Source of the DNA: an uncultured Flavobacteriaceae bacterium
GTDB taxonomy: Bacteria > Bacteroidota > Bacteroidia > Flavobacteriales > Flavobacteriaceae
NCBI GenBank assembly: GCA_947494825.1
Contig: CANLWN010000002.1
Location: forward strand, 248,001-312,000
Length of the DNA: 64,000 bases
Direction: 5' to 3'
Within the stretch, counting starts at the first letter, position 1. Each line of letters starts with the position of its first letter. Below, one piece after another: positions 1 through 64,000 of this stretch. The position numbers and the translations under genes were made by a program. A model generated the notes under the pieces. It searched no databases. It was given only the letters and a program-made list of their open reading frames with translations, and had not been told where the DNA came from.

Positions 1-680
1 CCAAAAAGAAAGACCACCAGATCATTGAAGTAAAAAAGGCGGTAAAAAGTCCGGTAGTGGATGGAAGAGCTACCGATAACTGCTGGAATATGGCCCAATG
101 GCATCCGCTGGACCAGAATTGGCTAGGCAATGCCTACTCCCACGAAGACTTTAACGGTAGGTACAAACTCAGTTGGGACAAGGACGCCCTTTACCTACTG
201 GTGGAAGTTACCGATGATGTGCTCTACGATCAATACAAGGACCCGCTAAAACTGTGGTGGGACGATGATTGTCTGGAAGTTTTCGTTGACGAGGACAATT
301 CCGGGGGGCTTCATCAATTTAGTCACAATGCTTTTGCCTATCACATAGCCCTGGACGGCAATGTGGTGGATTTGGCACCCGACAAGGAAGCTCGGTTGTA
401 CAACGAGCATGTGACCTCCGAGAAAATCACCGAGGACGGTACGACCGTTTGGGAAATTGCCATAAAACTGTATCCTGATACATATTTGGATGGTGCAAAA
501 AACAGTGCAAAGACTTTGATCAACAATAAAAAGGTGGGCTTTGCCCTAGCTTATTGTGACAATGATGGCAGTTTGGAAAGGGAAAATTTTATCGGTTCTG
601 TTTTTGTACCAGGAGAGGATAAAAACCAAGGGTGGATCAATGCGGATATCTTTGGGACTTTGGTGTTACAGGACAACTGA
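1..680 (+). CDS. CBM9-like sugar-binding domain protein, 3' part
   Basis: The reading frame is open from base 3 to the TGA at 678-680 and runs off the left edge, so the start is not in the window and the GTG at 57 is not a real start. The visible part resembles the family 9 carbohydrate-binding/DOMON-like beta sandwich often fused to secreted hydrolases: an opening VVDGRATDNCW strand, a W-D-A-LYLLVEVTDD strand, a WWDDDCLEVFVDED segment, and a C-terminal strand ending IFGTLVLQDN. It is likely a periplasmic or surface glycan-binding module. The catalytic part, if any, lies outside. Its TGA abuts the TGA of the opposite-strand gene. The family call is by pattern only. Confidence 0.6.
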   Translation, partial: KKKDHQIIEVKKAVKSPVVDGRATDNCWNMAQWHPLDQNWLGNAYSHEDFNGRYKLSWDKDALYLLVEVTDDVLYDQYKDPLKLWWDDDCLEVFVDEDNSGGLHQFSHNAFAYHIALDGNVVDLAPDKEARLYNEHVTSEKITEDGTTVWEIAIKLYPDTYLDGAKNSAKTLINNKKVGFALAYCDNDGSLERENFIGSVFVPGEDKNQGWINADIFGTLVLQDN

Positions 681-2123
681 TCAGCGTTCTAGGACAACGT
701 CGCTGTATTTGGAGTTAATCACGATAGACCTACCTGTGTTCTTATTGATGTGATATCCCTTTCGCAAAACGGTATTACGGTCCTCGCTGGTGTCCAGAAT
801 AAGACTTGTAGGTCCTATGAACTCTGAGGAGGTGCCGCGTACATAAATTGCAAAGGGTGTTTCGGGAAGCACACAAATAAGCTCCCCGTTCTGCACCGTA
901 ATATCCATATCCGTAAAGTTTTCCGACACCGAATTTATTTTGAGCGCCCCTAAATTATTTCTCACATAGGCGCTTTTCAGCAAACGATCAATGGTAACAT
1001 CCGAAGAGATCGAACTTAGGCGTAAATTCCGCACCTCCTTCAGATTAACCCTATCCGAATAGTCCGTTTTAAGTTGTCCGTAGTTCCATCGTTGTACCGA
1101 TACCGGTGAATAGGATGCATTTATAATGGTCTGCTCTCCATCAATAGTGCTGGCCAGCAAGCTTGCATAAGACAAGCTTGCTTTGATGTTCCTAGCGTTT
1201 TCGGCCAATTTTACCTCCCCATGGCGAACGTTCATTTTTAGTTTCACCGACTTGGGCATTTTTATCTTAATGGTCTTTTTTACCTTGTAGTTTTTGTTTT
1301 CCCCATCCGACGACCAATAGAATACGTTGGGCGTATCCCCGTCCCTAGAGATGATGACGGAGCGTTTGTCGAGGGATTTTTTCCGTTCTTCCAGTTCTTC
1401 TTTTCGTTCCTGAATCAGTTTCTTGCGCTCCTCCATTTGGGCCTTCCGTTCTTTCAACTCTTCCTCTCGCTCTTTTAAGCGTTCTCGGCGTTCCTCTTCC
1501 CTTCGTTCCAAACGTTCCGCACGTTCCTCAGCTCTGGCCTGCACCCGCTCGCTCCATTCTTCAAATCGTTGTTTGTATTCTTCGTCAAAGTTTTCATCAA
1601 ATTCCTTCTTCCACTCTTTCAGGTATTTTTCGCCTTCTTTTTGATACCTACTGTAATCAAAGCTTTGCATGGGAAGTGGTAGTATGGGAGGAATATCGGG
1701 GATGACTTGTATATCCGGAATTCGAAGGTCCAAGAACAAGGGTTCCAAATCAGGGATTTCAGGAATTTCAAAGTGAAGATTGTCAAAATCCCCATGGGCA
1801 AACTGCCAGGAACTCTGCCTTCGGGTACGGACTTCAATTTCCTTGCTATTCCCCATTATTTCGATCCCGTTCTTTTCAAAATAAGCTGCCGCCTCCTCTT
1901 TGGAAGCTCCCTCCAGCTCAATAATCGCTTCGATCTGGACTTGATCTTTATCCCAGGTCTCGAACTCAATGTCCGCATGACTTGTATTGATGTCCAAAAC
2001 GGCATCCTTGCCCACGTTAAACGTCTCTTTGTACGTTTTTTTCTGCTGTCCGTACGCCCCTAATAAACCCAGGGAAAACAGCAGGGCAATAATTTTAAAT
2101 GGTATTTGTGACAACTTGTTCAT
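681..2123 (-). CDS. Secreted DUF4097-like envelope protein with long charged helix
   Basis: This 480-residue protein has an N-terminal signal peptide (about residues 1-25, ending AYGQ). Residues 28-110 and 265-480 are beta-rich and resemble the DUF4097/adhesin-like repeats common in Bacteroidota envelope proteins. They are separated by an unusual insert: a Pro/Ile/Leu-rich stretch at about 118-152, then about 100 residues (157-255) of almost pure Glu/Arg/Lys that should form a coiled coil or single alpha helix. The gene overlaps the anti-sigma-like gene upstream by 29 bases and is the last gene of a sigma/anti-sigma operon, so it is probably the envelope-side partner or output of that system. 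Exact function is unknown. Confidence 0.65.
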   Translation of the reverse strand: MNKLSQIPFKIIALLFSLGLLGAYGQQKKTYKETFNVGKDAVLDINTSHADIEFETWDKDQVQIEAIIELEGASKEEAAAYFEKNGIEIMGNSKEIEVRTRRQSSWQFAHGDFDNLHFEIPEIPDLEPLFLDLRIPDIQVIPDIPPILPLPMQSFDYSRYQKEGEKYLKEWKKEFDENFDEEYKQRFEEWSERVQARAEERAERLERREEERRERLKEREEELKERKAQMEERKKLIQERKEELEERKKSLDKRSVIISRDGDTPNVFYWSSDGENKNYKVKKTIKIKMPKSVKLKMNVRHGEVKLAENARNIKASLSYASLLASTIDGEQTIINASYSPVSVQRWNYGQLKTDYSDRVNLKEVRNLRLSSISSDVTIDRLLKSAYVRNNLGALKINSVSENFTDMDITVQNGELICVLPETPFAIYVRGTSSEFIGPTSLILDTSEDRNTVLRKGYHINKNTGRSIVINSKYSDVVLER

Positions 2124-2682
2124 TTTTTGATGATTTTAATTCGTTTAACTTATCTCTTAATCGTTGTAACAACTGTAACCGTAACTGTAGATTTTTGACC
2201 AATGCCGTAATGGTCTGGTCGTTGGGCCCTATTTCATTCAATTCTGTATTCAACTTTTGATATTCGGCATTAAGCTCTGCCAGGCGTTCCATAAAACTGT
2301 CTACCAGACCTTTGTTGTTCTGGGAAACCTCTAATTGCGAAAGCTCCAGATTAATGTTGGCCACATAGTAATTTTCCACCTTCTTCAGGTCTGGCGAAAG
2401 ATCGCCCAGGGAAATACCTTTTTCCTCCACCACACCCTTGTCGCGATCTACTATTTTGGTCTTAATCGTGTCTCCAGCTGCGTATCGATTATAGGTGAAA
2501 AATCCGAGGCTGACCAACAGCAGTACCGAGGCTGCAATCTTAAGCGTTAGATACCGCGCCTTACGCGCTTGTGGTAGTTCTTCCTCCAAACGATCCAAAA
2601 ACCGCTTTTCATGTCCTTCCTTCATGGGAAAAACCTCTTCCTTTTTGTCCTTTCGGAACATGTCCCTAAGATCCTGTGACAT
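2095..2682 (-). CDS. Single-pass membrane protein, probable anti-sigma factor
   Basis: This 195-residue protein has a charged cytoplasmic N-terminus (HEKRFLDRLEEELP at about 24-37), one transmembrane segment at about 47-65, and a periplasmic part ending in a leucine/glutamate-rich predicted coiled coil (about 120-190). That is the topology of membrane anti-sigma factors. It lies directly after an ECF sigma gene, overlapping it by 17 bases, and overlaps the next gene by 29 bases, which implies translational coupling. No zinc-binding HxxxCxxC motif is seen, so it would not be a ZAS-type anti-sigma factor. The role is inferred from position and topology, not sequence identity. Confidence 0.6.
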   Translation of the reverse strand: MSQDLRDMFRKDKKEEVFPMKEGHEKRFLDRLEEELPQARKARYLTLKIAASVLLLVSLGFFTYNRYAAGDTIKTKIVDRDKGVVEEKGISLGDLSPDLKKVENYYVANINLELSQLEVSQNNKGLVDSFMERLAELNAEYQKLNTELNEIGPNDQTITALVKNLQLRLQLLQRLRDKLNELKSSKNEQVVTNTI

Positions 2683-3208
2683 ACTTTTTGTTTTTTAAAA
2701 GTTCCCTTAAACGTCCCTTGCCTCTTAACAACCTGGTTCTGCACGCAGTACCCGATAGGTTGAGGATTTGGGATATTTCATTATGATCATACCCCTCCAC
2801 CAGAAACAATTGTACCACATACCTGTAATTTTCTGGCAACTCCGTTATGGCTTGTTTTACCTGTTTGACCCCAATCCCGTCCTCTACCGTCCAGTCCTCG
2901 TCTTCCTCAATATGCATATACCCTTCATCCAACGATACCAGCTGTTGCTTTTTCGATTTTAAAAAATCGATGCTCTTGTTGATAACGATCCTTTTTAACC
3001 ACGATCCAAAGGTGACCTCGCCCTTAAATTGATCAATTTTTTGAAACGCCTTGATAAAGGATTCCTGCAGGACGTCCTCCGCATCATCGGCATTGTTCAA
3101 AAAACGCATGGCAACACAGAACATCCCCTCGCAATATTGCTTATACAGCTTTAGTTGGGCCCTGCGATCGTTCTTTTTGCATTGCGCTACCAGATCAATT
3201 TGAAACAT
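2666..3208 (-). CDS. ECF-type RNA polymerase sigma factor
   Basis: This 180-residue protein has the two ECF domains. Region 2 (about 10-80) contains the DDAEDVLQESFIKAF motif that contacts core polymerase and the -10 element. Region 4 (about 115-175) has ELPENYRYVVQLFLVEGY followed by a helix-turn-helix (HNEISQILNLSGTACRTRLLRGKGRLRELL). It heads a three-gene minus-strand operon with the membrane protein and the charged-helix envelope protein, so it probably responds to an envelope signal. Upstream, 3209-3240 carries repeated GTTGT and TGTTACA-like stretches that might be an autoregulated promoter, but I cannot support a precise site. Confidence 0.9.
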   Translation of the reverse strand: MFQIDLVAQCKKNDRRAQLKLYKQYCEGMFCVAMRFLNNADDAEDVLQESFIKAFQKIDQFKGEVTFGSWLKRIVINKSIDFLKSKKQQLVSLDEGYMHIEEDEDWTVEDGIGVKQVKQAITELPENYRYVVQLFLVEGYDHNEISQILNLSGTACRTRLLRGKGRLRELLKNKKYVTGS

Positions 3209-3308
3209 GGTCAGTTTCCAGTTGTGTTACAGTTGTTATTAAAAGGACGATAGGAATATATGGATGTTGCAGAAAATAGTAATTTTACGCACAACTTAAA
3301 TTCGCCTC

Positions 3309-4217
3309 TTGAACCAAATTACGATTAAAAATGACGATATACGCCTGGAGGTACTTGATTATGGGGCTATTATCCAAAAAATACTGGTTAAGGACAAAAA
3401 GGGCACACCCACCAATGTGGTGGTAGGTTTGGAAGATCCCATGGCGTATTTGGAAGATGACGTATTTTTAGGTGCTTGCGTTGGGCGCTATGCCGGTAGG
3501 ATATCCAATCAGGGATTTGTACTCAACAACAAAACCTATTCCCTCTATACGGAACAAGGGGTTCACCTGCACGGTGGCAAGGAAGGTTTTGGAAAAAAGT
3601 ACTGGAAGGTCCTTGAGGAGCATCACGGTCCGGATCCATATGTAAAATTGGGCTACAAGAGTCCGCACCTGGAAGAAGGGTATCCGGGGAACCTCAACGC
3701 AACGGTCACCTACAAACTGGTGGGGCCGGCACTACATATCATCCATGTGGCCCAGACGGATGAACCCACCGTGGTAAATTTAACCAACCACTCCTATTTT
3801 CATTTGGATACTTCGGACCAATTGGGCCATCACCGGTTGCGCCTAAACCTTTCCCATCGTCTGGAAATCCAGGACAACATGATTCCCACGGGCCAACGTC
3901 TCCCTGTTGCACATTCCGACTATGATTTTATGTCGGAAAAAAACATAACGCAAGGATGTTTGGACATGCCTTTTATTATCAGGGATCTGGGCAGGGAGGT
4001 CGCCCGGATCTACTCTACCCTATCGGGCATCCTCATGAAGGTGACCACCAATCAGCCGGCCATGGTCGTATATACGCCACCCCATTTTGCCGCCATTTGT
4101 TTCGAGGCACAAAACTATCCGGACGCACCTAACCAACCCCTTTTTCCATCGAGCATTTTGAATCCTGGAGAAACCTATTACAATCATACCGTGTTTGAAT
4201 TTGGTTTTGTAAATTAG
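3309..4217 (+). CDS. galM: Aldose 1-epimerase (galactose mutarotase)
   Basis: This 302-residue protein interconverts the anomers of aldoses such as galactose and glucose in the cytoplasm. The N-terminal strand IRLEVLDYGAIIQKI, the HLHGG turn (about 87-90), NLTNHSYFHLD with the likely catalytic His161, and a C-terminal FEAQNYPDAPN segment with the catalytic Glu are all present. It is about 40 residues shorter than typical GalM, through shorter loops in the middle rather than a truncated end. The start is TTG at 3309; an in-frame stop at 3297 leaves no ATG upstream, and the N-terminus fits the family well. The gene is divergent from the sigma operon. A TAATTTTA box lies about 20 bases upstream. 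Confidence 0.85.
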   Translation: MNQITIKNDDIRLEVLDYGAIIQKILVKDKKGTPTNVVVGLEDPMAYLEDDVFLGACVGRYAGRISNQGFVLNNKTYSLYTEQGVHLHGGKEGFGKKYWKVLEEHHGPDPYVKLGYKSPHLEEGYPGNLNATVTYKLVGPALHIIHVAQTDEPTVVNLTNHSYFHLDTSDQLGHHRLRLNLSHRLEIQDNMIPTGQRLPVAHSDYDFMSEKNITQGCLDMPFIIRDLGREVARIYSTLSGILMKVTTNQPAMVVYTPPHFAAICFEAQNYPDAPNQPLFPSSILNPGETYYNHTVFEFGFVN

Positions 4218-4244
4218 GGAGATACTAATTAAATAAGCGACACT

Positions 4245-4805
4245 ATGAAATTTTTGAAATGGTTTTTAATAGTACTAGGGGCTCTGGCCCTATTGTTTTT
4301 CTTCGTTGTAGGCCCCTACATGAGAAAACAGACCAAAAAACACAGTCCGGAGACCACAAAGACCTACACGCAAAAGGGGCTGGATCTATCGGTAAACTAT
4401 AGCAGCCCCTCTAAAAAAGGAAGGGTTATTTTTGGGGAATTGGTTCCTTATGACCTAGTTTGGAGAACCGGGGCCAATGAACCTACTACCCTGACTACGG
4501 GTACCGATATTCTCATTATTGATAAAAAACTGTCCGCAGGTACCTACTCCGTGTGGGCGAAACCCGGCAAACAACATTGGGAGGTGATGTTCAACAGCGA
4601 TATCCCAGATTGGGGCGTTACGGTGAGCAGTGGTGGAAGGGAAACCACTAGAAACCCTGAATACGATGTGGTACAGGTACAGGTGCCTGTGGAAACGCTA
4701 TCGCAGCCCCAAGAGCATTTTATCATTGATTTTGAGGATTCGGGACAGTTAAAACTAATTTTCTCCTGGGACACCACTAAAGTAAGCATCCCGATCAACC
4801 AATAG
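4245..4805 (+). CDS. DUF2911 domain protein, membrane-anchored
   Basis: This 186-residue protein has a short lysine start and one hydrophobic helix (about 5-25), then a DUF2911-type beta domain. Typical features are VNYSSPSKKGR, LVPYDLVWRTGANEPTT, the SAGTYSVWAKPG turn and the final LIFSWDTTKVSIPI strand. The helix probably anchors the domain on the periplasmic face. DUF2911 proteins are frequent in Bacteroidota and have no established function. It follows galM by 27 bases and precedes meaB by 2 bases, so it is likely cotranscribed. Confidence 0.8.
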   Translation: MKFLKWFLIVLGALALLFFFVVGPYMRKQTKKHSPETTKTYTQKGLDLSVNYSSPSKKGRVIFGELVPYDLVWRTGANEPTTLTTGTDILIIDKKLSAGTYSVWAKPGKQHWEVMFNSDIPDWGVTVSSGGRETTRNPEYDVVQVQVPVETLSQPQEHFIIDFEDSGQLKLIFSWDTTKVSIPINQ

Positions 4806-4807
4806 CC

Positions 4808-5854
4808 TTGGGCAATACGAAAAATACACGTTCGGAACGTATTTCCAAAATTCAGTCCTTTCGGAAAAGGGCACCTTCGGTAAGTACCTTGGTCGATGGT
4901 ATTTTTAACGGTGACCCCACTGCCCTGGCTAGGGCCATAACTTTAGTGGAAAGCACCGATAAGCGGCACCAGCAAAAGGCCAATGAGTTGGTGGAGCAGT
5001 GCCTGTCCAAAAAGAGTGATGCCATGCGAATCGGGATAACGGGGGTACCCGGTGTGGGCAAAAGTACTTTTATCGAAAGCTTTGGAAAAACATTGACCGC
5101 TTTGGGTAAAAAAGTGGCCGTATTGGCTGTTGATCCTACCAGTTCAATAAGCAAGGGTAGCATCCTGGGCGATAAGACCCGTATGGAGGAATTGGTAAAG
5201 GATCCCCATGCTTTTATACGCCCTTCCCCCTCGGGAACTTCTTTGGGGGGTGTTGCACGCAAAACACGAGAGACCATTGTGCTCTGCGAGGCGGCCGGCT
5301 ACAATGTTGTTTTGGTGGAAACCGTGGGTGTGGGCCAAAGTGAGACCGCGGTGCACAGTATGGTCGATTTCTTTCTGCTCTTAAAACTTCCAGGAGCGGG
5401 AGACGAGCTCCAAGGTATCAAAAGGGGCATTATGGAAATGGCAGATGCCCTGGTTATCAACAAAGCTGACGGCGATAATTTAAAACGTGCCAATTTTGCC
5501 AAATCAGAGTTTACCAGGGCCTTGCATCTGTACCCCCCCAAAGAGAACGGATGGGTGCCTAAGGTGCTCAGTTGTTCGGCCCTGAACAACAAAGGCATTC
5601 CTGAGATATGGGATATGATTCAGGAGTACGGGCTGGAAACCAAAGAAAAAGGCCATTTTAGGGCAAAACGGCAGGAACAGAACAAATATTGGTTTATGCA
5701 GACCTTGGATAGCAGTCTTAAACAGCACTTTTACCAAAACAAAAAAATAAGAAGTGTGCTGGACTTACTCTTGGTGGAGGTTATTGAGAACAGGATATCG
5801 CCCTTTAAAGCAGCAGAAAAGCTTCTTCAGCAATACGAAAGGGAACTTAAATAA
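4808..5854 (+). CDS. meaB: Methylmalonyl-CoA mutase-associated GTPase MeaB
   Basis: This 348-residue P-loop GTPase protects and reloads adenosylcobalamin-dependent methylmalonyl-CoA mutase. The Walker A motif GVPGVGKST is at about 79-87, followed by AVDPTSSISKGSILGDKTRM, the PSPSGTSLGGVA loop, ETVGVGQSE (G3 region) and VINKADGDN (the NKxD guanine-specificity motif). Length matches the family. The start is TTG at 4808, two bases after the DUF2911 stop. The frame is closed upstream at 4778 and has no ATG before the domain, so TTG is the only reasonable start. The mutase genes are not in the window, so the partner must lie elsewhere. Confidence 0.93.
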   Translation: MGNTKNTRSERISKIQSFRKRAPSVSTLVDGIFNGDPTALARAITLVESTDKRHQQKANELVEQCLSKKSDAMRIGITGVPGVGKSTFIESFGKTLTALGKKVAVLAVDPTSSISKGSILGDKTRMEELVKDPHAFIRPSPSGTSLGGVARKTRETIVLCEAAGYNVVLVETVGVGQSETAVHSMVDFFLLLKLPGAGDELQGIKRGIMEMADALVINKADGDNLKRANFAKSEFTRALHLYPPKENGWVPKVLSCSALNNKGIPEIWDMIQEYGLETKEKGHFRAKRQEQNKYWFMQTLDSSLKQHFYQNKKIRSVLDLLLVEVIENRISPFKAAEKLLQQYERELK

Positions 5855-5860
5855 AAAACC

Positions 5861-5868
5861 TAAATTTG
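5861..5868 (+). promoter_or_regulatory. Candidate -7 promoter element (TAnnTTTG)
   Basis: TAAATTTG matches the Bacteroidota -7 consensus. It overlaps the TTG at 5866 that opens the longest reading frame of the next gene, which argues that translation starts at the ATG at 5890. No convincing -33 TTG is seen, and the gene lies close behind meaB, so the element may be fortuitous. Confidence 0.4.
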
Positions 5869-5889
5869 TCGCCTAAACACGTCCAGCAC

Positions 5890-6846
5890 ATGAATCCTGT
5901 TACATCGTCCCTATTGTCCATCGTGGTTCCCCTATACAATGAGGAGGAAAATGTTGCCTTGCTCACCCAAAAAATACACGAGAGTTTGGCGGGATACAAC
6001 TACCAGATTATTTATGTGGACGATTTTTCGAAAGACGGTACCCGAAAAGTAGTCCGGGACATGGACGATGCCAAGGTACATTTGATTGAACTCAAAAAAA
6101 ACTATGGACAAAGCCTTGCTTTGGCAGCCGGCCTTGACTATGCCGAAGGCGATTTTATCATAACCATGGACGGGGATCTACAGAATGATCCCAGTGATAT
6201 TCCAGAAATGTTGAGCTACGCCGTCACCGAGGAATATGATGTGGTTACCGGGATTCGCCAGAAACGAAAGGATTCGCTTGTAAAAAAAATACCTTCGAAA
6301 ATTGCCAACTTTATGGTAAGACGGGTGACCAAACTGGATATAAAGGACAACGGCTGTGCTTTAAAGGTATTCACCAAGGATATTGCCAAAGAACTGAATC
6401 TTTACGGGGAAATGCACCGTTTTATCACCTTGTTGGCGCATCTGGAAGGGGCGCAGATCAAACAAGTGCCCGTAAAGCATCATGCCCGACACGCGGGGGT
6501 TTCCAAATACGGCCTGGAACGGGTATTTAAGGTAGTGGCCGATATGATGCTCCTGTTATTCATACGAAAGTATTTTCAACGACCTATTCACCTTTTTGGA
6601 ATCTTTGGGTTTCTGCTGATTATTTTGGGTATCTTCATCAATATCTACTTGCTTATCATTAAGTTTACCATGGGTGAGGACATTGGTACACGGCCCCTGC
6701 TTATGTTCGGTATGATGTTCATTCTTGCCGGAATACAGTTGTTCACTATTGGCATTGTAATGGAACTGTTGATTCGCACTTACTACGAATCCCAAAAGAA
6801 AAGACCGTATCGAATTAAAAATGTATTTGTAGGTGGCCCAGCGTAA
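5890..6846 (+). CDS. Family 2 glycosyltransferase, ArnC/DPM1-like
   Basis: This protein of about 318 residues should transfer a sugar from a nucleotide donor to a polyprenyl phosphate at the inner face of the cytoplasmic membrane. It has the GT-A fold motifs LSIVVPLYNEEENV, YVDDFSKDGT and MDGDLQNDP (DxD metal site), and two C-terminal transmembrane helices, as in ArnC and GtrB-type enzymes. I place the start at the ATG at 5890: the TTG at 5866 sits inside a -7-like element, and the domain begins directly after the ATG. The 3' end overlaps the next membrane gene by 14 bases. The product would supply lipid-linked sugar to a transferase such as the ArnT-like protein on the opposite strand. Confidence 0.85.
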   Translation: MNPVTSSLLSIVVPLYNEEENVALLTQKIHESLAGYNYQIIYVDDFSKDGTRKVVRDMDDAKVHLIELKKNYGQSLALAAGLDYAEGDFIITMDGDLQNDPSDIPEMLSYAVTEEYDVVTGIRQKRKDSLVKKIPSKIANFMVRRVTKLDIKDNGCALKVFTKDIAKELNLYGEMHRFITLLAHLEGAQIKQVPVKHHARHAGVSKYGLERVFKVVADMMLLLFIRKYFQRPIHLFGIFGFLLIILGIFINIYLLIIKFTMGEDIGTRPLLMFGMMFILAGIQLFTIGIVMELLIRTYYESQKKRPYRIKNVFVGGPA

Positions 6847-7705
6847 AAAGCTCATAACCGTCCTAAAAATTCTCTTTAGTGCGGTACTGCTTTATTTTAT
6901 CTTTACCAAGATTGCATTTAAGGACGTCTGGGAAACGCTCAAGGCCACCCGACCACTGTGCCTTGTCGTAGCCCTTGTATTTTTTGTATTATCCAAGGCC
7001 ATAGCGGCATTTCGCCTTAACCTCTACCTGCACCAATTGCGGGTTTTTCTTGCCCATAAAAGTAACCTGCAGCTGTACTTGTTGGGCATGTTCTACAACT
7101 TGTTTCTGCCAGGTGGTATCGGAGGGGACGCGTACAAGGGGTATCTGATCAAAAAAAAATTTGCCGTAGATACCAAAAAGGTGGTATCCATATTGGTGCT
7201 GGACAGGCTTAGCGGACTTCTGTTGTTATTCATCTATGCGTGCCTTTTGGCCTTGTTAATCGATCATGACATGCTAAAACCACTTAACCTACTCTTTGGC
7301 TCGGGAATTGTATTGGGCATCTTGGTTTTTTGGCTACTCAATAAAAAGTTCTTTGCTTATGTGCTAGGGGTCTTCTGGAGGTCCTTTGGACATTCGGCCC
7401 TGGTTCAATTGGCACAGTTGGTCTGTGTATTTTTTATTCTCAAAGCACTACACATAGAAAACCATATCCCAGTATATCTGTTCGTTTTTTTAATTTCCTC
7501 CATTGTTTCAGTCTTGCCCATCACCTTGGGCGGTATCGGCAGTAGGGAGCTCACCTTCTTTTATGGCGCCCTGTGGTTGGGCCTTGATCAAAACATCTCG
7601 ATCAGCATCAGTATGGTGTTTTTTCTGATAACCGCACTGGTATCCCTGACCGGTATATTCTATCATTTCAAAAAAGTAGTGCTGAACACTGTGGAAACTC
7701 AATAA
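6833..7705 (+). CDS. Flippase-like (LPG synthase TM, UPF0104) membrane protein
   Basis: This 290-residue polytopic protein has about seven or eight hydrophobic helices. The conserved family pattern is visible: LYLLGMFYNLFLPGGIGGDAYKGY at about 70-100, VLDRLSGLLLLF, and PITLGGIGSRELTFFYG near the C-terminus. These are the signatures of the lysylphosphatidylglycerol synthase transmembrane/UPF0104 family, whose members lacking the catalytic domain are thought to move lipid-linked substrates. It starts with GTG inside the upstream glycosyltransferase gene (14-base overlap), so the two are coupled. It ends convergently, overlapping the opposite-strand ArnT-like gene by 7 bases. Confidence 0.8.
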   Translation: MAQRKKLITVLKILFSAVLLYFIFTKIAFKDVWETLKATRPLCLVVALVFFVLSKAIAAFRLNLYLHQLRVFLAHKSNLQLYLLGMFYNLFLPGGIGGDAYKGYLIKKKFAVDTKKVVSILVLDRLSGLLLLFIYACLLALLIDHDMLKPLNLLFGSGIVLGILVFWLLNKKFFAYVLGVFWRSFGHSALVQLAQLVCVFFILKALHIENHIPVYLFVFLISSIVSVLPITLGGIGSRELTFFYGALWLGLDQNISISISMVFFLITALVSLTGIFYHFKKVVLNTVETQ

Positions 7706-9357
7706 ATATGCACCAAATGCATTTTATTGAGGACTTTCTTCCGGGTTGTGGGGTCCAAAAACTTCAATGACAAACGGGTAGTCCTAAATTGGTCTACGGT
7801 ATACTGTTTGTCCCAATCAAAGCCAAAATTACGAAGTTGGTCCAGTTCGGAATCGCTCACATAAACCCATATGTCCTTTTTATACTTGATTTGGGAAATG
7901 GATGAGATCATCACGGGCCGCTTGTTGTAGAAATCCAGTGCCCAGGTATGCTGCCTGGAGAGTTTGCAAATATTGTCCACCGGGATATTGTTCCTAGCCA
8001 CCACCTTGGCCATTGAGGAGCCTGCCTGATATTCAAGTAGGGACGGATAAAAATGGGTGTTCAGAACCGCATTTAGCAAGAGTGAACTATAAACAGAAAG
8101 CGTAATGATCCGCAAATGGTAGGCCTCCCTTTTTAAACAAAAATAGATGATGATCAGAAATAGGATGCCGAGCAGTACGTGGCCCACAGGGCTTTGGAAC
8201 TTAAAGGCAAAATAACAGATCAGTACCGAAGCAATAAACACCAGGCTAAGAATAAAGTATTGCACGCCAAGGATGACCTTTATGGCCCTCTTTTTTGTGT
8301 ATTGGTACAGGCTATAGAGATAAGAGGCAGTTAGTACCGAAAACAAAGGTATAATGATGTTCAGGTAATGCGGCAGTTTAAACTGCGCAAAGCTGATCAA
8401 AATGAAAATCAAGGTAATGCCTCCCAAGGTCAAAAATTCGTATTTGGGATTATAGGAGAACCGCAACCTAAAAAAGGTCTTTACCCGCGACCAATAGGCG
8501 GTAAGACCAATAACCGTCCAAGGCAGGAAGACCCAAAGAAACGTATGGAAAAAGAAGAAGTAATCGCTGCTGTTCTTGCCTACGCCCTGCCCGCTGAGAC
8601 GTTCAAAACTCTGTTCCCAGAAAATGAAGAATATCCCACTGCGATCGCCCCTGCCCCGAATTATCTTTTCCGGATGCAGATCAAACTGCAGGTAATAGGC
8701 ATATAACATAGGTGCAATGGCAAGGCCAAAGATCATCAACGCCAAAAGTATTTTCCAACTGAACAAGCTCTTCCAACGCCTGGTATAGGCCAGGTGGCAG
8801 GCTATGGGAAGGCCAATGACCAATAGTGCAATCTGCCCTTTCGTGGAAAAGGCGATGCCCGCTCCCAAGGCCCCCAATAACAGATGTCCCAAGGATTTCT
8901 TGTTAATATAGGCAGCCAGTTGCCAAATGGCAAAAATGGTAAAACCGGTAAGTACGGCATCGGTGCGCACATCGATATTCCCCAGAACAATAGTCTGTGC
9001 CGTGAGGAAAATAAGTGCGGACAGTCTGCCAATATCCCTATGGTACAATAGCTTTCCCAGTCCGAAGCAACTGTAGGCCCCTAAAAGGGTGGCCAAGATG
9101 GCAGGGATGCGATAGGCCCAATCGTAAAGACCGAAAATCTTGAAGGACAGTGCCGCCAACCAATAATGCATGTGGGGCTTATCCAAATATTCTTCAGGAC
9201 CCTTGAACAAATTCACAAAATCGTTCTCTTGGAGCATCCGCATGGCCATAACGGCAAACTGTGCGGAATCATTTTCAAAGAGCGTCACAAACATACCGGC
9301 GACAAAAACCAGGACAATCAGAAACAATAAAAACCAATACCGCTTATCGGATATCAT
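7699..9357 (-). CDS. ArnT-like (PMT/GT39 family) membrane glycosyltransferase
   Basis: This protein of about 552 residues belongs to the dolichyl-phosphate-mannose/ArnT superfamily that moves sugars from polyprenyl phosphate to acceptors on the periplasmic side. The N-terminal loop after helix 1 has the diagnostic acidic pair (ENDSAQFA), then YLDKPHMHYWLAALSFKIFG and YRIPAILATLLGAY. About ten further helices and a small soluble C-terminal domain follow. I choose the ATG at 9357 because it forms a four-base ATGA overlap with the PAP2 gene stop and starts just before the first helix; the longer frame to 9405 adds residues unlike the family. It is probably the acceptor-side partner of the ArnC-like enzyme. 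Confidence 0.85.
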   Translation of the reverse strand: MISDKRYWFLLFLIVLVFVAGMFVTLFENDSAQFAVMAMRMLQENDFVNLFKGPEEYLDKPHMHYWLAALSFKIFGLYDWAYRIPAILATLLGAYSCFGLGKLLYHRDIGRLSALIFLTAQTIVLGNIDVRTDAVLTGFTIFAIWQLAAYINKKSLGHLLLGALGAGIAFSTKGQIALLVIGLPIACHLAYTRRWKSLFSWKILLALMIFGLAIAPMLYAYYLQFDLHPEKIIRGRGDRSGIFFIFWEQSFERLSGQGVGKNSSDYFFFFHTFLWVFLPWTVIGLTAYWSRVKTFFRLRFSYNPKYEFLTLGGITLIFILISFAQFKLPHYLNIIIPLFSVLTASYLYSLYQYTKKRAIKVILGVQYFILSLVFIASVLICYFAFKFQSPVGHVLLGILFLIIIYFCLKREAYHLRIITLSVYSSLLLNAVLNTHFYPSLLEYQAGSSMAKVVARNNIPVDNICKLSRQHTWALDFYNKRPVMISSISQIKYKKDIWVYVSDSELDQLRNFGFDWDKQYTVDQFRTTRLSLKFLDPTTRKKVLNKMHLVHIY

Positions 9358-9923
9358 AGATGAAATTTCTGAAGTGCAAATATATATAACTTTGCAAATA
9401 ACCAACTTAGCATCAGCCCTATCAAGATCCCGGAAATCACATCCAGGGGAAAGTGAACTCCAAGATAAATCCTACTATAGGATACGAAAATAGCCCAAAA
9501 AATCAAGAAAATTCCTATATATTTAAATTTTGATACCAATAGGTACGAAAAGAAAAAGGCGATGGCGAAGGAATTGGCCGCATGGGCCGAGAAATAACCG
9601 TAGCTGCCCCCGCAAGAAGGCTTTACCAATCGCATCAAACCAGTAAGGGTTGGATCATGGCAAGGACGCAGGCGTTGTACCCCATATTTAAAGAAATTGG
9701 CCAATTGATCGGTACAGGTAATCAGAAGGGCAACGGTCAACAACATCAACAAGGTTCTTCTCCATCCCCAGTTTTTATAGCATAAAACGAGGAGTAGGGC
9801 GTAGAGGGGAATGGAACTCCACTTGCTTGTTACAAAGAGCCAAAAACCGTCCCAAGGGGCACTCCCCAGGTTATTTAGAAAGAGAAATAGATCTTTATCG
9901 TACTGTACGAGTTCTTCAAACAT
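9354..9923 (-). CDS. PAP2-superfamily membrane phosphatase
   Basis: This protein of about 189 residues has five or six helices and the three phosphatase signatures: KYGVQRLRP (Kx6RP), YFSAHAANS (the SGH-like motif with catalytic His) and SRIYLGVHFPLDV (SRx5Hx3D). Such enzymes dephosphorylate undecaprenyl pyrophosphate, phosphatidate or lipid A on the periplasmic face. The start at 9923 lies four bases after the stop of the upstream small gene and gives an N-terminus (FEELVQYDKDLFLFLN) typical of flavobacterial PAP2 proteins; the frame to 9959 is less likely. Next to an ArnT-like enzyme it could recycle the lipid carrier or trim lipid A phosphate. Confidence 0.85.
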   Translation of the reverse strand: MFEELVQYDKDLFLFLNNLGSAPWDGFWLFVTSKWSSIPLYALLLVLCYKNWGWRRTLLMLLTVALLITCTDQLANFFKYGVQRLRPCHDPTLTGLMRLVKPSCGGSYGYFSAHAANSFAIAFFFSYLLVSKFKYIGIFLIFWAIFVSYSRIYLGVHFPLDVISGILIGLMLSWLFAKLYIFALQKFHL

Positions 9924-9927
9924 ATTC

Positions 9928-10155
9928 CTAATCTTCGTAACGGCTAACTTCCCGATCATAGAAGGCGGTTGCCTCCGCTATGAGATTTTCAGCTTCTACC
10001 GACAATTCTTTTTCATCTTCCGGAGAAAAATCCTCCAACCACTCTACCTCATCGTTTTCCAGATTTATAATGAAACGCGGAAACTCAGTATGAACGATGA
10101 AGATAGCAGATGGAAAATCGGTATTATCACCTAACAAAAACTTTGGAAGTTCCAT
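9928..10155 (-). CDS. Small acidic conserved protein (75 aa)
   Basis: This 75-residue protein opens MELPKFLLGDNTDFPSAIFI and ends in an acidic helical region rich in Glu, Asp and Ala. It has no signal peptide or membrane segment. It lies between the MATE gene (6-base gap) and the PAP2 gene (4-base gap) in a tight minus-strand operon, which supports it as a real gene. I do not recognise a named domain; it resembles short cytosolic proteins conserved across Flavobacteriaceae. Confidence 0.7.
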   Translation of the reverse strand: MELPKFLLGDNTDFPSAIFIVHTEFPRFIINLENDEVEWLEDFSPEDEKELSVEAENLIAEATAFYDREVSRYED

Positions 10156-10161
10156 ATGGGT

Positions 10162-11532
10162 CTACGTATTAAGAATCAATTTCTTGGTCATATAATTAAA
10201 TCGAATATACAACATAATCGCCGAAGCCGTAAGGCCCGATAGCAGCCCGATCCATATTCCCGTGCTCCCGAGTTCCGTGAACAATCCCAAATAATAGCTG
10301 ATGGGAAATCCTATGAGCCAGTACGCGATAAAGGTGATAAACGTGGGGATTTTTACATCCTGTAGTCCTCTCAAAGCGCCAAGTACCACCACCTGAATCC
10401 CATCGGATATCTGAAAAAAGGCCGCCACAAATATGAGCCGGGCCGCTAAAAGTATCACTTCTGTATTGTCCTGTCTATTGGCAAGGTCATCCACATCCAG
10501 ATAAATCGTAGGTAGCCAATCGCGGCCGATCAGAAAAAGCAGCGCAAAAACAATTTCCAACAAAAGGGTAAGAAAGAAAATAGACTGTGCGATACGCCGC
10601 AATTCACCAAAATTGTGCAATCCTTTTTGATTGCCCACACGGACCATGGCGGCAACACTGAGTCCCATACCTACCATAAAGGTCATACTGCTTAAATTCA
10701 GGGCAATCTGGTTTGCAGCCTGCGCATTTTTGCCCAAAACCCCGCTCAGCCATATGGCCGCTGTAAAAATGGCCACTTCAAAGAACATCTGTAAGGCGGA
10801 CGGAAATCCTAAGGAGATGATTTTGTTCATCACCTTTTTTTCGATCTTCCTAAAATTAAAGCCCGTGACATAGTCCTGGAACTTCTTTTTACTTTTCAAT
10901 AGATACCAGATGTATAATACCATAATCATCCGGGAGGCCAAGGTACCGATGGCGGCGCCTATGATGCCCAGTTTGGGAAAGCCAAAAGACCCAAAAATAA
11001 GTAGATAGTTCAATACAATATTCACCACATTGGCGATAATGGTAGCGTACATGGGGTATCGGGTCTGGGACAGTCCTTCGGAGAATTGTTTAAATGCCTG
11101 AAAGATAATTAGGGGCACCAGGGAAAACGCCACGAGGTTAAGGTACGGAATGGCCAGTTCCACCACTTCTGGTGGTTGTTCCATAAGATACATCAAAGGC
11201 TTGCACAATAGGATAATCCCAAAGAGCGTAAGTCCCAAGAGGGTACAGAGCAACAAACCATGCTTTAGCGCGCTTTTTCCGTCCGCGCGGTTTCCCGCGC
11301 CATCCGCTTCGGCCACCAGCGGTGTGATGGCTGTAGAAAAACCAATTCCCAGGGACATAGCAATAAAAATAAAACTATTGCCCAGGGATACCGCGGCAAG
11401 TTCGGCCGTCCCCAACTGACCTACCATGATATTATCCGCAAAGGCCACAAAGGTATGGCCCAGCATACCCAAAATTACGGGTGAGGCCAGACGCAGATTA
11501 TAGTTAAATTCTTTGGTGTACTGTCGCAGCAA
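10162..11532 (-). CDS. MATE-family efflux transporter
   Basis: This 456-residue protein has about twelve hydrophobic helices in two homologous halves, as in NorM-type Na+ or H+ coupled multidrug exporters. Recognisable segments include LASPVILGMLGHTFVAFADNIMVGQLG at the N-terminus, and a second-half NQIALNLSSMTFMVGMGLSVAAMVRVGNQ. No ATG is available before the first helix, so the start is TTG at 11532. A TATCTTTG -7 element (minus strand) lies about 20 bases upstream and supports this. It heads the four-gene operon MATE, small protein, PAP2 and ArnT-like. Confidence 0.92.
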   Translation of the reverse strand: MLRQYTKEFNYNLRLASPVILGMLGHTFVAFADNIMVGQLGTAELAAVSLGNSFIFIAMSLGIGFSTAITPLVAEADGAGNRADGKSALKHGLLLCTLLGLTLFGIILLCKPLMYLMEQPPEVVELAIPYLNLVAFSLVPLIIFQAFKQFSEGLSQTRYPMYATIIANVVNIVLNYLLIFGSFGFPKLGIIGAAIGTLASRMIMVLYIWYLLKSKKKFQDYVTGFNFRKIEKKVMNKIISLGFPSALQMFFEVAIFTAAIWLSGVLGKNAQAANQIALNLSSMTFMVGMGLSVAAMVRVGNQKGLHNFGELRRIAQSIFFLTLLLEIVFALLFLIGRDWLPTIYLDVDDLANRQDNTEVILLAARLIFVAAFFQISDGIQVVVLGALRGLQDVKIPTFITFIAYWLIGFPISYYLGLFTELGSTGIWIGLLSGLTASAIMLYIRFNYMTKKLILNT

Positions 11533-11552
11533 GGTCGTCGCTTTTGAAGCAG

Positions 11553-11560
11553 CAAAGATA
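11553..11560 (-). promoter_or_regulatory. -7 promoter element of the MATE operon
   Basis: On the minus strand this reads TATCTTTG, a perfect TAnnTTTG match. Transcription would begin near 11546, giving a leader of about 14 bases before the TTG start of the MATE gene. No clear -33 element is seen. Confidence 0.5.
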
Positions 11561-11682
11561 GCAGTTAGGTTTGTGATCCGGAGGCGGGATACCGGATTTT
11601 TTTGTTCCCGGAATTTTAGCGTACAAAACGGACTGGAACACTCAAAACAAACCTGGTCCTTTCATTGAAATGAAACGATGTT

Positions 11683-12456
11683 TTACAATTTCTTGGCCTC
11701 TTCCCAAAAAAGCTGCATTTCATCAAGGGTCATGTCTCTAAGGGACTTGCCCGTGCTTTTGGCCTGGTTTTCCAGGTATTGAAAGCGTTTTATGAATTTT
11801 TTATTGGTGCGTTCCAGTGCATTTTCCGGATTAACATCCAAAAAACGGGCATAATTGATCATGGAGAAGAGCACGTCGCCAAATTCGGATTCTATTTCTT
11901 TGGTATTGCCCACTTTTACTTCATGCTGCAATTCGGCAAGTTCTTCCTGAACCTTTTCGAAAACCTGTTGTGGCTCTTCCCAGTCAAAACCTACTCCAGC
12001 TACTTTGTCCTGAATGCGATTGGCTTTTACCAAGGCGGGCAAACTACTGGGAACACCTTCCAGCACGCTTTTCTTGCCTTCCTTAAGCTTGATGTTCTCC
12101 CAGTTCTGTTTTACCTCTTCTTCGTTTTGGACCTTCACGTCCCCATAGATATGCGGGTGCCTATGAATCAATTTTTCACAGATATCATGGGCCACATCGG
12201 CGATATCAAAGGCATTGGTCTCGGAACCTATTTTGGCATAGAAAACGATATGGAGCAACAAATCTCCCAGTTCTTTCTTTACTTCGTCCAGGTCGTTGTC
12301 CAGAATGGCATCACCAAGTTCGTAGGTCTCTTCAATGGTGAGGTGGCGCAGCGATTGCATGGTCTGCTTTTTGTCCCAGGGACATTGGGCACGAAGTTCG
12401 TCCATAATGGTCAGCAAACGGTCAAAAGCAGCCAACTGGGCCTTTCGGGAATTCAT
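11683..12456 (-). CDS. mazG: Nucleoside triphosphate pyrophosphohydrolase MazG
   Basis: This 257-residue cytosolic enzyme hydrolyses NTPs and dNTPs to monophosphate and pyrophosphate, cleaning the nucleotide pool. It has two MazG domains: the first near residues 15-125 (CPWDKKQTMQSLRHLTIEETYELGDAI with the acidic EExxE metal site, then ELGDLLLHIVFYAKIG), the second near 155-240 (QEELAELQHEV, EFGDVLFSMINYARFL). Length fits full MazG. It is monocistronic with its own -7 element just upstream, and lies downstream of, not within, the uronate operon. Confidence 0.95.
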   Translation of the reverse strand: MNSRKAQLAAFDRLLTIMDELRAQCPWDKKQTMQSLRHLTIEETYELGDAILDNDLDEVKKELGDLLLHIVFYAKIGSETNAFDIADVAHDICEKLIHRHPHIYGDVKVQNEEEVKQNWENIKLKEGKKSVLEGVPSSLPALVKANRIQDKVAGVGFDWEEPQQVFEKVQEELAELQHEVKVGNTKEIESEFGDVLFSMINYARFLDVNPENALERTNKKFIKRFQYLENQAKSTGKSLRDMTLDEMQLFWEEAKKL

Positions 12457-12470
12457 AAGTTCATTTTGGG

Positions 12471-12478
12471 CAAAAGTA
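12471..12478 (-). promoter_or_regulatory. -7 promoter element of mazG
   Basis: On the minus strand this reads TACTTTTG, a TAnnTTTG match about 15 bases before the ATG of mazG, implying a very short leader. No clear -33 element is visible. Confidence 0.5.
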
Positions 12479-12572
12479 CAAAGACAGGGCCGTAGCGGGA
12501 AATAATTCGGGACTATTTTATCCGGTGAAAAGTCCTCAGATCACGCCAAGTTCGGGAAGTGTTGGTTCCTGT

Positions 12573-13754
12573 TCATTGTAGTACTGCCTGCTTCCATGGA
12601 ATTACTTTTCCTGTATAGAGCGCGTCCAAGCCCATTTGTACACATATAGCCGCTTTGGCTCCCGAAAACACATTGGATTCCGGGGTTTTATTATCCAGCA
12701 CACTATTCCTAAAATCAAGCAGGGCTTGTTTGCTGGGATCCAAATGCTCAACCTCAATGGGAACTCCCTTATTTTGCTCCCATTGGACGGTGGCCCCGGA
12801 AACCCCATCCACTTCGCCCAGTTCCTTTTTATCCCCGATCTTCTCAGGATAAAACCACGCCTTGGTATAATCTATGGTAATGGTCCCTTTATCGCCCAAT
12901 ATTGTAATCAAATAATCGTCCTTGGCATTACTGGTCAAACAGGTAAATTTGGCCCTTACCCCATGGGGGTAGGTATAAATCATGTGTATGTTGTCGTAGG
13001 TTTCCCTACCATCTTTCCAATAATCGACCCCACCATCGCCCATCACCTTTACAGGAACCGCATCGAGAACCCAATTGATCAAATCCAACTGATGAGAGCA
13101 TAGTTCGGCCAAAAGGCCTCCAGAATACTCCCGGTACATGCGCCAGTTGATCGCCCGTTCATATTCGGGACCGGGAACCGGCCTGCGCCAATCCGCATTT
13201 CTGTTCCACTGACATTCAATGGCCGTAATCTTGCCAACCTTTCCATTGTTGATCAAATCCACGATGTGGGAGTACAAGCGTGAGCTATGATATTGATGCC
13301 CGGTCTGAAAGATCTGCTTTGAACCAGAGGTCTTGCTGATGATGGCTTCAATGTCATCATAGCCCTTGGCCAGGGTTTTTTCGCAATAGACGTGCTTTCC
13401 CGCATCCAAGGCGTCCAGAGCGATTCGGGAATGGGTGTTGAACGGCGTAGCGATCAGCACGGCATCAATGTCCTTGTTATCCAACAGTTTCCTGTAATCG
13501 GAGTACGCGGCCGTTTTCCTGCCCACTTTTTTTAATCCGTTCTCCAATCTAAAGGGCAGTACATCACAGCATCCTGCCACGTTTAGCCCTTGGATATCGT
13601 TGATTATAGGGATAAGTCCGCCTCCCCTGTCCCCTGTTCCGATCACGCCTATGTTGACGCTCCGATTTTTGGAGAAATACGGCATGCCGGCACTCATGGT
13701 GGACACACCTGCCATGGCCACACCACTTTTGACTATAAACTCTCTTCGTTTCAT
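12573..13754 (-). CDS. Tat-exported Gfo/Idh/MocA oxidoreductase (copy 1)
   Basis: This 393-residue NAD(P)-dependent sugar dehydrogenase-type protein starts with a Tat-like leader (KRREFIVKSGVAMAG). The Rossmann dinucleotide site is VNIGVIGTGDRGGG (about 33-46). The usual EKP motif is EKTL here (about 124-127), a departure from the family consensus. The C-terminal alpha/beta domain has GGLLAELCSHQLDLINW, placing a His in the usual substrate site. It is the last gene of the nine-gene uronate operon, 78 bases after the second oxidoreductase. With that gene and the DUF1080 lipoprotein it may oxidise a sugar hydroxyl to a keto group in the periplasm; the substrate is not known. Confidence 0.88.
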   Translation of the reverse strand: MKRREFIVKSGVAMAGVSTMSAGMPYFSKNRSVNIGVIGTGDRGGGLIPIINDIQGLNVAGCCDVLPFRLENGLKKVGRKTAAYSDYRKLLDNKDIDAVLIATPFNTHSRIALDALDAGKHVYCEKTLAKGYDDIEAIISKTSGSKQIFQTGHQYHSSRLYSHIVDLINNGKVGKITAIECQWNRNADWRRPVPGPEYERAINWRMYREYSGGLLAELCSHQLDLINWVLDAVPVKVMGDGGVDYWKDGRETYDNIHMIYTYPHGVRAKFTCLTSNAKDDYLITILGDKGTITIDYTKAWFYPEKIGDKKELGEVDGVSGATVQWEQNKGVPIEVEHLDPSKQALLDFRNSVLDNKTPESNVFSGAKAAICVQMGLDALYTGKVIPWKQAVLQ

Positions 13755-13832
13755 TTGTTTAACTATTTAAATACGTACTGCCGTTTATTCCGAATCTGCC
13801 CTGCACGCTAAAGGGTGTTCATTTTTCAATCC

Positions 13833-15161
13833 CTATAAGCGTGGTTCCCATCCTTTGGCATATTCCCTGCTTAATTTATCCTTGATCTTAGCCTCATTGT
13901 TTATTTTCCTGGTCTTGGCCTCAAGGGTCAAGGTCTCTCCCATATCCTGGGCAAGGTTTCCCAAATGGCATAGCATCGTTGAAATGCTGGCATCCGAAAT
14001 AGGGGCGTTCAGCGGGGTATCTATGCGAATGGCGTCAAAAAAGTTCGCTATATGATTTGTGGTAAGTCCGCCGCCGCCGACTGTATCAATGGTGCCGCTT
14101 TTTTCCCTTTCAAATTCCTGCTTGATCAACTCTCCGCCAAGGTCATAAAACTCATAGGAGTTACGGCTCAAAGTGATGATACCCTTACTCCCGTAGATCG
14201 TTACCCCCCTACCCGGTTGTTTGGGCATGATCACCCCTCTACTATGACCGGTCCATGTTAAGGTCTTATTGCCTTCAAAGGTATAGGTTACCTGCTGGTT
14301 GTCCGCAAATTCCCAGTCGTCCTGGTAGGTGTACTTTCCACCAAAGGAAGTCACCGTCTCCGGGATATCCACACCCAAGGCCCAACGGCAAATATCAATT
14401 TCATGGGTTCCGTTATTGTGTATTTCACCGGTACCCCAATTGCGGAACCAGTGCCAGTTATAAGGGTGAATATTGTCCTTATATGCTCTTCGTGGAGCCG
14501 GGCCCTGCCATAATTCCCAATCCAAGGTGGTGGGTACCGGCACTTCCTTCCCAATACCAATAGATCCCCGATTGTTTGAATAATAGGCTTCACCTTTATA
14601 TACTTCACCAATAATGCCTTCCTGTATTTCCTTTATCGCTTTGATGGAAGTGTCTGCCGAACGCTGTTGGTTGCCCATTTGGACTATTTTATTATATTTT
14701 TTCTGAGCGGCGACCAAAAGTTCATTCTCATGGAGGTTATGGCTACAGGGCTTTTCAACATAAACATGCTTACCCGCCTGTAAAGCCATTATGGCCATGG
14801 GTGCATGCCAATGCTCCGGAGTAGCTATGAATACGGCATCTATGTCCTTATCGTCAAGAATTTTCCTAAAGTCCTTTTCCGTTTTGGGCACATAGCCGAT
14901 TTCCTTCTCGCACCACGCGTTGTGCGCTTCCAGTATGGTATCGTCCACATCACAATTGTATTTGATGTGGGCCTTTGTGTAATTTTTGATACCGGCAATT
15001 AGTCCTTTGGCCCTACTGCGCACCCCTATTACAGCTACCTGCAGGGTATCATTGGCCCCGAGTATGTTTGAAAATCCTACATTTGGCATTAGCGTTCCGC
15101 CCAAGGCCAGACCTGTGCTGCCCAAGCTGGTTTTTTTTATGAAATCCCTTCTTGTACCCAT
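13833..15161 (-). CDS. Tat-exported Gfo/Idh/MocA oxidoreductase (copy 2)
   Basis: This 442-residue protein has a clear Tat motif TRRDFIKK in its leader, then a Rossmann domain (LQVAVIGVRSRAKGL at about 40-54) with the canonical EKPCSHNL motif. The substrate domain contains WHWFRNWGTGEIHNNGTHEIDICRW with the conserved His residues. A twin-arginine signal implies folding with bound cofactor in the cytosol, then export, as for glucose-fructose oxidoreductase. The gene sits 9 bases after the DUF1080 gene. It is only distantly similar to copy 1, so the two probably act on different positions or on opposite legs of a redox pair. Confidence 0.9.
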   Translation of the reverse strand: MGTRRDFIKKTSLGSTGLALGGTLMPNVGFSNILGANDTLQVAVIGVRSRAKGLIAGIKNYTKAHIKYNCDVDDTILEAHNAWCEKEIGYVPKTEKDFRKILDDKDIDAVFIATPEHWHAPMAIMALQAGKHVYVEKPCSHNLHENELLVAAQKKYNKIVQMGNQQRSADTSIKAIKEIQEGIIGEVYKGEAYYSNNRGSIGIGKEVPVPTTLDWELWQGPAPRRAYKDNIHPYNWHWFRNWGTGEIHNNGTHEIDICRWALGVDIPETVTSFGGKYTYQDDWEFADNQQVTYTFEGNKTLTWTGHSRGVIMPKQPGRGVTIYGSKGIITLSRNSYEFYDLGGELIKQEFEREKSGTIDTVGGGGLTTNHIANFFDAIRIDTPLNAPISDASISTMLCHLGNLAQDMGETLTLEAKTRKINNEAKIKDKLSREYAKGWEPRL

Positions 15162-15170
15162 GACATTTTT

Positions 15171-16550
15171 TTAAAGTTGTTTGATTTTAATATTTCTAAA
15201 AGCTACCCTGTCCCCATGGTCCTGAAGTAGAATATTGCCACTATCTGCCTCTCCAAATTTAGGCCATTTTACGTACTTACTTTCCGAGACCAATTGTCTA
15301 TAGGCTTCGCTTTTACGTTCGTACTCCAGCACTTTTACCCCGTTCAACCAATGTTCTACATGATTGTTTTTTGAAATGATATGAGCCGTGTTCCAATCAC
15401 CTATGGGGTGCACAAGCTTATTGGTATCGGCCTGGATCAGATCGTACAAGGAACCGAGGGTTCTACTACCTTCGTGGTTACCTTTTTTGGCATCGGGATG
15501 ACGGGCATCATCCAATATTTGGAATTCAAGTCCTATGGACGAGCCTTCCCCTTTGTTCAGATCAGTGTTCACATAGTACTTAATACCGCTATTGGCGCCT
15601 TCGGTAATCTTAAATTCGAGTTTCACTTCAAAGTTGTCGTATTTTTTTTCTGTAACAATGTCTCCTCCGGCCTCGGCCTCTCCTCCCCCGGAGGACAGTA
15701 CAATCAGCTCCCCATTCTCGATGACCCATCCCTTCTCCGGAAAGTGTTCCAATTTGGCACCTCGCCATCCGTGGGTAGTGTTGCCGTCCCATAAGAGTTT
15801 CCATCCATCTTTTGCTTCGTGCTGTGTAAGTCTATTCTTGGTAACCATGGGCTCCAAAGGGGAGGGAGTGCTGTATTTTTCCAAGTCCTGGGTAAGTATC
15901 CGAAGCTTTCTCCATTTGATCTCGGTGCCTTCCTTTTGGTCTTCACTAATACTATGCACCTGCAATCCTATAAAACCGGTTGCCGTAGCATCATCGATAA
16001 GATAGGCCGCGGGCACCCCATTGATCCATGTCTTCAGGGTATCCCCAATGGCCTCGATCCGATAGTGGTTCCAAGCATTTTGTTTAAATGCCCCTTGCGC
16101 CGCTTTGTTTTCGGTCAACGGATTTAACCAGCCTCTCCTAGCCTCGTCATAAATGCCAGCGCTCCACGCCCTTTGGGAGGGGTCTATTTCAATTTGATAT
16201 CCGTGGACGCGGCCATCGTAATAATTGGGAATACTATTGCTCCTAACCTGGATTCCCGAATTCATGGTAGAGTCCACCAGATATTCAAGTTCCAAAATAA
16301 AATCGCCGTATAGCTCGTTGGAGGTAAGAAACGTATTGGGTGTACGGTGCACGGTAGTGCCAACAATGGCTCCGTCCGTTATTGCATATTTGGCCTCTCC
16401 TCCCTTAGTGGTCCATCCGTTCAGGGTCTTTCCATCAAATAGGGATACCCATGGAGCACTGTCTTTGGAAGCTTGGCCGCAACCAGCCAAGATGACCAAT
16501 GCAAGTAGTGTCAATACTGTTCTCGCGGTATATCGCTCTCGTTTTTTCAT
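15171..16550 (-). CDS. Lipoprotein with two DUF1080 (3-keto-disaccharide hydrolase-like) domains
   Basis: This protein of about 459 residues begins with a lipoprotein signal whose lipobox reads VILAGC, which is why I start at the ATG at 16550 rather than 16601. Two DUF1080 concanavalin-like domains follow. The first has [18 protein letters not shown] and [23 protein letters not shown]; the second has [38 protein letters not shown] and [21 protein letters not shown]. Members of DUF1080 such as those in the Bacteroides BT2157 region have been linked to cleavage of 3-keto-glycosides. It lies between the TRAP genes and the two Gfo/Idh/MocA genes, which fits an oxidise-then-cleave scheme. Two domains in one chain may reflect two substrates. 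Confidence 0.85.
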
Positions 16551-16590
16551 TTGTTCAGGTTTTAAAATCATTTGTGTTTGTCCATTAATG

Positions 16591-17886
16591 TTACAGGCCA
16601 AATATTCTTGGCAACCACAGGGATAACTGTGGAAAGTAGGTGATTAAAAAAAGGGCCGCCAGCATGACCAGGAATAACGGCATCAAAGGTTTTATTACAT
16701 TTTGAATGGAGGTCTTGGCGACACCTACCCCAACGAAGAGTACCGAGCCCACCGGGGGTGTGCAAAGACCGATGCATAAATTCAGGACCATGACGATTCC
16801 AAAATGCACAGGGTCCATGCCTAGTTTTGTGACGACCGGTAAGAAGATCGGTGTAAAAATAAGGACCGCTGGGGTAATATCCATAAAAACGCCTACCACC
16901 AACAATAGGAGATTTATAACAAGCAGTATCACAATGCTGTTGTCACTAATACCTAAAAGCACCGAGCTGATTTCCTGTGGAATATTTTCATAGGACAGGG
17001 CCCAAGACATACTCATCGATGCGCCGATCAACAGCATCACAATAGCTGTGGTACAGGATGAAACCAATAAAACCCTAGGCAAATTATCCATAGAGATTTC
17101 CTTGTACCAGAAACCTAACAACAGTGTATACAATACGGCTATCGCGGAAGCCTCGGTAGCCGTAAAAATACCCGCTACTATTCCGCCAATAACAAGGATC
17201 AATAGGAACAAACTGGGCAGAGCCTCCACAAAGGTTTTGATTACTTCCTTCAGCGAGCTTCTTTTCCCAAGCTTAAATCCCTTCTTTTTTGCCCAAAGAG
17301 AGGCCACCACCATTAACAACAAGCCGGTCAAAATTCCCGGAATATAACCTGCAAGGAACAAGGCCGCAATGGACACGCCTCCGCTGGCCAGGGAATAAAC
17401 GATCAATATATTACTGGGGGGTATGATAAGCCCAGTGGTCGCCGAAGTGATGTTGATAGCGGCACCGAATCCTTTGGAGTACCCTTCCTTTTCCATTTGA
17501 GGGCCTAGAATACTACCCATGGCAGAGGCCGATGCCAGGGCCGATCCCGCAATGGCCCCCATAAGCATAGCACCAATTACGTTGATCAAGGCTAGTCCGC
17601 CCGGAAGTGACCCCACTAAGGTTTTTGCAAAGGCGATCAATCTATGGGCAATGCCACCTTTATTCATCAGTTCCCCGGAAAGAATAAACAAGGGTATAGC
17701 CAACAGGGCAAAACTGTCCAACCCCACCCCTATTCGCTGCGAAATGGTAGTAAACGCCGGTAGCGCTGGAATACTGACCAAAATGGTCAATAAGGCCGAT
17801 ATGGCAATACTCCATGCAATGGGTGTTCCGATGGCCAGCAGGCCAACAAAGCTTAGGATCAACATCAGGATGGGTATATATTCCAT
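16591..17886 (-). CDS. dctM: TRAP transporter large permease (DctM)
   Basis: This 431-residue, roughly twelve-helix protein is the ion-coupled translocation subunit of a TRAP transporter. Family features include [65 protein letters not shown], and [16 protein letters not shown] near the C-terminus. It ends about 40 bases before the DUF1080 start and starts 4 bases after the small permease. Position beside uxaC and uxuA indicates a hexuronate or uronate-oligosaccharide substrate. Confidence 0.95.
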
Positions 17887-17890
17887 AAGG

Positions 17891-18349
17891 TTATTTGGTT
17901 AAAATATCTGAAATTTTGTAGTACATGATAAGCATTCCACTAAGGGGCATGACCAGATATACCAGGGCCAGCGGTAGCTTGAGGGCCGGTGAATATTGTT
18001 CCAGAATAAAGGTCAGGTACACCAATCTGAAACCACCGATCACCAGGGCAAAAAAGGCAAATGACATGACAATGACAGTGACCAGACGACGTAGTTTCCT
18101 TTGTTTTTTTGTATTGAGTTTCTTGGGAAGAAAATCTATGGCAACATGGGCGTTTTGTCCCGAAACATAGGCCGCCCCCAAAATACCGAGCCAAATCATC
18201 AAGTATCTTGACAGTTCGTCGGTGAAGGAACTTGGAGCCCCCAGGATATATCTGCTAAAGACCTGCCATAGCACATTAAGGACCATCAATGACATGATAC
18301 CCATTAAAAGTCTAGAGAGTATACGGTCTATTTTATTGCGGATCATCAT
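17891..18349 (-). CDS. dctQ: TRAP transporter small permease (DctQ)
   Basis: This 152-residue protein has four hydrophobic helices and the DctQ pattern: FSRYILGAPSSFTDELSRYLMIWLGILGAAYVSGQNAHVAIDFLPKKL, with the conserved W and G-A-A segment, then a C-terminal YLVMPLSGMLIMYYKISDIL helix. It partners the large permease in the inner membrane. It is separated from dctP by a single base and from dctM by 4 bases, so the three subunits are coupled. Confidence 0.93.
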   Translation of the reverse strand: MMIRNKIDRILSRLLMGIMSLMVLNVLWQVFSRYILGAPSSFTDELSRYLMIWLGILGAAYVSGQNAHVAIDFLPKKLNTKKQRKLRRLVTVIVMSFAFFALVIGGFRLVYLTFILEQYSPALKLPLALVYLVMPLSGMLIMYYKISDILTK

Positions 18350-18350
18350 C

Positions 18351-19334
18351 TTAATGGGTTGATTGAATTTTCTTTATCAGTTCGTCTATCTCTTTATCCT
18401 GCCTATAATTATCGTATACCGTGTTTATCTTTTCGATAAACAATTGTTTATCTGGCCGAATTATTTTTACTCCTGCTTTTTGAACTTCTTCCAGTGCTTC
18501 CCTTTCCGATTCTTGCCATAATTTTCGCTGATAGGAAATAGAATTTTTGACAACGGTATTTAGCCATTCCTTTTCTTTTTCCGTGAGCCTGTTCCATAAA
18601 TGTGTCCCGGCCACCAGTACATCGGGAACAATGGTATGTTCGTCCAAAGTGTAATATTTGCAGACCTCATAATGCCTGGATAGATAAAAACTGGGAGGAT
18701 TGTTTTCAGCACCATCTATTACACCCTGCTGCAAGGAGGTATATATTTCGCCCCACGAAATGGGTGTCGGAGAACCCCCAAGTTGCCGAACCATGTCTAT
18801 TGCCGTTTTACTTTCCTGTACCCGGATCTTAAGCCCCTTTAGGTCATCTGGTGCATTTATGGGCTTGTCCTTGGTATAAAAACTGCGACTGCCCGAATCG
18901 TAGTATCCCAATCCCCGGAGCCTAAATTTTTTGCAATCCTCCAGAAGTTCTTTCCCAAGGGAGCCGTCAAATATATTGAAGGCATGCTGTCTGTCCCGAA
19001 AGAGAAAGGGAAGTCCGAAAACCCGCATCCTTGGTGAAAAATTTTCCATTACCGCACCGGATACCTTGGTCACATCCAAACTTCCGATCTGTAAAAGTTC
19101 TAGGCATTCCCGCTCCGTGCCCAATTGCTGGTTGGGATAAATTTTTATGCTAAGTTTTCCATCGGATATCGCTTCCAGATCCTCTCCCATTTTAACCATG
19201 GCCAAATGCACGGAATGATTCACATCAAGGCCATGGGCCAAACGAATGGTCTTGTCCTCCGGCCCCTTATGGCAGCCCAAAAGGACAACTAAGGCCAGGT
19301 ATAAGAAAAGAAATCCCGTTTTGTTACCCATCAT
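18351..19334 (-). CDS. dctP: TRAP transporter substrate-binding lipoprotein (DctP)
   Basis: This protein of about 327 residues captures the substrate outside the inner membrane. A lipoprotein signal (LYLALVVLLGC) is present, which favours starting at one of the tandem ATGs at 19334/19331. The longer frame begins with TTG at 19409 in a four-base overlap with uxaC and would put 25 extra residues before the signal. The mature part shows IRLAHGLDVNHSVHLA, the KIYPNQQLGTEREC strand, and LKGLKIRVQES with the Arg that binds a substrate carboxylate in DctP proteins, then QQGVIDGAENNPPSFY. A carboxylate ligand such as glucuronate fits the neighbours. Confidence 0.9.
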   Translation of the reverse strand: MMGNKTGFLFLYLALVVLLGCHKGPEDKTIRLAHGLDVNHSVHLAMVKMGEDLEAISDGKLSIKIYPNQQLGTERECLELLQIGSLDVTKVSGAVMENFSPRMRVFGLPFLFRDRQHAFNIFDGSLGKELLEDCKKFRLRGLGYYDSGSRSFYTKDKPINAPDDLKGLKIRVQESKTAIDMVRQLGGSPTPISWGEIYTSLQQGVIDGAENNPPSFYLSRHYEVCKYYTLDEHTIVPDVLVAGTHLWNRLTEKEKEWLNTVVKNSISYQRKLWQESEREALEEVQKAGVKIIRPDKQLFIEKINTVYDNYRQDKEIDELIKKIQSTH

Positions 19335-19405
19335 ACCGGTTTTAAAATTTCGGATAAACCTAATCCAACTTCCATTGATATCACCATTTTCCCTATTTAT
19401 ATTCC

Positions 19406-20815
19406 TCAATCGAATTCGAAATATTTTTTTGCATTGTAATAGGATATGTCCTTAACAATACTTCCTACTAGATTTATATCCTGCGGCAGTTCACCCATCT
19501 CCATTTCCTTACCCAATAAATTGCACAGTATGCGTCTGAAATATTCATGTCTGGGAAAGGACAGAAAACTACGGGAATCGGTCAGCATGCCAATAAAACA
19601 ACTAACCAAACCTATATTGGACAGGGCATTCAATTGGTTGGTCATGCCATCCTTTTGGTCCAAAAACCACCATCCGGGACCAAATTGCACCTTGCCCTTT
19701 ACAGATCCATCGTTAAAATTCCCGATCATACTGGCCAATACCTCATTATCCGAAGGATTAATGTTATACAGAATCGTTTTCGCCAATTTGTTGTTACGGT
19801 CCAGGGCGTCTAAAAAAGCGGACAGGCCCTTCGCCTGTTGAAAATCGCCAATGGAATCCCACCCAGTATCGGGACCTAGTGCATGTAACATTCTGGAGTT
19901 ATTGTTCCTAAGGGCCCCCAGGTGAAATTGTTGTACCCACCCATACTCGTGGTATTTTTCCGAGAGAAAAAGCATAATCGCACTCGTGAATTGCCTTATT
20001 TCCTTCTTCTTCAATGCTTTTCCTGATCGTCTTTTATCGAAAACAGCAGCAACCTTACGATGTGGGGCGATTTCAAAGGGTATATTTTCCAAACCGTGAT
20101 CCGCCAACTTGCATCTGTTGGCATTGAAATAAGCTATGCGCTTGGCCAACACCTCACAAAGGGCATCATAGGAATCAATTTCCGTATCTTCGGTTTCTCC
20201 CAGATCTTCCATATAATCGTTAAAGCCCTCATCACTTATGTGAATGGCCTTGTCCGGTCTAAAAGAAGTCCCTACCTTGATTTCAAAATCGCTCGTTGCC
20301 AAGCTTTGGTGGTGTTTCAAATCGTCAATGGGATCCTCCGTAGTGCATACCACCTCCACACCCATGTTACGGAGCAGGCCTTGACAGCTATTTTCGGAGG
20401 CTGCCAGTTGTGCTGTAGTGTTTCTATAAATGGCTGCCGCATTACCGGCATGGAGCAGTTCACGAATCCCAAAATAACGTGCCAACTCCAGATGGGTCCA
20501 ATGGAAAAGGGGGTTTCTAAGTGTATAGGGTATGGCCTCGGCCCATTTTTTGAACTTCGCTTCATCCGAAGCGTTCCCCGTGATATATTTTTCAGGGATT
20601 CCCAAGGTGCGCATGGCACGCCATTTGTAATGGTCGCCGGCGATCCAGGCCTCGGTGATGTTGGTAAAATTTCGGTTGTTGGCAATAGCTGCAGGCGATA
20701 GGTGACAATGGTAGTCTATAATAGGTAATCCCTTTGCATACTCATGATAGAGTTCTTCGGCGAACCTATTGTGCAACAAAAAGTTTTCGTTTATGAATGA
20801 TGGTATCTTGCCCAT
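19406..20815 (-). CDS. uxaC: Glucuronate/uronate isomerase
   Basis: This 469-residue amidohydrolase-fold enzyme converts D-glucuronate to D-fructuronate (or galacturonate to tagaturonate). The family start NENFLLHNRFAEELYHEYAKGLPIIDYHCHLSP carries the HxH metal site (YHCHL, about 36-40). Also present are LELARYFGIRELL, EVVCTTEDPIDDLKHH, MLHALGPDTGWDSIGDF and FGPGWWFLDQKDGM. Length matches UxaC. It sits between uxuA (22-base gap) and the TRAP transporter, catalysing the first cytosolic step after uptake. Confidence 0.96.
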   Translation of the reverse strand: MGKIPSFINENFLLHNRFAEELYHEYAKGLPIIDYHCHLSPAAIANNRNFTNITEAWIAGDHYKWRAMRTLGIPEKYITGNASDEAKFKKWAEAIPYTLRNPLFHWTHLELARYFGIRELLHAGNAAAIYRNTTAQLAASENSCQGLLRNMGVEVVCTTEDPIDDLKHHQSLATSDFEIKVGTSFRPDKAIHISDEGFNDYMEDLGETEDTEIDSYDALCEVLAKRIAYFNANRCKLADHGLENIPFEIAPHRKVAAVFDKRRSGKALKKKEIRQFTSAIMLFLSEKYHEYGWVQQFHLGALRNNNSRMLHALGPDTGWDSIGDFQQAKGLSAFLDALDRNNKLAKTILYNINPSDNEVLASMIGNFNDGSVKGKVQFGPGWWFLDQKDGMTNQLNALSNIGLVSCFIGMLTDSRSFLSFPRHEYFRRILCNLLGKEMEMGELPQDINLVGSIVKDISYYNAKKYFEFD

Positions 20816-20837
20816 GGTTATTAGCGTATTCTATGGG

Positions 20838-22025
20838 TTAGTCTTCGTTTTTCCATTCCCTGAGTATTCCTTCTTCCAAGCCTCTTAGCTCAGCAAGGCC
20901 TCTGAGCCTGCCGATGCATGAATATCCTGGATTGGTCTCTTTTTGTAGGTCGTCCATCATCTGATGCCCATGATCTGGCCGCATGGGGATATGGATATCT
21001 GCCCTCCCATTTTCAAACCGACGTTCTTGCTCCTGGAGCACCAGCTTTACCATTTTGTACATATCGGTTTCACCTTCCAAATGATTGGCTTCATAGAAAT
21101 TTCCATGCGCCACTCTTTTGATATTCCTGAGATGAAGAAAGTGGACTCGATCGCTGAATTGCCCAAAAATACCCTCCAGGTCGTTGTCTGCCCTGACGCC
21201 CAAAGAACCTGTACAGAAGGTAATACCATTGTGCAAAGAGGGTACCGCTTTGAATATATGGGCATAGTCTGCCCCGGTGCTCAAAATCCTCGGTAGGCCA
21301 AAGATCGAAAAGGGCGGGTCATCCGGGTGTGCGCACAGCAATACACCTACCGTTTCGGCCACCGGGACCACCTCGGAGAGGAAATGCACCAAATGTTCCT
21401 GCAATTTGGTTTTGGAAATATTTTTATAGGTTTCAAGTGCAGCTCGAAAATGTGCTATGGAATAACCCTGTTCAGCTCCGGGCAACCCGGCAATAATGTT
21501 TTGGGTAAGTTTTGCAACATCCTCCTTGCCCATTGCCTCATAAAACATCCGCGCCCTGGAAATTTCCTCGGGTGAACATTCCTTTTCCGCTCCCGGTCTT
21601 TTCAAAATATGCTGGTCAAAGGCCAAAAGCGCATCCCTTTCAAAGGCCAGGGCTTTGGAGCCATCGGGCATATCGTAATCCAAGGAGGTCCGTGTCCAGT
21701 CCAAAACCGGCATAAAATTGTAACAGATAAGCTTTATATCACAGCGGGCAAGGTTCCGTATGCTTTGCTTGTAGGTCTCAATATACTGTTGGAAACCCTT
21801 GGTTTGGGTCTTTATCGCCTCGTGCACGGGTACCGATTCCACAACAGACCATGATAATCCTTCTGCCTGGATCATTTTCTTGCGCTTCTCGATTTCCTGA
21901 ACAGGCCATACCCCGCCATTGGGAATATGGTGTAGGGCCGTGACAATACCGCTAGCTCCGGCTTGCTTAACATCTGAAAGGGAAACCGGGTCATTTGGCC
22001 CATACCATCGCCATGTCTGTCTCAT
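20838..22025 (-). CDS. uxuA: Mannonate dehydratase
   Basis: This protein of about 395 residues dehydrates D-mannonate to 2-keto-3-deoxy-D-gluconate. It has the UxuA opening [34 protein letters not shown], the [17 protein letters not shown] segment, [18 protein letters not shown] with metal-binding His/Cys positions, and [16 protein letters not shown] near the C-terminus. Length is typical. I prefer the ATG at 22025 (second Met) over 22037, though both are possible. It follows the SDR gene closely, so reductase and dehydratase are cotranscribed. Confidence 0.96.
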
Positions 22026-22039
22026 CTTCCGTTCCATAG

Positions 22040-22855
22040 TTATACTCCGCTAAACACACTAAAACCCCCATCAATGGGAATGACGGCCCCTGTTACAAAT
22101 TTAGAGGCCTCACTGCACAAAAAGTGCAGGGCACCGTTAAGCTCTTGAGGTTCTCCAAAACGTCCCATGGGCGTATTCCTGATGATTGCCTCCCCCCTTT
22201 CCGTAAACGACCCATCTGCATTGATGAGCAATTTCCTATTCTGATTTCCGATAAAAAAACCAGGTGCTATAGCGTTTACCCTAATTTCATTACTGAATTT
22301 GGTGGCCATTTCAACGGCCATCCAGCGCGTAAAATTTTCCATGGCGGCTTTGGAAGCCGAATACCCGGCCACCCGTGTAAGCACCCTAGGGACAGACATG
22401 GAAGAGTAATTGACGACGGCACCGCTGCCCTGATCGGCCATAGCTTCGCCAAAAATCAAGGAAGGTACTACCGTACCGTTCAAGTTTAGTGCGGTTACTT
22501 GGTTAAAATCTTCTATGGACAGATCAAAAATGGTCTGGTCAGGACCTATGGTAGCACCGGGCATATTGCCACCTGCTGCGTTTAAGAGTATATCTAACCG
22601 GCCATATTTTTCCAGCACGGTGGTTCTTATCGCCTCCATAGAAGCCTTGGAGAGAATATCACCCTCCAGCACCAATAATTCCCCGCCTTTGGATCTGATT
22701 GCTTTCCCAAGTTCCCGACATTTCCCTTTATCGCGGGTCAGCACGATTAATTTTGCACCTCCAGACGAGAGGCTCAGGGCAGCGGAACTTCCGAGTACCC
22801 CTGTTCCTCCAGTAATAACGGCAACCTTATTTGTAATATCAAAAATTGACTTCAC
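22040..22855 (-). CDS. SDR-family oxidoreductase, probable fructuronate reductase
   Basis: This 271-residue short-chain dehydrogenase has the NAD(P) motif TGGTGVLG (about 15-22), NAAGG (92-96), the catalytic Ser near 151-152, and YSASK (Tyr165, Lys169), with a C-terminal GGFSVFSGV typical of the subfamily found beside uxuA in Bacteroidota. In that context it should reduce D-fructuronate to D-mannonate, replacing the classical long-chain UxuB, which is absent. It is the first gene of the operon, and its start faces the LacI-type regulator. The reductase role is inferred from gene context. Confidence 0.88.
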
Positions 22856-22913
22856 CGCTGTGGATTTTTCGTTATGAATTACAATATCCCTAAGACCTCA
22901 TAGATATATGCGA

Positions 22914-22921
22914 CAAACATA
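22914..22921 (-). promoter_or_regulatory. -7 promoter element of the uronate operon
   Basis: On the minus strand this reads TATGTTTG, a TAnnTTTG match about 60 bases before the first gene of the operon. No -33 TTG is found at the usual distance. Confidence 0.5.
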
Positions 22922-22994
22922 GGTGCTCGGGACGCCTATTTTGGGTCAGCATCCTCAACCATCCTCTAGGTTCTGGTACGATTACCAAAATTTT

Positions 22995-23008
22995 CGTGTG
23001 CGCACACG
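22995..23008. promoter_or_regulatory. Perfect 14-bp palindrome, candidate operator for the LacI-type regulator
   Basis: CGTGTGCGCACACG is its own reverse complement, with a GC centre like LacI-family operators, and is flanked by T-rich and A-rich bases. It lies in the 249-base gap between the divergent uronate operon and the regulator gene, about 97 bases before the regulator start and about 75 bases upstream of the operon -7 element. Confidence 0.6.
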
Positions 23009-23104
23009 ATAAAAGTAAGGATTGCGCTTGCATTATACAAACTGTAGGGTCAAAAAAGCACGAAATTTAACGGAAGGTCGTATATTAATGCTTTATTTCG
23101 GAGC

Positions 23105-24175
23105 ATGATTACGATTAAAGAGATTGCGAAGTTGGCTGAGGTTTCTCCCGGCACCGTGGACCGTGTCATACACAATAGACAAGGGGTTTCCGAAAAAACG
23201 GCGAAAAGAATTCGGGGAATTTTGGAGCAACACAACTTTAAGGTAAACCGTATTGCACAATCTCTTGCTCTGAAAAAAAAATATACCATAGCGGTGTTAT
23301 TGCCGGATTCTGATGACGAAAATCTATTTTGGAAATCCCCTTTGGAAGGTATTTGCAAGGCCAAAGACGAACTAATACCCTTTGGGGTGACCGTGGAGAC
23401 CTTTTTCTTTGATCAGAAAGATTCCCGTTCGTACATCAATTCATTTAAACTACTTCTGGCGATTAAACCACAGGGGGTAATTCTGGTGCCTACCTTTAAG
23501 AAGGAGACTGAAGAACTGACCAACACCTTACGGCAGCGGGAAATCCCCTTTAGTTTTTTGAATATTTCCATAAACGGATACGGCAATCTTTCCTTTATTG
23601 GCCAGGATGCATTTAAAAGCGGGGTTTTGGCAGGAAAACTGATGGGGCTGTGTATGGGTCATAAAGTCGATGTGCTCACCGTTCATTCCAGGCCCAATCT
23701 GTCGAATTTCAATAACATCTCGGAGCGGATAAAGGGTTTTGACCATTATTTTGAGGTCAATGATCTTAAAAACACCAATCACTATTTGGAATTAGAGGAT
23801 TTCGGAAATGCCGAACGCGTAAGGGGGAGCATTTCGGAAATCTTGCTCAAAAATCCTGAAATAAAGGGGATTTTTGTTCCGAACAGCCGATCGCATATCA
23901 TCGCAAACCTACTACATGGGTTAGGAAACCCAAAGCCTTTCTTAATAGGTTTTGATATTACGGAACACAATGCAAAAGCCCTTACCGATGGTAAAATCAC
24001 TTTTTTGATTTCCCAAAAACCGGTTGCACAAGGGTATAGGGCTATCGAAACACTCGCTAAGTTTTTGTTGTATAACAGAAAACCGTCTTCGCAAATTTTA
24101 TCGCCCATAGAGATTATCACCAAGGAAAACCTCCCCTATGCCGACCAAAAGAGAGATAGCTTGTTGTCTTTTTAG
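23105..24175 (+). CDS. LacI-family transcriptional regulator
   Basis: This 356-residue regulator has an N-terminal LacI helix-turn-helix (ITIKEIAKLAEVSPGTVDRVIHNRQGVSEKTAKRI at about 2-36), a hinge helix region (RIAQSLALKKK), then a periplasmic-binding-protein-like sensor domain (YTIAVLLPDSDDENLFW, GVILVPTFKKE, IKGIFVPNSR, FLIGFDITEHN). It is divergent from the uronate operon and probably controls it, with a hexuronate or KDG-like inducer. It may also control itself and the esterase/GH20 genes downstream. The effector is an inference from context. Confidence 0.93.
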   Translation: MITIKEIAKLAEVSPGTVDRVIHNRQGVSEKTAKRIRGILEQHNFKVNRIAQSLALKKKYTIAVLLPDSDDENLFWKSPLEGICKAKDELIPFGVTVETFFFDQKDSRSYINSFKLLLAIKPQGVILVPTFKKETEELTNTLRQREIPFSFLNISINGYGNLSFIGQDAFKSGVLAGKLMGLCMGHKVDVLTVHSRPNLSNFNNISERIKGFDHYFEVNDLKNTNHYLELEDFGNAERVRGSISEILLKNPEIKGIFVPNSRSHIIANLLHGLGNPKPFLIGFDITEHNAKALTDGKITFLISQKPVAQGYRAIETLAKFLLYNRKPSSQILSPIEIITKENLPYADQKRDSLLSF

Positions 24176-24288
24176 AAAGGGGTCACATTAGGGCGCAAGC
24201 AGGGGTTTTTGCAGCCATCATAAGGCAGTGACAGAATATAGGGTCTTGCCAAAATATGTTATATTTAAGATTCGAAAATAAACTGGAT

Positions 24289-25182
24289 ATGAAAATACGA
24301 CTTGCACTGTTTCTCGGTTTGTGTACACTAACAGCCGGGTTATCCCAAACTATCGTAGAACTTCCCCATAAGAATTCCGAAAATGTGGTTTGGGAAGGTG
24401 GCGAACGGGAGTACTATTCCAACATATGGAATACGGAAATTGTGAGCAATGTATCGATTCCTACGATGGAGGTCTTTGTCGCGGACCCTGAGCAGGCAAA
24501 CGGTACTTCGGTCATCATTGCCCCGGGAGGAGGTTTATATGCCCACAGTATCAAAAAAGAAGGAACCGATGTGGCCAAATGGCTCAACGCTAAAGGTATA
24601 ACCGCTTTTGTGCTCAAATATCGCCTGGTACCTACCCAAGGGGATGCTGTACAGGAAATCACGGAAGCCGGGGCCCGTAATCCGGCAGAAATCGGGGAAA
24701 AAGTTACACCTATATTGCCCTTGGCCATCCAGGATGGGCTTTCGGCTTTGTCCTATGTGCGTACACATGCGGACACTTATGGTATTCAACCGGACAAAAT
24801 AGGCTTTATGGGTTTTTCTGCCGGAGGGGCCGTCACCATAGGTGTTGCCTACAATTCGAGTTTAGAAAATAGACCGGATTTTATTGTACCCGTCTATCCT
24901 TGGACCGATATTATCCCTATAAAGGATGCTCCTGATAATGCCCCGCCTATGTTGGTGGTCTGTGCCACGGACGACCCGCTCGGTTTGGCGAAGGGAAGTA
25001 TTGCTCTTTATACCGCTTGGTTACAGGAAGGAAAAAAGGTGGGCTTGCATATGTACGCCAAGGGCGGTCACGGTTTTGGAATGCAACCTCAAGGACTGCC
25101 TTCGGACACTTGGATTACCCGATTTTACGAATGGGGCCTATCGGAAGGTTTTATCGCGTTGGCACCGCCAAAAGAAGAATAA
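24289..25182 (+). CDS. Secreted alpha/beta hydrolase, carbohydrate esterase-like
   Basis: This protein of about 297 residues has a signal peptide (KIRLALFLGLCTLTAGLSQ). The mature part is an alpha/beta hydrolase of the BD-FAE/acetylxylan esterase-like group: an oxyanion-hole HG-type loop (SVIIAPGGGLYAHS), the nucleophile elbow GFSAGG, ATDDPLG carrying a probable acidic residue, and KGGHGFGM with the catalytic His. I use the ATG at 24289 because the earlier ATG at 24256 overlaps a TATATTTA box and precedes the signal. It likely removes acyl groups from glycans and follows the LacI-type gene on the same strand. Confidence 0.85.
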   Translation: MKIRLALFLGLCTLTAGLSQTIVELPHKNSENVVWEGGEREYYSNIWNTEIVSNVSIPTMEVFVADPEQANGTSVIIAPGGGLYAHSIKKEGTDVAKWLNAKGITAFVLKYRLVPTQGDAVQEITEAGARNPAEIGEKVTPILPLAIQDGLSALSYVRTHADTYGIQPDKIGFMGFSAGGAVTIGVAYNSSLENRPDFIVPVYPWTDIIPIKDAPDNAPPMLVVCATDDPLGLAKGSIALYTAWLQEGKKVGLHMYAKGGHGFGMQPQGLPSDTWITRFYEWGLSEGFIALAPPKEE

Positions 25183-25370
25183 ATCCTTGCGGCACATGAC
25201 TGAGGTAAACTGCTGAAAACAAGTACAATATATTGGCTCCAGGATAGTAAGACCTCCTAGCTGCCAAAGCCTACCCGAGTACGGCTGATTATATATTGGA
25301 GGAAAGTGCCATTATAGTAGTTGACCAACTTGCAAAATTGCGGTAATTTAGAATTTCAAATTTTTCACCT

Positions 25371-26015
25371 ATGCGATACCTGATTGTGATGCTACTGGCC
25401 GTCTGTATGATGGGTCGTGCGCAGGATAGTCTCCCGTTTGAAGCTGAAGTGGCAGAGATTCAAAAAAAATACGATACGCTTTGGGATGCTTCCAAGGAAA
25501 CCATAGTATTTACCGGAAGTTCCAGTGTTCGCTTGTGGAAAGATCTTGCAACGATTTTCCCAGAACAGCAAATCGTGAATTCGGGCTTTGGGGGATCGCA
25601 GGCCTCCGACCTTTTAATCCATTCGGAAAAACTGATTCTCCGCTTCAATCCCAAAAAGGTCTTTATCTATGAGGGCGACAATGACATTTCGTCAAAAAAA
25701 AAACCAAAACGGATCATCGCCGATATACAGCAGATCATTGCCCTGGTAAAGGAGCATAACAAGGCAACACAAATTGTACTGCTTTCTGCCAAGCCCAGTA
25801 TTGCCAGGTGGCACCTTAGGCGCAAGTACAGACGTTTGAACCGCAGAATCAGGGAAATCTGTGAGCGGGATACCAACCTGGCATTTGCCAACGTCTGGGA
25901 CATTATGCTCAACGGAAGAAAACTAAGGACCGATCTGTTCATTGCAGACGGTTTACATATGAACGCCAAGGGGTATGCCCTTTGGCAAGAGGTAATAACC
26001 AAATACATTAAATAA
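25371..26015 (+). CDS. Secreted SGNH/GDSL-family hydrolase
   Basis: This 214-residue protein has a signal peptide (about 1-17, ending GRAQ) and the SGNH blocks in order: FTGSSSV (nucleophile Ser near 51), GFGGS (oxyanion Gly near 75), GDNDI (Asn104) and DGLHMN (catalytic Asp/His pair) near the C-terminus. It should be a periplasmic esterase, plausibly a carbohydrate deacetylase. It lies 7 bases before the GH20 gene, suggesting cotranscription. The 188 bases before it (25183-25370) hold no recognisable gene. Confidence 0.88.
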   Translation: MRYLIVMLLAVCMMGRAQDSLPFEAEVAEIQKKYDTLWDASKETIVFTGSSSVRLWKDLATIFPEQQIVNSGFGGSQASDLLIHSEKLILRFNPKKVFIYEGDNDISSKKKPKRIIADIQQIIALVKEHNKATQIVLLSAKPSIARWHLRRKYRRLNRRIREICERDTNLAFANVWDIMLNGRKLRTDLFIADGLHMNAKGYALWQEVITKYIK

Positions 26016-26022
26016 TCTGAAC

Positions 26023-27639
26023 ATGCGACAATCAACAGTATTAAAAGCGCTGATCCTATTTACGGGAATTTTGGGATTTCTTGCTTGCGGCGAAAAAAGG
26101 GCACCCATCAATTTTCCCCGGACCGATCTGGCACAGGAAAACTTGATCCCAAAACCTTTAAAAATCACTCCTACCCACACGGCCTTTGGTCTAGACAGGT
26201 ATACCGCCATCTATACGTCCCAGAACGAGCTGGGCTTCGCAGCGGTTGGCGAGTTCCTTGCTAAGAAGATCAAGGAAAAAACCAAGCTTGACCTTTGGGT
26301 CAACGACCACGGGGACGAAGGGGTAAAACGGATTATTTATATCAATCAATCTGATAGTACAACACTCCAAGCGCCGGAAGCCTACCAATTGTATATCAAT
26401 AGAGATTCTGTGATTATCAATGCCAGTACCGCTGCGGGTGCGTTTAGAGGTATTCAAACGCTAAGACAGCTTATTCCCGAGGAAAGCAATGATACCCTGG
26501 CCGAACAGAGAATCTGGCCCATTGCATCGGGAAAAATCGAAGATCGACCCAATTTTGAATATCGGGGCTCTATGCTGGATGTGGCCCGCCACTTCTTTAG
26601 TGTGGAGGACGTAAAAAAATATATCGACCTTTTGGCGTACTATAAGATCAATGTGCTGCACTTGCATCTTTCCGATGACCAGGGATGGCGAATTGAAATC
26701 AAATCATGGCCCAGACTCACAGAGGTTGGTGGAAGTACCGAAGTGGGTGGCGGCCCAGGGGGCTTCTATACCCAGGAAGACTATACTGAAATTGTGGAAT
26801 ACGCTGCGGCCCGATACATCACGATTGTTCCGGAAATAGATATGCCGGGGCATACCAATGCGGCCTCCGTAGCCTATCCCATTTTGAACGGCAATGGAAA
26901 AACGCCGGAATTGTACACTGGAATGCGCGTAGGTTTCAGCACCTTTGACGCGCAAAAGGATACGGTTTATGCCTTTATTGATGATGTGGTAGAGGAAATC
27001 GCCGCCTTAACCCCCGGTCCCTACTTCCACATTGGCGGGGATGAAAGCCATGTAACCAAAAAGAAAGACTACATCCTCTTTGTAAACAAGGTTGAAAAAA
27101 TAGTGCAAAAACACGGGAAGCGGATGATCGGTTGGGACGAGATTGTCCAGGCCGATATCGATTCCACCACCATTGCCCAGCATTGGGCCACAAGGGAAAA
27201 TGCCATCGCTGCGGCCAAAAACGGATCCAAGGTCATTCTATCGCCGGCCAAAAAAGCTTATTTGGATATGCAATACGATACGCTGTCCAAATTCGGTTTG
27301 CATTGGGCTGCCTATATTCCCGTGGATACGGCCTATATTTGGACCCCGGAAAAATTAATTGAGGGGATTCCCCTGGAAAATATTTTGGGCATAGAAGCTC
27401 CCTTGTGGTCCGAAACGATCAGCACGATAGATGAATTGGAATATTTGGCCTTTCCCAGGATGATCGGCTATTCCGAATTGAGTTGGACCACCGAGGAAAA
27501 TCGCGATTGGGAAAACTACAGGGTACGCCTGGCGAACCAAGCGCCTTTTCTGGACCGAATGGATGTAAAGTACTACCCATCCAAGTTAATCGATTGGAAA
27601 AAAAGCAAGTACACCTACGAAACCATCGAAAAAGATTGA
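26023..27639 (+). CDS. Beta-N-acetylhexosaminidase, GH20 family, lipoprotein
   Basis: This 538-residue protein removes terminal GlcNAc or GalNAc. It has a lipoprotein signal with lipobox FLAC (Cys22), a GH20b-type N-terminal domain (about 40-170), then the TIM barrel starting RGSMLDVARHFFSV. The catalytic motif HIGGDESH is at 336-343 with the Asp340-Glu341 pair, and HLHLSDDQGWRIEIKSWP and TIVPEIDMPGHTNA are present. A closing W-x-E motif (APLWSETI) marks the active-site Trp. It should face the periplasm or surface. With the esterases and uronate operon it suggests a glycan with amino sugars and uronic acid. Confidence 0.95.
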   Translation: MRQSTVLKALILFTGILGFLACGEKRAPINFPRTDLAQENLIPKPLKITPTHTAFGLDRYTAIYTSQNELGFAAVGEFLAKKIKEKTKLDLWVNDHGDEGVKRIIYINQSDSTTLQAPEAYQLYINRDSVIINASTAAGAFRGIQTLRQLIPEESNDTLAEQRIWPIASGKIEDRPNFEYRGSMLDVARHFFSVEDVKKYIDLLAYYKINVLHLHLSDDQGWRIEIKSWPRLTEVGGSTEVGGGPGGFYTQEDYTEIVEYAAARYITIVPEIDMPGHTNAASVAYPILNGNGKTPELYTGMRVGFSTFDAQKDTVYAFIDDVVEEIAALTPGPYFHIGGDESHVTKKKDYILFVNKVEKIVQKHGKRMIGWDEIVQADIDSTTIAQHWATRENAIAAAKNGSKVILSPAKKAYLDMQYDTLSKFGLHWAAYIPVDTAYIWTPEKLIEGIPLENILGIEAPLWSETISTIDELEYLAFPRMIGYSELSWTTEENRDWENYRVRLANQAPFLDRMDVKYYPSKLIDWKKSKYTYETIEKD

Positions 27640-27647
27640 TATAACAA

Positions 27648-27808
27648 AGCGGCTGTTTGAAAAGTGCTCTGCTGTCCGTTCAAGCGCAGTCGAGAACCTT
27701 ATATGTCCTTATTTTCCAGACATCTCAACTGCCTGCCCTCCGTACAAGACTTCGGGAGGTGGGCGCTCGATATGACAGTTTTTTGTTTTTACCTTTTAAA
27801 CAGCCGCT
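27648..27808. repeat. 161-bp element with terminal inverted repeats, MITE/REP-like
   Basis: The ends AGCGGCTGTTT (27648-27658) and AAACAGCCGCT (27798-27808) are a perfect 11-bp inverted pair that extends to about 16 with one bulge. Inside lies a 37-nt core at 27732-27768 that recurs inverted at 41916-41952 with 35 of 37 identities. No target duplication is evident. It occupies the gap between two convergent genes, so it may also act as a transcript end. Confidence 0.55.
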
Positions 27809-27852
27809 CTGATTTAGTCCAATATAACTCCTGTTATTTGTAACGTTTTACG

Positions 27853-30800
27853 TCATTTTTTTATCCCTGGCACACCTTCAGGTTTTTTGGTCTGCCAATG
27901 GAAGGTCTCGGCCTTCTGTTCTGTAGGCCATATCTCGTCCAAAGTATCCGCATGATATACCCTGCCATTTTTGACCACAAGGGTAAGCGAATTCGTATTC
28001 CTCAGGTCTTCCAAGGGGTCTTTGTCCAGAATCAGGACATCTGCCAATTTTCCAACTTCCAAGCTGCCCAGGTCGCCGTCCAATCCCAGCGCTAGGGCAC
28101 CCAAGATGGTCGCCGTTCTAAGGGCGTCCATATTCTTCATTCCGCCACTGGCCACGGACCAAAGTTCCCAATGAAAGCCAAGGCCCTGTAATTGCCCATG
28201 GCTGCCAACACCTGCCAGACCACCGGCCTCTACCAAATCTTTCATGAACTCTGCATGTTTTTTAAAGACATGTTCCTCATCCATAAACCAGCCCGGTCTT
28301 CTTCTCGATTTACGGGCAAGATCGGCATAGGGGGTGTAATACTGTATTTTTTTATCGCCCCAAACATCTTCCCTCGAGTAGTAATAATTCTCTGCCCAGG
28401 GCCCTCCATAGGAGACCAGCAGGGTTGGGGTGACGGCCATTTTGGAATCTGCGATGGCCTTCACTACATCCCTATAAATAGGATAAATGGGCAGGGAGTG
28501 TTCGTGTCCCGGATATCCATCCAACAATTGGGTCATGTTCAGTTTAAAATCGAGTCCGCCCTCGGTTGTGGGCATCAACTTCAATTCCTTTGCGGCCATC
28601 ATGATCCATTGTCGTTGCTGTCGGTTGCCGACCAAGTACATCTTTATGCTTTTGGTATCGTAGTATTCGCTGTATTGGCTAAGGACTTCTTTGGCATGGT
28701 CCAAACTTTCTATTTTATACCGCCAGAAACCTACTCCGGGCCCTGTACTGTAGATACGAGGTCCATGGGTCATTCCGGACTCGACCATATCGGCATAGGT
28801 CAACACATCTGTGGTACCCGTTTGAGGGTCCCTAGTGGTGGTGACCCCATAGGCCAGATTGGCAGAATACACCCATAACTGGCTTTTGTGCAATCCCCAG
28901 CTTGGTCTTAGATGTGCATGGGTATCTATGAATCCCGGAACCACCGTTTTACCACTGACATCAATGGTCTTTGTATTCGGTGGTACATCGAGGCTTCCGC
29001 TGGCCCCCACTCCTTTTATACGGTTATTTTCAATAAGGATATCGCCGTTTGCAATGATCTCATCTCCCTTCATCGTCAGAATACGTCCGCCCTTGAGCAA
29101 CAGGTTTCCCTGAGGAATGTCCCTTTTATAGGCCACCTTCACCTTGAACTCCTCTGCTTCAAATTTGGGGTCTTTTTTCTTATCCTCTTTCCCGTCGGCT
29201 TTGGTGGAATCCGACTTCTTTTCCTTCTTCTTAAGCTCTTTTTCCTTCTTTTTGGCCTCGGCCACGCTGTCCTTAAACTGTTTGCCGGCGGCAAGGTCAT
29301 AGCTAAAATGGCTGGCACCAAGCGACCAGTGTACTTTTTTGCTATCGGACGACCAGGCGGGGAATTCGCCACCAATAATGGTCAGTTTCATGGCCGGAAA
29401 CGCCGCACCATCCACTTTGGCCAAGGAAATGGAAGGGGTTTTCCCATATTTGGGTATGTCTACGGTGTACATATCGTTGTTGATCATAGCCAAAGCGGTC
29501 TTCCCGTTGGGCGCAATACGGATGTTGACAGGTTTGGAAGCCTTTTTGTTTTCCTCGTTCTCCTCCGATGACAGCAAGGTGGGCAAACACACATTCTGGT
29601 TGTACGCACCATGCTCATTTTCCAAGATGTCCTGGGAACCGTAGGTCTCTATACCCCTTAATCTCAAATGCTCCTTTTGATCAGATCCGTCCCAACGTAT
29701 GGAGACAAGACCTTTGTCGAAACTGTACAAGTATATCCGATCATCTACTTGGGTAAAGTGTGGCGCGGCCCTTCCATTGGATTTATCAATAAAATTAATC
29801 GTTCCGCCTTCAGGGGAAATCCAAACCAAGTCCTCCTGATATCTCCTAGCCCTAGGGCCTGTAGCATCGTCCCATATCTGCGCTGCACCCCTGTGGAACG
29901 CTATACGATTTTGGGTGTAGGACCATTCGGGAAAAGTATAGACTCCTGGTGTTCTTGTCAACTGCTGTATTTTGACCCGTCCTTCCGTATTTACCTTGTA
30001 CAAATGCCCTCCGCCGTGCTTCCAGGTGGTAAACACCAGGTACTTGCCATCTGGCGACCACGCAGGTTGCGCCTCGGTAAAATTGTTACTGGTAAGCCTT
30101 CTGGGCGTACCGTTGGGTAGATCCATTACATATAATCTGTTCAGGGCGGTAAAGGCCAATCGGGAACCATTGGGCGATGGTCTGGCATCCCGGATCTGGG
30201 TTACAAAGGCCTCTTCGGTATCTTCGATGGGGTATTTGAAATCCAATCGCGGTCCCAATTCCAGATTCACCGCTACTTTGAACGGTATTTCCGTAGCCAC
30301 ATTGTTTTGCAAGGAAATGGAGTAGATCTTGCCCCCGTAGGAGGCGATCAAATTTTTACTATCTGGTGTAAACGACATGGCCGGCAGTACGCCCAAGGGC
30401 GCAATGGATTCCTGTTCATCGCGTTGCACGGGATAGGCCAGCCAACGCTCTTTGCCCGATTTTAAGTTGCGCAACATAAGGCCGGTCTCCTCTTCAAAAC
30501 GCGTCCCGTAGACCATCCAATTGCCATCATCGGATAAGGTAGGGGTAAATGCGGAGCCATATCGGGAGGTGATAACGGCCATATCCCCATCTTCCATATC
30601 ATAGGTGCCAATCTGGTATTGTGGGAGTTGGGCATTGTAATTCCAGGAATTTCTCCGTTGGGAGAAGTACAGGAGCTTGCCATCCGCACCAAAGGCAGGG
30701 TCTATTAATTTAATCTCCTTGGGCTCGGTCACCAACTGGCTCCCGGACCCCCCGTCCTTATGGTAGATATGTGGCTTGATGTTTCGTCTTCCTTTTACTC

Positions 30801-31260
30801 CAACGATATATTCCCCGTCCGGAGTCCATTCTGCGGAAAAGAAATTGTGTTTCTTTTGCTTGCTGATCTGCTTGTCCTTCAGGGTGGCAAGATCAAGGGT
30901 CCAAATGTTGTCCGAACCACTTTTGTCCGAAATAAAGACCAAGGATTTGCCATCAGGGCTGTATCTGGGGTGTACGTCATAAGCCATACCACTGGTTATT
31001 TGGGTGGCCGTGCCACCTGTAATGGGTATACTGTAGATATCACCCAACAGGTCAAATACAATGGTACTGCCATCGGGGCTAACGTCCAAGGAAATCCAAG
31101 TGCCCTTGTCCGCAGTAAAGGAGAGTGTGCGTTCAGGCTCCAAAGGAAGTTCCTTGGTGGCCTTCTTCGTAGAATCTTTTTCTTTTTCCTGGGATAAACC
31201 AGGGAGGGTGCAAATAATCAGCAACAGCAAGGTTGCGCCAAGTTTAAAACGAGCGTGCAT
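27853..31260 (-). CDS. Secreted TolB-like beta-propeller / amidohydrolase fusion
   Basis: This 1135-residue protein has a signal peptide (ending CTLPGLSQ). Residues about 45-660 are WD40/PD40-type propeller repeats, with recurring SPDGK and SPDG-S-LVF motifs. A strongly Lys/Glu/Asp-rich linker spans about 665-705. The C-terminal amidohydrolase domain (about 715-1115) carries the metal site GFIDTHAH at 776-783 and LGALALGLDGDLGSLEVGKLADVLILDKDP. Proteins of this build are common in Flavobacteriaceae and are presumed periplasmic hydrolases or peptidase relatives; the substrate is not known. It is monocistronic and converges on the GH20 gene across the repeat element. Confidence 0.88.
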   Translation of the reverse strand: MHARFKLGATLLLLIICTLPGLSQEKEKDSTKKATKELPLEPERTLSFTADKGTWISLDVSPDGSTIVFDLLGDIYSIPITGGTATQITSGMAYDVHPRYSPDGKSLVFISDKSGSDNIWTLDLATLKDKQISKQKKHNFFSAEWTPDGEYIVGVKGRRNIKPHIYHKDGGSGSQLVTEPKEIKLIDPAFGADGKLLYFSQRRNSWNYNAQLPQYQIGTYDMEDGDMAVITSRYGSAFTPTLSDDGNWMVYGTRFEEETGLMLRNLKSGKERWLAYPVQRDEQESIAPLGVLPAMSFTPDSKNLIASYGGKIYSISLQNNVATEIPFKVAVNLELGPRLDFKYPIEDTEEAFVTQIRDARPSPNGSRLAFTALNRLYVMDLPNGTPRRLTSNNFTEAQPAWSPDGKYLVFTTWKHGGGHLYKVNTEGRVKIQQLTRTPGVYTFPEWSYTQNRIAFHRGAAQIWDDATGPRARRYQEDLVWISPEGGTINFIDKSNGRAAPHFTQVDDRIYLYSFDKGLVSIRWDGSDQKEHLRLRGIETYGSQDILENEHGAYNQNVCLPTLLSSEENEENKKASKPVNIRIAPNGKTALAMINNDMYTVDIPKYGKTPSISLAKVDGAAFPAMKLTIIGGEFPAWSSDSKKVHWSLGASHFSYDLAAGKQFKDSVAEAKKKEKELKKKEKKSDSTKADGKEDKKKDPKFEAEEFKVKVAYKRDIPQGNLLLKGGRILTMKGDEIIANGDILIENNRIKGVGASGSLDVPPNTKTIDVSGKTVVPGFIDTHAHLRPSWGLHKSQLWVYSANLAYGVTTTRDPQTGTTDVLTYADMVESGMTHGPRIYSTGPGVGFWRYKIESLDHAKEVLSQYSEYYDTKSIKMYLVGNRQQRQWIMMAAKELKLMPTTEGGLDFKLNMTQLLDGYPGHEHSLPIYPIYRDVVKAIADSKMAVTPTLLVSYGGPWAENYYYSREDVWGDKKIQYYTPYADLARKSRRRPGWFMDEEHVFKKHAEFMKDLVEAGGLAGVGSHGQLQGLGFHWELWSVASGGMKNMDALRTATILGALALGLDGDLGSLEVGKLADVLILDKDPLEDLRNTNSLTLVVKNGRVYHADTLDEIWPTEQKAETFHWQTKKPEGVPGIKK

Positions 31261-31328
31261 TGTTAGTAAGGTTTTTAATAATAATAAGTCGCCTAAATAT
31301 AGCTAATTAATTCCTGAAGATATCATAA

Positions 31329-31354
31329 AAAAACCCTCATTGCGGAGGGTTTTT
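31329..31354 (-). terminator. Rho-independent terminator after the DUF5606 gene
   Basis: AAAAACCCTC and GAGGGTTTTT form a 10-bp stem around the loop ATTGCG. On the minus strand it is followed by more T residues and lies 12 bases after the DUF5606 stop. The A/T flanks make it usable in both directions. Confidence 0.85.
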
Positions 31355-31365
31355 AAATCGTGATA

Positions 31366-31791
31366 TTACTCTTCTTCAGTAGAAGGGTCATCTTCCCCGC
31401 TTTCTGGGAACTCCGTGATTCCGTGATCGTGCAGAATATTGTACCATTGTATTATTTTTTTGATATCACTGGCATATACACGATCCTCATCGTAATCTGG
31501 AAGAATTTCAAAAAAGTACTCTTCCAGTTCTATTTTTTCCGCTTTATGTCCAATGGAAGTCTTCTTTCCATTTTCCTTTTCCTTTATTTTTTGGAAGACC
31601 ACGCGCAGGGGGATTTCCTCGCTTAGGGTATAAACGGCAATTTCGGACAATACGCTCACATTATTTCTAAATCCTACCGTGATTCGCTTCCCATCCAAAA
31701 GGGATACTGCAACAAAACCGGTTCGGGTCTGTGTCTTCAGTTGAAAGAGTCCGGGCCTGCCTCCAATTGATAAAATTTTGTCTAAGCTCAT
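31366..31791 (-). CDS. DUF5606 family protein
   Basis: This 141-residue cytosolic protein starts SLDKILSIGGRPGLFQLKTQTRTGFVAVSLLDGKR, the typical start of the Bacteroidota DUF5606 family (an SH3-like N-terminal part and a helical C-terminal part). The C-terminus is acidic (ESGEDDPSTEEE). Function is not established. It follows def by 56 bases on the same strand and ends at a strong terminator. Confidence 0.85.
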   Translation of the reverse strand: MSLDKILSIGGRPGLFQLKTQTRTGFVAVSLLDGKRITVGFRNNVSVLSEIAVYTLSEEIPLRVVFQKIKEKENGKKTSIGHKAEKIELEEYFFEILPDYDEDRVYASDIKKIIQWYNILHDHGITEFPESGEDDPSTEEE

Positions 31792-31847
31792 ATACTAGTA
31801 TAAATTGGGTGTCAAATATTGCATTTTTACTTCAATAAAGAAACGGA

Positions 31848-32438
31848 TCAGCGCGTTTTTTTGACATTTGGAAAGCGCATTCTATAATCCACATTGATCT
31901 TGCCCTTGGAGATATTGGCCAAGCGCCCCTTTAATAGCCGTTTTTTAAGGGAGGACAACTTATCCGTAAACAGAATACCCTCAATGTGGTCGTACTCGTG
32001 TTGGATTACACGAGCCAAAAGTCCGCCATAGGTTTCCGTATGGGGTTTAAAATCCTCATCAACATAGGAAATGGTAATAGTGTCTTTTCGTTGTACGTCC
32101 TCACGAATATCCGGAATGCTGAGGCATCCTTCGTTGAAGGCCCAATTTTGACCGGTTTCCTCGACCATGTGCGCATTTATAAATACTTTTTTGAACCCGT
32201 TCAATTCCTCTTGTTCCTCCGCGGACAGTTCTTCGTCATCTGCGAAGGGGGTAGTATCCACAAGGAACAAGCGGATGGGGCGCCCTATTTGGGGGGCGGC
32301 CAGCCCAACCCCATTTGCATTGTACATGGTCTCCCACATATTTTTCACCAAATCGGTCAGATCGGGATACTCTTTTTGTATATCTTTCCCCACCTTTCTC
32401 AGCACGGGGTCGCCGTAGGCAACAATCGGTAATGTCAT
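31848..32438 (-). CDS. def: Peptide deformylase
   Basis: This 196-residue metalloenzyme removes the formyl group from nascent proteins. All three signature motifs are present: GVGLAAPQIG (about 40-49), EGCLSIP with the metal-binding Cys, and QHEYDHIEG with the two His and the catalytic Glu. Length is typical. It lies in the order ruvX, def, DUF5606 on the minus strand, with 122 bases of simple AT-rich repeats (32439-32560) between ruvX and def. Confidence 0.97.
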   Translation of the reverse strand: MTLPIVAYGDPVLRKVGKDIQKEYPDLTDLVKNMWETMYNANGVGLAAPQIGRPIRLFLVDTTPFADDEELSAEEQEELNGFKKVFINAHMVEETGQNWAFNEGCLSIPDIREDVQRKDTITISYVDEDFKPHTETYGGLLARVIQHEYDHIEGILFTDKLSSLKKRLLKGRLANISKGKINVDYRMRFPNVKKTR

Positions 32439-32560
32439 TTTATAATCGAGCGTTTACGGTTTACGGTCAAGAGTTGAGGACTGAGAATGAACAATCCCAG
32501 GTTAATAGTTGCTAGTTGTAAACTTTCCATGGCCAACTATTAGCCGATAACTCATAACCC
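32439..32560. repeat. Degenerate short-repeat spacer
   Basis: The gap between def and ruvX contains a GTTTACG/GTTTACG direct repeat (about 32452-32468) and TAGTTGCTAGTTG/AACTATTAG-type stretches resembling those at 40230-40295 and 41500-41520. No gene or signal is recognised. Confidence 0.4.
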
Positions 32561-32983
32561 TTAACTATTTCTATTTAAATATGCCTGTAGGATCAGGGTT
32601 GCACTTATTTCGTCCACTAAAGCCTTATCTCTACGTTTTTTTTTCTTCAAACCGCTTTCCAACATGCTTTGTACCGCCATCTTTGACGTAAAGCGCTCAT
32701 CCTGGCGCTCCACAGGGATTTCTGGAAAAGCGTTACCCAACTTTTGTAAAAAGGGCAGTATTAACGCCTCGGATTCCGAGGGGGTGTTGTCCATTTGCTT
32801 TGGTTCGCCCACTACAAATCGCTCTACCTGCTCCTCCCCTACATAGTTCCTTAGGAATTCAAGAAGTCCACTGGTAGCAACTGTGGTCAATCCGGAGGCA
32901 ATCAATTGCAATTCATCGGTAACGGCGATTCCGGTTCTTACCTTCCCATAATCAAGTGCTACAATTCTTCCCAAATCCAACAT
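32561..32983 (-). CDS. ruvX: Putative Holliday junction resolvase / pre-16S rRNA nuclease (YqgF)
   Basis: This 140-residue RNase H-fold protein opens GRIVALDYGKVRTGIAVTDE with the first catalytic Asp, has FVVGEPKQMDNTPSE, VERQDERFTSK with the conserved Glu/Arg, and ends DKALVDEISATLILQAYL with the final Asp. The family is implicated in 16S rRNA 5' maturation. It is divergent from dapD. Confidence 0.95.
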   Translation of the reverse strand: MLDLGRIVALDYGKVRTGIAVTDELQLIASGLTTVATSGLLEFLRNYVGEEQVERFVVGEPKQMDNTPSESEALILPFLQKLGNAFPEIPVERQDERFTSKMAVQSMLESGLKKKKRRDKALVDEISATLILQAYLNRNS

Positions 32984-32988
32984 TTTGG

Positions 32989-32996
32989 CAAAAATA
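32989..32996 (-). promoter_or_regulatory. -7 promoter element of ruvX
   Basis: On the minus strand this reads TATTTTTG, a TAnnTTTG match 6 bases before the ATG, implying an almost leaderless transcript. No -33 match is seen. Confidence 0.35.
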
Positions 32997-33049
32997 AGCG
33001 ATAAATTGTTATAAGTATAAAATTGAAAGGTTTATTGCGGGGTAGCTAT

Positions 33050-33057
33050 TATCTTTG
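33050..33057 (+). promoter_or_regulatory. -7 promoter element of dapD
   Basis: TATCTTTG is a perfect TAnnTTTG match 18 bases before the ATG of dapD. A TTG at 33023-33025 lies 24 bases upstream of it, slightly longer than the usual -33 spacing. Confidence 0.6.
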
Positions 33058-33074
33058 CCAAAATTTAATACGAA

Positions 33075-33890
33075 ATGACGGAATTACGAGCCCTTATTGA
33101 AAAAGCCTGGGAAAACCAGGAGCTGTTGGAACAACAGGCCACCCAGGATGCCATTCGCAAAGTAATCGATTTAATAGATGCGGGAGAATTACGCTGTGCA
33201 GAACCTACCTCCCAGGGATGGCAGATCAATGAATGGGTAAAAAAAGGGGTGGTCCTCTATTTCCCTATTCAAAAAATGGAAACTTTGGAGGCCGGGATAT
33301 TTGAATACCACGACAAAATTCCTTTAAAAAGAGGGTATAAGGCCAAAGGAATTCGGGTTGTACCCCATGCGGTGGCCCGGCACGGGGCCTATATATCCCC
33401 AGGCACCATCCTAATGCCCAGTTATGTGAATATCGGCGCCTATGTGGACGAGGGGACAATGGTAGATACCTGGGCAACCGTGGGCAGTTGTGCTCAAATC
33501 GGTAAAAATGTCCATCTCAGTGGGGGCGTTGGTATCGGGGGCGTTTTGGAACCGCTTCAGGCCGCACCGGTAATAATAGAGGACAATGCTTTTATTGGGT
33601 CCCGTTGTATTGTTGTGGAGGGCGTTCGCGTAGAAAAAGAAGCCGTACTTGGCGCCAATGTGGTCCTTACGGCATCTACGAAGATAATAGATGTTACCGG
33701 TGACACCCCAAAGGAAGGAAAAGGCCTTGTACCTGCGGGATCTGTTGTGATTCCGGGAAGTTATACCAAGGAGTTCCCAGCTGGTCCGTATCAGGTTCCC
33801 TGTGCGTTGATCATTGGCAAACGTAAGGAAAGTACGGACAAAAAAACTTCCCTTAACCAGGCCTTACGGGAATATAATGTTGCCGTATAA
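33075..33890 (+). CDS. dapD: Tetrahydrodipicolinate N-succinyltransferase
   Basis: This 271-residue trimeric enzyme succinylates tetrahydrodipicolinate in lysine and diaminopimelate synthesis. It has an N-terminal helical domain (TELRALIEKAWENQELL) and a left-handed beta-helix made of hexapeptide repeats (GAYISPGTILMPSYVNIGAYVDEGTMVDTWATVGSCAQIGKNVHLSGGVGIGGVLEPLQ, about 100-160). A C-terminal strand region ends YNVAV. Length matches DapD. lysA of the same pathway is at 55589, far away, so the pathway is not clustered here. Confidence 0.97.
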   Translation: MTELRALIEKAWENQELLEQQATQDAIRKVIDLIDAGELRCAEPTSQGWQINEWVKKGVVLYFPIQKMETLEAGIFEYHDKIPLKRGYKAKGIRVVPHAVARHGAYISPGTILMPSYVNIGAYVDEGTMVDTWATVGSCAQIGKNVHLSGGVGIGGVLEPLQAAPVIIEDNAFIGSRCIVVEGVRVEKEAVLGANVVLTASTKIIDVTGDTPKEGKGLVPAGSVVIPGSYTKEFPAGPYQVPCALIIGKRKESTDKKTSLNQALREYNVAV

Positions 33891-33939
33891 AATGTAGGAA
33901 TTTTATTTACAATATAATTTTTTTACTTTTTTTTTGTTA

Positions 33940-33947
33940 TACTTTTG
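33940..33947 (+). promoter_or_regulatory. -7 promoter element before the GT2 gene
   Basis: TACTTTTG matches TAnnTTTG, 38 bases before the ATG at 33986, within a T-rich stretch. No -33 TTG at the right distance. Confidence 0.45.
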
Positions 33948-33985
33948 TAACAATAGATGAATGCTCCCTACTTACACAGATTGCC

Positions 33986-34780
33986 ATGAATAAACAAGAC
34001 AAGAAGATTTCTGCCTTGGTCATCACCTACAATGAGATCGGGTATATCGAAAAATGTATAGAATCCATCGCCTTTGCGGATGAAATCATCGTGGTAGATT
34101 CCTATAGCACGGATGGAACATACCAATACCTATTGGAACATCCCCAAGTAAAGGTTATTCAGCATCCCTTTGAGAATTTTACCCTGCAAAAGTCATATGC
34201 TCTAAAACAGGCTTCACATGACTGGGTGTTGTTTACCGATGCCGATGAAATAGTGACCCCAGACCTAAGGGATGAAATTGTAAAGACGGTAACCGGTAAC
34301 GCGGAGCATGTGGCCTATTGGTTCTACAGGAAGTTCATGTTTCAGGACGAACCCTTAAAGTTCAGTGGTTGGCAGACCGATAAAAACTACCGCTTGTTCC
34401 GCAAAACCAAAGCGCATTTCACCGATAAGAAAATTGTGCACGAGACCTTGGTAGTAGACGGAAGCTGCGGCATATTGGAGGAAAAATTAATTCATCGTTG
34501 CTACAAGAACTACGAGGATTACAAGGGGAAAATGCTTCGATACGGAAGGTTAAAGGCCAAGGAAGATTTTTATAGGGAAAGGAAGTTCAGTTATTTCTTC
34601 ATGGTCCTAAAACCATTTTGGAAATTTTTCAACCACTACATTCTCCGTCTGGGCTTTTTGGACGGCGAAAAGGGAATTACCGTATGTTATCTGAATGCCT
34701 TGGGCGATTTTGAGCGTTACAAGGAGTTGCAACGTTTGGAAAAGAAAAACGAACTGGCGTATTACTTGCTAATGCCATAG
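33986..34780 (+). CDS. Family 2 glycosyltransferase, LPS core WaaE-like
   Basis: This 264-residue soluble GT-A enzyme opens ISALVITYNEIGYIEKCIESIAFADEIIVVDSYSTDGT and has VLFTDADEIVTP (DxD-type metal site) and WFYRKFMFQDEPLKFSGWQTDKNYRLFRK, as in the WaaE/KdtX group that adds glucose or other sugars to the LPS core. It is followed on the opposite strand by another glycosyltransferase with a 19-base tail-to-tail overlap. It likely acts in lipopolysaccharide or surface glycan assembly; the acceptor is not known. Confidence 0.88.
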   Translation: MNKQDKKISALVITYNEIGYIEKCIESIAFADEIIVVDSYSTDGTYQYLLEHPQVKVIQHPFENFTLQKSYALKQASHDWVLFTDADEIVTPDLRDEIVKTVTGNAEHVAYWFYRKFMFQDEPLKFSGWQTDKNYRLFRKTKAHFTDKKIVHETLVVDGSCGILEEKLIHRCYKNYEDYKGKMLRYGRLKAKEDFYRERKFSYFFMVLKPFWKFFNHYILRLGFLDGEKGITVCYLNALGDFERYKELQRLEKKNELAYYLLMP

Positions 34781-35580
34781 TGGGTCCACACGATCTGCTC
34801 CCGCTTTACCTCTTTCCGTATTTTCAGATTTTTTGAAATGGATTCTGGCGTCCTATACCCTCTTTTATGGTCTAAATGTACACATACGGCACTGTAACGA
34901 AGCTGTTTGGACTTGATTCCAAAATTAAATAATCGCTCTCCCAATTCACGATCTTGTCCGCCGTATTGCATGCGCTCGTCAAAACCGTTCACGTTGAGAA
35001 TATCCTTTTTCCATCCGGAGGAATTATGTCCATTCCAACTGGCATTGGTAGTGGTAAACGTATTAAAGAAAATAGACATGAAACCCCTTGCGGTAAGTTT
35101 GTTGTTCTTAAAGGTCTTGGGTATGCCCTTCTCCTTCAACCAACTGATATTGAAACAGTTTTGCTCTTCGATATCCTTTAAGGCTATCATTTTTGAAATG
35201 TTCATGGGCAACATATAGTAGCCCCCGGAAATAAAGTACCCTGGTTCCTTATTGATATAGTGTACCTCTACAAAATCTTCCCGGGGAATACAGTCCCCGT
35301 CCGTCATGATAATATAATCTGCATTGCAGGCAACGATCGACTTGTTCAATATCCTCGATTTCTGGAAACCGTCATCCTCCTGCCAAACATGTATAATAGG
35401 ATAACCAACCTCTTTTTGGAGTTCCTCCAATAACGCCTTGGTCCTTGGACCGGACCCATCATCGGCCACCACAACCTCAAAATTCTTGAAGGTCTGGCAA
35501 TTGAATCCCCATAGTACTTTTTTTAACCATGCTTCGGAATTGTAGGTACTTACTATAATGGATATTTTGGGTTTTTCCAT
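34762..35580 (-). CDS. Family 2 glycosyltransferase with galactosyltransferase-type C-terminus
   Basis: This 272-residue enzyme has the N-terminal ISIIVSTYNSEAWLKKVLWGF, VVVADDGSG and YIIMTDGDCIPREDF (DxD), then the C-terminal NVNGFDERMQYGGQDRELGERLFNFG motif of the GT7-type C-terminal domain. It should use a nucleotide sugar and act on a surface polysaccharide. Its promoter region is shared with the divergent gene at 35702, and its 3' end overlaps the upstream GT2 gene. Confidence 0.88.
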   Translation of the reverse strand: MEKPKISIIVSTYNSEAWLKKVLWGFNCQTFKNFEVVVADDGSGPRTKALLEELQKEVGYPIIHVWQEDDGFQKSRILNKSIVACNADYIIMTDGDCIPREDFVEVHYINKEPGYFISGGYYMLPMNISKMIALKDIEEQNCFNISWLKEKGIPKTFKNNKLTARGFMSIFFNTFTTTNASWNGHNSSGWKKDILNVNGFDERMQYGGQDRELGERLFNFGIKSKQLRYSAVCVHLDHKRGYRTPESISKNLKIRKEVKREQIVWTHYGISK

Positions 35581-35599
35581 AAATACGTTTACTAGTCTG

Positions 35600-35631
35600 C
35601 AAAAATATAAAACTCTTATTGTATATCTTTG
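35600..35631. promoter_or_regulatory. Back-to-back divergent promoter elements
   Basis: A minus-strand TATTTTTG (35600-35607) serves the GT gene starting at 35580, and a plus-strand TATCTTTG (35624-35631) serves the gene starting at 35702. Only 16 bases separate them, so each polymerase footprint would cover the other's -7 element. Confidence 0.5.
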
Positions 35632-35701
35632 GTTTGTGCCAATATTGATTGCATTGGCAAATCGAAATATAGCAAAAATCGGTTAGTATTAACCCCTGTG
35701 C

Positions 35702-36538
35702 ATGAAGATTAAAGAAATTCCCGTATCCATTTTCCATACCTTAAAGCTGTTGTCGCTTTCCGCCACAAAACTGCGTTTGAATGAAAAGAAGGAAGTTCCG
35801 GTCATTGTCTCCCTTACCTCCATTCCTTCCAGATTGGGCCTTGTACACCTTGTAATACGCAGTCTTATGGACCAGGAGGTACGGCCAAAAAAAATAGTGC
35901 TTTGGTTAAACAAGACGCTAAAAGACAGCATTCCAAAAAAACTTGGGAAACTGGAGGGGGATCTCTTTGAAATTCGATTTTCGGCACTCGAATGCTCCCA
36001 TAGAAAACTGATCCATTCGCTGGACGCTTTCCCTTCGGAAATTATTATCACCTGCGATGACGACCTGATCTACCGTCGCAACTGGCTACGGTTGCTCTTT
36101 GAGGCCCATCAGGACCATCCAAACCGTATCTTGGCCAACCAAACACGTTATATCAGTTATGATCAACAGGGCAAGCTATTACCCTATAAACAATGGATCT
36201 ACCACGGTGGCACACCCTTTAATGCTGATGCGGTATTGCCCGTAGGTGCCGGTGGTGTGTTATATCCCCCCGGTACCCTACTCGATAAAACTGGGGATAT
36301 TGACCTGTTTTTGGCCTTAGCCCCCAAAGCGGACGACCTATGGTTTAAGGCCATGTCCTATTTAAAAGGAACCACCTCCAGCAACGCAGGGAACGCACCC
36401 AAAAAGCCCATACCCATAATGGGTTCACAGGTACAGTCCCTAAAAAAGCAGAACGTGGACCAGGATAAGAACCGTTCTACATGGGAAGCGGTAAGTGCCC
36501 ATTTCGAAATTGACCTATCCCGTCAAACCGGACTTTAG
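35702..36538 (+). CDS. Putative glycosyltransferase (GT-A-like, DDD motif)
   Basis: This 278-residue soluble protein starts with a charged helix, then VPVIVSLTSIPSRLGLVHLVIRSLMDQEVRPKKIVLWLNK, IIITCDDDLIYRRNWLRLL with a DDD metal-site candidate, and GTPFNADAVLPVGAGGVLYPPGTL. The pattern matches a glycosyltransferase-like family found in polysaccharide loci, where the opening strand resembles capsular or LPS glycosyltransferases acting on their own acceptors. The C-terminus lacks membrane helices. It lies beside two other glycosyltransferases. The exact family is not certain. Confidence 0.72.
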   Translation: MKIKEIPVSIFHTLKLLSLSATKLRLNEKKEVPVIVSLTSIPSRLGLVHLVIRSLMDQEVRPKKIVLWLNKTLKDSIPKKLGKLEGDLFEIRFSALECSHRKLIHSLDAFPSEIIITCDDDLIYRRNWLRLLFEAHQDHPNRILANQTRYISYDQQGKLLPYKQWIYHGGTPFNADAVLPVGAGGVLYPPGTLLDKTGDIDLFLALAPKADDLWFKAMSYLKGTTSSNAGNAPKKPIPIMGSQVQSLKKQNVDQDKNRSTWEAVSAHFEIDLSRQTGL

Positions 36539-36568
36539 CATCGGACTTGTATAATACATCTTTAAAAA

Positions 36569-37129
36569 ATGAATGAAGAAATTCAGAAAGCCATAGAAGT
36601 TCTTACCGCTGGGGGACTTATCCTATACCCCACGGATACCATTTGGGGCATTGGTTGCGATGCTACCAATAGCGAGGCCGTAGAAAAAATATATACCCTA
36701 AAAAAACGCCCTGGCACCAAGACTATGATATGCCTGGTAGCCAATGACTTTATGTTGGAACAGCATGTAACCCATATACCGGAAGTGGCCTATGACATTC
36801 TGGATTTGGCAACCAAGCCCACCACCATTGTCTATGACGGTCCCAAAGGTGTGGCCAAAAACCTCATAGCCAAGGACAACACCCTGGCCATTAGGGTGGC
36901 AAAGGATAAATTTTGCCAGTACCTCATCGGTAAATTCAAAAAGCCCATCGTATCTACCTCGGCCAACCTTGCGGGGGAACCGTCCCCAAAGAGTTTCAAA
37001 GAAATAGATGAGCAGATTTTAAAAGGTGTGGACTATATAGTAAATTTGGACCGCGATAAGGAAAAAAGCACCCCCTCGTCCATTATAAAACTGGGTGCGG
37101 ACGGGACCGTTAAGGTCATCCGGGAATAA
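36569..37129 (+). CDS. Threonylcarbamoyl-AMP synthase (Sua5/YrdC/TsaC)
   Basis: This 186-residue protein makes threonylcarbamoyl-AMP for the t6A37 modification of tRNA. The YrdC fold motifs are visible: [23 protein letters not shown] (about 11-33), [36 protein letters not shown] and [19 protein letters not shown]. It is the short TsaC-type form without the Sua5 C-terminal domain. It precedes the CCA-adding-type enzyme by 7 bases, so two tRNA maturation genes are cotranscribed. Confidence 0.94.
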
Positions 37130-37136
37130 GACAACA

Positions 37137-38564
37137 ATGCGAAAACGCTACGAAGAAGCTTTAAAAAATCCCATATTTCCATTGATTGCATCGGCAGCCA
37201 AAGAGCTTTCATTGGACTGCTATGTCATTGGTGGTTATGTAAGGGATTATCTATTGGATCGAAGGATTCCCAAGGATATCGATATCGTTGCCATTGGCAG
37301 TGGCATTGCCCTGGCCAAAAAAGTGGCTTCCAAGATACCGGGCAAGACCGATGTTTCCGTTTTTAAAAATTTTGGAACCGCCATGATAAAGCACGCGGAC
37401 TTTGAGCTTGAGTTTGTGGGCGCCAGAAAAGAGAGCTACCATCGGGAAAGTAGGAAACCCGCCGTGGAGGACGGCAGTTTACACGACGATCAAAAGCGAA
37501 GGGATTTTACCATTAATGCGCTCGCTTTTTCCCTTAACGAAAAAGATTATGGCAGTTTGCTGGATCCCTTCAACGGTCTGGAGGATTTGGATAGCAAATG
37601 TATCCGTACCCCTTTGGAGCCTAAAATCACCTTCTCCGATGATCCCTTAAGGATGATGCGTGCCATACGTTTTGCTACCCAGCTAGGTTTTACGATTGTT
37701 CCCGAATCCCTGGAGGCCATCTCAAAGAACAGGGAACGGATCAACATTATTTCCAAGGAGCGCATTGTGGACGAACTGCATAAAATTCTTGCCAGTAAAA
37801 CGCCCTCGGTCGGTTTTGCGCTGCTGCACCAAACCGGTTTGTTGAAATTTGTATTGCCAGAACTTCTGGCCTTACAGGGTATAGAGGAGGTTGAAGGGCA
37901 AAGGCACAAGGACAATTTTTGGCACACCCTGGAGGTGGTAGACAATATTTCAAAGACTACGGACAACCTATGGCTACGTTGGGCGGCCCTGCTGCACGAC
38001 ATTGGCAAGGCCCCTACAAAAAAGTTCGACAAGAAAATAGGGTGGACGTTTCACGGACATGAATTTGTAGGCTCCAAAATGGTCTATAAGCTGTTCAAAC
38101 GCATGCGCATGCCGCTGAACGACAAAATGAAATTTGTCCAAAAAATGGTCCGTATGAGTTCCCGGCCCATAGTACTCTCGGAAGACTATGCCACGGATTC
38201 TGCGGTTAGACGACTTATTTTTGATGCCGGCGACCATGTGGATGACCTCATGACCCTCTGCGAAGCGGATATCACCACCAAAAACCCCAAAAAACAGAAA
38301 AAGTACAAGAACAACTTTAAGCTGGTACGCCAAAAAATTGTGGAGGTAGAGGAAAGGGACCACATACGCAATTTTCAGCCCCCCATAAGCGGGGAGGAAA
38401 TCATGAAAACCTTTAATTTAAGCCCTTCCAAGGAAATAGGTATCATCAAGGATGCCATTAAGGAAGCCATATTGGAGGGCCATATTCCCAATAAGCACAA
38501 GGATGCTCGCGAATTTATGCTAAAAAAGGGAAAGGAGATGGGACTAAAATTGCTCAATAACTAA
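37137..38564 (+). CDS. CCA tRNA nucleotidyltransferase-type enzyme with HD domain
   Basis: This protein of about 475 residues is a class II CCA-adding or poly(A) polymerase-type nucleotidyltransferase. It has [25 protein letters not shown] with the GG and DxD catalytic signatures, [13 protein letters not shown], the [20 protein letters not shown] helix, and an HD phosphohydrolase domain ([14 protein letters not shown]). The start at the ATG at 37137, 7 bases after the previous stop, is favoured over 37095, which overlaps the upstream gene by 35 bases with no family similarity. Confidence 0.94.
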
Positions 38565-38598
38565 CCGCTTTACCTTCCGTTATATCATAAAAGAGTGG

Positions 38599-38606
38599 TA
38601 ATTTTG
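38599..38606 (+). promoter_or_regulatory. -7 promoter element of ctaA
   Basis: TAATTTTG matches TAnnTTTG. Its last base is the first base of the GTG at 38606 that opens the longest frame, so transcripts would begin after that codon and translation should start at the ATG at 38630. Confidence 0.6.
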
Positions 38607-38629
38607 TGCCTGCTAACCATAGCCGAAAG

Positions 38630-39664
38630 ATGCAAAAACGTTACAGAAAACTAGCCAAAATTTCACTGGCACTGGTGTACTTGGTCATTATTGCCGGTGC
38701 TGTGGTGCGCATGACCGGAAGCGGTATGGGCTGCCCGGATTGGCCCAAGTGTTTTGGTTATTACATTCCCCCTACCGATATATCGGAACTGCAGTGGCAG
38801 GAGAACAGGTCCTATAAACAAGGGCAGGTCATTATCAGAGCGGAATCGCTTTGGGTAGCCAAGCAGGATTTTAGGACCAACACTGCCTACAACGGGGACA
38901 ATTGGACATCTTACGATCGCCACAATTATGCGGTTTTCAACCCTTTTCATACCTGGACCGAATACATCAATAGGCTCGCTGGCGCCCTGGCGGGCTTGGC
39001 CACCTTGTTGCTGGCCTTGTATTCCCTAAACTATTGGAAAGAGCGCAAAACCGTGACCTTGCTGTCCTTTCTCGTGGTAGTTGCCATGGGGTTTCAGGCC
39101 TGGTTGGGCGCCACGGTAGTATACTCCGTTTTGGAACCCGTAAAAATTACGATCCATATGATCATGGCGCTGGTCATCGTGGCCCTTTTGTTATATCTTA
39201 TAAAGACCACCGATACCAAGGTGCAAAAACATATCTATGACCGGGGCACACAAGGCTTTCTATGGGTAGTTTTGGGCATTACATTGATCCAGGTGGTGCT
39301 AGGAACACAGGTAAGGCAGTTTGTGGACGACCAAATAGGTCTGGTAGGGGAAAATGCGAAAAACCAGTGGTTGCAAGACCCCCAATTACAGTTTTATGTG
39401 CACCGTTCGTTTTCCGTGTTGGTTGTGTTTATCAACGTCATTTTGGCCTATCGGATCAACAAGCGCAAGCTGGGGTACGACAAGATCTATTGGGTCCTGG
39501 TGCTGATCTTTCTTGAGGCTGTTACCGGTATGGCTATGTACTACCTGGATTTCCCCTTGGGTAGTCAGCCCATGCATCTGGTGTTGGCCTCCTTGTTATT
39601 TGGGGTCCAGTTCTATTTGGTTTTGGAGGCGATAAAATCCAATAAAACCCTCAAATCTTTGTAA
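38630..39664 (+). CDS. ctaA: Heme A synthase (CtaA/Cox15)
   Basis: This protein of about 344 residues oxidises heme O to heme A for cytochrome oxidase, in the inner membrane. It has about eight helices. The hallmark GAVVRMTGSGMGCPDWPKCFGYYIPPT follows helix 1 with the conserved Cys pair, and heme-ligand His residues lie in FNPFHTWTEYINRLAGAL, VKITIHMIMALVIVALL and FYVHRSFSVLVVFINV, with GSQPMHLVLASLLFG at the end. I start at the ATG at 38630 because a -7 element covers the GTG at 38606. It is monocistronic. Confidence 0.95.
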   Translation: MQKRYRKLAKISLALVYLVIIAGAVVRMTGSGMGCPDWPKCFGYYIPPTDISELQWQENRSYKQGQVIIRAESLWVAKQDFRTNTAYNGDNWTSYDRHNYAVFNPFHTWTEYINRLAGALAGLATLLLALYSLNYWKERKTVTLLSFLVVVAMGFQAWLGATVVYSVLEPVKITIHMIMALVIVALLLYLIKTTDTKVQKHIYDRGTQGFLWVVLGITLIQVVLGTQVRQFVDDQIGLVGENAKNQWLQDPQLQFYVHRSFSVLVVFINVILAYRINKRKLGYDKIYWVLVLIFLEAVTGMAMYYLDFPLGSQPMHLVLASLLFGVQFYLVLEAIKSNKTLKSL

Positions 39665-39669
39665 CTTTG
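39662..39669 (+). promoter_or_regulatory. -7 promoter element downstream of ctaA
   Basis: TAACTTTG matches TAnnTTTG and overlaps the stop codon of ctaA. The next gene starts 19 bases later at 39689, so its leader would be very short. Confidence 0.6.
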
Positions 39670-39688
39670 TCCTACCAAAAATAGGGTG

Positions 39689-40183
39689 ATGATTTTTAAA
39701 ATTAGGGTGATCTTGGATGCGCAGGACGATATCTTTAGGGATATTGAAATAGAAGCGGCCAACAGCTTGGAGGATTTTCACAATGCCATTACCCAGGCCT
39801 TTGGTTTTATAGGGAACGAAATGGCTTCTTTCTATACCTGTGATGACCGATGGAACCAAGAAGAGGAAATTGCACTCTTCGACATGAGCGAAAATGGCTC
39901 TGGCCTACGCCTGATGAACGAAACCTTTTTGGAGGACATCCTCACCACCGATACGCCCAAACTTATCTATGTCTATGACTTTTTGAGTATGTGGACCTTT
40001 TTTGTAGAACTGGCAGATATCGTAGAAAAGGAGGACGGTCGTTCCTACCCCAATGTCCTTTTTAGTTTTGGGGAACTCCCGGATGCCCCACCGGAGAAAA
40101 ATTTTGAATCGGACCCTTCCTTTGATTTTGACAATACCATGGACAACTATGACGATCTGGATTTTGATGAAAACTGGAACTAA
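39689..40183 (+). CDS. pRiA4b ORF-3 / IS1096 TnpR-like domain protein
   Basis: This 164-residue acidic protein resembles the family named after plasmid pRiA4b ORF-3 and the IS1096 passenger TnpR: MIFKIRVILDAQDDIFRDIEIEAANSLEDFHNAITQAFGF, then ASFYTCDDRWNQEEEI and FLSMWTFFVELADI. It is not a transposase; no transposase gene or terminal repeats are near, and flavobacteria carry it as a single chromosomal gene. The C-terminus is very acidic (DFDNTMDNYDDLDFDENW). The start is the ATG at 39689, three bases after an in-frame GTG. Function is unknown. Confidence 0.8.
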   Translation: MIFKIRVILDAQDDIFRDIEIEAANSLEDFHNAITQAFGFIGNEMASFYTCDDRWNQEEEIALFDMSENGSGLRLMNETFLEDILTTDTPKLIYVYDFLSMWTFFVELADIVEKEDGRSYPNVLFSFGELPDAPPEKNFESDPSFDFDNTMDNYDDLDFDENWN

Positions 40184-40268
40184 CGGAGTCCTCCAAAACC
40201 ATTTCAAATTCCAAATCACGCAACATCGCCTATAACGCTAAACCCATAACTCTTAATTCATAATTCAT

Positions 40269-40296
40269 AACTCTTAACTCTTAACTCTTAACTCAA
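40269..40296 (+). repeat. Short tandem repeat, 7-bp unit
   Basis: The unit AACTCTT is repeated nearly four times (40269-40294) just before the ATG at 40301, following related TAATTCATAA units. It is noncoding. Slippage could change the leader of the following gene. Confidence 0.7.
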
Positions 40297-40300
40297 ATTA

Positions 40301-41359
40301 ATGCTCAACCTATATCCCGCTCAAATCGAAAACGTCTCCCTACACCGGGTAGGAAACAAAAATAGGAACGAACCCGTATTTCTATCTTCGGAACCCTATG
40401 CGCTGAACGATGAGACCTCTGGTCTATTAAAGGAATATTTTTTTAAGCCCTTTAGGGAAAAGGAGGAGAATTATTTCCGCTTTGGACATGAGGCCGACCT
40501 GGAGTTTCATGAGGTACATGGGATCGTATCCGACATTTTTTCGGCCCCTGACCAGTTGCATACCTACTCCAAAAAACTGGCGTCCCATTTGTACGAACAA
40601 TCCAATCATCCGCACATAAAGAGCGGAGAGGTCTACGTGGCCTATTTTAGCAATGTATTGCTAGATAATGAAAAGGTGGATGCCGTGGGCATCTTTAAAA
40701 GTGAAATAAAACACGATTTTTTGCAATTTGAGGAAAAGGGAAGCAATCTGGATATCCTGGTACAGCAGGGCGTAAATATCAATAAACTGGATAAGGGTTG
40801 TCTTATTTTCAATACGGAAAAAGATACGGGTTACAAGATACTTTCTGTAGACAGCAATCGCTACGATGCCAAATACTGGCTGGAGAATTTCTTGGGGGTA
40901 GATGCGCTTACCGATGAGAATTTTTACACCAAGAACTACCTAAAGTTTTGTCAGAATTTTGCCAAGGACGTGGTGCTTCCTGCCGAGGACAAGCAGCAAG
41001 AGGTGCTGTTCATGAACCGGGCCGTGAACCACTTTGCCAAAAACGATGCTTTTGAGGAGTCCAATTTCCTGAATGAAGTGATAGAAAATCCCGAGCTTAT
41101 CCCAGAATTCAAGCATTACAAAGTAGAAAAGGGACCCAAATACAGCATAGAGGACGTTTCCAACTTTGATATTGCCAACAAAGCGGTTTCCGATGCGCGT
41201 AAAAAAATAAAGAACGTCATTACCCTGGACACCAATATCCAAATAAAAATGGATTTCATCAATCCCGAATCCGCCGAAAAATTTGTGGAGAAAGGCTGGG
41301 ACGAGGAACGACAAATGTATTATTACCTTGTGTACTTCAACAAGGAGCAGAAGGGATGA
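40301..41359 (+). CDS. Nucleoid-associated protein (NdpA family)
   Basis: This 352-residue protein matches the 37-kDa nucleoid-associated family (E. coli YejK). It begins NLYPAQIENVSLHRVGNKNRNEPVFLSSEP, has FFKPFREKEENYFRFGHEADLEFHEVH, KSGEVYVAYFSNVLLDNEKVDAVGIFKSE, and a C-terminal DIANKAVSDARKKIKNVITLDTNIQIKMDF. It probably binds DNA in the nucleoid. It is monocistronic and lies beside the large repeat region. Confidence 0.9.
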   Translation: MLNLYPAQIENVSLHRVGNKNRNEPVFLSSEPYALNDETSGLLKEYFFKPFREKEENYFRFGHEADLEFHEVHGIVSDIFSAPDQLHTYSKKLASHLYEQSNHPHIKSGEVYVAYFSNVLLDNEKVDAVGIFKSEIKHDFLQFEEKGSNLDILVQQGVNINKLDKGCLIFNTEKDTGYKILSVDSNRYDAKYWLENFLGVDALTDENFYTKNYLKFCQNFAKDVVLPAEDKQQEVLFMNRAVNHFAKNDAFEESNFLNEVIENPELIPEFKHYKVEKGPKYSIEDVSNFDIANKAVSDARKKIKNVITLDTNIQIKMDFINPESAEKFVEKGWDEERQMYYYLVYFNKEQKG

Positions 41360-41422
41360 TTTGATTGACAGGCGATAGTTGATGGTTCAGTGGGCACACC
41401 TACGCCATCCGCATGTCGCCAT

Positions 41423-41458
41423 AGCTTTAGCGGAGGCACAAGCTTTAGCGGAGGCACA
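41423..41458 (+). repeat. 18-bp tandem duplication
   Basis: AGCTTTAGCGGAGGCACA occurs twice in a row without mismatch, followed by a GGCTG remnant. Noncoding. Confidence 0.85.
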
Positions 41459-41559
41459 GGCTGCGGTGTATGCTGACAGTAGGCAGTGGGCGGTTGACAG
41501 TTGATAGTTGTTAGTTGTTAGTTCTGAGGGTTAAATGCCAGCTTAAGTGCCCCTAATCC

Positions 41560-41765
41560 GAAATCAGCCAAAGATATTTTTTAAATCAGCTAGAGATTTA
41601 TTTTAAATCTGCCAGAGATGTGCTTTGCATATGTCAAAGATGTGCTTTGCATCAGTCAAAGATGTGTTCCCAATATGCCAGAGATGTGCTTTGCACCTGT
41701 CAAAGATGTGTTTTGCACCTGTCAAAGATGTGTTTTGCATCAGTCAGGGATATGATTTAAATCGG
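41560..41765 (+). repeat. Tandem array, nine units of 22 bp
   Basis: Taking the GAT in each unit as landmark, its G falls at 41573, 41595, 41617, 41639, 41661, 41683, 41705, 41727 and 41749, exactly 22 bases apart each time. The core CAAAGATGTGCTTTG is an imperfect inverted repeat (CAAAG...CTTTG). The outer units are more degenerate. The period is not a multiple of three and there are no unique spacers, so it is neither a coding repeat nor a CRISPR array. Confidence 0.9.
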
Positions 41766-41865
41766 AATTCACCATCCCCGATCAGCCTCCTAATCGCTGT
41801 TGCCTCTTCCCTTGAATTTGCTCTTGAGCTTGAACTTTGAACAGTGGGCCGCAGGTAATTGAACC

Positions 41866-41977
41866 TGAGATTCCTCGCAGGCTCGGAATGACAAATCAAT
41901 GCATATTGTCATTCAGAGCGCCCACCTTCCGAAGTCTCGTACGGAGGGCAGGGAGCATGGCGCAGCGAAGAATCTCA
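41866..41977. repeat. Hairpin element related to the one at 27648-27808
   Basis: TGAGATTC (41866-41873) and GAATCTCA (41970-41977) bound the element. Within it GAATGACAA (41886-41894) and TTGTCATTC (41906-41914) form a perfect 9-bp stem with an 11-base loop. The 37-nt segment 41916-41952 matches 27732-27768 in inverse orientation, 35 of 37. Confidence 0.7.
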
Positions 41978-42166
41978 AACCGTAAGCAGTAGACGGTTGA
42001 CAGATGATGGTTTTAAGTGCCAAGTGTTAAATGCTAGATTAAGCGCTCGCAATTCGTAATTCGTAATTCAATATGAGCTCTCATCGCTATTCCCTATTCC
42101 CTTGCCCCTGAACTTGCTCTTGGGCTTGAACTTTGAACCTTATACCTTAAACTTTGAACCCTCCCC

Positions 42167-43255
42167 TTACGGATTATCAAACTTACTTTCAATGATCTGC
42201 TTCATGCTAACATCCTCATAATTCCGTTTCACAAAATCCAGGGCCAGGGTCAAAACCTCGCCCATGGTGGTGCACTTTTTGAAGTTTAGGTCTAGCGTAA
42301 GATCATAAATTTCCGCTTTCAGTCTAGTTATGTGGTCTTCTATTGAAATATGGTCCTCGCGGCAGATATCTACCAGTTCCTCTATACGGTCCTCCGAACT
42401 GATAATGCGCTTGGCCACAATGGACCTTTCCTCCACCTTATACTGGTCTACCGAGTTCTTTTGCAGTTTTTCCCTTACCAGTTCTACCATCAAATAATTT
42501 TCCTTGAAAAATTGGGGGCGGTACACCTTTAACTTCCCCTCAAAGCATTGCTGGTCAAAATCTATGGCCCGGATCTTATAGACCACGTGATCAAAATCAT
42601 GGGTGGGTACGATTACATAGTTGTAGGAACGCATATCGCCCAAGAGGCGGATCATACAGCGCTCATTGAACTTCACAAACTCCTTGGCCAACTGGGCTTT
42701 TTCCGATGGGGTGCATTTGGGCAACATTTCCTTGATAAAAATATCCCCTGGAATACCGGCAATATGTTCCTCGATCAAGGTGTCCTTATAGACCAAAAAG
42801 TTAAGGTTATAGGGCGATAACATATGCTCCAGTTCCAGGCCGTAAACCCTTGAGGCATCCGTTTTCTTCACATAAAAATAGGTGTAATTGTCGTTTAGGA
42901 TGTTCCGGACCTTGATACGGAAGGGTTTGGAGTTTCCAAAGGTGCAATAATCCACCGCATCGATGTTCAAATATTGGATAATACGATTGCTACCATCGGA
43001 ATGTAAAATGGAATACACCTTCTTAAGGCTCAGATCAATTTCCCTGCGGTCAAATTCCGAATAGTATACCCGCACCCACAAAGTGTCCTCCTCGTTGGAA
43101 TCATATACCACGACCGAACCTGCAAAGCGAAGGAGGTCGTCATAAAAAATGGGAATCTCGATCTTGCGACTATAATGGTGCAAATACGCATCTAACCGTT
43201 CATTGATCGGATATGCAGGTTTTTTTTTTGACATTAATCGTTCGGACTCGGACAT
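42167..43255 (-). CDS. Unrecognised conserved protein (about 362 aa)
   Basis: I do not recognise this protein. The chosen start is the ATG at 43255 (MSESERLMSKKKPAYP), since the frame to 43309 adds a cysteine/lysine-rich stretch with no obvious role. It is soluble, mixed alpha/beta, with no signal or membrane segment. Visible segments are RLDAYLHHYSRKIEIPIFYDDLL, DTLWVRVYYSEFDRREIDLSLKKVY, RIKVRNILNDNYTYFYVKK, MIRLLGDMRSYNYVIVPTHDFDHVVYKIRAIDFDQQCFEGK, and a helical C-terminus. The IRAIDFDQQ strand after a VVYKI strand loosely resembles the metal-binding region of some kinase-like folds, but this is speculative. It is monocistronic. Confidence 0.6.
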   Translation of the reverse strand: MSESERLMSKKKPAYPINERLDAYLHHYSRKIEIPIFYDDLLRFAGSVVVYDSNEEDTLWVRVYYSEFDRREIDLSLKKVYSILHSDGSNRIIQYLNIDAVDYCTFGNSKPFRIKVRNILNDNYTYFYVKKTDASRVYGLELEHMLSPYNLNFLVYKDTLIEEHIAGIPGDIFIKEMLPKCTPSEKAQLAKEFVKFNERCMIRLLGDMRSYNYVIVPTHDFDHVVYKIRAIDFDQQCFEGKLKVYRPQFFKENYLMVELVREKLQKNSVDQYKVEERSIVAKRIISSEDRIEELVDICREDHISIEDHITRLKAEIYDLTLDLNFKKCTTMGEVLTLALDFVKRNYEDVSMKQIIESKFDNP

Positions 43256-43345
43256 GGTATTTCCTTTATTGTGCCTTAATTTGTAACAAAATAAGGATTT
43301 CCTCGTCAACTATAGACATAAGCAATTCAAAAAACCTCTCCTATC

Positions 43346-44248
43346 TTGGAAACAATACTCACCGTAACGAATCTCACCAAAAAATTCGGATACCTCACTG
43401 CTGTAAAAGACCTCTCCTTTACCATTGAAAAGGGCAATGTATATGGAATTCTAGGGCCCAACGGCAGTGGAAAGTCCACCACCCTGGGCATCGTGCTCAA
43501 TGTAGTGAACAGGACCCATGGCGAGTTTAGTTGGTTCAATGGGAATACCACTACCCATGACGCTCTTAAAAAAGTGGGCGCCATTATAGAGCGACCCAAC
43601 TTTTATCCGTACATGACGGCAATCCAAAATTTGAAACTGGTCTGCAAAATCAAAGAGGTAGGAACGGGAAAAATCCAGGAAAAACTGGAGCTGGTAGGTC
43701 TTTGGGAGCGAAGGAACAGCAAGTTCAAGACCTATTCCCTTGGGATGAAACAACGATTGGCCATAGCCTCTGCCCTCTTGAACGATCCGGAGATCCTAAT
43801 TCTGGACGAGCCCACCAACGGACTGGATCCACAGGGTATTCACCAAATACGGGAAATCATAAAAAAAATAGCCACACAGGGCACTACCATTCTACTGGCC
43901 TCACACTTATTGGACGAGGTAGAGAAGGTATGCAGCCATGTGGTCATCCTTAGAAAAGGGGAAAAGCTTTATTCGGGAACCGTGGATGGCATGCTGGCCA
44001 GCCATGGTTTCTTTGAACTGAAAACGGAGCAGACGGAGGCGCTTACCACGTTTTTATCGGGCCATGCCGGTTTTGGGGAAATTAAGCAGGAAAATGGCCT
44101 TGTCACCGCCTTTTTGAAGGAAGAAATGGACGCCACCCAATTGAACCAACTCCTGTTCGAAAAGGGAATTGTGCTCTCTCACCTCGTAAAACGAAAGGAG
44201 AGCCTTGAAGAACAGTTCCTGACCCTGACCAATAACAAATCCAACTAA
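43346..44248 (+). CDS. ABC transporter ATP-binding protein, BcrA/NatA-type
   Basis: This 300-residue ATPase has Walker A GPNGSGKST (about 38-46), the signature TYSLGMKQRLAIASALL, Walker B ILILDEPTNGLDP and the switch HLLDEVEKV, then a C-terminal extension of about 80 residues typical of bacitracin- or drug-type exporters. The start is TTG at 43346 directly before the conserved ETILTVTNLTKKFG; no ATG precedes it. It pairs with the permease 14 bases downstream. Confidence 0.93.
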   Translation: METILTVTNLTKKFGYLTAVKDLSFTIEKGNVYGILGPNGSGKSTTLGIVLNVVNRTHGEFSWFNGNTTTHDALKKVGAIIERPNFYPYMTAIQNLKLVCKIKEVGTGKIQEKLELVGLWERRNSKFKTYSLGMKQRLAIASALLNDPEILILDEPTNGLDPQGIHQIREIIKKIATQGTTILLASHLLDEVEKVCSHVVILRKGEKLYSGTVDGMLASHGFFELKTEQTEALTTFLSGHAGFGEIKQENGLVTAFLKEEMDATQLNQLLFEKGIVLSHLVKRKESLEEQFLTLTNNKSN

Positions 44249-44262
44249 AGCACAAACAGACC

Positions 44263-45096
44263 ATGCTACGACTCTTACATATAGAATTTATAAAACTCTG
44301 GAACAATAGGGCCAGTAAAATCCTAATTATTTCCTACTTTGTTCTCCTTACCTCCATTGCGTTGATCGCGGCGATCAAGTTCGATATTGGTCCGGTAAAA
44401 TTTCACCTCGCGGAACAAGGAATCTTTAATTTTCCGTATATCTGGCATTTTAACACCTTTGTCACCGCGTTTTTTAAACTGTTCCTCGCCATTGTAATCG
44501 TATCCATGATGGCCAATGAATACAGCAATAAGACCATAAAACAGAACCTGATCGATGGCTTGTCCAAAAAGGAATTCATCCTTTCCAAGTTTTTGACGGT
44601 CATCTCTTTTGCCCTTATTTCCACGGCCTTTGTTTTTGTGGTTTCCATGATTTTGGGATTGATCTACTCGGACTACAACGAGTTGTCCATTATATTTTCC
44701 GATCTCGTCTTTTTGCTCGCCTTTTTTATAAAACTGGTGGGTTTCTTCTCATTTTGTCTCTTTCTGGGAGTGTTGGTAAAACGTTCTGCTTTTGCGCTCG
44801 GGTTTTTGATCTTATGGCAGGTTTTCGAGGGTTTTGTCCGCGGTATGATCCGTTGGAAACTTTTTGACGGGGAAACAACCGATGCCATTATGGGCTTTTT
44901 CCCCTTGAACGCCATGTGGAACCTCATCAAGGAACCTTTTACGCGCTTGGGAGCCGTTCAAACGGTAGCCAATCAAATTGGGGAAGAGCTTGCTTTGGAT
45001 TATAAGGTGCATTGGTACGAGATGCTCATCGTACTCGGTTGGACGTCGCTTTTTATCTATTTGTCCTATGCACTTTTAAAGAAAAGGGATTTGTAG
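44263..45096 (+). CDS. ABC-2-type transporter permease
   Basis: This 277-residue protein has about six hydrophobic helices and the ABC-2 layout: an amphipathic start (LRLLHIEFIKLWNNRASKILIISYFV), the NEYSNKTIKQNLIDGLSKKEFILSKFL coupling region after helix 2, and a final helix WTSLFIYLSYALLKKRDL. It forms an exporter with the upstream ATPase. The substrate is unknown. Confidence 0.9.
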   Translation: MLRLLHIEFIKLWNNRASKILIISYFVLLTSIALIAAIKFDIGPVKFHLAEQGIFNFPYIWHFNTFVTAFFKLFLAIVIVSMMANEYSNKTIKQNLIDGLSKKEFILSKFLTVISFALISTAFVFVVSMILGLIYSDYNELSIIFSDLVFLLAFFIKLVGFFSFCLFLGVLVKRSAFALGFLILWQVFEGFVRGMIRWKLFDGETTDAIMGFFPLNAMWNLIKEPFTRLGAVQTVANQIGEELALDYKVHWYEMLIVLGWTSLFIYLSYALLKKRDL

Positions 45097-45125
45097 TATA
45101 TTGTCAGGTGCAACCCATCTGACAT

Positions 45126-47840
45126 ATGCTTAAGAGAACACTATTTCTATTGGTTGGTATGCTGTTTCCCTTACTGGGTTTTGGTCAGGGGGAAACCTCC
45201 AATTGGTACTTCGGAGACGGTGCGGGCATACACTTCAATAACGATGGGAGCGTAACGGCCTTAACCGATGGTAGGCTCAACACCTTTGAGGGCTGTGCCG
45301 CAATTTCTGATGCCGTAGGGGACCTGCTCTTTTATACCGATGGTATTTTTGTCTTTAACCGCGACCACAATATCATGGAAAACGGGACACGCCTCTTTGG
45401 CGATTCGTCCAGTACCCAATCGGCCATAATCGTGCCCAAACCGCAAGATCCCGATATCTTTTACATTTTTACGGTAGATACCTCCATTTCCCAAAACGAC
45501 CCGGACAGGGGCCTTAATTATTCTGTGGTGGATATGTCCATGAACGGGGGGAACGGTGCCGTGGTCCAAAAAAACATCAATCTGTTGCAGGACTGTACGG
45601 AAAAAATAGCGGCCGTGGTCAAGGACTGTTCCGAGGAATCCGTTTGGGTGGTTACCCTTTCATCGGAGAGTGGGGAACCGCCCATAGATTTTTTCAACAC
45701 TTATCATGCCTTTGAGGTAAATGTTACCGGAGTGGTCACCACTTCGGTCAAGACTACCTTCAGCAATCTTCTTATCCAAGACGCCCGGGGGTATCTAAAA
45801 CTATCCGCTGACGGCACCAAATTAGTAAGTGCCAATGCACTTTCAGGATTATATCTCTATGATTTTGATGCGGAAACGGGGGTGCTGTCCAATCAGGAAC
45901 GCTTAACCATTAATTCTCCCCACAAGAATTCTTACGGCCTTGAATTTTCCCCAAACCAGCAATATTTATATGTCCAATCCTCCAATAACAATCCCGCGGC
46001 CAGTCCTACGGGCCATTTCTCGGCCCTGACCCAGTATGACCTATTGGCACCAGACGTCTCGGCTTCCCAGGTCATATTGGATACCAGGCCCATATATCGG
46101 GGGGCCTTGCAGTTAGGGGAAAATGGTAAAATATATCGGGCCCTTACCCAAAGCTACCTCCTGGGCACTACCTTCCTAGGGGTCATTAACAATCCCAATG
46201 AGAAAGGGGCGGCGGCAGATTACCGGCACAATGCGATCTCCCTGAACGGAAAGACCGGAACACAGGGATTTCCACCCTTCATACAGTCCTTCTTCAATAC
46301 TACAACCCTGATCAAAAACAACGCGGAAGCGGTGGGAAATACCTTGACCATATGTGAAGGGGAGGAATTCATCCTGGAGGCCGATTTCCTTGCCGGGGCC
46401 GTCTACAATTGGGAAAAGGACGGCATCCCCGTGGTAAATCCGGGCAATATTTTTCAGGTATCAAGTGCCATGCTGATCGATTCGGGGCGGTATCGCGTGG
46501 AAATAATCCCCCCTGATCCCACGGAATGCAAAATTATTGGGGAATCCTTTATTTCCGTTGACCCTGTACCCGAAGGAGGTGTGCTCAACCTGCTCCAGTG
46601 CGATATTGATCTGGGCAATGCCACGGATGGGATAAGTACATTCAATTTGGAACAGGCAATCCCTGTTTCCAATGACCGTTTTGTTTTTTACGCAAGCATA
46701 CCGGACAGGGATGCGGACAATCCGATTCCCGATCCGGTGGCATTTACCAATACCCAGCCCTTTGCCCAGACCATCTATTACAGGGCAACCAACAGTTTGG
46801 GGTGCGAGAATTTCGGGGAGCTGGAACTCCAGGTACAGGATAACGCCTTGGGTGGAAGTCCACAACACTCCCTGTTCAGCTGTGATGAAGATCCCGAAGA
46901 CACCACATTACAGGCAACCTTTGATCTGGCGACGTTTGCGCAGGACACCTATCCCAGTTTGGAGGTCCGTTTTTACAATACACCCGAAGATGTTTTACTG
47001 GAACAAAACGCCTTGCCCAATACCTACGGTTCCTCCTCTCAACTCATATACGCCCGCTTGGAAGATGCCAACCAGTGCAGGGGCGTGGAACAAATTCAAT
47101 TAACGGTAAACCCCTCCCCCAATCCTGACTTTCCGGACAATTTTATCTGGTGTACGGATGGTCCGGCCTTAAAGATATCCGGGCCGGAAGGTTTTGACAC
47201 TTACAGATGGTCGCAGAACAATGGAGGGGCAGAGTTATCCATGCAACAGAGCGTTACCGTCTCGGCCCTGGGAAACTATACCCTGGAAGTGGGCTACACC
47301 TATGATGCCAATGGTGAAACCTTGCACTGCACCAATAGTAGGGTTTTTGAAATACTACCTTCCAACATTGCGCTTATCCAAGAGATCCTTATTGCCGATA
47401 TCTCCGATAACAATACCGTGCAGGTCACCGTTACCGGGGATGGCGACTACGAATTCTCCCTGGATGGAAATACCTATCAGGACTCCAGTTCGTTCGAGAA
47501 TGTCCCTCCGGGCTTTCTAACGGTCCACGTAAGGGATAAAAATGGGTGCGGCATTGCCACAGAATTGATTTCCGTTATTGGTTATCCTAAATTTTTTACG
47601 CCCAATGGCGATGGCATAAACGATTCCTGGCAAATTATGGGCACCAATGACCAATTTCAGGCTAGCAGCCGTATAACCGTCTATGATCGCTACGGTAAAT
47701 TACTTGCCCAATTTGGTCCCGGCGACCAGGGATGGAACGGCACGCTTGACAATCGGGTTTTGCCGGCATCGGACTATTGGTTCACCGTTGAACTTGAAGA
47801 CGGTCGGGAGTTTGTGGGGCACTTTGCCCTTAAGCGATAA
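45126..47840 (+). CDS. T9SS type B cargo protein with beta-propeller-like N-domain
   Basis: This 904-residue secreted protein has a signal peptide (LLVGMLFPLLGFGQ). Residues about 23-395 look like a propeller-type domain (SNWYFGDGAGIHFNNDG, FSPNQQYLYVQSSNN, LQLGENGKIYRAL). Then come Ig/PKD-like segments, a ...VTVTGDGDYEFSLDG...VRDKNGCG module, and the C-terminal sorting domain starting FFTPNGDGINDSWQI and ending DYWFTVELEDGREFVGHFALKR. The last is the CHU_C/type B signal that routes proteins through the type IX secretion system. It is likely surface-exposed or released and may act in adhesion or gliding. The next gene carries a paralogous C-terminus. Confidence 0.92.
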   Translation: MLKRTLFLLVGMLFPLLGFGQGETSNWYFGDGAGIHFNNDGSVTALTDGRLNTFEGCAAISDAVGDLLFYTDGIFVFNRDHNIMENGTRLFGDSSSTQSAIIVPKPQDPDIFYIFTVDTSISQNDPDRGLNYSVVDMSMNGGNGAVVQKNINLLQDCTEKIAAVVKDCSEESVWVVTLSSESGEPPIDFFNTYHAFEVNVTGVVTTSVKTTFSNLLIQDARGYLKLSADGTKLVSANALSGLYLYDFDAETGVLSNQERLTINSPHKNSYGLEFSPNQQYLYVQSSNNNPAASPTGHFSALTQYDLLAPDVSASQVILDTRPIYRGALQLGENGKIYRALTQSYLLGTTFLGVINNPNEKGAAADYRHNAISLNGKTGTQGFPPFIQSFFNTTTLIKNNAEAVGNTLTICEGEEFILEADFLAGAVYNWEKDGIPVVNPGNIFQVSSAMLIDSGRYRVEIIPPDPTECKIIGESFISVDPVPEGGVLNLLQCDIDLGNATDGISTFNLEQAIPVSNDRFVFYASIPDRDADNPIPDPVAFTNTQPFAQTIYYRATNSLGCENFGELELQVQDNALGGSPQHSLFSCDEDPEDTTLQATFDLATFAQDTYPSLEVRFYNTPEDVLLEQNALPNTYGSSSQLIYARLEDANQCRGVEQIQLTVNPSPNPDFPDNFIWCTDGPALKISGPEGFDTYRWSQNNGGAELSMQQSVTVSALGNYTLEVGYTYDANGETLHCTNSRVFEILPSNIALIQEILIADISDNNTVQVTVTGDGDYEFSLDGNTYQDSSSFENVPPGFLTVHVRDKNGCGIATELISVIGYPKFFTPNGDGINDSWQIMGTNDQFQASSRITVYDRYGKLLAQFGPGDQGWNGTLDNRVLPASDYWFTVELEDGREFVGHFALKR

Positions 47841-48005
47841 AGCGGTCCCAAATCCTTTGTTTTTGGGAATTCTCGCAACAGTGCTTAGTAAAACCAGCAC
47901 CCATTTTTATAACACATTTGAACCGGATATTCTTGAATTTAACGGATTTTTTGCGCCAAAACATGGGGACATTCACTATCTTGAAGGGCTTGTGTTAAAC
48001 TTGTA

Positions 48006-49742
48006 ATGAAAAAGAAATTCTTATATCTGTTAGTTTTAATAGGTGTAACAGGCTTCTCCCAACAATGCCCGCAGTTGTTGACCCCAATGTCCGGGACGAC
48101 CAATGTTCCGGTAGAGACCGTTATTTCCTGGGAGGAGATTACGGGTGTACCAGGGTACCGTATAGCCATAGGTTCCACTCCAGGGGCGGATGATATCATA
48201 CAGGACCAATCCGTGGGAAGTTCCACTTCCTTTGCCCCGCCACTGGGCCTTCCGGAGAATACACAGGTTTGGATCACCATCACGCTTTTTTTCTTCAACG
48301 GAGGCAACGTTACCTGTAGTAGCATCCCTTTTACCACAGAAGCCGTCACCACGGTACCCGAATGTGCCGATCTAAGGCTTCCTGCCAACGGCGCAGTGGA
48401 TGTGAACATCGGGACTAATATCGCCTGGAACTATGCCCCAAGGGCCACAGCCTACATTTTAACCGTGGGGACAACACCTGGAGGAACGGATATCGTGGAC
48501 AATTTAAACGTAGGCAACGTCTTGTTGTACAATCCGCCGACGGACTTTAGCACGAACACGCCAATTTTTGTGGAAATTACCCCAACCAACACTATTGGAC
48601 CCAATACAAGCTGTCCTGTCCAAAGTTTTACGACAGGAGACGTGGCTATCCTTCCGGGATGTACGACACTCCGTAACCCTGTTAATGGGCAGACCAATGT
48701 GCCCCTGACCCCTTTTTTACAATGGGATGAAGTACCGGGTGCGGTAGGGTATCGGGTATCCATTGGCACCAACCCCTTTGAAAACAATATCTTGCAGGAC
48801 GCCGTGTTTAACGATCCTGAGACCTTTGTCATCGAGTTTGAGCCCAATCGATCTATATTTGTCCGCATCATTCCCTTTAACGCATCGGGGGACGCCATAG
48901 GTTGCGCGCAGGAAACCTTTTCGACCGCCATTGGATGTGGACCCTTTCTGAATCCGCAAACCGGTGAATTGATCTCGTTGTTTCCGGAACTCAATTTCCC
49001 GGACGCTGTCTCCATCTGTGTGAATGCATTACCCGCAACGCTCTCTACGGATGCCGTGGCGCAAGGTTTTCGATGGACAAGGACTACCCAGGCCGGTACG
49101 GTTATCGAAGATTTGTCCGATACCAGGGAGGCCGCCGTTTCCGAGGCGGGTTTCTATCGTTTGGAAGTATTTAATTTTGCCGACCCAGGAGGAAACAATA
49201 TTCCCTGTCCGGCCGTACAGGACTTTACCGTTCTTGTTTTACCCGGACCAACGATTACCTCGGTAGATGTGCAGAGCCAGGGCGAGGGGCTTCAGCTCAC
49301 TGTAAACGCAACGGGGACGGGAGACTATGAATACGCGCTGAACAATGAGGCAGGTCCCTATCAGGACAGTAACGTCTTCAACAATGTGCCTTTGGGCAAT
49401 AATACGGTCTACGTCCGCGATAAAAATGAATTGGATTGTATTGTCTCAAAATTGTTGGAACAAGATCTAATATCGGAAGGGTTTCCCAATTTCTTCACGC
49501 CAAATGGTGACGGGATCAACGATTTTTGGCAGTTTGTTCCGCCTCCCAATGCCCAGGCCTTTAGTTTGGTAAGCATCTCTATCTTTAATCGCTTTGGACA
49601 ACTTTTAGTGCAGGTTGACCCAAATTCCCAGGGGTGGAACGGCACCTTTAATGGACGCCCATTGCCCTCTACTGATTATTGGTTCCGAGCGGTTGGTGTA
49701 AACAATGAACAGTTTACGGGGCACTTTTCTCTAAGGCGCTAG
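48006..49742 (+). CDS. T9SS type B cargo protein with three Fn3-like repeats
   Basis: This 578-residue secreted protein has a short signal peptide ending GVTGFSQ. Three tandem modules of about 95-100 residues follow, each starting C-x-x-L-x-x-P-x-N/S-G and containing W-x-x-x-x-G/A-x-x-Y-x-x-x-x-G-T, a fibronectin-III-like pattern, at about 20-120, 120-218 and 218-310. After an Ig-like domain there is a GTGDYEYALNNEAGPYQDS...VRDKN module and the type B sorting domain FFTPNGDGINDFWQF...DYWFRAVGVNNEQFTGHFSLRR. The last 150 residues closely parallel the preceding gene, so the two share export and perhaps function as surface adhesins. Confidence 0.92.
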   Translation: MKKKFLYLLVLIGVTGFSQQCPQLLTPMSGTTNVPVETVISWEEITGVPGYRIAIGSTPGADDIIQDQSVGSSTSFAPPLGLPENTQVWITITLFFFNGGNVTCSSIPFTTEAVTTVPECADLRLPANGAVDVNIGTNIAWNYAPRATAYILTVGTTPGGTDIVDNLNVGNVLLYNPPTDFSTNTPIFVEITPTNTIGPNTSCPVQSFTTGDVAILPGCTTLRNPVNGQTNVPLTPFLQWDEVPGAVGYRVSIGTNPFENNILQDAVFNDPETFVIEFEPNRSIFVRIIPFNASGDAIGCAQETFSTAIGCGPFLNPQTGELISLFPELNFPDAVSICVNALPATLSTDAVAQGFRWTRTTQAGTVIEDLSDTREAAVSEAGFYRLEVFNFADPGGNNIPCPAVQDFTVLVLPGPTITSVDVQSQGEGLQLTVNATGTGDYEYALNNEAGPYQDSNVFNNVPLGNNTVYVRDKNELDCIVSKLLEQDLISEGFPNFFTPNGDGINDFWQFVPPPNAQAFSLVSISIFNRFGQLLVQVDPNSQGWNGTFNGRPLPSTDYWFRAVGVNNEQFTGHFSLRR

Positions 49743-49835
49743 GCCTAAAATTTAATACAAAAGGACGCCTGTAAAACCTTTATCGTTTTGTAATTTTACG
49801 GCTATTGTAAAAATCGGGATTTAAAAGGTAAAAGC

Positions 49836-51824
49836 GTGAAATTCAAGGTTGTTTCGGAATTTAGGCCTACCGGGGATCAGCCCCAGGCCATTGATCAATT
49901 GGTAGAAGGAATTGAAACGGATGAACGGTACCAGACCCTCTTGGGAGTTACCGGTTCGGGAAAGACGTTCACAGTGGCCAATGTGGTGGAAACCGTGCAG
50001 CGCCCTACTTTGGTACTGGCCCATAACAAGACGTTGGCGGCTCAGCTCTATTCGGAATTCAAGCAGTTTTTCCCGGACAATGCGGTGGAATATTTTGTAT
50101 CCTATTACGACTACTACCAACCCGAGGCCTATTTGCCCACCTCGGGCACCTATATTGAAAAAGACCTTTCGATCAACGAGGATATAGAAAAATTGCGCCT
50201 GAGTACTACATCGTCCTTGCTTTCTGGTCGTAGGGATGTACTCGTGGTGGCTTCCGTATCCTGCTTGTACGGTATCGGGAATCCGGTAGAATTCCAGAAA
50301 AACGTGATTTCCATCCGTAAGGACCAGGTCATCTCGCGCACCAAATTTTTACATCAGTTGGTACAAAGCCTATATTCCAGGACCACGGCGGATTTTAGGA
50401 ACGGTAATTTTCGGGTTATGGGCGATGTGGTGGATGTATTCCCTAGCTATGCGGACCATGCCTTTAAAATTCACTTTTTCGGGGACGAGATAGAGGAAAT
50501 AGAGGCCTTTGACCCTTTCAAGAACAAAATCCTGGAAGTTTACGACAACCTCAATATTTATCCGGCAAATATGTTCGTGACCTCCCCAGATATCCTGCAA
50601 AACGCCATTCATCAGATTCAGGACGATCTGGTAGATCAGGTGGCCTATTTTAAGGATATAGCCAAGCCTTTGGAGGCGAAGCGTTTGGAAGAACGCACCA
50701 ATTTTGACCTGGAAATGATCCGGGAACTGGGGTATTGCTCCGGTATCGAGAATTACTCCAGATACTTGGATGGAAGGGAAGCGGGGACCAGGCCTTTTTG
50801 CCTATTGGACTATTTTCCGGACGATTATCTAATGATCATTGATGAAAGTCATGTCACCATTCCACAGGTTCACGCTATGTATGGAGGTGACCGTTCCCGT
50901 AAGGAAAATTTGGTCGAATTTGGCTTTCGCTTGCCGGCAGCACTGGACAATAGGCCACTAAAGTTTGAGGAATTTGAGGCCTTGCAGAACCAGGTTATCT
51001 ATGTCAGTGCCACCCCTGCCGACTATGAACTGCAATTGAGCCAAGGCGTATATGTGGAACAGGTCATCCGGCCAACCGGTTTGTTGGACCCGGAGATTGA
51101 GGTACGACCAAGCCTTAACCAAATAGACGATCTTGTAGAGGAAATTCAACAACGAGTGGAAAAGGATGAACGGGTCCTCGTTACCACCCTAACGAAACGA
51201 ATGGCCGAAGAACTGGCCAAATACCTTGCCCGAATCAATGTACGCTGTCGCTATATCCATAGCGATGTGGATACCTTGGAACGGGTGGAGATTATGCAGG
51301 ATTTGAGAAAGGGCATTTTTGATGTCCTGATCGGAGTGAACCTACTGCGGGAAGGGCTCGATCTGCCCGAGGTGTCCTTGGTAGCCATCCTGGATGCCGA
51401 CAAGGAGGGTTTTTTAAGAAGCAACCGTTCCCTGACGCAGACGGTGGGAAGGGCTGCCAGAAACCTCAACGGAAGGGCAATCATGTATGCCGACAAGATT
51501 ACCGAAAGCATGCAAAAAACCATGGACGAGACCAATTATCGCAGGGAAAAACAAATGGCTTATAATTTGGAGCATAACATCATACCCAAAGCCCTGGTAA
51601 AAAGTCTGGACAGTGCCTTGGCCAAAAATTCCGTCTCTACCTATCATTTCGAAAAGGAAACCATGCGCGCGGCCGAACCGGACCCTGAATACATGACCAA
51701 GGAGCAACGGGAAAAATTAATCAGGGACAAAAGAAAGGCCATGGAAAAAGCGGCAAAAGACCTTGATTTTATGCAGGCCGCAAAACTGAGGGACGAAATT
51801 AAGATCCTGCAGGACCAGGATTAA
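49836..51824 (+). CDS. uvrB: Excinuclease ABC subunit B
   Basis: This 662-residue helicase-like protein checks DNA damage in nucleotide excision repair with UvrA and UvrC. It has FRPTGDQPQAIDQLVEGI, Walker A GVTGSGKTFT (about 38-47), the beta-hairpin region VSYYDYYQPEAYLP, DESHVTIPQ, helicase motifs TLTKRMAEELAKYL and DVLIGVNLLREGLDLPEVSLVAILDADKEGFLRS, QTVGRAARN, and the C-terminal UVR motif (EKAAKDLDFMQAAKLRDEIKIL). The start is GTG at 49836. Length is standard. Confidence 0.98.
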   Translation: MKFKVVSEFRPTGDQPQAIDQLVEGIETDERYQTLLGVTGSGKTFTVANVVETVQRPTLVLAHNKTLAAQLYSEFKQFFPDNAVEYFVSYYDYYQPEAYLPTSGTYIEKDLSINEDIEKLRLSTTSSLLSGRRDVLVVASVSCLYGIGNPVEFQKNVISIRKDQVISRTKFLHQLVQSLYSRTTADFRNGNFRVMGDVVDVFPSYADHAFKIHFFGDEIEEIEAFDPFKNKILEVYDNLNIYPANMFVTSPDILQNAIHQIQDDLVDQVAYFKDIAKPLEAKRLEERTNFDLEMIRELGYCSGIENYSRYLDGREAGTRPFCLLDYFPDDYLMIIDESHVTIPQVHAMYGGDRSRKENLVEFGFRLPAALDNRPLKFEEFEALQNQVIYVSATPADYELQLSQGVYVEQVIRPTGLLDPEIEVRPSLNQIDDLVEEIQQRVEKDERVLVTTLTKRMAEELAKYLARINVRCRYIHSDVDTLERVEIMQDLRKGIFDVLIGVNLLREGLDLPEVSLVAILDADKEGFLRSNRSLTQTVGRAARNLNGRAIMYADKITESMQKTMDETNYRREKQMAYNLEHNIIPKALVKSLDSALAKNSVSTYHFEKETMRAAEPDPEYMTKEQREKLIRDKRKAMEKAAKDLDFMQAAKLRDEIKILQDQD

Positions 51825-51828
51825 AAAA

Positions 51829-51863
51829 AGCGCCTTGATCTGGACAATGTCCTACAAGGCGCT
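51829..51863 (-). terminator. Terminator of hsp20, overlapping the end of uvrB
   Basis: AGCGCCTTG (51829-51837) pairs with CAAGGCGCT (51855-51863), with an inner GGAC/GTCC stem. Seven A residues on the left become a T-run on the minus strand, so it terminates hsp20 transcripts right at the uvrB stop codon. The plus strand lacks a T-run after it. Confidence 0.75.
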
Positions 51864-51891
51864 CCCTAACTAACCAACTAAACCAACCATT

Positions 51892-51918
51892 ATGAAAAAC
51901 CCGTTAGGGACTACATAA
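51892..51918 (+). other. Eight-codon mini-ORF with SusC-like leader
   Basis: An ATG after a C/A-rich leader (ACTAAACCAACCATT) reads MKNPLGTT and stop. Inverted CCCTAAC (51864-51870) and GTTAGGG (51903-51909) flank it. It might be a remnant of a gene start, a leader peptide, or chance. Confidence 0.3.
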
Positions 51919-51932
51919 TTTCTTTGTTTTTT

Positions 51933-52358
51933 TTATGCAATATCAATCAATCGCTTGGGCTTGGGCAATGCTTCTTCCCGCTTGGGAAGTGTAAACCGCA
52001 ATACCCCGTCTTCATAGGAAGCGTTGATTTTTGTCTCATCAATCGTTTCCGGAAGGCTAAAAGCCCTTTTGAAAGAAGTCAAAACAAACTCCTTTCTTGT
52101 GTAATTATCCTCTGTAGTGGTACTTTCCGAGCTGTTCTCGACCGAAACCGTTAGTAGGTGGTCATCGATCTCAACATTAAAATCGGCCTTCTTTCTTCCT
52201 GGCGCGACCAGTTCCAATACAAAGTCCTTTTCGTTTTCCCGAATGTTCACGGCAGGGGAATACCTGTTGTGAGACTCCATACCGCCAAACCAATCGGGCT
52301 TAAAAATTTCGTCCATTAAACTTGGGAACAATACTTTATGTCTTTTTACTAAACTCAT
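51933..52358 (-). CDS. Hsp20/alpha-crystallin small heat-shock protein
   Basis: This 141-residue chaperone has a short N-terminal arm (SLVKRHKVLFPSLMDEIFKPDWFGG), then an alpha-crystallin domain (about 35-130) with SPAVNIRENEKDFVLELVAPGRKKADFNVEIDDHLLTVSVENS, FVLTSFKRAFSLPETIDETKINASYEDGVLRFTLPKRE, and a C-terminal PKRLIDIA with the I-x-I/V-like tail that docks between subunits. It binds unfolding proteins in the cytosol. The upstream region is rich in TGTCA/TGACA inverted repeats and lacks a standard -7 element, suggesting stress-type control. Confidence 0.95.
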   Translation of the reverse strand: MSLVKRHKVLFPSLMDEIFKPDWFGGMESHNRYSPAVNIRENEKDFVLELVAPGRKKADFNVEIDDHLLTVSVENSSESTTTEDNYTRKEFVLTSFKRAFSLPETIDETKINASYEDGVLRFTLPKREEALPKPKRLIDIA

Positions 52359-52420
52359 AATACTATGTTTTGATTATCAACTTCACAGCTGTACAGTCAA
52401 ATCATGTACCAGGTTCGATT

Positions 52421-52439
52421 ATATGTCAGTTTGACATAT
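52421..52439. promoter_or_regulatory. Inverted repeat upstream of hsp20 (site 1)
   Basis: ATATGTCA-GTT-TGACATAT, 8-bp perfect arms. Its centre is 32 bases from the second site. Candidate operator for a stress regulator; none is assigned. Confidence 0.5.
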
Positions 52440-52453
52440 ATTTAAGATTAAAT

Positions 52454-52470
52454 AATGACATACTGTCATT
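52454..52470. promoter_or_regulatory. Inverted repeat upstream of hsp20 (site 2)
   Basis: AATGACA-TAC-TGTCATT, 7-bp perfect arms, using the same TGACA/TGTCA pentamers as site 1 but in the opposite order. It might alternatively serve as a transcript end for the TerB-like gene at 52493. Confidence 0.5.
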
Positions 52471-52492
52471 TTTATAATCTGTCAGAAGGGTT

Positions 52493-52894
52493 TTAGTTGT
52501 AATGCGCCTTAAAGATATTAATCAGTACATTAGGTGGCACCACCTTGTTCGGGTATTTGTGCATAATGGACAGCACCTGTTCAATGGCCGAAGGGGGCAG
52601 GCCCATACCCAGCCCAATATTGTGCAATCTACTAACCTCGAGCTGATGTTCCTCTTGGTCAACGTTCATGAGTAGGACAAGTCTATGGAACTGTAGGATC
52701 CTTTCTGCCTGGGACTTGGGAATCATTTTTTGCACTTCTGTATTGAAAAGGGAATCAAAGGTTTCCTTGTCTACCTTCAGGAGCGTGGCCACCCCCAACA
52801 GGAAATTGTACTCTACATCTTTCACTACATTGTCTACCCTGGCAAAGGCAATCATTTCGGCCAGAATACTCAGCTTTTCCTTATAGGAGCTCAT
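52493..52894 (-). CDS. TerB-like domain protein
   Basis: This 133-residue all-helical cytosolic protein begins SSYKEKLSILAEMIAFARVDNVVKDVEYNFLLGVATLLKVDKETFDSLF, an arrangement of the TerB-like fold with acidic positions that can bind metal. It is sometimes mislabelled as excinuclease subunit B in related genomes. Tellurite resistance is not implied; no other ter genes are present. Function is unknown. Confidence 0.7.
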   Translation of the reverse strand: MSSYKEKLSILAEMIAFARVDNVVKDVEYNFLLGVATLLKVDKETFDSLFNTEVQKMIPKSQAERILQFHRLVLLMNVDQEEHQLEVSRLHNIGLGMGLPPSAIEQVLSIMHKYPNKVVPPNVLINIFKAHYN

Positions 52895-53033
52895 ACGCGG
52901 GAAAATTAAATGTTAACTTCCTCAATTATAATAAGATAACTCTAAAAGCCCGGATTTCGTATAAAAACCGATAAAATACGGTTTAAATGGGGGCATCAAC
53001 ATTTATTTGTACTAATTTGCCAAAAAAGGACAG

Positions 53034-53402
53034 ATGAACAACAACGATATTTTTAAAAAACTCCGCGTGGCCCTGATGCTTCGGGACGATGAAATTATAG
53101 AAATTCTGAAATTGGTAGACTTCAAGGTATCCAAAAGTGAAATCAGTGCTTTTTTCAGAAAGGAAGACCATCCGAACTACATGGACTGCGGAGACCAGAT
53201 ATTGCGTAATTTTCTAAACGGATTGGTAATACATCTCAGAGGTACCAAAGAGTATCCCAAACTTCCCGGGGAAGTACTGAGCAGGAGTAAAAAGGAGGTG
53301 AAAACAGCTGCGCCGGTCAAGGCCAAATTTAAGCCAAAACGGATAAAACCGACATCACCGGATATTAGCTATGTCAAATACAAAAACAAGAAAAAGCCTT
53401 GA
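53034..53402 (+). CDS. DUF1456 family protein (YehS-like)
   Basis: This 122-residue protein has NNNDIFKKLRVALMLRDDEIIEILKLVDFKVSKSEISAFFRKEDHPNYMDCGDQILRNFLNGLVIHLRG, matching the DUF1456/YehS family (two repeats of a short helical unit, usually about 150 residues; only the first repeat is well kept here). The C-terminus is Lys/Pro-rich. Function is unknown. It converges on sucC, which ends 14 bases away. Confidence 0.85.
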   Translation: MNNNDIFKKLRVALMLRDDEIIEILKLVDFKVSKSEISAFFRKEDHPNYMDCGDQILRNFLNGLVIHLRGTKEYPKLPGEVLSRSKKEVKTAAPVKAKFKPKRIKPTSPDISYVKYKNKKKP

Positions 53403-53416
53403 AACCAGTATGTTTT

Positions 53417-54610
53417 TTAGTTCAGAACCGCCTTTACCTTGTCTGCAGCTTCCTGGAACTGCACAGCCGAATGGACGGCCAGGCCGGAGTTGTCTATGAT
53501 TTCCTTGGCCAGTTCCGCATTGGTACCCTGTAGCCTAACGATTATGGGTACCTTAATGGCATCGCCCATGTTCTTATAGGCGTCCACCACGCCTTGCGCC
53601 ACACGATCACAACGCACGATTCCTCCAAAGATGTTGATCAGGATTGCCTTTACCGCTGGGTCCTTTAAGATGATTCTAAACGCCTCCTCTACCCTTTTGG
53701 CATCGGCCGTACCCCCTACATCCAAAAAGTTGGCGGGTTCTCCCCCTGCCATTTTTATAAGGTCCATGGTAGCCATGGCCAGACCGGCCCCGTTGACCAT
53801 GCAGCCAACATTGCCATCCAAATCCACATAATTTAATCCAACTGCCCTAGCCTCTACCTCTATCGGGTTCTCCTCCCTTAAATCGCGCATTTCAGCGTAT
53901 AGTTTTCTGCGGTACAGGGCGTTGTCATCAATGGATACTTTGGCATCCACCGCCATGATTTTATCATCGGATGTTTTCAGTACAGGGTTGATTTCAAAAA
54001 GGCTGGCATCGCTCTGCGCATAGGCGCGATATAGGGCAGAGACAAATTTGGTCATTTCCTTGAATGCCATGCCCGACAATCCAAGATTAAAAGCGATACG
54101 TCTTGCTTGAAAAGGCAACAGTCCGGTCGCCGGATTTATTTCTTCGGTAAAAATTAGATGGGGAGTGTCCTCGGCCACCTGTTCAATATCCATACCCCCT
54201 TCGGTGGAATACATGATCATATTCCTCCCGGTACCCCTGTTCAATAACACGGACATATAAAATTCATTGGTCTCACTATCACCTGGGTAATACACATCCT
54301 CGGCCACCAGCACCTGGTGTACTTTTTTTCCTTCGGCCGATGTTTGCGGTGTAATTAAGTTCATTCCGATGATGTTTCCCGCAATCTCCTCGACCTCCTT
54401 TAAATTTTTGGCAAGCTTAACCCCTCCTCCCTTACCGCGTCCTCCCGCGTGTACCTGGGCTTTGATCACATGCCACGAAGTTCCTGTTTCCCGGGTGAGC
54501 TGTTTGGCGGCATCAACCGCCTCCTTTGCATTATGGGCCACGACGCCCCTTTGGATCCGTACGCCAAAGCTTGCTAAAATTTCCTTTCCTTGGTATTCGT
54601 GAAGATTCAT
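53417..54610 (-). CDS. sucC: Succinate-CoA ligase (ADP-forming) subunit beta
   Basis: This 397-residue TCA-cycle subunit has an ATP-grasp domain ([16 protein letters not shown] at the start, [22 protein letters not shown]) and a CoA-ligase domain ([43 protein letters not shown]). Length is standard. The alpha-subunit gene is not adjacent. It is monocistronic with its own -7 element. Confidence 0.98.
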
Positions 54611-54637
54611 AATATACGGTGCATTTTAGTTCGATAG

Positions 54638-54645
54638 CAAAAATA
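54638..54645 (-). promoter_or_regulatory. -7 promoter element of sucC
   Basis: On the minus strand this reads TATTTTTG, a TAnnTTTG match about 28 bases before the ATG. No -33 match is visible. Confidence 0.45.
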
Positions 54646-54784
54646 GGAAACCCATGGGACCTACGCTAATAATTATAGCACGGAAAACCTAGCTGCGGAA
54701 CAGTTCATTTCATACGGTAAAAATTGAAGTCGGTACCTCAAAAATACGGTCCGAATCGGCGGAACTTCTGCCGTGGTTTTAATC

Positions 54785-55423
54785 CTATAACTTAAAATCT
54801 TCAAAATCGAGCGGGTCAAAATTTCGGAAATGACCGTTCATGTCAATGATTTTCTTGGTTCTATTCACCTCCTGTAACACCGAAATGGTGGTTTTTAGGT
54901 GCGCCCTTAGATAAGATAGTCGCTCACTTTCATGGGTCATCTGCAGCAACTCATGCTCTTGGACGATGGAGAGTCCAATTTTGTGTACTAGGGTATAACT
55001 ATTGAACGTGGGGAAGGAAACTGCTGAGAACGGAACGTTCATAAGCGCATAAAGCTCTTCAATAAGGCTTAGAACGGTTTCCCTTTGCGCTTTTGTACCA
55101 TCGTCTTCGTTATCCAAAAATTCAACAATACCTCCGGCATACAGTTTTTCGCCCATCTGATTGTCAAATGTCAACACCTTAAACACCCTTTTTGCCGTGC
55201 AGATCACATCCATTTCACCATTGTCATAGGTGTTCATGATCTCCTCCAATTTCATCTCCGTGCCATAGGCCAGGGTACCCTCTATATAAACGGGGATACC
55301 AAAGGCAATGGCCTCTTCTCGGCAATCATGGATCAGTTGTTTGTAACGCTCCTCAAAAATATGTAGCGGTATCCTTTCCCCAGGAAAAAAAACGGATTGT
55401 AACGGAAACAAGGGAATTTTCAT
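54785..55423 (-). CDS. LON substrate-binding domain protein
   Basis: This 212-residue protein is a stand-alone LON N-terminal domain: KIPLFPLQSVFFPGERIPLHIFEERYKQLIHDC (about 2-34), FGIPVYIEGTLAYGTEM, and a helical C-terminal half. It lacks the AAA+ and protease parts. Such proteins may present substrates to a protease, but no role is established. It lies divergent from lysA. Confidence 0.9.
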   Translation of the reverse strand: MKIPLFPLQSVFFPGERIPLHIFEERYKQLIHDCREEAIAFGIPVYIEGTLAYGTEMKLEEIMNTYDNGEMDVICTAKRVFKVLTFDNQMGEKLYAGGIVEFLDNEDDGTKAQRETVLSLIEELYALMNVPFSAVSFPTFNSYTLVHKIGLSIVQEHELLQMTHESERLSYLRAHLKTTISVLQEVNRTKKIIDMNGHFRNFDPLDFEDFKL

Positions 55424-55497
55424 AAAACAATTTTACCTAAAAATACGACACGCTACCCACTGTGGCAAATCGGTTTGAAGGAAGCTTTTGTTTTATT

Positions 55498-55514
55498 TAC
55501 AACAATTTGTTGTA
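55498..55514. promoter_or_regulatory. Palindrome upstream of lysA
   Basis: TACAACAA-T-TTGTTGTA has perfect 8-bp arms around one base and is followed by a T-run. It lies about 25 bases upstream of the lysA -33 box. Candidate operator; a terminator role is less likely because the arms leave no loop. Confidence 0.5.
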
Positions 55515-55539
55515 TTTTTTGTACATAGCTCCTTTTTTT

Positions 55540-55570
55540 TTGTCCAGGACCTACAAGTAGCCTAGATTTG
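55540..55570 (+). promoter_or_regulatory. Complete flavobacterial promoter of lysA
   Basis: A -33 TTG (55540-55542, within TTTTG) and a -7 TAGATTTG (55563-55570) are separated by 20 bases, within the 17-23 range reported for this phylum. The -7 covers the TTG at 55568, so translation should start at the ATG at 55589. Confidence 0.7.
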
Positions 55571-55588
55571 CCTAAAATACCCGCTTAC

Positions 55589-56830
55589 ATGAAGCATTCC
55601 GATCTATTGAAAATTGCAAAAACCTATGGGAATCCGGTCTATGTATACGACTCGGAAAAGATTGTAGCCCAATTCGATAGGCTAACCAATGCCTTCAAAG
55701 GTGTTCAAAAGCTAAAATTGAATTACGCGGCCAAGGCCCTATCCAATATTACCATCCTGCGACTGATGAACAGCTTGGGCAGCGGACTGGACACTGTTTC
55801 CATCCAAGAGGTAAAATTGGGCCTGCTGGCCGGTTTTAGTCCTGAAGACATCATCTTTACGCCCAATGGGGTCTCTTTGGAAGAAATTGAGGAGGCCGCT
55901 GCCCTAGGCGTGCGAATCAACATAGACAACCTCTCGGTGTTAGAGCAGTTCGGGAGCAAACACCCGGACATTCCCGTGTGTATCCGAATCAACCCACATG
56001 TTATGGCCGGTGGTAACTCCAATATATCTGTAGGGCATATTGATTCCAAGTTCGGCATTAGCATCCACCAAATCCCACACTTGTTGCGGATTGTGGAACT
56101 GACCAAAATGAATATTAACGGCATACATATGCATACTGGAAGTGATATTCTGGATATTGATGTCTTCCTATATGCCTCCGAAATTCTCTTTGAGACGGCA
56201 AAAAACTTTAAAGGCCTGGATTTTATCGATTTTGGAAGTGGTTTTAAAGTACCCTACAGGGAAGGGGATATTGAGACCAATATCGAGGAGCTGGGCAAAA
56301 AATTGACCACGCGTTTCAATGCTTTTTGTAAGGAATATGGACGGGAACTTACTTTGGCCTTTGAACCGGGCAAATTTTTGGTGAGCGAGGCTGGGGTGTT
56401 TCTGGCTCGTGTTAATGTGGTAAAACAGACCACCTCAACGGTATTTGCCAGTGTTGATTCTGGTTTTAACCATTTTATCAGGCCTATGTTGTACGGGGCT
56501 TCCCATCACATTGTAAACATATCCAATCCCCATGGCCGGGAACGTTATTACTCGGTCGTAGGATATATTTGCGAGACGGATACCTTTGGCAATAATCGCC
56601 GCATCAACGAGATTTCCGAGGGTGATATTCTTTGCTTTAAAAACGCCGGGGCCTACTGTTTTACCATGGCCAGTAACTACAACTCCAGGTATAGGCCCGC
56701 CGAGGTCTTATGGCACAAGGGCAAGGCGGTACTGATCCGGGAACGGGAGACTTTTGACGACCTCATCAAGAACCAGGTCGATGTTAAAGATCTGTTCGTT
56801 CCGGCAAGGGAAAAGGTATCGGTAAAATAA
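55589..56830 (+). CDS. lysA: Diaminopimelate decarboxylase
   Basis: This protein of about 413 residues is a PLP enzyme of fold type III that makes L-lysine from meso-diaminopimelate. It has YGNPVYVYDSEKIVAQFD at the N-terminus, LNYAAKALSN with the PLP-binding Lys, NINGIHMHTGSDI, FIDFGSGFKVPY (glycine-rich phosphate site), LAFEPGKFLVSEAG, ICETDTFGNNR with the substrate-binding Cys, and NAGAYCFTMASNYNSR. The start at ATG 55589 is set by the promoter that overlaps the earlier TTG. dapD of the same pathway is distant at 33075. Confidence 0.96.
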   Translation: MKHSDLLKIAKTYGNPVYVYDSEKIVAQFDRLTNAFKGVQKLKLNYAAKALSNITILRLMNSLGSGLDTVSIQEVKLGLLAGFSPEDIIFTPNGVSLEEIEEAAALGVRINIDNLSVLEQFGSKHPDIPVCIRINPHVMAGGNSNISVGHIDSKFGISIHQIPHLLRIVELTKMNINGIHMHTGSDILDIDVFLYASEILFETAKNFKGLDFIDFGSGFKVPYREGDIETNIEELGKKLTTRFNAFCKEYGRELTLAFEPGKFLVSEAGVFLARVNVVKQTTSTVFASVDSGFNHFIRPMLYGASHHIVNISNPHGRERYYSVVGYICETDTFGNNRRINEISEGDILCFKNAGAYCFTMASNYNSRYRPAEVLWHKGKAVLIRERETFDDLIKNQVDVKDLFVPAREKVSVK

Positions 56831-56847
56831 AGCTGCAGAATTTTCGT

Positions 56848-56855
56848 TAGTTTTG
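56848..56855 (+). promoter_or_regulatory. -7 promoter element of the thioredoxin-like gene
   Basis: TAGTTTTG matches TAnnTTTG, 39 bases before the ATG at 56895. No -33 TTG is seen. Confidence 0.4.
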
Positions 56856-56894
56856 GTACAGTTATTGGACTAAATAGTTCGTAAAAACTTAGCC

Positions 56895-57425
56895 ATGCGT
56901 AGCAAATCCATTTCACCCAAATTCTTTTTGTTTTTCCTTATGGGCCTTACGGCCATGGCCACCAGTGCGCAGCAGGTAGAATGGCTGAGCTGGGAAGAGG
57001 CCGTAGCCAAGGCAGAAAGCGATGCAAATCCCAAAAAAATCTTTATCGATGTGTACACCGATTGGTGCGGTTGGTGCAAGAAAATGGATAAGGATACCTT
57101 TCAAAACGCAGAGGTAGCCGCCTATATGTCCCAAAACTTCTATATGGTCAAGCTGGACGGGGAAGGAAAAGAACCCATAGAGTACCGGGGAAAGACCTTT
57201 AAGTTTGTTCCTTCGGGAAGAAGGGGTTATCACGAATTCGCCGCGGCCCTGATGCAAGGGCGAATGAGCTATCCCACTGTTATCTTTTTGGACGAAAAGC
57301 AACAAATGCTGTCTCCTGTCCCGGGCTACCAAAAACCCGATCCCTTTTTAAAAATAGCCAAATACTTTGGCGACAATATCTACAAGGAAAAGGATTGGAA
57401 AACCTATGATGGGGAGAGCAAATAA
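56895..57425 (+). CDS. Periplasmic thioredoxin-fold protein (WCGWC)
   Basis: This 176-residue protein has a signal peptide (FFLFFLMGLTAMATSAQ) and a thioredoxin fold with IFIDVYTDWCGWCKKMDKDTF (the CGWC redox pair at about 57-60) and a cis-Pro SYPTVIFLDE. This is the thioredoxin_7/DUF255-like group. It probably keeps periplasmic cysteines reduced or acts in thiol exchange. It converges on guaB, separated by 5 bases. Confidence 0.9.
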   Translation: MRSKSISPKFFLFFLMGLTAMATSAQQVEWLSWEEAVAKAESDANPKKIFIDVYTDWCGWCKKMDKDTFQNAEVAAYMSQNFYMVKLDGEGKEPIEYRGKTFKFVPSGRRGYHEFAAALMQGRMSYPTVIFLDEKQQMLSPVPGYQKPDPFLKIAKYFGDNIYKEKDWKTYDGESK

Positions 57426-57430
57426 GTCGT

Positions 57431-58903
57431 TTACCTACTGTAGTTAGGAGATTCCTTGGTAATGGTCACGTCGTGCGGGTGACTTTCATTGATACCACTT
57501 GCCGTAATTTTAACGAACTTTCCTGTAGTCTTTAGGCTGTCGATGTCCTTGGCGCCACAATAGCCCATTCCGGCCCGTATACCGCCAATAAATTGATGTA
57601 TGCTCTCGAACAGGTCACCCTTATAGGGCACACGACCCACAATACCCTCGGGCACCAGTTTTTTGATATCGTCCTCCACATCCTGGAAGTATCTGTCCTT
57701 ACTACCTTCCTTCATGGCTTCCACAGAGCCCATGCCCCGGTACGATTTAAACTTCCGCCCTTCATAAATAATGGTCTCCCCAGGCGACTCCTTGGTCCCA
57801 GCTAGCAAGGACCCCAACATAACGGAATCTGCCCCGGCCGCTATGGCCTTGGGAATATCCCCGGTGTACCGGATACCACCATCGGCGATGACAGGAACCC
57901 CGCTCCCCTTAATAGCCGCTGCTACCTCCAGCACAGCTGAGAATTGGGGAAAACCAACCCCGGCCACGACCCGGGTGGTACAGATAGATCCTGGCCCGAT
58001 TCCCACCTTAACCGCATCAGCACCAGCCTCTACGAGGTACTTAGCCGCTTCTCCGGTGGCAATATTGCCCACAACGACTTCCAATTCCGGAAACTTCTTT
58101 TTTACCGCTTTTAAAACGGCCACTACGCCCTTGGTATGGCCATGGGCCGTATCTATCACTACAGCATCCACTGCAGCATTCACCAAGGCCGCTGCCCGGT
58201 CTACGGCATCAGGGGTGACCCCGATGGCCGCGGCAACACGTAAACGTCCGTATTTATCCTTGTTGGCAATGGGTTTCTGTGTCAATTTGGTGATATCCCT
58301 AAAGGTAATCAGGCCCACCAATTTGTTTTCGTCGTTGACCACTGGTAATTTTTCGATTTTGTTCTCCTGCAAAATGTCCTCTGCCTCTTCGAGCGAAGTT
58401 CCCACTCCTACGGTGACCAAATTTTTGGAGGTCATCACCTCCGCTAAGGGCCGGTCATTATTTTTTTCAAATCGCAAATCCCTATTGGTAACGATTCCGA
58501 TCAACTTGTCAGAAGCATCTACAATGGGAATACCGCCAATACTATATTCCTTCATGTTCGCTTTGGCGTCCCGGACCAAGGAATCCATGGGCAAGGTCAC
58601 GGGGTCCATGATCATACCGCTTTCTGCTCGCTTCACCTTACGCACTTTCATGGCCTGTTGTTCCGTGGTCATGTTTTTGTGCAATACGCCGATACCCCCC
58701 TCGCGGGCCATGGCAATGGCCATCTTTGACTCGGTAACCGTATCCATAGCAGCGGATACGATAGGAATGTTGATCGAAATGTTTCGGGTGAACTTGGTCT
58801 GAATGTTTACTTCGCGCGGCAGTACTTCGGAATAGGCAGGGACCAGGAGTACGTCGTCATAGGTGAGACCTTCTCCGAGAATCTTTGTAAGGTGAGCTTC
58901 CAT
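57431..58903 (-). CDS. guaB: Inosine-5'-monophosphate dehydrogenase
   Basis: This 490-residue TIM-barrel enzyme oxidises IMP to XMP in GMP synthesis. It starts [22 protein letters not shown], has two CBS domains (about 95-205), [12 protein letters not shown], the catalytic-Cys loop [45 protein letters not shown], the [10 protein letters not shown] flap region and [11 protein letters not shown]. Length is standard. It is monocistronic. Confidence 0.98.
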
Positions 58904-58926
58904 GGCAATTAAGGATTAATTGCGTG

Positions 58927-58934
58927 CAAATATA
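58927..58934 (-). promoter_or_regulatory. -7 promoter element of guaB
   Basis: On the minus strand this reads TATATTTG, a perfect TAnnTTTG match about 24 bases before the ATG. No -33 match at the expected spacing. Confidence 0.5.
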
Positions 58935-58961
58935 CTACATTTTAAGGCATTTGCACTATCC

Positions 58962-59471
58962 TCACTTTCTTAATTGGCCGGAAGTATCCCTCACCATCAA
59001 TTGATAGAGAATGAGGATGGAGGAAACCGCAAAACTAAGGGTCATCAAGATTCCTGAAAAGATGACCACATATTTCATCCAGAGCATCCCGATCCATAGA
59101 AAATAGATGCCCCCGAAAGTTAGGACGACCGATACAAAAGGCTCAATGGTCAGGAACAACTTAAGGCTTTTAGGCAGTTTGGCCAACCACAGGATACCTC
59201 CTAGCAGAAAAAAAATAAAGGCCATGGAAAGGATGTGGGTGTGTACTATGGTAAGCATCTCACGTTCGCTCTTGCGAAACTTCATCACGGTAGCGTTTTC
59301 GTCCTCTTCATTTCCCAGGTAATTTTCCTCTATCCCGCTCGGCGCGGTGCCGCTTGTTTGATTTACAAACAAAAGTCCGGTATAGAAACCCACGGAAAGA
59401 ATAAGGACAAAAGCGCCTATAAACAGTTTTATTTCCTTTGGAAATGTAGATAAAAGCCCATTATAGTGCAT
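58962..59471 (-). CDS. Four-helix inner-membrane protein beside the FMN-binding protein
   Basis: This 169-residue protein has four hydrophobic helices (about 14-36, 75-97, 105-128, 132-158). A His-containing segment TIVHTHILSMAFIFFLLGG starts helix 2, and a KFRKSEREM loop precedes it. The paired His residues could bind heme or quinone, but I see no named family. It follows the FMN-binding gene with a one-base overlap, so they are coupled, and it probably passes electrons through the membrane to or from the flavin protein. The role is inferred. Confidence 0.6.
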   Translation of the reverse strand: MHYNGLLSTFPKEIKLFIGAFVLILSVGFYTGLLFVNQTSGTAPSGIEENYLGNEEDENATVMKFRKSEREMLTIVHTHILSMAFIFFLLGGILWLAKLPKSLKLFLTIEPFVSVVLTFGGIYFLWIGMLWMKYVVIFSGILMTLSFAVSSILILYQLMVRDTSGQLRK

Positions 59472-60007
59472 TAGAAAACACCGTTTTCCTGAAGGATTCC
59501 TATCGTCTGAAGCAGATTGTCCATAGAGTTGGTCATGGAACGCACTGAAATGGTGGCTCCGGAAATGGCGTCGATATTGGTCTCATGACTTACCCTGTCC
59601 TTGCCCGTTTTGCCCAAAAACTGCTTTAACCAACGTTTGCTGCCAATCTCCCCTCCGTATTCCTCCCGGTAGATCAACACTTTTGAGTGAATGACCTTTA
59701 ACTCTTTATCAAAGACCACGAGGTAGTCAAATTTAGCGGTCTTGCTTGGCGCCTGATCCACGAACAAATACCCCAATTGCTCGGAGCCTTCGGAAAGGAT
59801 GTATAAATTGTCTGTGGTAATCTTTGTAGGCAATTTGGCATTAAGGGCCTCTGGGATAACCATTGCATTCATGGAAAAATCGGTCACCTCGAACAGTTTA
59901 ATCACCTCCTTCTCTACTTTCTTCTGGACATTTTTGGGTAATCCAAATCCAAAAAAGAGTAGGGAAATCATTAAAAGGGCCGAGCTGAACCGTTTTCCGT
60001 TATGCAT
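59471..60007 (-). CDS. Secreted FMN-binding domain protein (covalent flavinylation motif)
   Basis: This 178-residue protein has a signal peptide (about 1-23) and an RnfG/NqrC-type FMN-binding domain. The motif DAISGATIS (146-154) contains SGAT, in which ApbE attaches FMN to the Thr (Thr152). It would carry electrons on the periplasmic side. ApbE is not in the window. The gene is cotranscribed with the membrane partner downstream, and its promoter is covered by a 24-bp motif also found at the porin promoter. Confidence 0.87.
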   Translation of the reverse strand: MHNGKRFSSALLMISLLFFGFGLPKNVQKKVEKEVIKLFEVTDFSMNAMVIPEALNAKLPTKITTDNLYILSEGSEQLGYLFVDQAPSKTAKFDYLVVFDKELKVIHSKVLIYREEYGGEIGSKRWLKQFLGKTGKDRVSHETNIDAISGATISVRSMTNSMDNLLQTIGILQENGVF

Positions 60008-60011
60008 GCTG

Positions 60012-60046
60012 CAAATGTATTAATTTAGACTTAATATTAATAACAA
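60012..60046 (-). promoter_or_regulatory. Promoter of the FMN-binding operon with embedded motif A
   Basis: On the minus strand, a -7 TACATTTG (60012-60019) and a TTG (60044-60046), 24 bases apart. The 24-bp AT-rich motif A fills 60020-60043, exactly the spacer, so a bound protein would block polymerase. Its core is ATTTAGACTTAATATTAAT. Confidence 0.6.
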
Positions 60047-60098
60047 TTGTCCGGATTTAATAAAAAAATCCCAAGATGAAGGCCAACTCGTAGTGAAA

Positions 60099-61277
60099 CT
60101 AGAACCAAACGCCTATCCCAAAATTAAGTCCATCGGGCACATCACTGGCGTCATCGTCGTTATCCCTGAACTGATAATCCCCTTTGACAACCACTCCGGG
60201 AGCTATATGGTAAGTTAAGCCCGTAGTGATATCGGTCCTGTCATAAGCGGGGTTCTGAGCTAAAGCACCGTCAGTATCCGCATGGGTGTCATAGGCCTCG
60301 TAGCGCGCAAAGGCAAACAGTTTCTGTTGTTTACCAAGCGGAAGCAGGTTAAAGGCCCCTTCGAGGTACCAGCCTTGAACGGCACTTCCCAAATCTCTAC
60401 CGGTAAGGGTATTATAGGCTTCCGTATCGGAAAGGGAGGCATAAATGAACTGCCCCCTGGCCGTGAACCTCTGATAGGCATATCTGGCATCCAAACCTAC
60501 CATGGAAATCCCAATATTGGCCCCATCGGTCTCCTCGATATCATCGGCGGCCTGTGTGTCCCCAAAATAACCGGAAAGGCCAAGACGTAGCCCGGGAATG
60601 CCGTAGTAGTCCAATTTGGCAGAAAAGGTAGGACTGTCAATGGTAGACTGAATTCCTTTCTGTCTGCCCCCACGCAATCCGTTGGATCCTTGTAAAAAAC
60701 CAGAAATTCCACCTTCCCCGTCGGCCTCGGTCGATTTAAAACCATTGAATATATAGGCTTGATATCCCAAGGATATATCATTGAACCTCCCGTTGACCCC
60801 AATTCCAAGCTCTCGCCAGGTGGTGGGCACGATGACGTTATCCACTGCAGGGCGCTCCGTACCGTTGAAGGTAGTAGGTTCATGGTATTCGTTGACAATT
60901 CCCATGGGCACCAGCATGAGTCCTCCCCTGATGTTTACGTTGGTGGCCAGGTTGTAGTTTACAAAGGCTTGTTCAACAAATACTTCCTCCACATGCTCCA
61001 ATTCAATTTCAGTGAAAAACTGCGCACGATCGTTAAATCGATATCCGAACAACAATACCAAACGCTGCACATCCAGCTCCCCATTATCGCCTTCCGGTTG
61101 GTTGTACAACATTTCCCCGTAGGCACCCACAATGACCTCAGAGGCATAATTTCCGGATAAAATCCGCTGGGCCGCGTTTAACTGCTTTTGCGGATCAAAA
61201 GTGATGGAGTCCTGTACGGTTTGCGCGGTGATGATTGATGCAAATAGGGACATCATCAAAAAGGTAATTCGTTTCAT
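60099..61277 (-). CDS. Outer-membrane beta-barrel porin
   Basis: This 392-residue protein has a signal peptide (ITFLMMSLFASIITAQ) and alternating aromatic/hydrophobic strands typical of a 16- to 18-strand barrel, for example VLLFGYRFNDRAQFFTEIELEHVEEVF and FNLLPLGKQQKLFAFARYEAYDTH. It ends VPDGLNFGIGVWF, with the C-terminal Phe seen in barrel proteins. It likely admits small anionic or metal-bearing solutes. Motifs B and C lie in its promoter region and match motif A of the neighbouring FMN gene, so control is probably shared. Confidence 0.88.
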   Translation of the reverse strand: MKRITFLMMSLFASIITAQTVQDSITFDPQKQLNAAQRILSGNYASEVIVGAYGEMLYNQPEGDNGELDVQRLVLLFGYRFNDRAQFFTEIELEHVEEVFVEQAFVNYNLATNVNIRGGLMLVPMGIVNEYHEPTTFNGTERPAVDNVIVPTTWRELGIGVNGRFNDISLGYQAYIFNGFKSTEADGEGGISGFLQGSNGLRGGRQKGIQSTIDSPTFSAKLDYYGIPGLRLGLSGYFGDTQAADDIEETDGANIGISMVGLDARYAYQRFTARGQFIYASLSDTEAYNTLTGRDLGSAVQGWYLEGAFNLLPLGKQQKLFAFARYEAYDTHADTDGALAQNPAYDRTDITTGLTYHIAPGVVVKGDYQFRDNDDDASDVPDGLNFGIGVWF

Positions 61278-61291
61278 AAACGTCTCTTGTC

Positions 61292-61315
61292 TTTATTTAG
61301 ATTGATTTTAAATTG
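61292..61315 (+). promoter_or_regulatory. 24-bp AT-rich motif B (porin leader)
   Basis: Core TTTATTTAGATTGATTTTAA. It sits between the likely transcription start near 61326 and the porin ATG, so it would be in the 5' leader. It aligns with motif A and with the reverse complement of motif C at most positions. Confidence 0.6.
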
Positions 61316-61331
61316 CACTGTTCGCAGGGGA

Positions 61332-61339
61332 CAAATATA
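61332..61339 (-). promoter_or_regulatory. -7 promoter element of the porin gene
   Basis: On the minus strand this reads TATATTTG, a perfect TAnnTTTG match between motifs B and C. No -33 TTG is seen. Confidence 0.55.
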
Positions 61340-61359
61340 CAGCTTGGAGGGAAAGAAAA

Positions 61360-61390
61360 AAATTTATTTAAATTAAATCTAAATAAATTT
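61360..61390. promoter_or_regulatory. Inverted repeat containing motif C
   Basis: AAATTTATTTA (61360-61370) and TAAATAAATTT (61380-61390) are perfect 11-bp arms with a 9-base spacer. The 24-bp motif C lies at 61364-61387; read on the minus strand its core is TTTATTTAGATTTAATTTAA. It is upstream of the porin -7 element. Confidence 0.65.
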
Positions 61391-61441
61391 AAAGATTTAA
61401 CATTTCGGGGATATCAGTGAGAAAAATAGGAAAGCCAAAGG

Positions 61442-62308
61442 TCAATGATAGGCACTGAAAAGCGCTGTAGCTTTATTGTAAGCGGCTTCAAAAACCATGG
61501 CGTTTACTCGAGTATCCACTTTTGCCGAGGTAAAATAGGAAAGCATTTTTTCTGTGGGCATATTACCGGTAAGTTCATCCTTGGCCATGGGACACCCACC
61601 AAAACCTTGAATGGCACCATCAAACCTACGGCACCCTGCCCTATAGGCGGCATCTACCTTTTCATGCCATTTGGTGGGCGTGGTATGCAAGTGGGCGCCA
61701 AACTCTACTTCTGGATATTTCGGTATCAAATTCGAAAAAAGATAATCGATTACTTCGGGCGTAGACGTACCCACGGTATCGGAAAGCGACAGGATCTTCA
61801 CGCCCATAGCCGTAAGCTTCTCTGTCCATTCCCCTACAATTTCCACGTTCCAGGGGTCGCCATACGGATTGCCAAAACCCATGGAAATATAGGTGACCAC
61901 TTCCTTATTGGCGGTATCGGCTATGTTTAGGATCTCCCTTAGGGTATCGACGGATTGGGCAATGGTCTTATGGGTGTTCCTCATTTGGAAATTTTCGGAA
62001 ATGGAAAACGGATACCCAAGATAGGTTATGGCCTCATGTTTACAAGCGTCCTCAGCTCCCCTTACATTGGCAACAATGGCCAATAATTTGCTCCGTGTTT
62101 CTGTAAGGTCCAACTCCGAAAGCACACGGGCCGTGTCCACCATTTGGGGTATGGCCTTCGGGGATACAAAGCTACCAAAATCGATGGTGTCAAAACCGCA
62201 TTGCAACAAGGACTGTATATACAGTACTTTACGTTCTGTGGGAATAAACGCCTTAATTCCCTGCATGGCGTCTCGTGGACATTCAATTATCTTGATAGCT
62301 TTGGGCAT
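61442..62308 (-). CDS. Hydroxymethylglutaryl-CoA lyase
   Basis: This 288-residue TIM-barrel enzyme of the HMGL-like family splits HMG-CoA into acetoacetate and acetyl-CoA in leucine breakdown. It has IECPRDAMQGIKAFIPTERKVLYIQSLL, FDTIDFGSFVSPKAIPQM, ISMGFGNPYGDPWN, GVKILSLSDTVGTSTPEVI, EFGAHLHTTP with the metal His pair, and FDGAIQGFGGCPMAKDELTGNMPTE with the active-site Cys loop. Length is typical. No other leucine-degradation genes are nearby. Confidence 0.93.
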   Translation of the reverse strand: MPKAIKIIECPRDAMQGIKAFIPTERKVLYIQSLLQCGFDTIDFGSFVSPKAIPQMVDTARVLSELDLTETRSKLLAIVANVRGAEDACKHEAITYLGYPFSISENFQMRNTHKTIAQSVDTLREILNIADTANKEVVTYISMGFGNPYGDPWNVEIVGEWTEKLTAMGVKILSLSDTVGTSTPEVIDYLFSNLIPKYPEVEFGAHLHTTPTKWHEKVDAAYRAGCRRFDGAIQGFGGCPMAKDELTGNMPTEKMLSYFTSAKVDTRVNAMVFEAAYNKATALFSAYH

Positions 62309-62451
62309 GGACCGTGGTATATGCTAGCCCAAAATTACCATTATTTATCAGATAACGGCATAGTAAAAAACATAGATCGGGATGCATTTAGGACCAAAAG
62401 TGCAAACCCGGCCCAAATCTGGATCTGTTTTCCTATCTTGACAAAAAAAAG

Positions 62452-62874
62452 ATGAAAGCATTCTCCTTGGGACTTACCGCTCTGATCCTGATGGTATCCT
62501 TGGGCCTGATGTCCTATACTCTGGATGGGGCATCAAAAGAAGCAATTCTAAAAACCGTTGTTATGCAAGATAGCGTTTTGCGTCATGTTGTATTGTTCAA
62601 GTTTAAAGACGGTACGTCCGGGGAAAAATTAGCCGAAATAGAAAAGGCATTTACGGCCCTGCCAACCAAAATACCACAGATACAAGGGTACGAATGGGGA
62701 CTGAACAATAGTCCGGAAGGTCTTGAAAAGGGTTTTACCCATTGTTTTTTCCTCACCTTCAAAAGTGAGGCGGACCGAGCCATTTATCTTCCACATCCCG
62801 ACCATCGGGCTTTTGGAGCCCTATTAAAACCTCATCTGGAAGATGTCTTGGTTGTAGATTATTGGACACATTAG
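62452..62874 (+). CDS. Dabb family (stress-responsive A/B barrel) protein, membrane-anchored
   Basis: This 140-residue protein has an N-terminal hydrophobic signal or anchor (AFSLGLTALILMVSLGLMSY) and a Dabb-fold domain: LRHVVLFKFKDGTSGEKLAEIEKAFTALPTKIPQIQGYEWGLNNSPEGLEKGFTHCFFLTFKSEADRAIYLPHPDHRAFG. The fold forms a dimeric ferredoxin-like barrel. The cellular role is unknown. The 143 bases before it hold no recognised gene. Confidence 0.9.
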   Translation: MKAFSLGLTALILMVSLGLMSYTLDGASKEAILKTVVMQDSVLRHVVLFKFKDGTSGEKLAEIEKAFTALPTKIPQIQGYEWGLNNSPEGLEKGFTHCFFLTFKSEADRAIYLPHPDHRAFGALLKPHLEDVLVVDYWTH

Positions 62875-62887
62875 CCTAAGGTTACTT

Positions 62888-63931
62888 TTATACTGCAGTT
62901 TTCTGAAGAATGGCCTTGTTGATCTTTTTGACCAAAGCAGGCCCCTCATAGACAAACCCAGTCCAAAGCTGTACCAAATCGGCTCCTGCTTCCAACTTTT
63001 CGAGAGCGTCATCTGCGGAATGGATTCCACCCACCCCAATGATCGCAAAGGCTTTGTTGCTCCGCTCCGCTAAAAAACGAATGACCTCGGTACTTCTTTG
63101 GCTAAGCGGTCTACCGCTAAGGCCACCCTTTTCCTCTACAAGGGTACAGTCTGATTTCAACTCTTTGCGGGTTATCGTGGTGTTGGTAGCAATAACGCCG
63201 TCTATTTTGGTGCGTTCAATTATTTTAATGATATCCAATAACTGGACATTCTCCAAATCGGGTGCTATTTTCAATAGGATCGGTTTCTCCTTTACCTTCC
63301 CCTTTTCGGCATATTTACTGTTCTCGCGCTTAAGTGCGTTCAACAAGGCGGTAAGAGGTTCCTTATCTTGAAGCTCCCTAAGTCCAGGAGTATTGGGCGA
63401 ACTTACATTGACCACAAAATAGTCCACATGATCAAAAAGGGCATCAAAACAAATAAGGTAGTCCTTGATGGCTTGATCGTTTGGGGTACTCTTATTTTTT
63501 CCGATGTTTCCCCCGATCAGCACCCTGTGCTTTTTTTTAAGCTGCTCCACCGCATCAAAAACTCCTTTGTTGTTAAATCCCATTCGATTGATGATGCCTT
63601 CATCGGCCTTAAGGCGGAAGAGTCGTTTCTTAGGGTTCCCTTCTTGCGGTTTTGGGGTAAGGGTCCCTATTTCCACAAATCCAAAACCAAAATTGGAGAG
63701 TTCGTTATACAGTTTTGCATCCTTGTCAAAACCGGCCGCCAAACCCACGGGGTTCGCAAATTTTAAACCGACTACCTCGCGCTGCAAACGCGGATCGTTT
63801 AGCTGGTACATGGACCTAAAAATGGGGGCAAATCCCACTTTGGAAAGACATTTGATCAGGAAGAAAGAAAGGTGGTGCACCTTTTCCGGGTCAAGAAGGA
63901 AAAGTAGCGGACGAATTAGAATTTTATACAT
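62888..63931 (-). CDS. pyrD: Quinone-dependent dihydroorotate dehydrogenase
   Basis: This 347-residue class 2 enzyme oxidises dihydroorotate in pyrimidine synthesis at the inner membrane. It has an N-terminal amphipathic membrane-binding segment ([28 protein letters not shown]), [67 protein letters not shown] with the catalytic Ser, [54 protein letters not shown]. Length is standard. Confidence 0.97.
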
Positions 63932-63952
63932 GAATGGCAGAAAACTTTGCGC

Positions 63953-63960
63953 AAAAATAC
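63953..63960 (-). promoter_or_regulatory. -7 promoter element of pyrD
   Basis: On the minus strand this reads TATTTTTG, a TAnnTTTG match 22 bases before the ATG. Two small palindromes follow (CTCGA-A-TCGAG at 63964-63974 and GTAGCA-G-TGCTAC at 63974-63986); their role is unclear. Nothing else is recognised to base 64000. Confidence 0.45.
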
Positions 63961-64000
63961 AAACTCGAATCGAGTAGCAGTGCTACCTATCATTATTTTA

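Follow-up and report, generated by a model that had tools for sequence, protein, structure and literature searches.

Many glycans of plants and algae carry uronic acids, and the locus considered here raises the question of whether a flavobacterium could release them by oxidation rather than with a glycoside hydrolase. Should flavobacteria use such a 3-keto route then part of uronate breakdown would escape any search for glycoside hydrolases. The stepwise breakdown of glycans by oxidation and elimination was reportedly the subject of a 2024 paper in Nature. What does the operon encode, do its parts belong together, and which chemistry do they suggest?

The window, by which we mean the whole analysed stretch of 64,000 nucleotides from an uncultured Flavobacteriaceae bacterium, carries nine open reading frames on the minus strand between 12573 and 22855. 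From the SDR gene to the GfoA gene they are separated by 2, 22, -4, 1, 4, -11, 9 and 78 bp. A LacI-family gene is divergent from this operon and a perfect 16-bp palindrome lies between the two. The features are:

12573–13754, minus strand: GfoA, Gfo/Idh/MocA oxidoreductase (Pfam) of 393 residues with a predicted twin-arginine leader; proposed 3-keto-uronate reductase or second 3-dehydrogenase
13833–15161, minus strand: GfoB, Gfo/Idh/MocA oxidoreductase (Pfam/NCBIfam) of 442 residues with a predicted twin-arginine leader; proposed glycoside 3-dehydrogenase
15171–16601, minus strand: lipoprotein-like protein with two DUF1080/PF06439 domains (Pfam, 299.2 bits); proposed lyase and hydratase
16591–17886, minus strand: dctM, TRAP large permease (TIGR00786, 441.9 against a cut-off of 268.45)
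17891–18349, minus strand: dctQ, TRAP small permease (PF04290)
18351–19409, minus strand: dctP, TRAP solute-binding protein with a lipobox-like leader and R175, R196 and N236 (Pfam and alignment)
19406–20815, minus strand: uxaC, glucuronate isomerase (NF002794, 606.5 against 387)
20838–22037, minus strand: uxuA, mannonate dehydratase (TIGR00695, 574.4 against 199.55)
22040–22855, minus strand: SDR, D-mannonate oxidoreductase (fructuronate reductase; NF006132, 352 against 281)
22994–23009, strandless: perfect 16-bp palindrome TCGTGTGCGCACACGA, proposed LacI operator (motif searches)
23105–24175, plus strand: divergent LacI-family regulator (PF00356, PF13407)

The sequence-only reading had described nine tightly spaced minus-strand genes joining two Tat-leader Gfo/Idh/MocA proteins, a lipoprotein with two DUF1080 domains, a complete TRAP transporter, uxaC, uxuA and an SDR, and this description stands. 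In Pfam and NCBIfam profile searches both Gfo/Idh/MocA proteins, PF06439, DctM, DctQ, DctP, UxaC and UxuA score above cut-off, as does the SDR. By inspection, both Gfo proteins bear an N-terminal RR-x-F-I motif and the DUF1080 protein, in which PF06439 occurs in two stretches, a lipobox-like leader. The right end given for the operon, 23008, takes in the promoter region, whereas the last gene itself stops at 22855. As listed, the DUF1080 gene begins at a TTG and overlaps dctM; a start at an ATG near 16550 is likelier and would change the -11 bp gap to about +40 bp.

That the operon serves uronate import and catabolism is extremely likely. UxaC, UxuA and the D-mannonate oxidoreductase all exceed their family cut-offs, and kdgK and kdgA occur together elsewhere in the same genome (locus L186), 89% and 74% identical, respectively, to those of relatives. 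DctP, DctQ and DctM are all present and DctP has a lipobox-like leader, a correction to the first reading. Its R175, R196 and N236, which do not vary among the 18 sequences aligned (that of the window being one), match by pattern and spacing Arg150, Arg170 and Asn210, whose roles in a glucuronate-binding protein are described in the available part of PMC7660916. This pattern of residues supports the proposed import of uronate by the TRAP system. According to the same text, TRAP genes near genes for hexuronate catabolism are a known layout. The hexuronate systems Apre_1383 (4N91), Bpro_3107 (4MHF) and STM3169, associated with uxaC/uxuAB, have related DctP proteins with common binding residues, but that part of PMC7660916 mentions no DUF1080/Gfo glycoside-cleaving genes. 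A myo-inositol oxygenase (MIOX) gene accompanies a sodium symporter in one related operon (L012) and also in our genome (L187); loci of this kind represent a second glucuronate source for UxaC.

Are the DUF1080 and Gfo genes linked to this pathway? In 49 genomes with a tandem DUF1080 gene, including that of the window, uxaC is found within 10 kb of ten of the 56 tandem-DUF1080 genes, where about 0.34 would be expected, and xylA, the control, is as close to none of them. Co-occurrence in other genomes, which had been suggested as a check, is informative at this local scale but not at the level of whole genomes: uxaC is present in all 49 and was rejected as evidence there, being unspecific because xylA is nearly as frequent (47 of 49). 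A PF06439 search of the same genomes, a further control, gave 95 of 149 among the matches listed. On a strict count uxuA, uxaC, dctM, GfoB and GfoA all stand beside the tandem DUF1080 gene in nine of 80 related loci, several of which end early at contig ends; in 46 of the 80 there is no uxuA, uxaC or dctM in the stretch covered, some stretches being short. In 73 of the 80 the tandem DUF1080 gene has a GfoB-type gene no more than 300 bp after it, and 24 of the 56 tandem-DUF1080 genes have a GfoA-type gene within 5 kb. Viewed from the other side, ten of 77 UxaC loci contain a tandem DUF1080 gene, and the common core of uxaC and dctM (44 of the 77) includes one in only six cases. On a quick tree of DUF1080 proteins, where the rows nearest to the window protein are Allomuricauda/Flagellimonas, the uxu label is clustered (13 changes, where shuffling gives 25.6), which puts part of the association down to shared descent; supported branches of this tree nevertheless force at least three gains or losses of the label.

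The palindrome provides further evidence. The exact operator CGTGTNCGNACACG occurs 11 times in the 49 genomes and the reversed control not at all. Eight sites are at uxu promoters and two precede tandem DUF1080 genes by no more than about 100 bp, in genomes G136 and G005; the remaining one stands before a PhoD-like gene (L212) and is probably there by chance. The exact operator is absent from 41 of the 49 genomes. Relaxed searches are less discriminating: at one mismatch, in eight genomes, the reversed control is commoner (26 against 14), which leaves only exact or well-placed sites as evidence. At three mismatches in our genome the motif is found in three places and the control in four. Separate DUF1080 units with the operator occur at L048 and L026, with no lacI found within the stretch, and at L029 and L067, where the site is a second one and is flanked by lacI and DUF1080. 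Sites that differ from the core by one base lie, in the L026 genome, between lacI and uxuA and, on another contig, before a DUF1080-GfoB pair; one of the three one-mismatch sites there falls inside an unrelated reading frame (L207). The DUF1080 unit of G005 bears the operator with lacI divergent and no uxu genes nearby, and at L063 a SusC-SusD-DUF1080-GfoB unit carries it. In these last two, lacI diverges from the promoter that holds the site, and simple autoregulation of this gene could explain both sites. Locus L060 was rejected as a separate unit, its DUF1080 gene heading a run that continues into sdr-uxuA-uxaC-dctPQM.

Clustering with uxaC and the operator common to separate DUF1080-GfoB units support the earlier suggestion that these genes are tied to uronate catabolism. 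On such genomic grounds the DUF1080/Gfo part is no chance neighbour of the uronate genes, and a functional link is very probable. The conserved operator is also a simple handle for predicting which of the otherwise unplaced DUF1080-Gfo pairs are devoted to uronates, and so suggests substrates to test in a large family for which few specificities are known.

With respect to the chemistry, GfoA and GfoB each have the NAD-binding and C-terminal domains of the Gfo/Idh/MocA family above cut-off. The EK(P/T) lysine motif, conserved in these oxidoreductases, is retained as E125-K126-T127 in GfoA (invariant in 27 rows) and E136-K137-P138 in GfoB (invariant in 30). Neither protein reaches the profile for the BT_2158 glycoside 3-dehydrogenase (NF058561, cut-off 750 bits; GfoB 160.7, GfoA 96.7) or that for the BT_2159 disaccharide 3-dehydrogenase (NF058563, cut-off 650 bits; GfoA 35.4, GfoB 31.5). 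The nearest solved sequences to GfoB are 8tdf and 8tdh, titled glucoside-3-dehydrogenase AL3 (8tdf: E 3.5e-29, 27% identity over 367 aligned residues). The GfoA model (mean pLDDT 77.2) matches the fold of 8tdi, 'P2B11 Glucuronide-3-dehydrogenase', with Z 34.2 (rmsd 5.5) and GfoB does so with Z 33.0, values that many other Gfo enzymes equal. Folds thus do not tell 3-dehydrogenases apart from the other Gfo enzymes and pick no type, since DgpA, anhydrofructose reductase and an oxidoreductive sulfoquinovosidase are among the tied leading rows. These matches prompted consideration of sulfoquinovose as substrate, which was dropped because the operon encodes uronate enzymes.

The DUF1080 protein scores 299.2 bits against a PF06439 gathering cut-off of 26.8, and the genome profile search matched the two halves separately, at 165.6 and 144.8 bits. 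Conserved columns are about equal in the two domains (97 of 186 and 119 of 222). A whole-length relative, 4jqt (E 5.9e-168), has the same tandem arrangement; its entry name, putative glycosyl hydrolase, carries no specific function. The accessible text of PMC9007349 describes BT2157, a DUF1080 protein, as a 3-ketotrehalose hydrolase and reports an important role in lactose use for a DUF1080 gene located close to a lactose 3-dehydrogenase.

By analogy with such systems, glycoside cleavage by 3-oxidation and elimination is probable. In the periplasm GfoB, holding NAD tightly, would oxidise C3 of the terminal ring; the tandem-DUF1080 lipoprotein would eliminate the aglycone and rehydrate the glycal so formed, each domain taking one step. 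The 3-keto sugar might then be reduced by GfoA or GfoB, making the cycle redox-neutral with no need for an exported cofactor supply. DctP would bind free D-glucuronate for import by DctQM, and the sugar would be isomerised to fructuronate, reduced to mannonate and dehydrated to KDG. On balance we favour a LacI-controlled operon for uronate-containing glycosides, most likely glucuronides, which would be cleaved oxidatively before the freed uronate is imported. That the oxidised ring is the uronate itself has somewhat less than an even chance. More tentatively, the module may be a dedicated periplasmic oxidative glucuronidase, in which two NAD-holding Gfo enzymes and a fused lyase-hydratase free glucuronate without a glycoside hydrolase and pass it to the TRAP importer under one LacI regulator, which in several relatives would command the module even at a distance from the uxu genes, in part beside SusCD outer-membrane importers. 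Several observations count against the favoured explanation, among them the scores of the Gfo proteins below the BT2158 and BT2159 cut-offs, the 46 DUF1080 loci without uronate genes in the stretch covered, the small share of UxaC loci with tandem DUF1080, the 41 genomes without an exact operator and the second glucuronate source at MIOX loci. According to the accessible text of PMC11501099, Bacteroides deleted for BT2157 or BT2158 showed no defect on sugars of the raffinose family, which also counts against it.

The oxidised ring could instead be a neutral sugar with the uronate as leaving group only, for example in a glucosyl- or galactosyl-uronate, making this an ordinary glucoside or galactoside 3-keto system. 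The closeness of GfoB to AL3, compared with 19% identity to the glucuronide enzyme 8tdi, and the many DUF1080 loci with no uronate genes in the stretch covered are in keeping with this idea. We consider it unlikely, as the reductase-like GfoA, which accompanies the module and at L176 heads a uronate operon without GfoB, is a better fit to a 3-keto uronate.

Two other explanations were considered. If the Gfo proteins epimerised or oxidised free uronates or inositols and DUF1080 were an ordinary glycosidase or binding protein, there would be no oxidative cleavage; the best solved match of GfoA is indeed myo-inositol 2-dehydrogenase, MIOX and a sodium symporter occur at L012 and L187, and one DUF1080 protein is on record as an endo-xanthanase/lichenase (PMC9007349, in part). 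Both Gfo proteins and the DUF1080 protein have export-type leaders, however, whereas UxaC and MIOX have none and are taken as cytoplasmic, and the near-constant pairing of DUF1080 with a GfoB-type protein is known from 3-keto systems, which makes this quite improbable. A general 3-keto module might merely have been placed behind the uxaC-dctPQM core by rearrangement, as the rarity of tandem DUF1080 among core loci and the clustered uxu label would allow. The excess of uxaC neighbours, with none for xylA, the gains or losses forced on the quick tree and the operator common to separate DUF1080 units argue against such an accident, which we regard as very improbable.

The favoured oxidise-eliminate-hydrate-reduce module, joined to TRAP import and the Uxu pathway, consists of known parts; their combination under shared control looks new. 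The sequence-only reading knew of no such layout and, among the matches listed from open-licence full text, seen in part, no description was found. Oxidative attack on glucuronides does have a precedent, and the earlier claim of novelty is the weaker for it, in the title of 8tdi, which has the same Gfo/Idh/MocA fold and by that title performs the C3 oxidation proposed here, but differs in being only 19% identical to either Gfo protein in fold alignments. The Bacteroides BT2156–BT2160 and Alistipes AL3 systems, as presented in parts of PMC9007349, PMC11300592 and PMC11501099, likewise place an exported Gfo/Idh/MocA dehydrogenase and a DUF1080 protein in one cluster to oxidise and then cleave; PMC11300592, in part, describes BT2158 as a periplasmic glycoside 3-dehydrogenase. 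Here, in contrast, one lipoprotein-like protein carries DUF1080 twice, the Gfo proteins fall far below the family cut-offs (at best 160.7 against 750 and 35.4 against 650), and TRAP import and Uxu enzymes are included. The Caulobacter lactose pathway, as proposed in the accessible text of PMC9007349, also proceeds by periplasmic 3-oxidation and DUF1080 cleavage but relies on the membrane-bound LacABC dehydrogenase for oxidation. In a Maribacter proteome (PMC11036162, in part) a Gfo/Idh/MocA protein of unknown function was highest on arabinogalactan, from a locus also expressing mannonate dehydratase. Elsewhere in our genome a GMC-oxidoreductase locus (L189) has a DUF1080 gene of its own.

All nine genes that a sequence-only reading had placed in one tightly spaced minus-strand run were found (12573-22855), on that strand and with spacings of -11 to 78 bp, the 78 bp separating gfoB from gfoA. 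In order of transcription they encode a short-chain dehydrogenase (SDR), UxuA, UxaC, DctP, DctQ, DctM, a lipoprotein-like protein with two PF06439 (DUF1080) domains, and two Gfo/Idh/MocA proteins, GfoB and GfoA. An ORF on the same strand, 116 bp beyond the last gene, is presumably mazG-like. The SDR passes the cut-off of the D-mannonate oxidoreductase subfamily (352 against 281 bits) and UxaC, SDR and UxuA therefore lead from glucuronate to KDG. Genes for kdgK and kdgA occur elsewhere in the 4.54 Mb genome, with 89% and 74% identity to relatives, respectively. GfoA and GfoB begin with predicted twin-arginine leaders, DctP and the DUF1080 protein with lipobox-like ones.

Among the solved relatives of DctP are 4MHF and 4N91, which PMC7660916 describes as D-glucuronate binding proteins, the former binding galacturonate also. 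Two arginines and one asparagine are named there for the glucuronate-type site. Arg175, Arg196 and Asn236 of DctP, equated with these residues by pattern and spacing, are unchanged in all 18 aligned DctP sequences.

The closest solved sequences to GfoB, at 27% identity across 367 residues, are 8tdf and 8tdh, titled glucoside-3-dehydrogenase AL3. The entry titled Glucuronide-3-dehydrogenase, 8tdi, shares 19% identity with GfoA and with GfoB. Both proteins score under the cut-offs of the curated BT2158/BT2159 families (NF058561, 750 bits; NF058563, 650 bits). A BT2158-like Gfo protein of the same genome, itself paired with a DUF1080 gene, is also below the first of these:

L188 (own genome, C3), 6553-8759: DUF1080 gene and the BT2158-like Gfo protein, which scores 313.6 bits against a cut-off of 750

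Since this protein also falls short, and all scored proteins fell below, the cut-offs are strict and tell little about function. BT2158 is a periplasmic glycoside 3-dehydrogenase according to PMC11300592, although PMC11501099 reports that deleting BT2157 or BT2158 caused no defect on raffinose-family sugars.

DUF1080 proteins are tied to cleavage of 3-keto glycosides in PMC9007349, where BT2157 acts on 3-ketotrehalose and a Caulobacter DUF1080 gene is important for lactose use. A β-eliminase acting on 3-keto glucosides, unrelated in sequence, has been characterized (PMC10628242). Across 81 proteins the two domains are about equally conserved, with 97 of 186 columns in domain 1 and 119 of 222 in domain 2 at 95% or above; domain 2 resembles solved single-domain proteins, whereas for domain 1 the tandem structure 4jqt is the only close relative. 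For these reasons the domains are taken as two putative working sites, one perhaps responsible for elimination and the other for hydration. The two Gfo enzymes, if they hold NAD tightly, might run a redox-neutral cycle, the model being glucose-fructose oxidoreductase.

How far this module belongs with uronate genes was judged on two samples. The first comprised the best 80 of 351 tandem-DUF1080 relatives. A GfoB-type protein occurs in 76 of these loci, within 300 bp after DUF1080 in 73, and 43 of the 73 adjoining proteins have at least 60% identity to GfoB, the others less; GfoA is present in 31. At least one of uxuA, uxaC and dctM is found in 34 loci, the strict full set in nine, and 46 have no uxu genes in the stretch covered. 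A conserved neighbour family, whose sequence suggests a methionine sulfoxide reductase, accompanies 24 of the 46; others, in which representatives identify SusCD, GH92, GH115 or GH78-type genes, are glycan loci.

The second sample, unselected for DUF1080, consisted of 149 genomes of the same family, our own included, with uxaC in 66, tandem DUF1080 in 49 and GfoA in 28. The presence of uxaC in 49 of 49 DUF1080 genomes is unspecific: the control gene xylA is in 47 of the 49, which makes genome-level co-occurrence a lifestyle signal. Position, unlike co-occurrence, is specific. Ten of 56 tandem-DUF1080 genes (nine of 55 excluding the window's own) are located within 10 kb of uxaC, where 0.34 are expected (Poisson p = 4e-12, assuming uniform placement in 4 Mb genomes), and none of the 56 has xylA within that distance. 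Among 77 uxaC loci from other genomes, several of which end at contig ends, dctM is found in 44, tandem DUF1080 in 10, GfoB in six and GfoA in three; the module is therefore a recurrent accessory, not a fixed part, of uxaC loci. In a quickly built tree with 81 DUF1080 proteins, four unlabelled, the uxu label takes 13 changes against 25.6 in shuffles and so is partly inherited, with at least three of the 13 forced by well-supported branches.

The intergenic region upstream of the operon suggests how it may be controlled.

Regulators and putative operator
23105-24175, divergent from the operon: LacI-family gene (family profile match)
22994-23009: putative operator TCGTGTGCGCACACGA, a perfect palindrome between the LacI gene and SDR
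L009 (a relative's locus), 2978-3673, and 11 further loci: NUDIX/NrtR-AraR type regulator (cluster c10; family from the L009 member)

The palindrome is the sole match in the window at up to three mismatches (0.11 expected) and has a single exact copy in the genome, where at three mismatches it occurs in three places against four for the reversed control. A full LacI homologue is present in eight of the 80 loci. Seven have a 14-15/16 operator match inside the 320 bp searched; in the eighth, L063, a 15/16 match is slightly beyond, before SusC-SusD-DUF1080-GfoB with lacI divergent. In 12 loci the NUDIX/NrtR-AraR type regulator, its family assigned from one representative, stands beside sdr-uxuA instead of LacI: the same operon with an exchanged switch, in a group of relatives of which many are Allomuricauda or Flagellimonas.

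Is the operator shared with separate DUF1080 units? Scanning the 80 loci from -350 to +75 of the DUF1080 match start, with 100 letter shuffles per stretch, gave 13-15/16 matches in five (L048, L067, L029, L060 and L026), reached by none of the 100 shuffles in each case, and no such match in the remaining 75. L060 was rejected as a separate unit, its DUF1080 gene leading a run that extends into uxu genes. L029 and L067 carry a first site before sdr and a second between lacI and DUF1080; no lacI is seen in the stretch covered for L048 and L026. The L026 genome has a site differing from the core by one base in the lacI-uxuA interval, with kdgA-kdgK close by, and a second such site, on another contig, before a DUF1080-GfoB pair; a third falls within an unrelated ORF.

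The exact core CGTGTNCGNACACG has 11 copies in eight of the 49 DUF1080 genomes (reversed control, 0) and is absent from the other 41. Eight are at uxu promoters, two are approximately 100 bp or less upstream of tandem DUF1080 (genome G136, not independent of L067, and genome G005), and one, before a PhoD-like phosphatase gene (L212, about 6925), is probably a chance occurrence. The probability of at least two of 11 sites within 300 bp upstream of 56 DUF1080 genes is about 4e-7, with the caveat that lacI adjoins both sites, so that autoregulation could explain that of G005, where lacI is divergent and uxaC is on other contigs. With one mismatch the reversed control is commoner than the motif (26 against 14, eight genomes).

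TRAP with uxu genes, Gfo with DUF1080 and, by title, C3 oxidation of glucuronides are already known; what appears new is their joining in a single operon, together with the LacI operator that they share. Among the open-licence search hits listed, no description of this combination appears. A Maribacter locus in PMC11036162 includes a Gfo/Idh/MocA protein of unknown function, expressed most highly on arabinogalactan, and a mannonate dehydratase; this is in line with a uronate reading, and the genes may correspond to those of the operon.

Related loci and other genes of the same genome
L012, 3311-5771; L145, 18088-18948; L187 (own genome), 8564-10974: myo-inositol oxygenase (MIOX)
L189 (own genome, C4), 7085-12536: second locus, of GMC-oxidoreductase type, with a single DUF1080 gene, IolE-like TIM barrel and Gfo protein
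L013, 11403-12290; also L044 and L083: xylose-isomerase-like TIM barrel protein separating DUF1080 from GfoB (family assigned on the L013 member)
L035, 443-15850: DUF1080-GfoB-GfoA facing SusCD, GH115 and a GH92-type gene, then a six-hairpin glycosidase-type gene

L035 is likely a locus for a glucuronate-bearing glycan. The IolE-like protein of L189 scores 57 bits, under its cut-off. MIOX is within or near the uronate operons of relatives and apart from the operon in our genome; a sodium symporter accompanies it there and in L012. UxaC may draw on inositol as a second supply of glucuronate.
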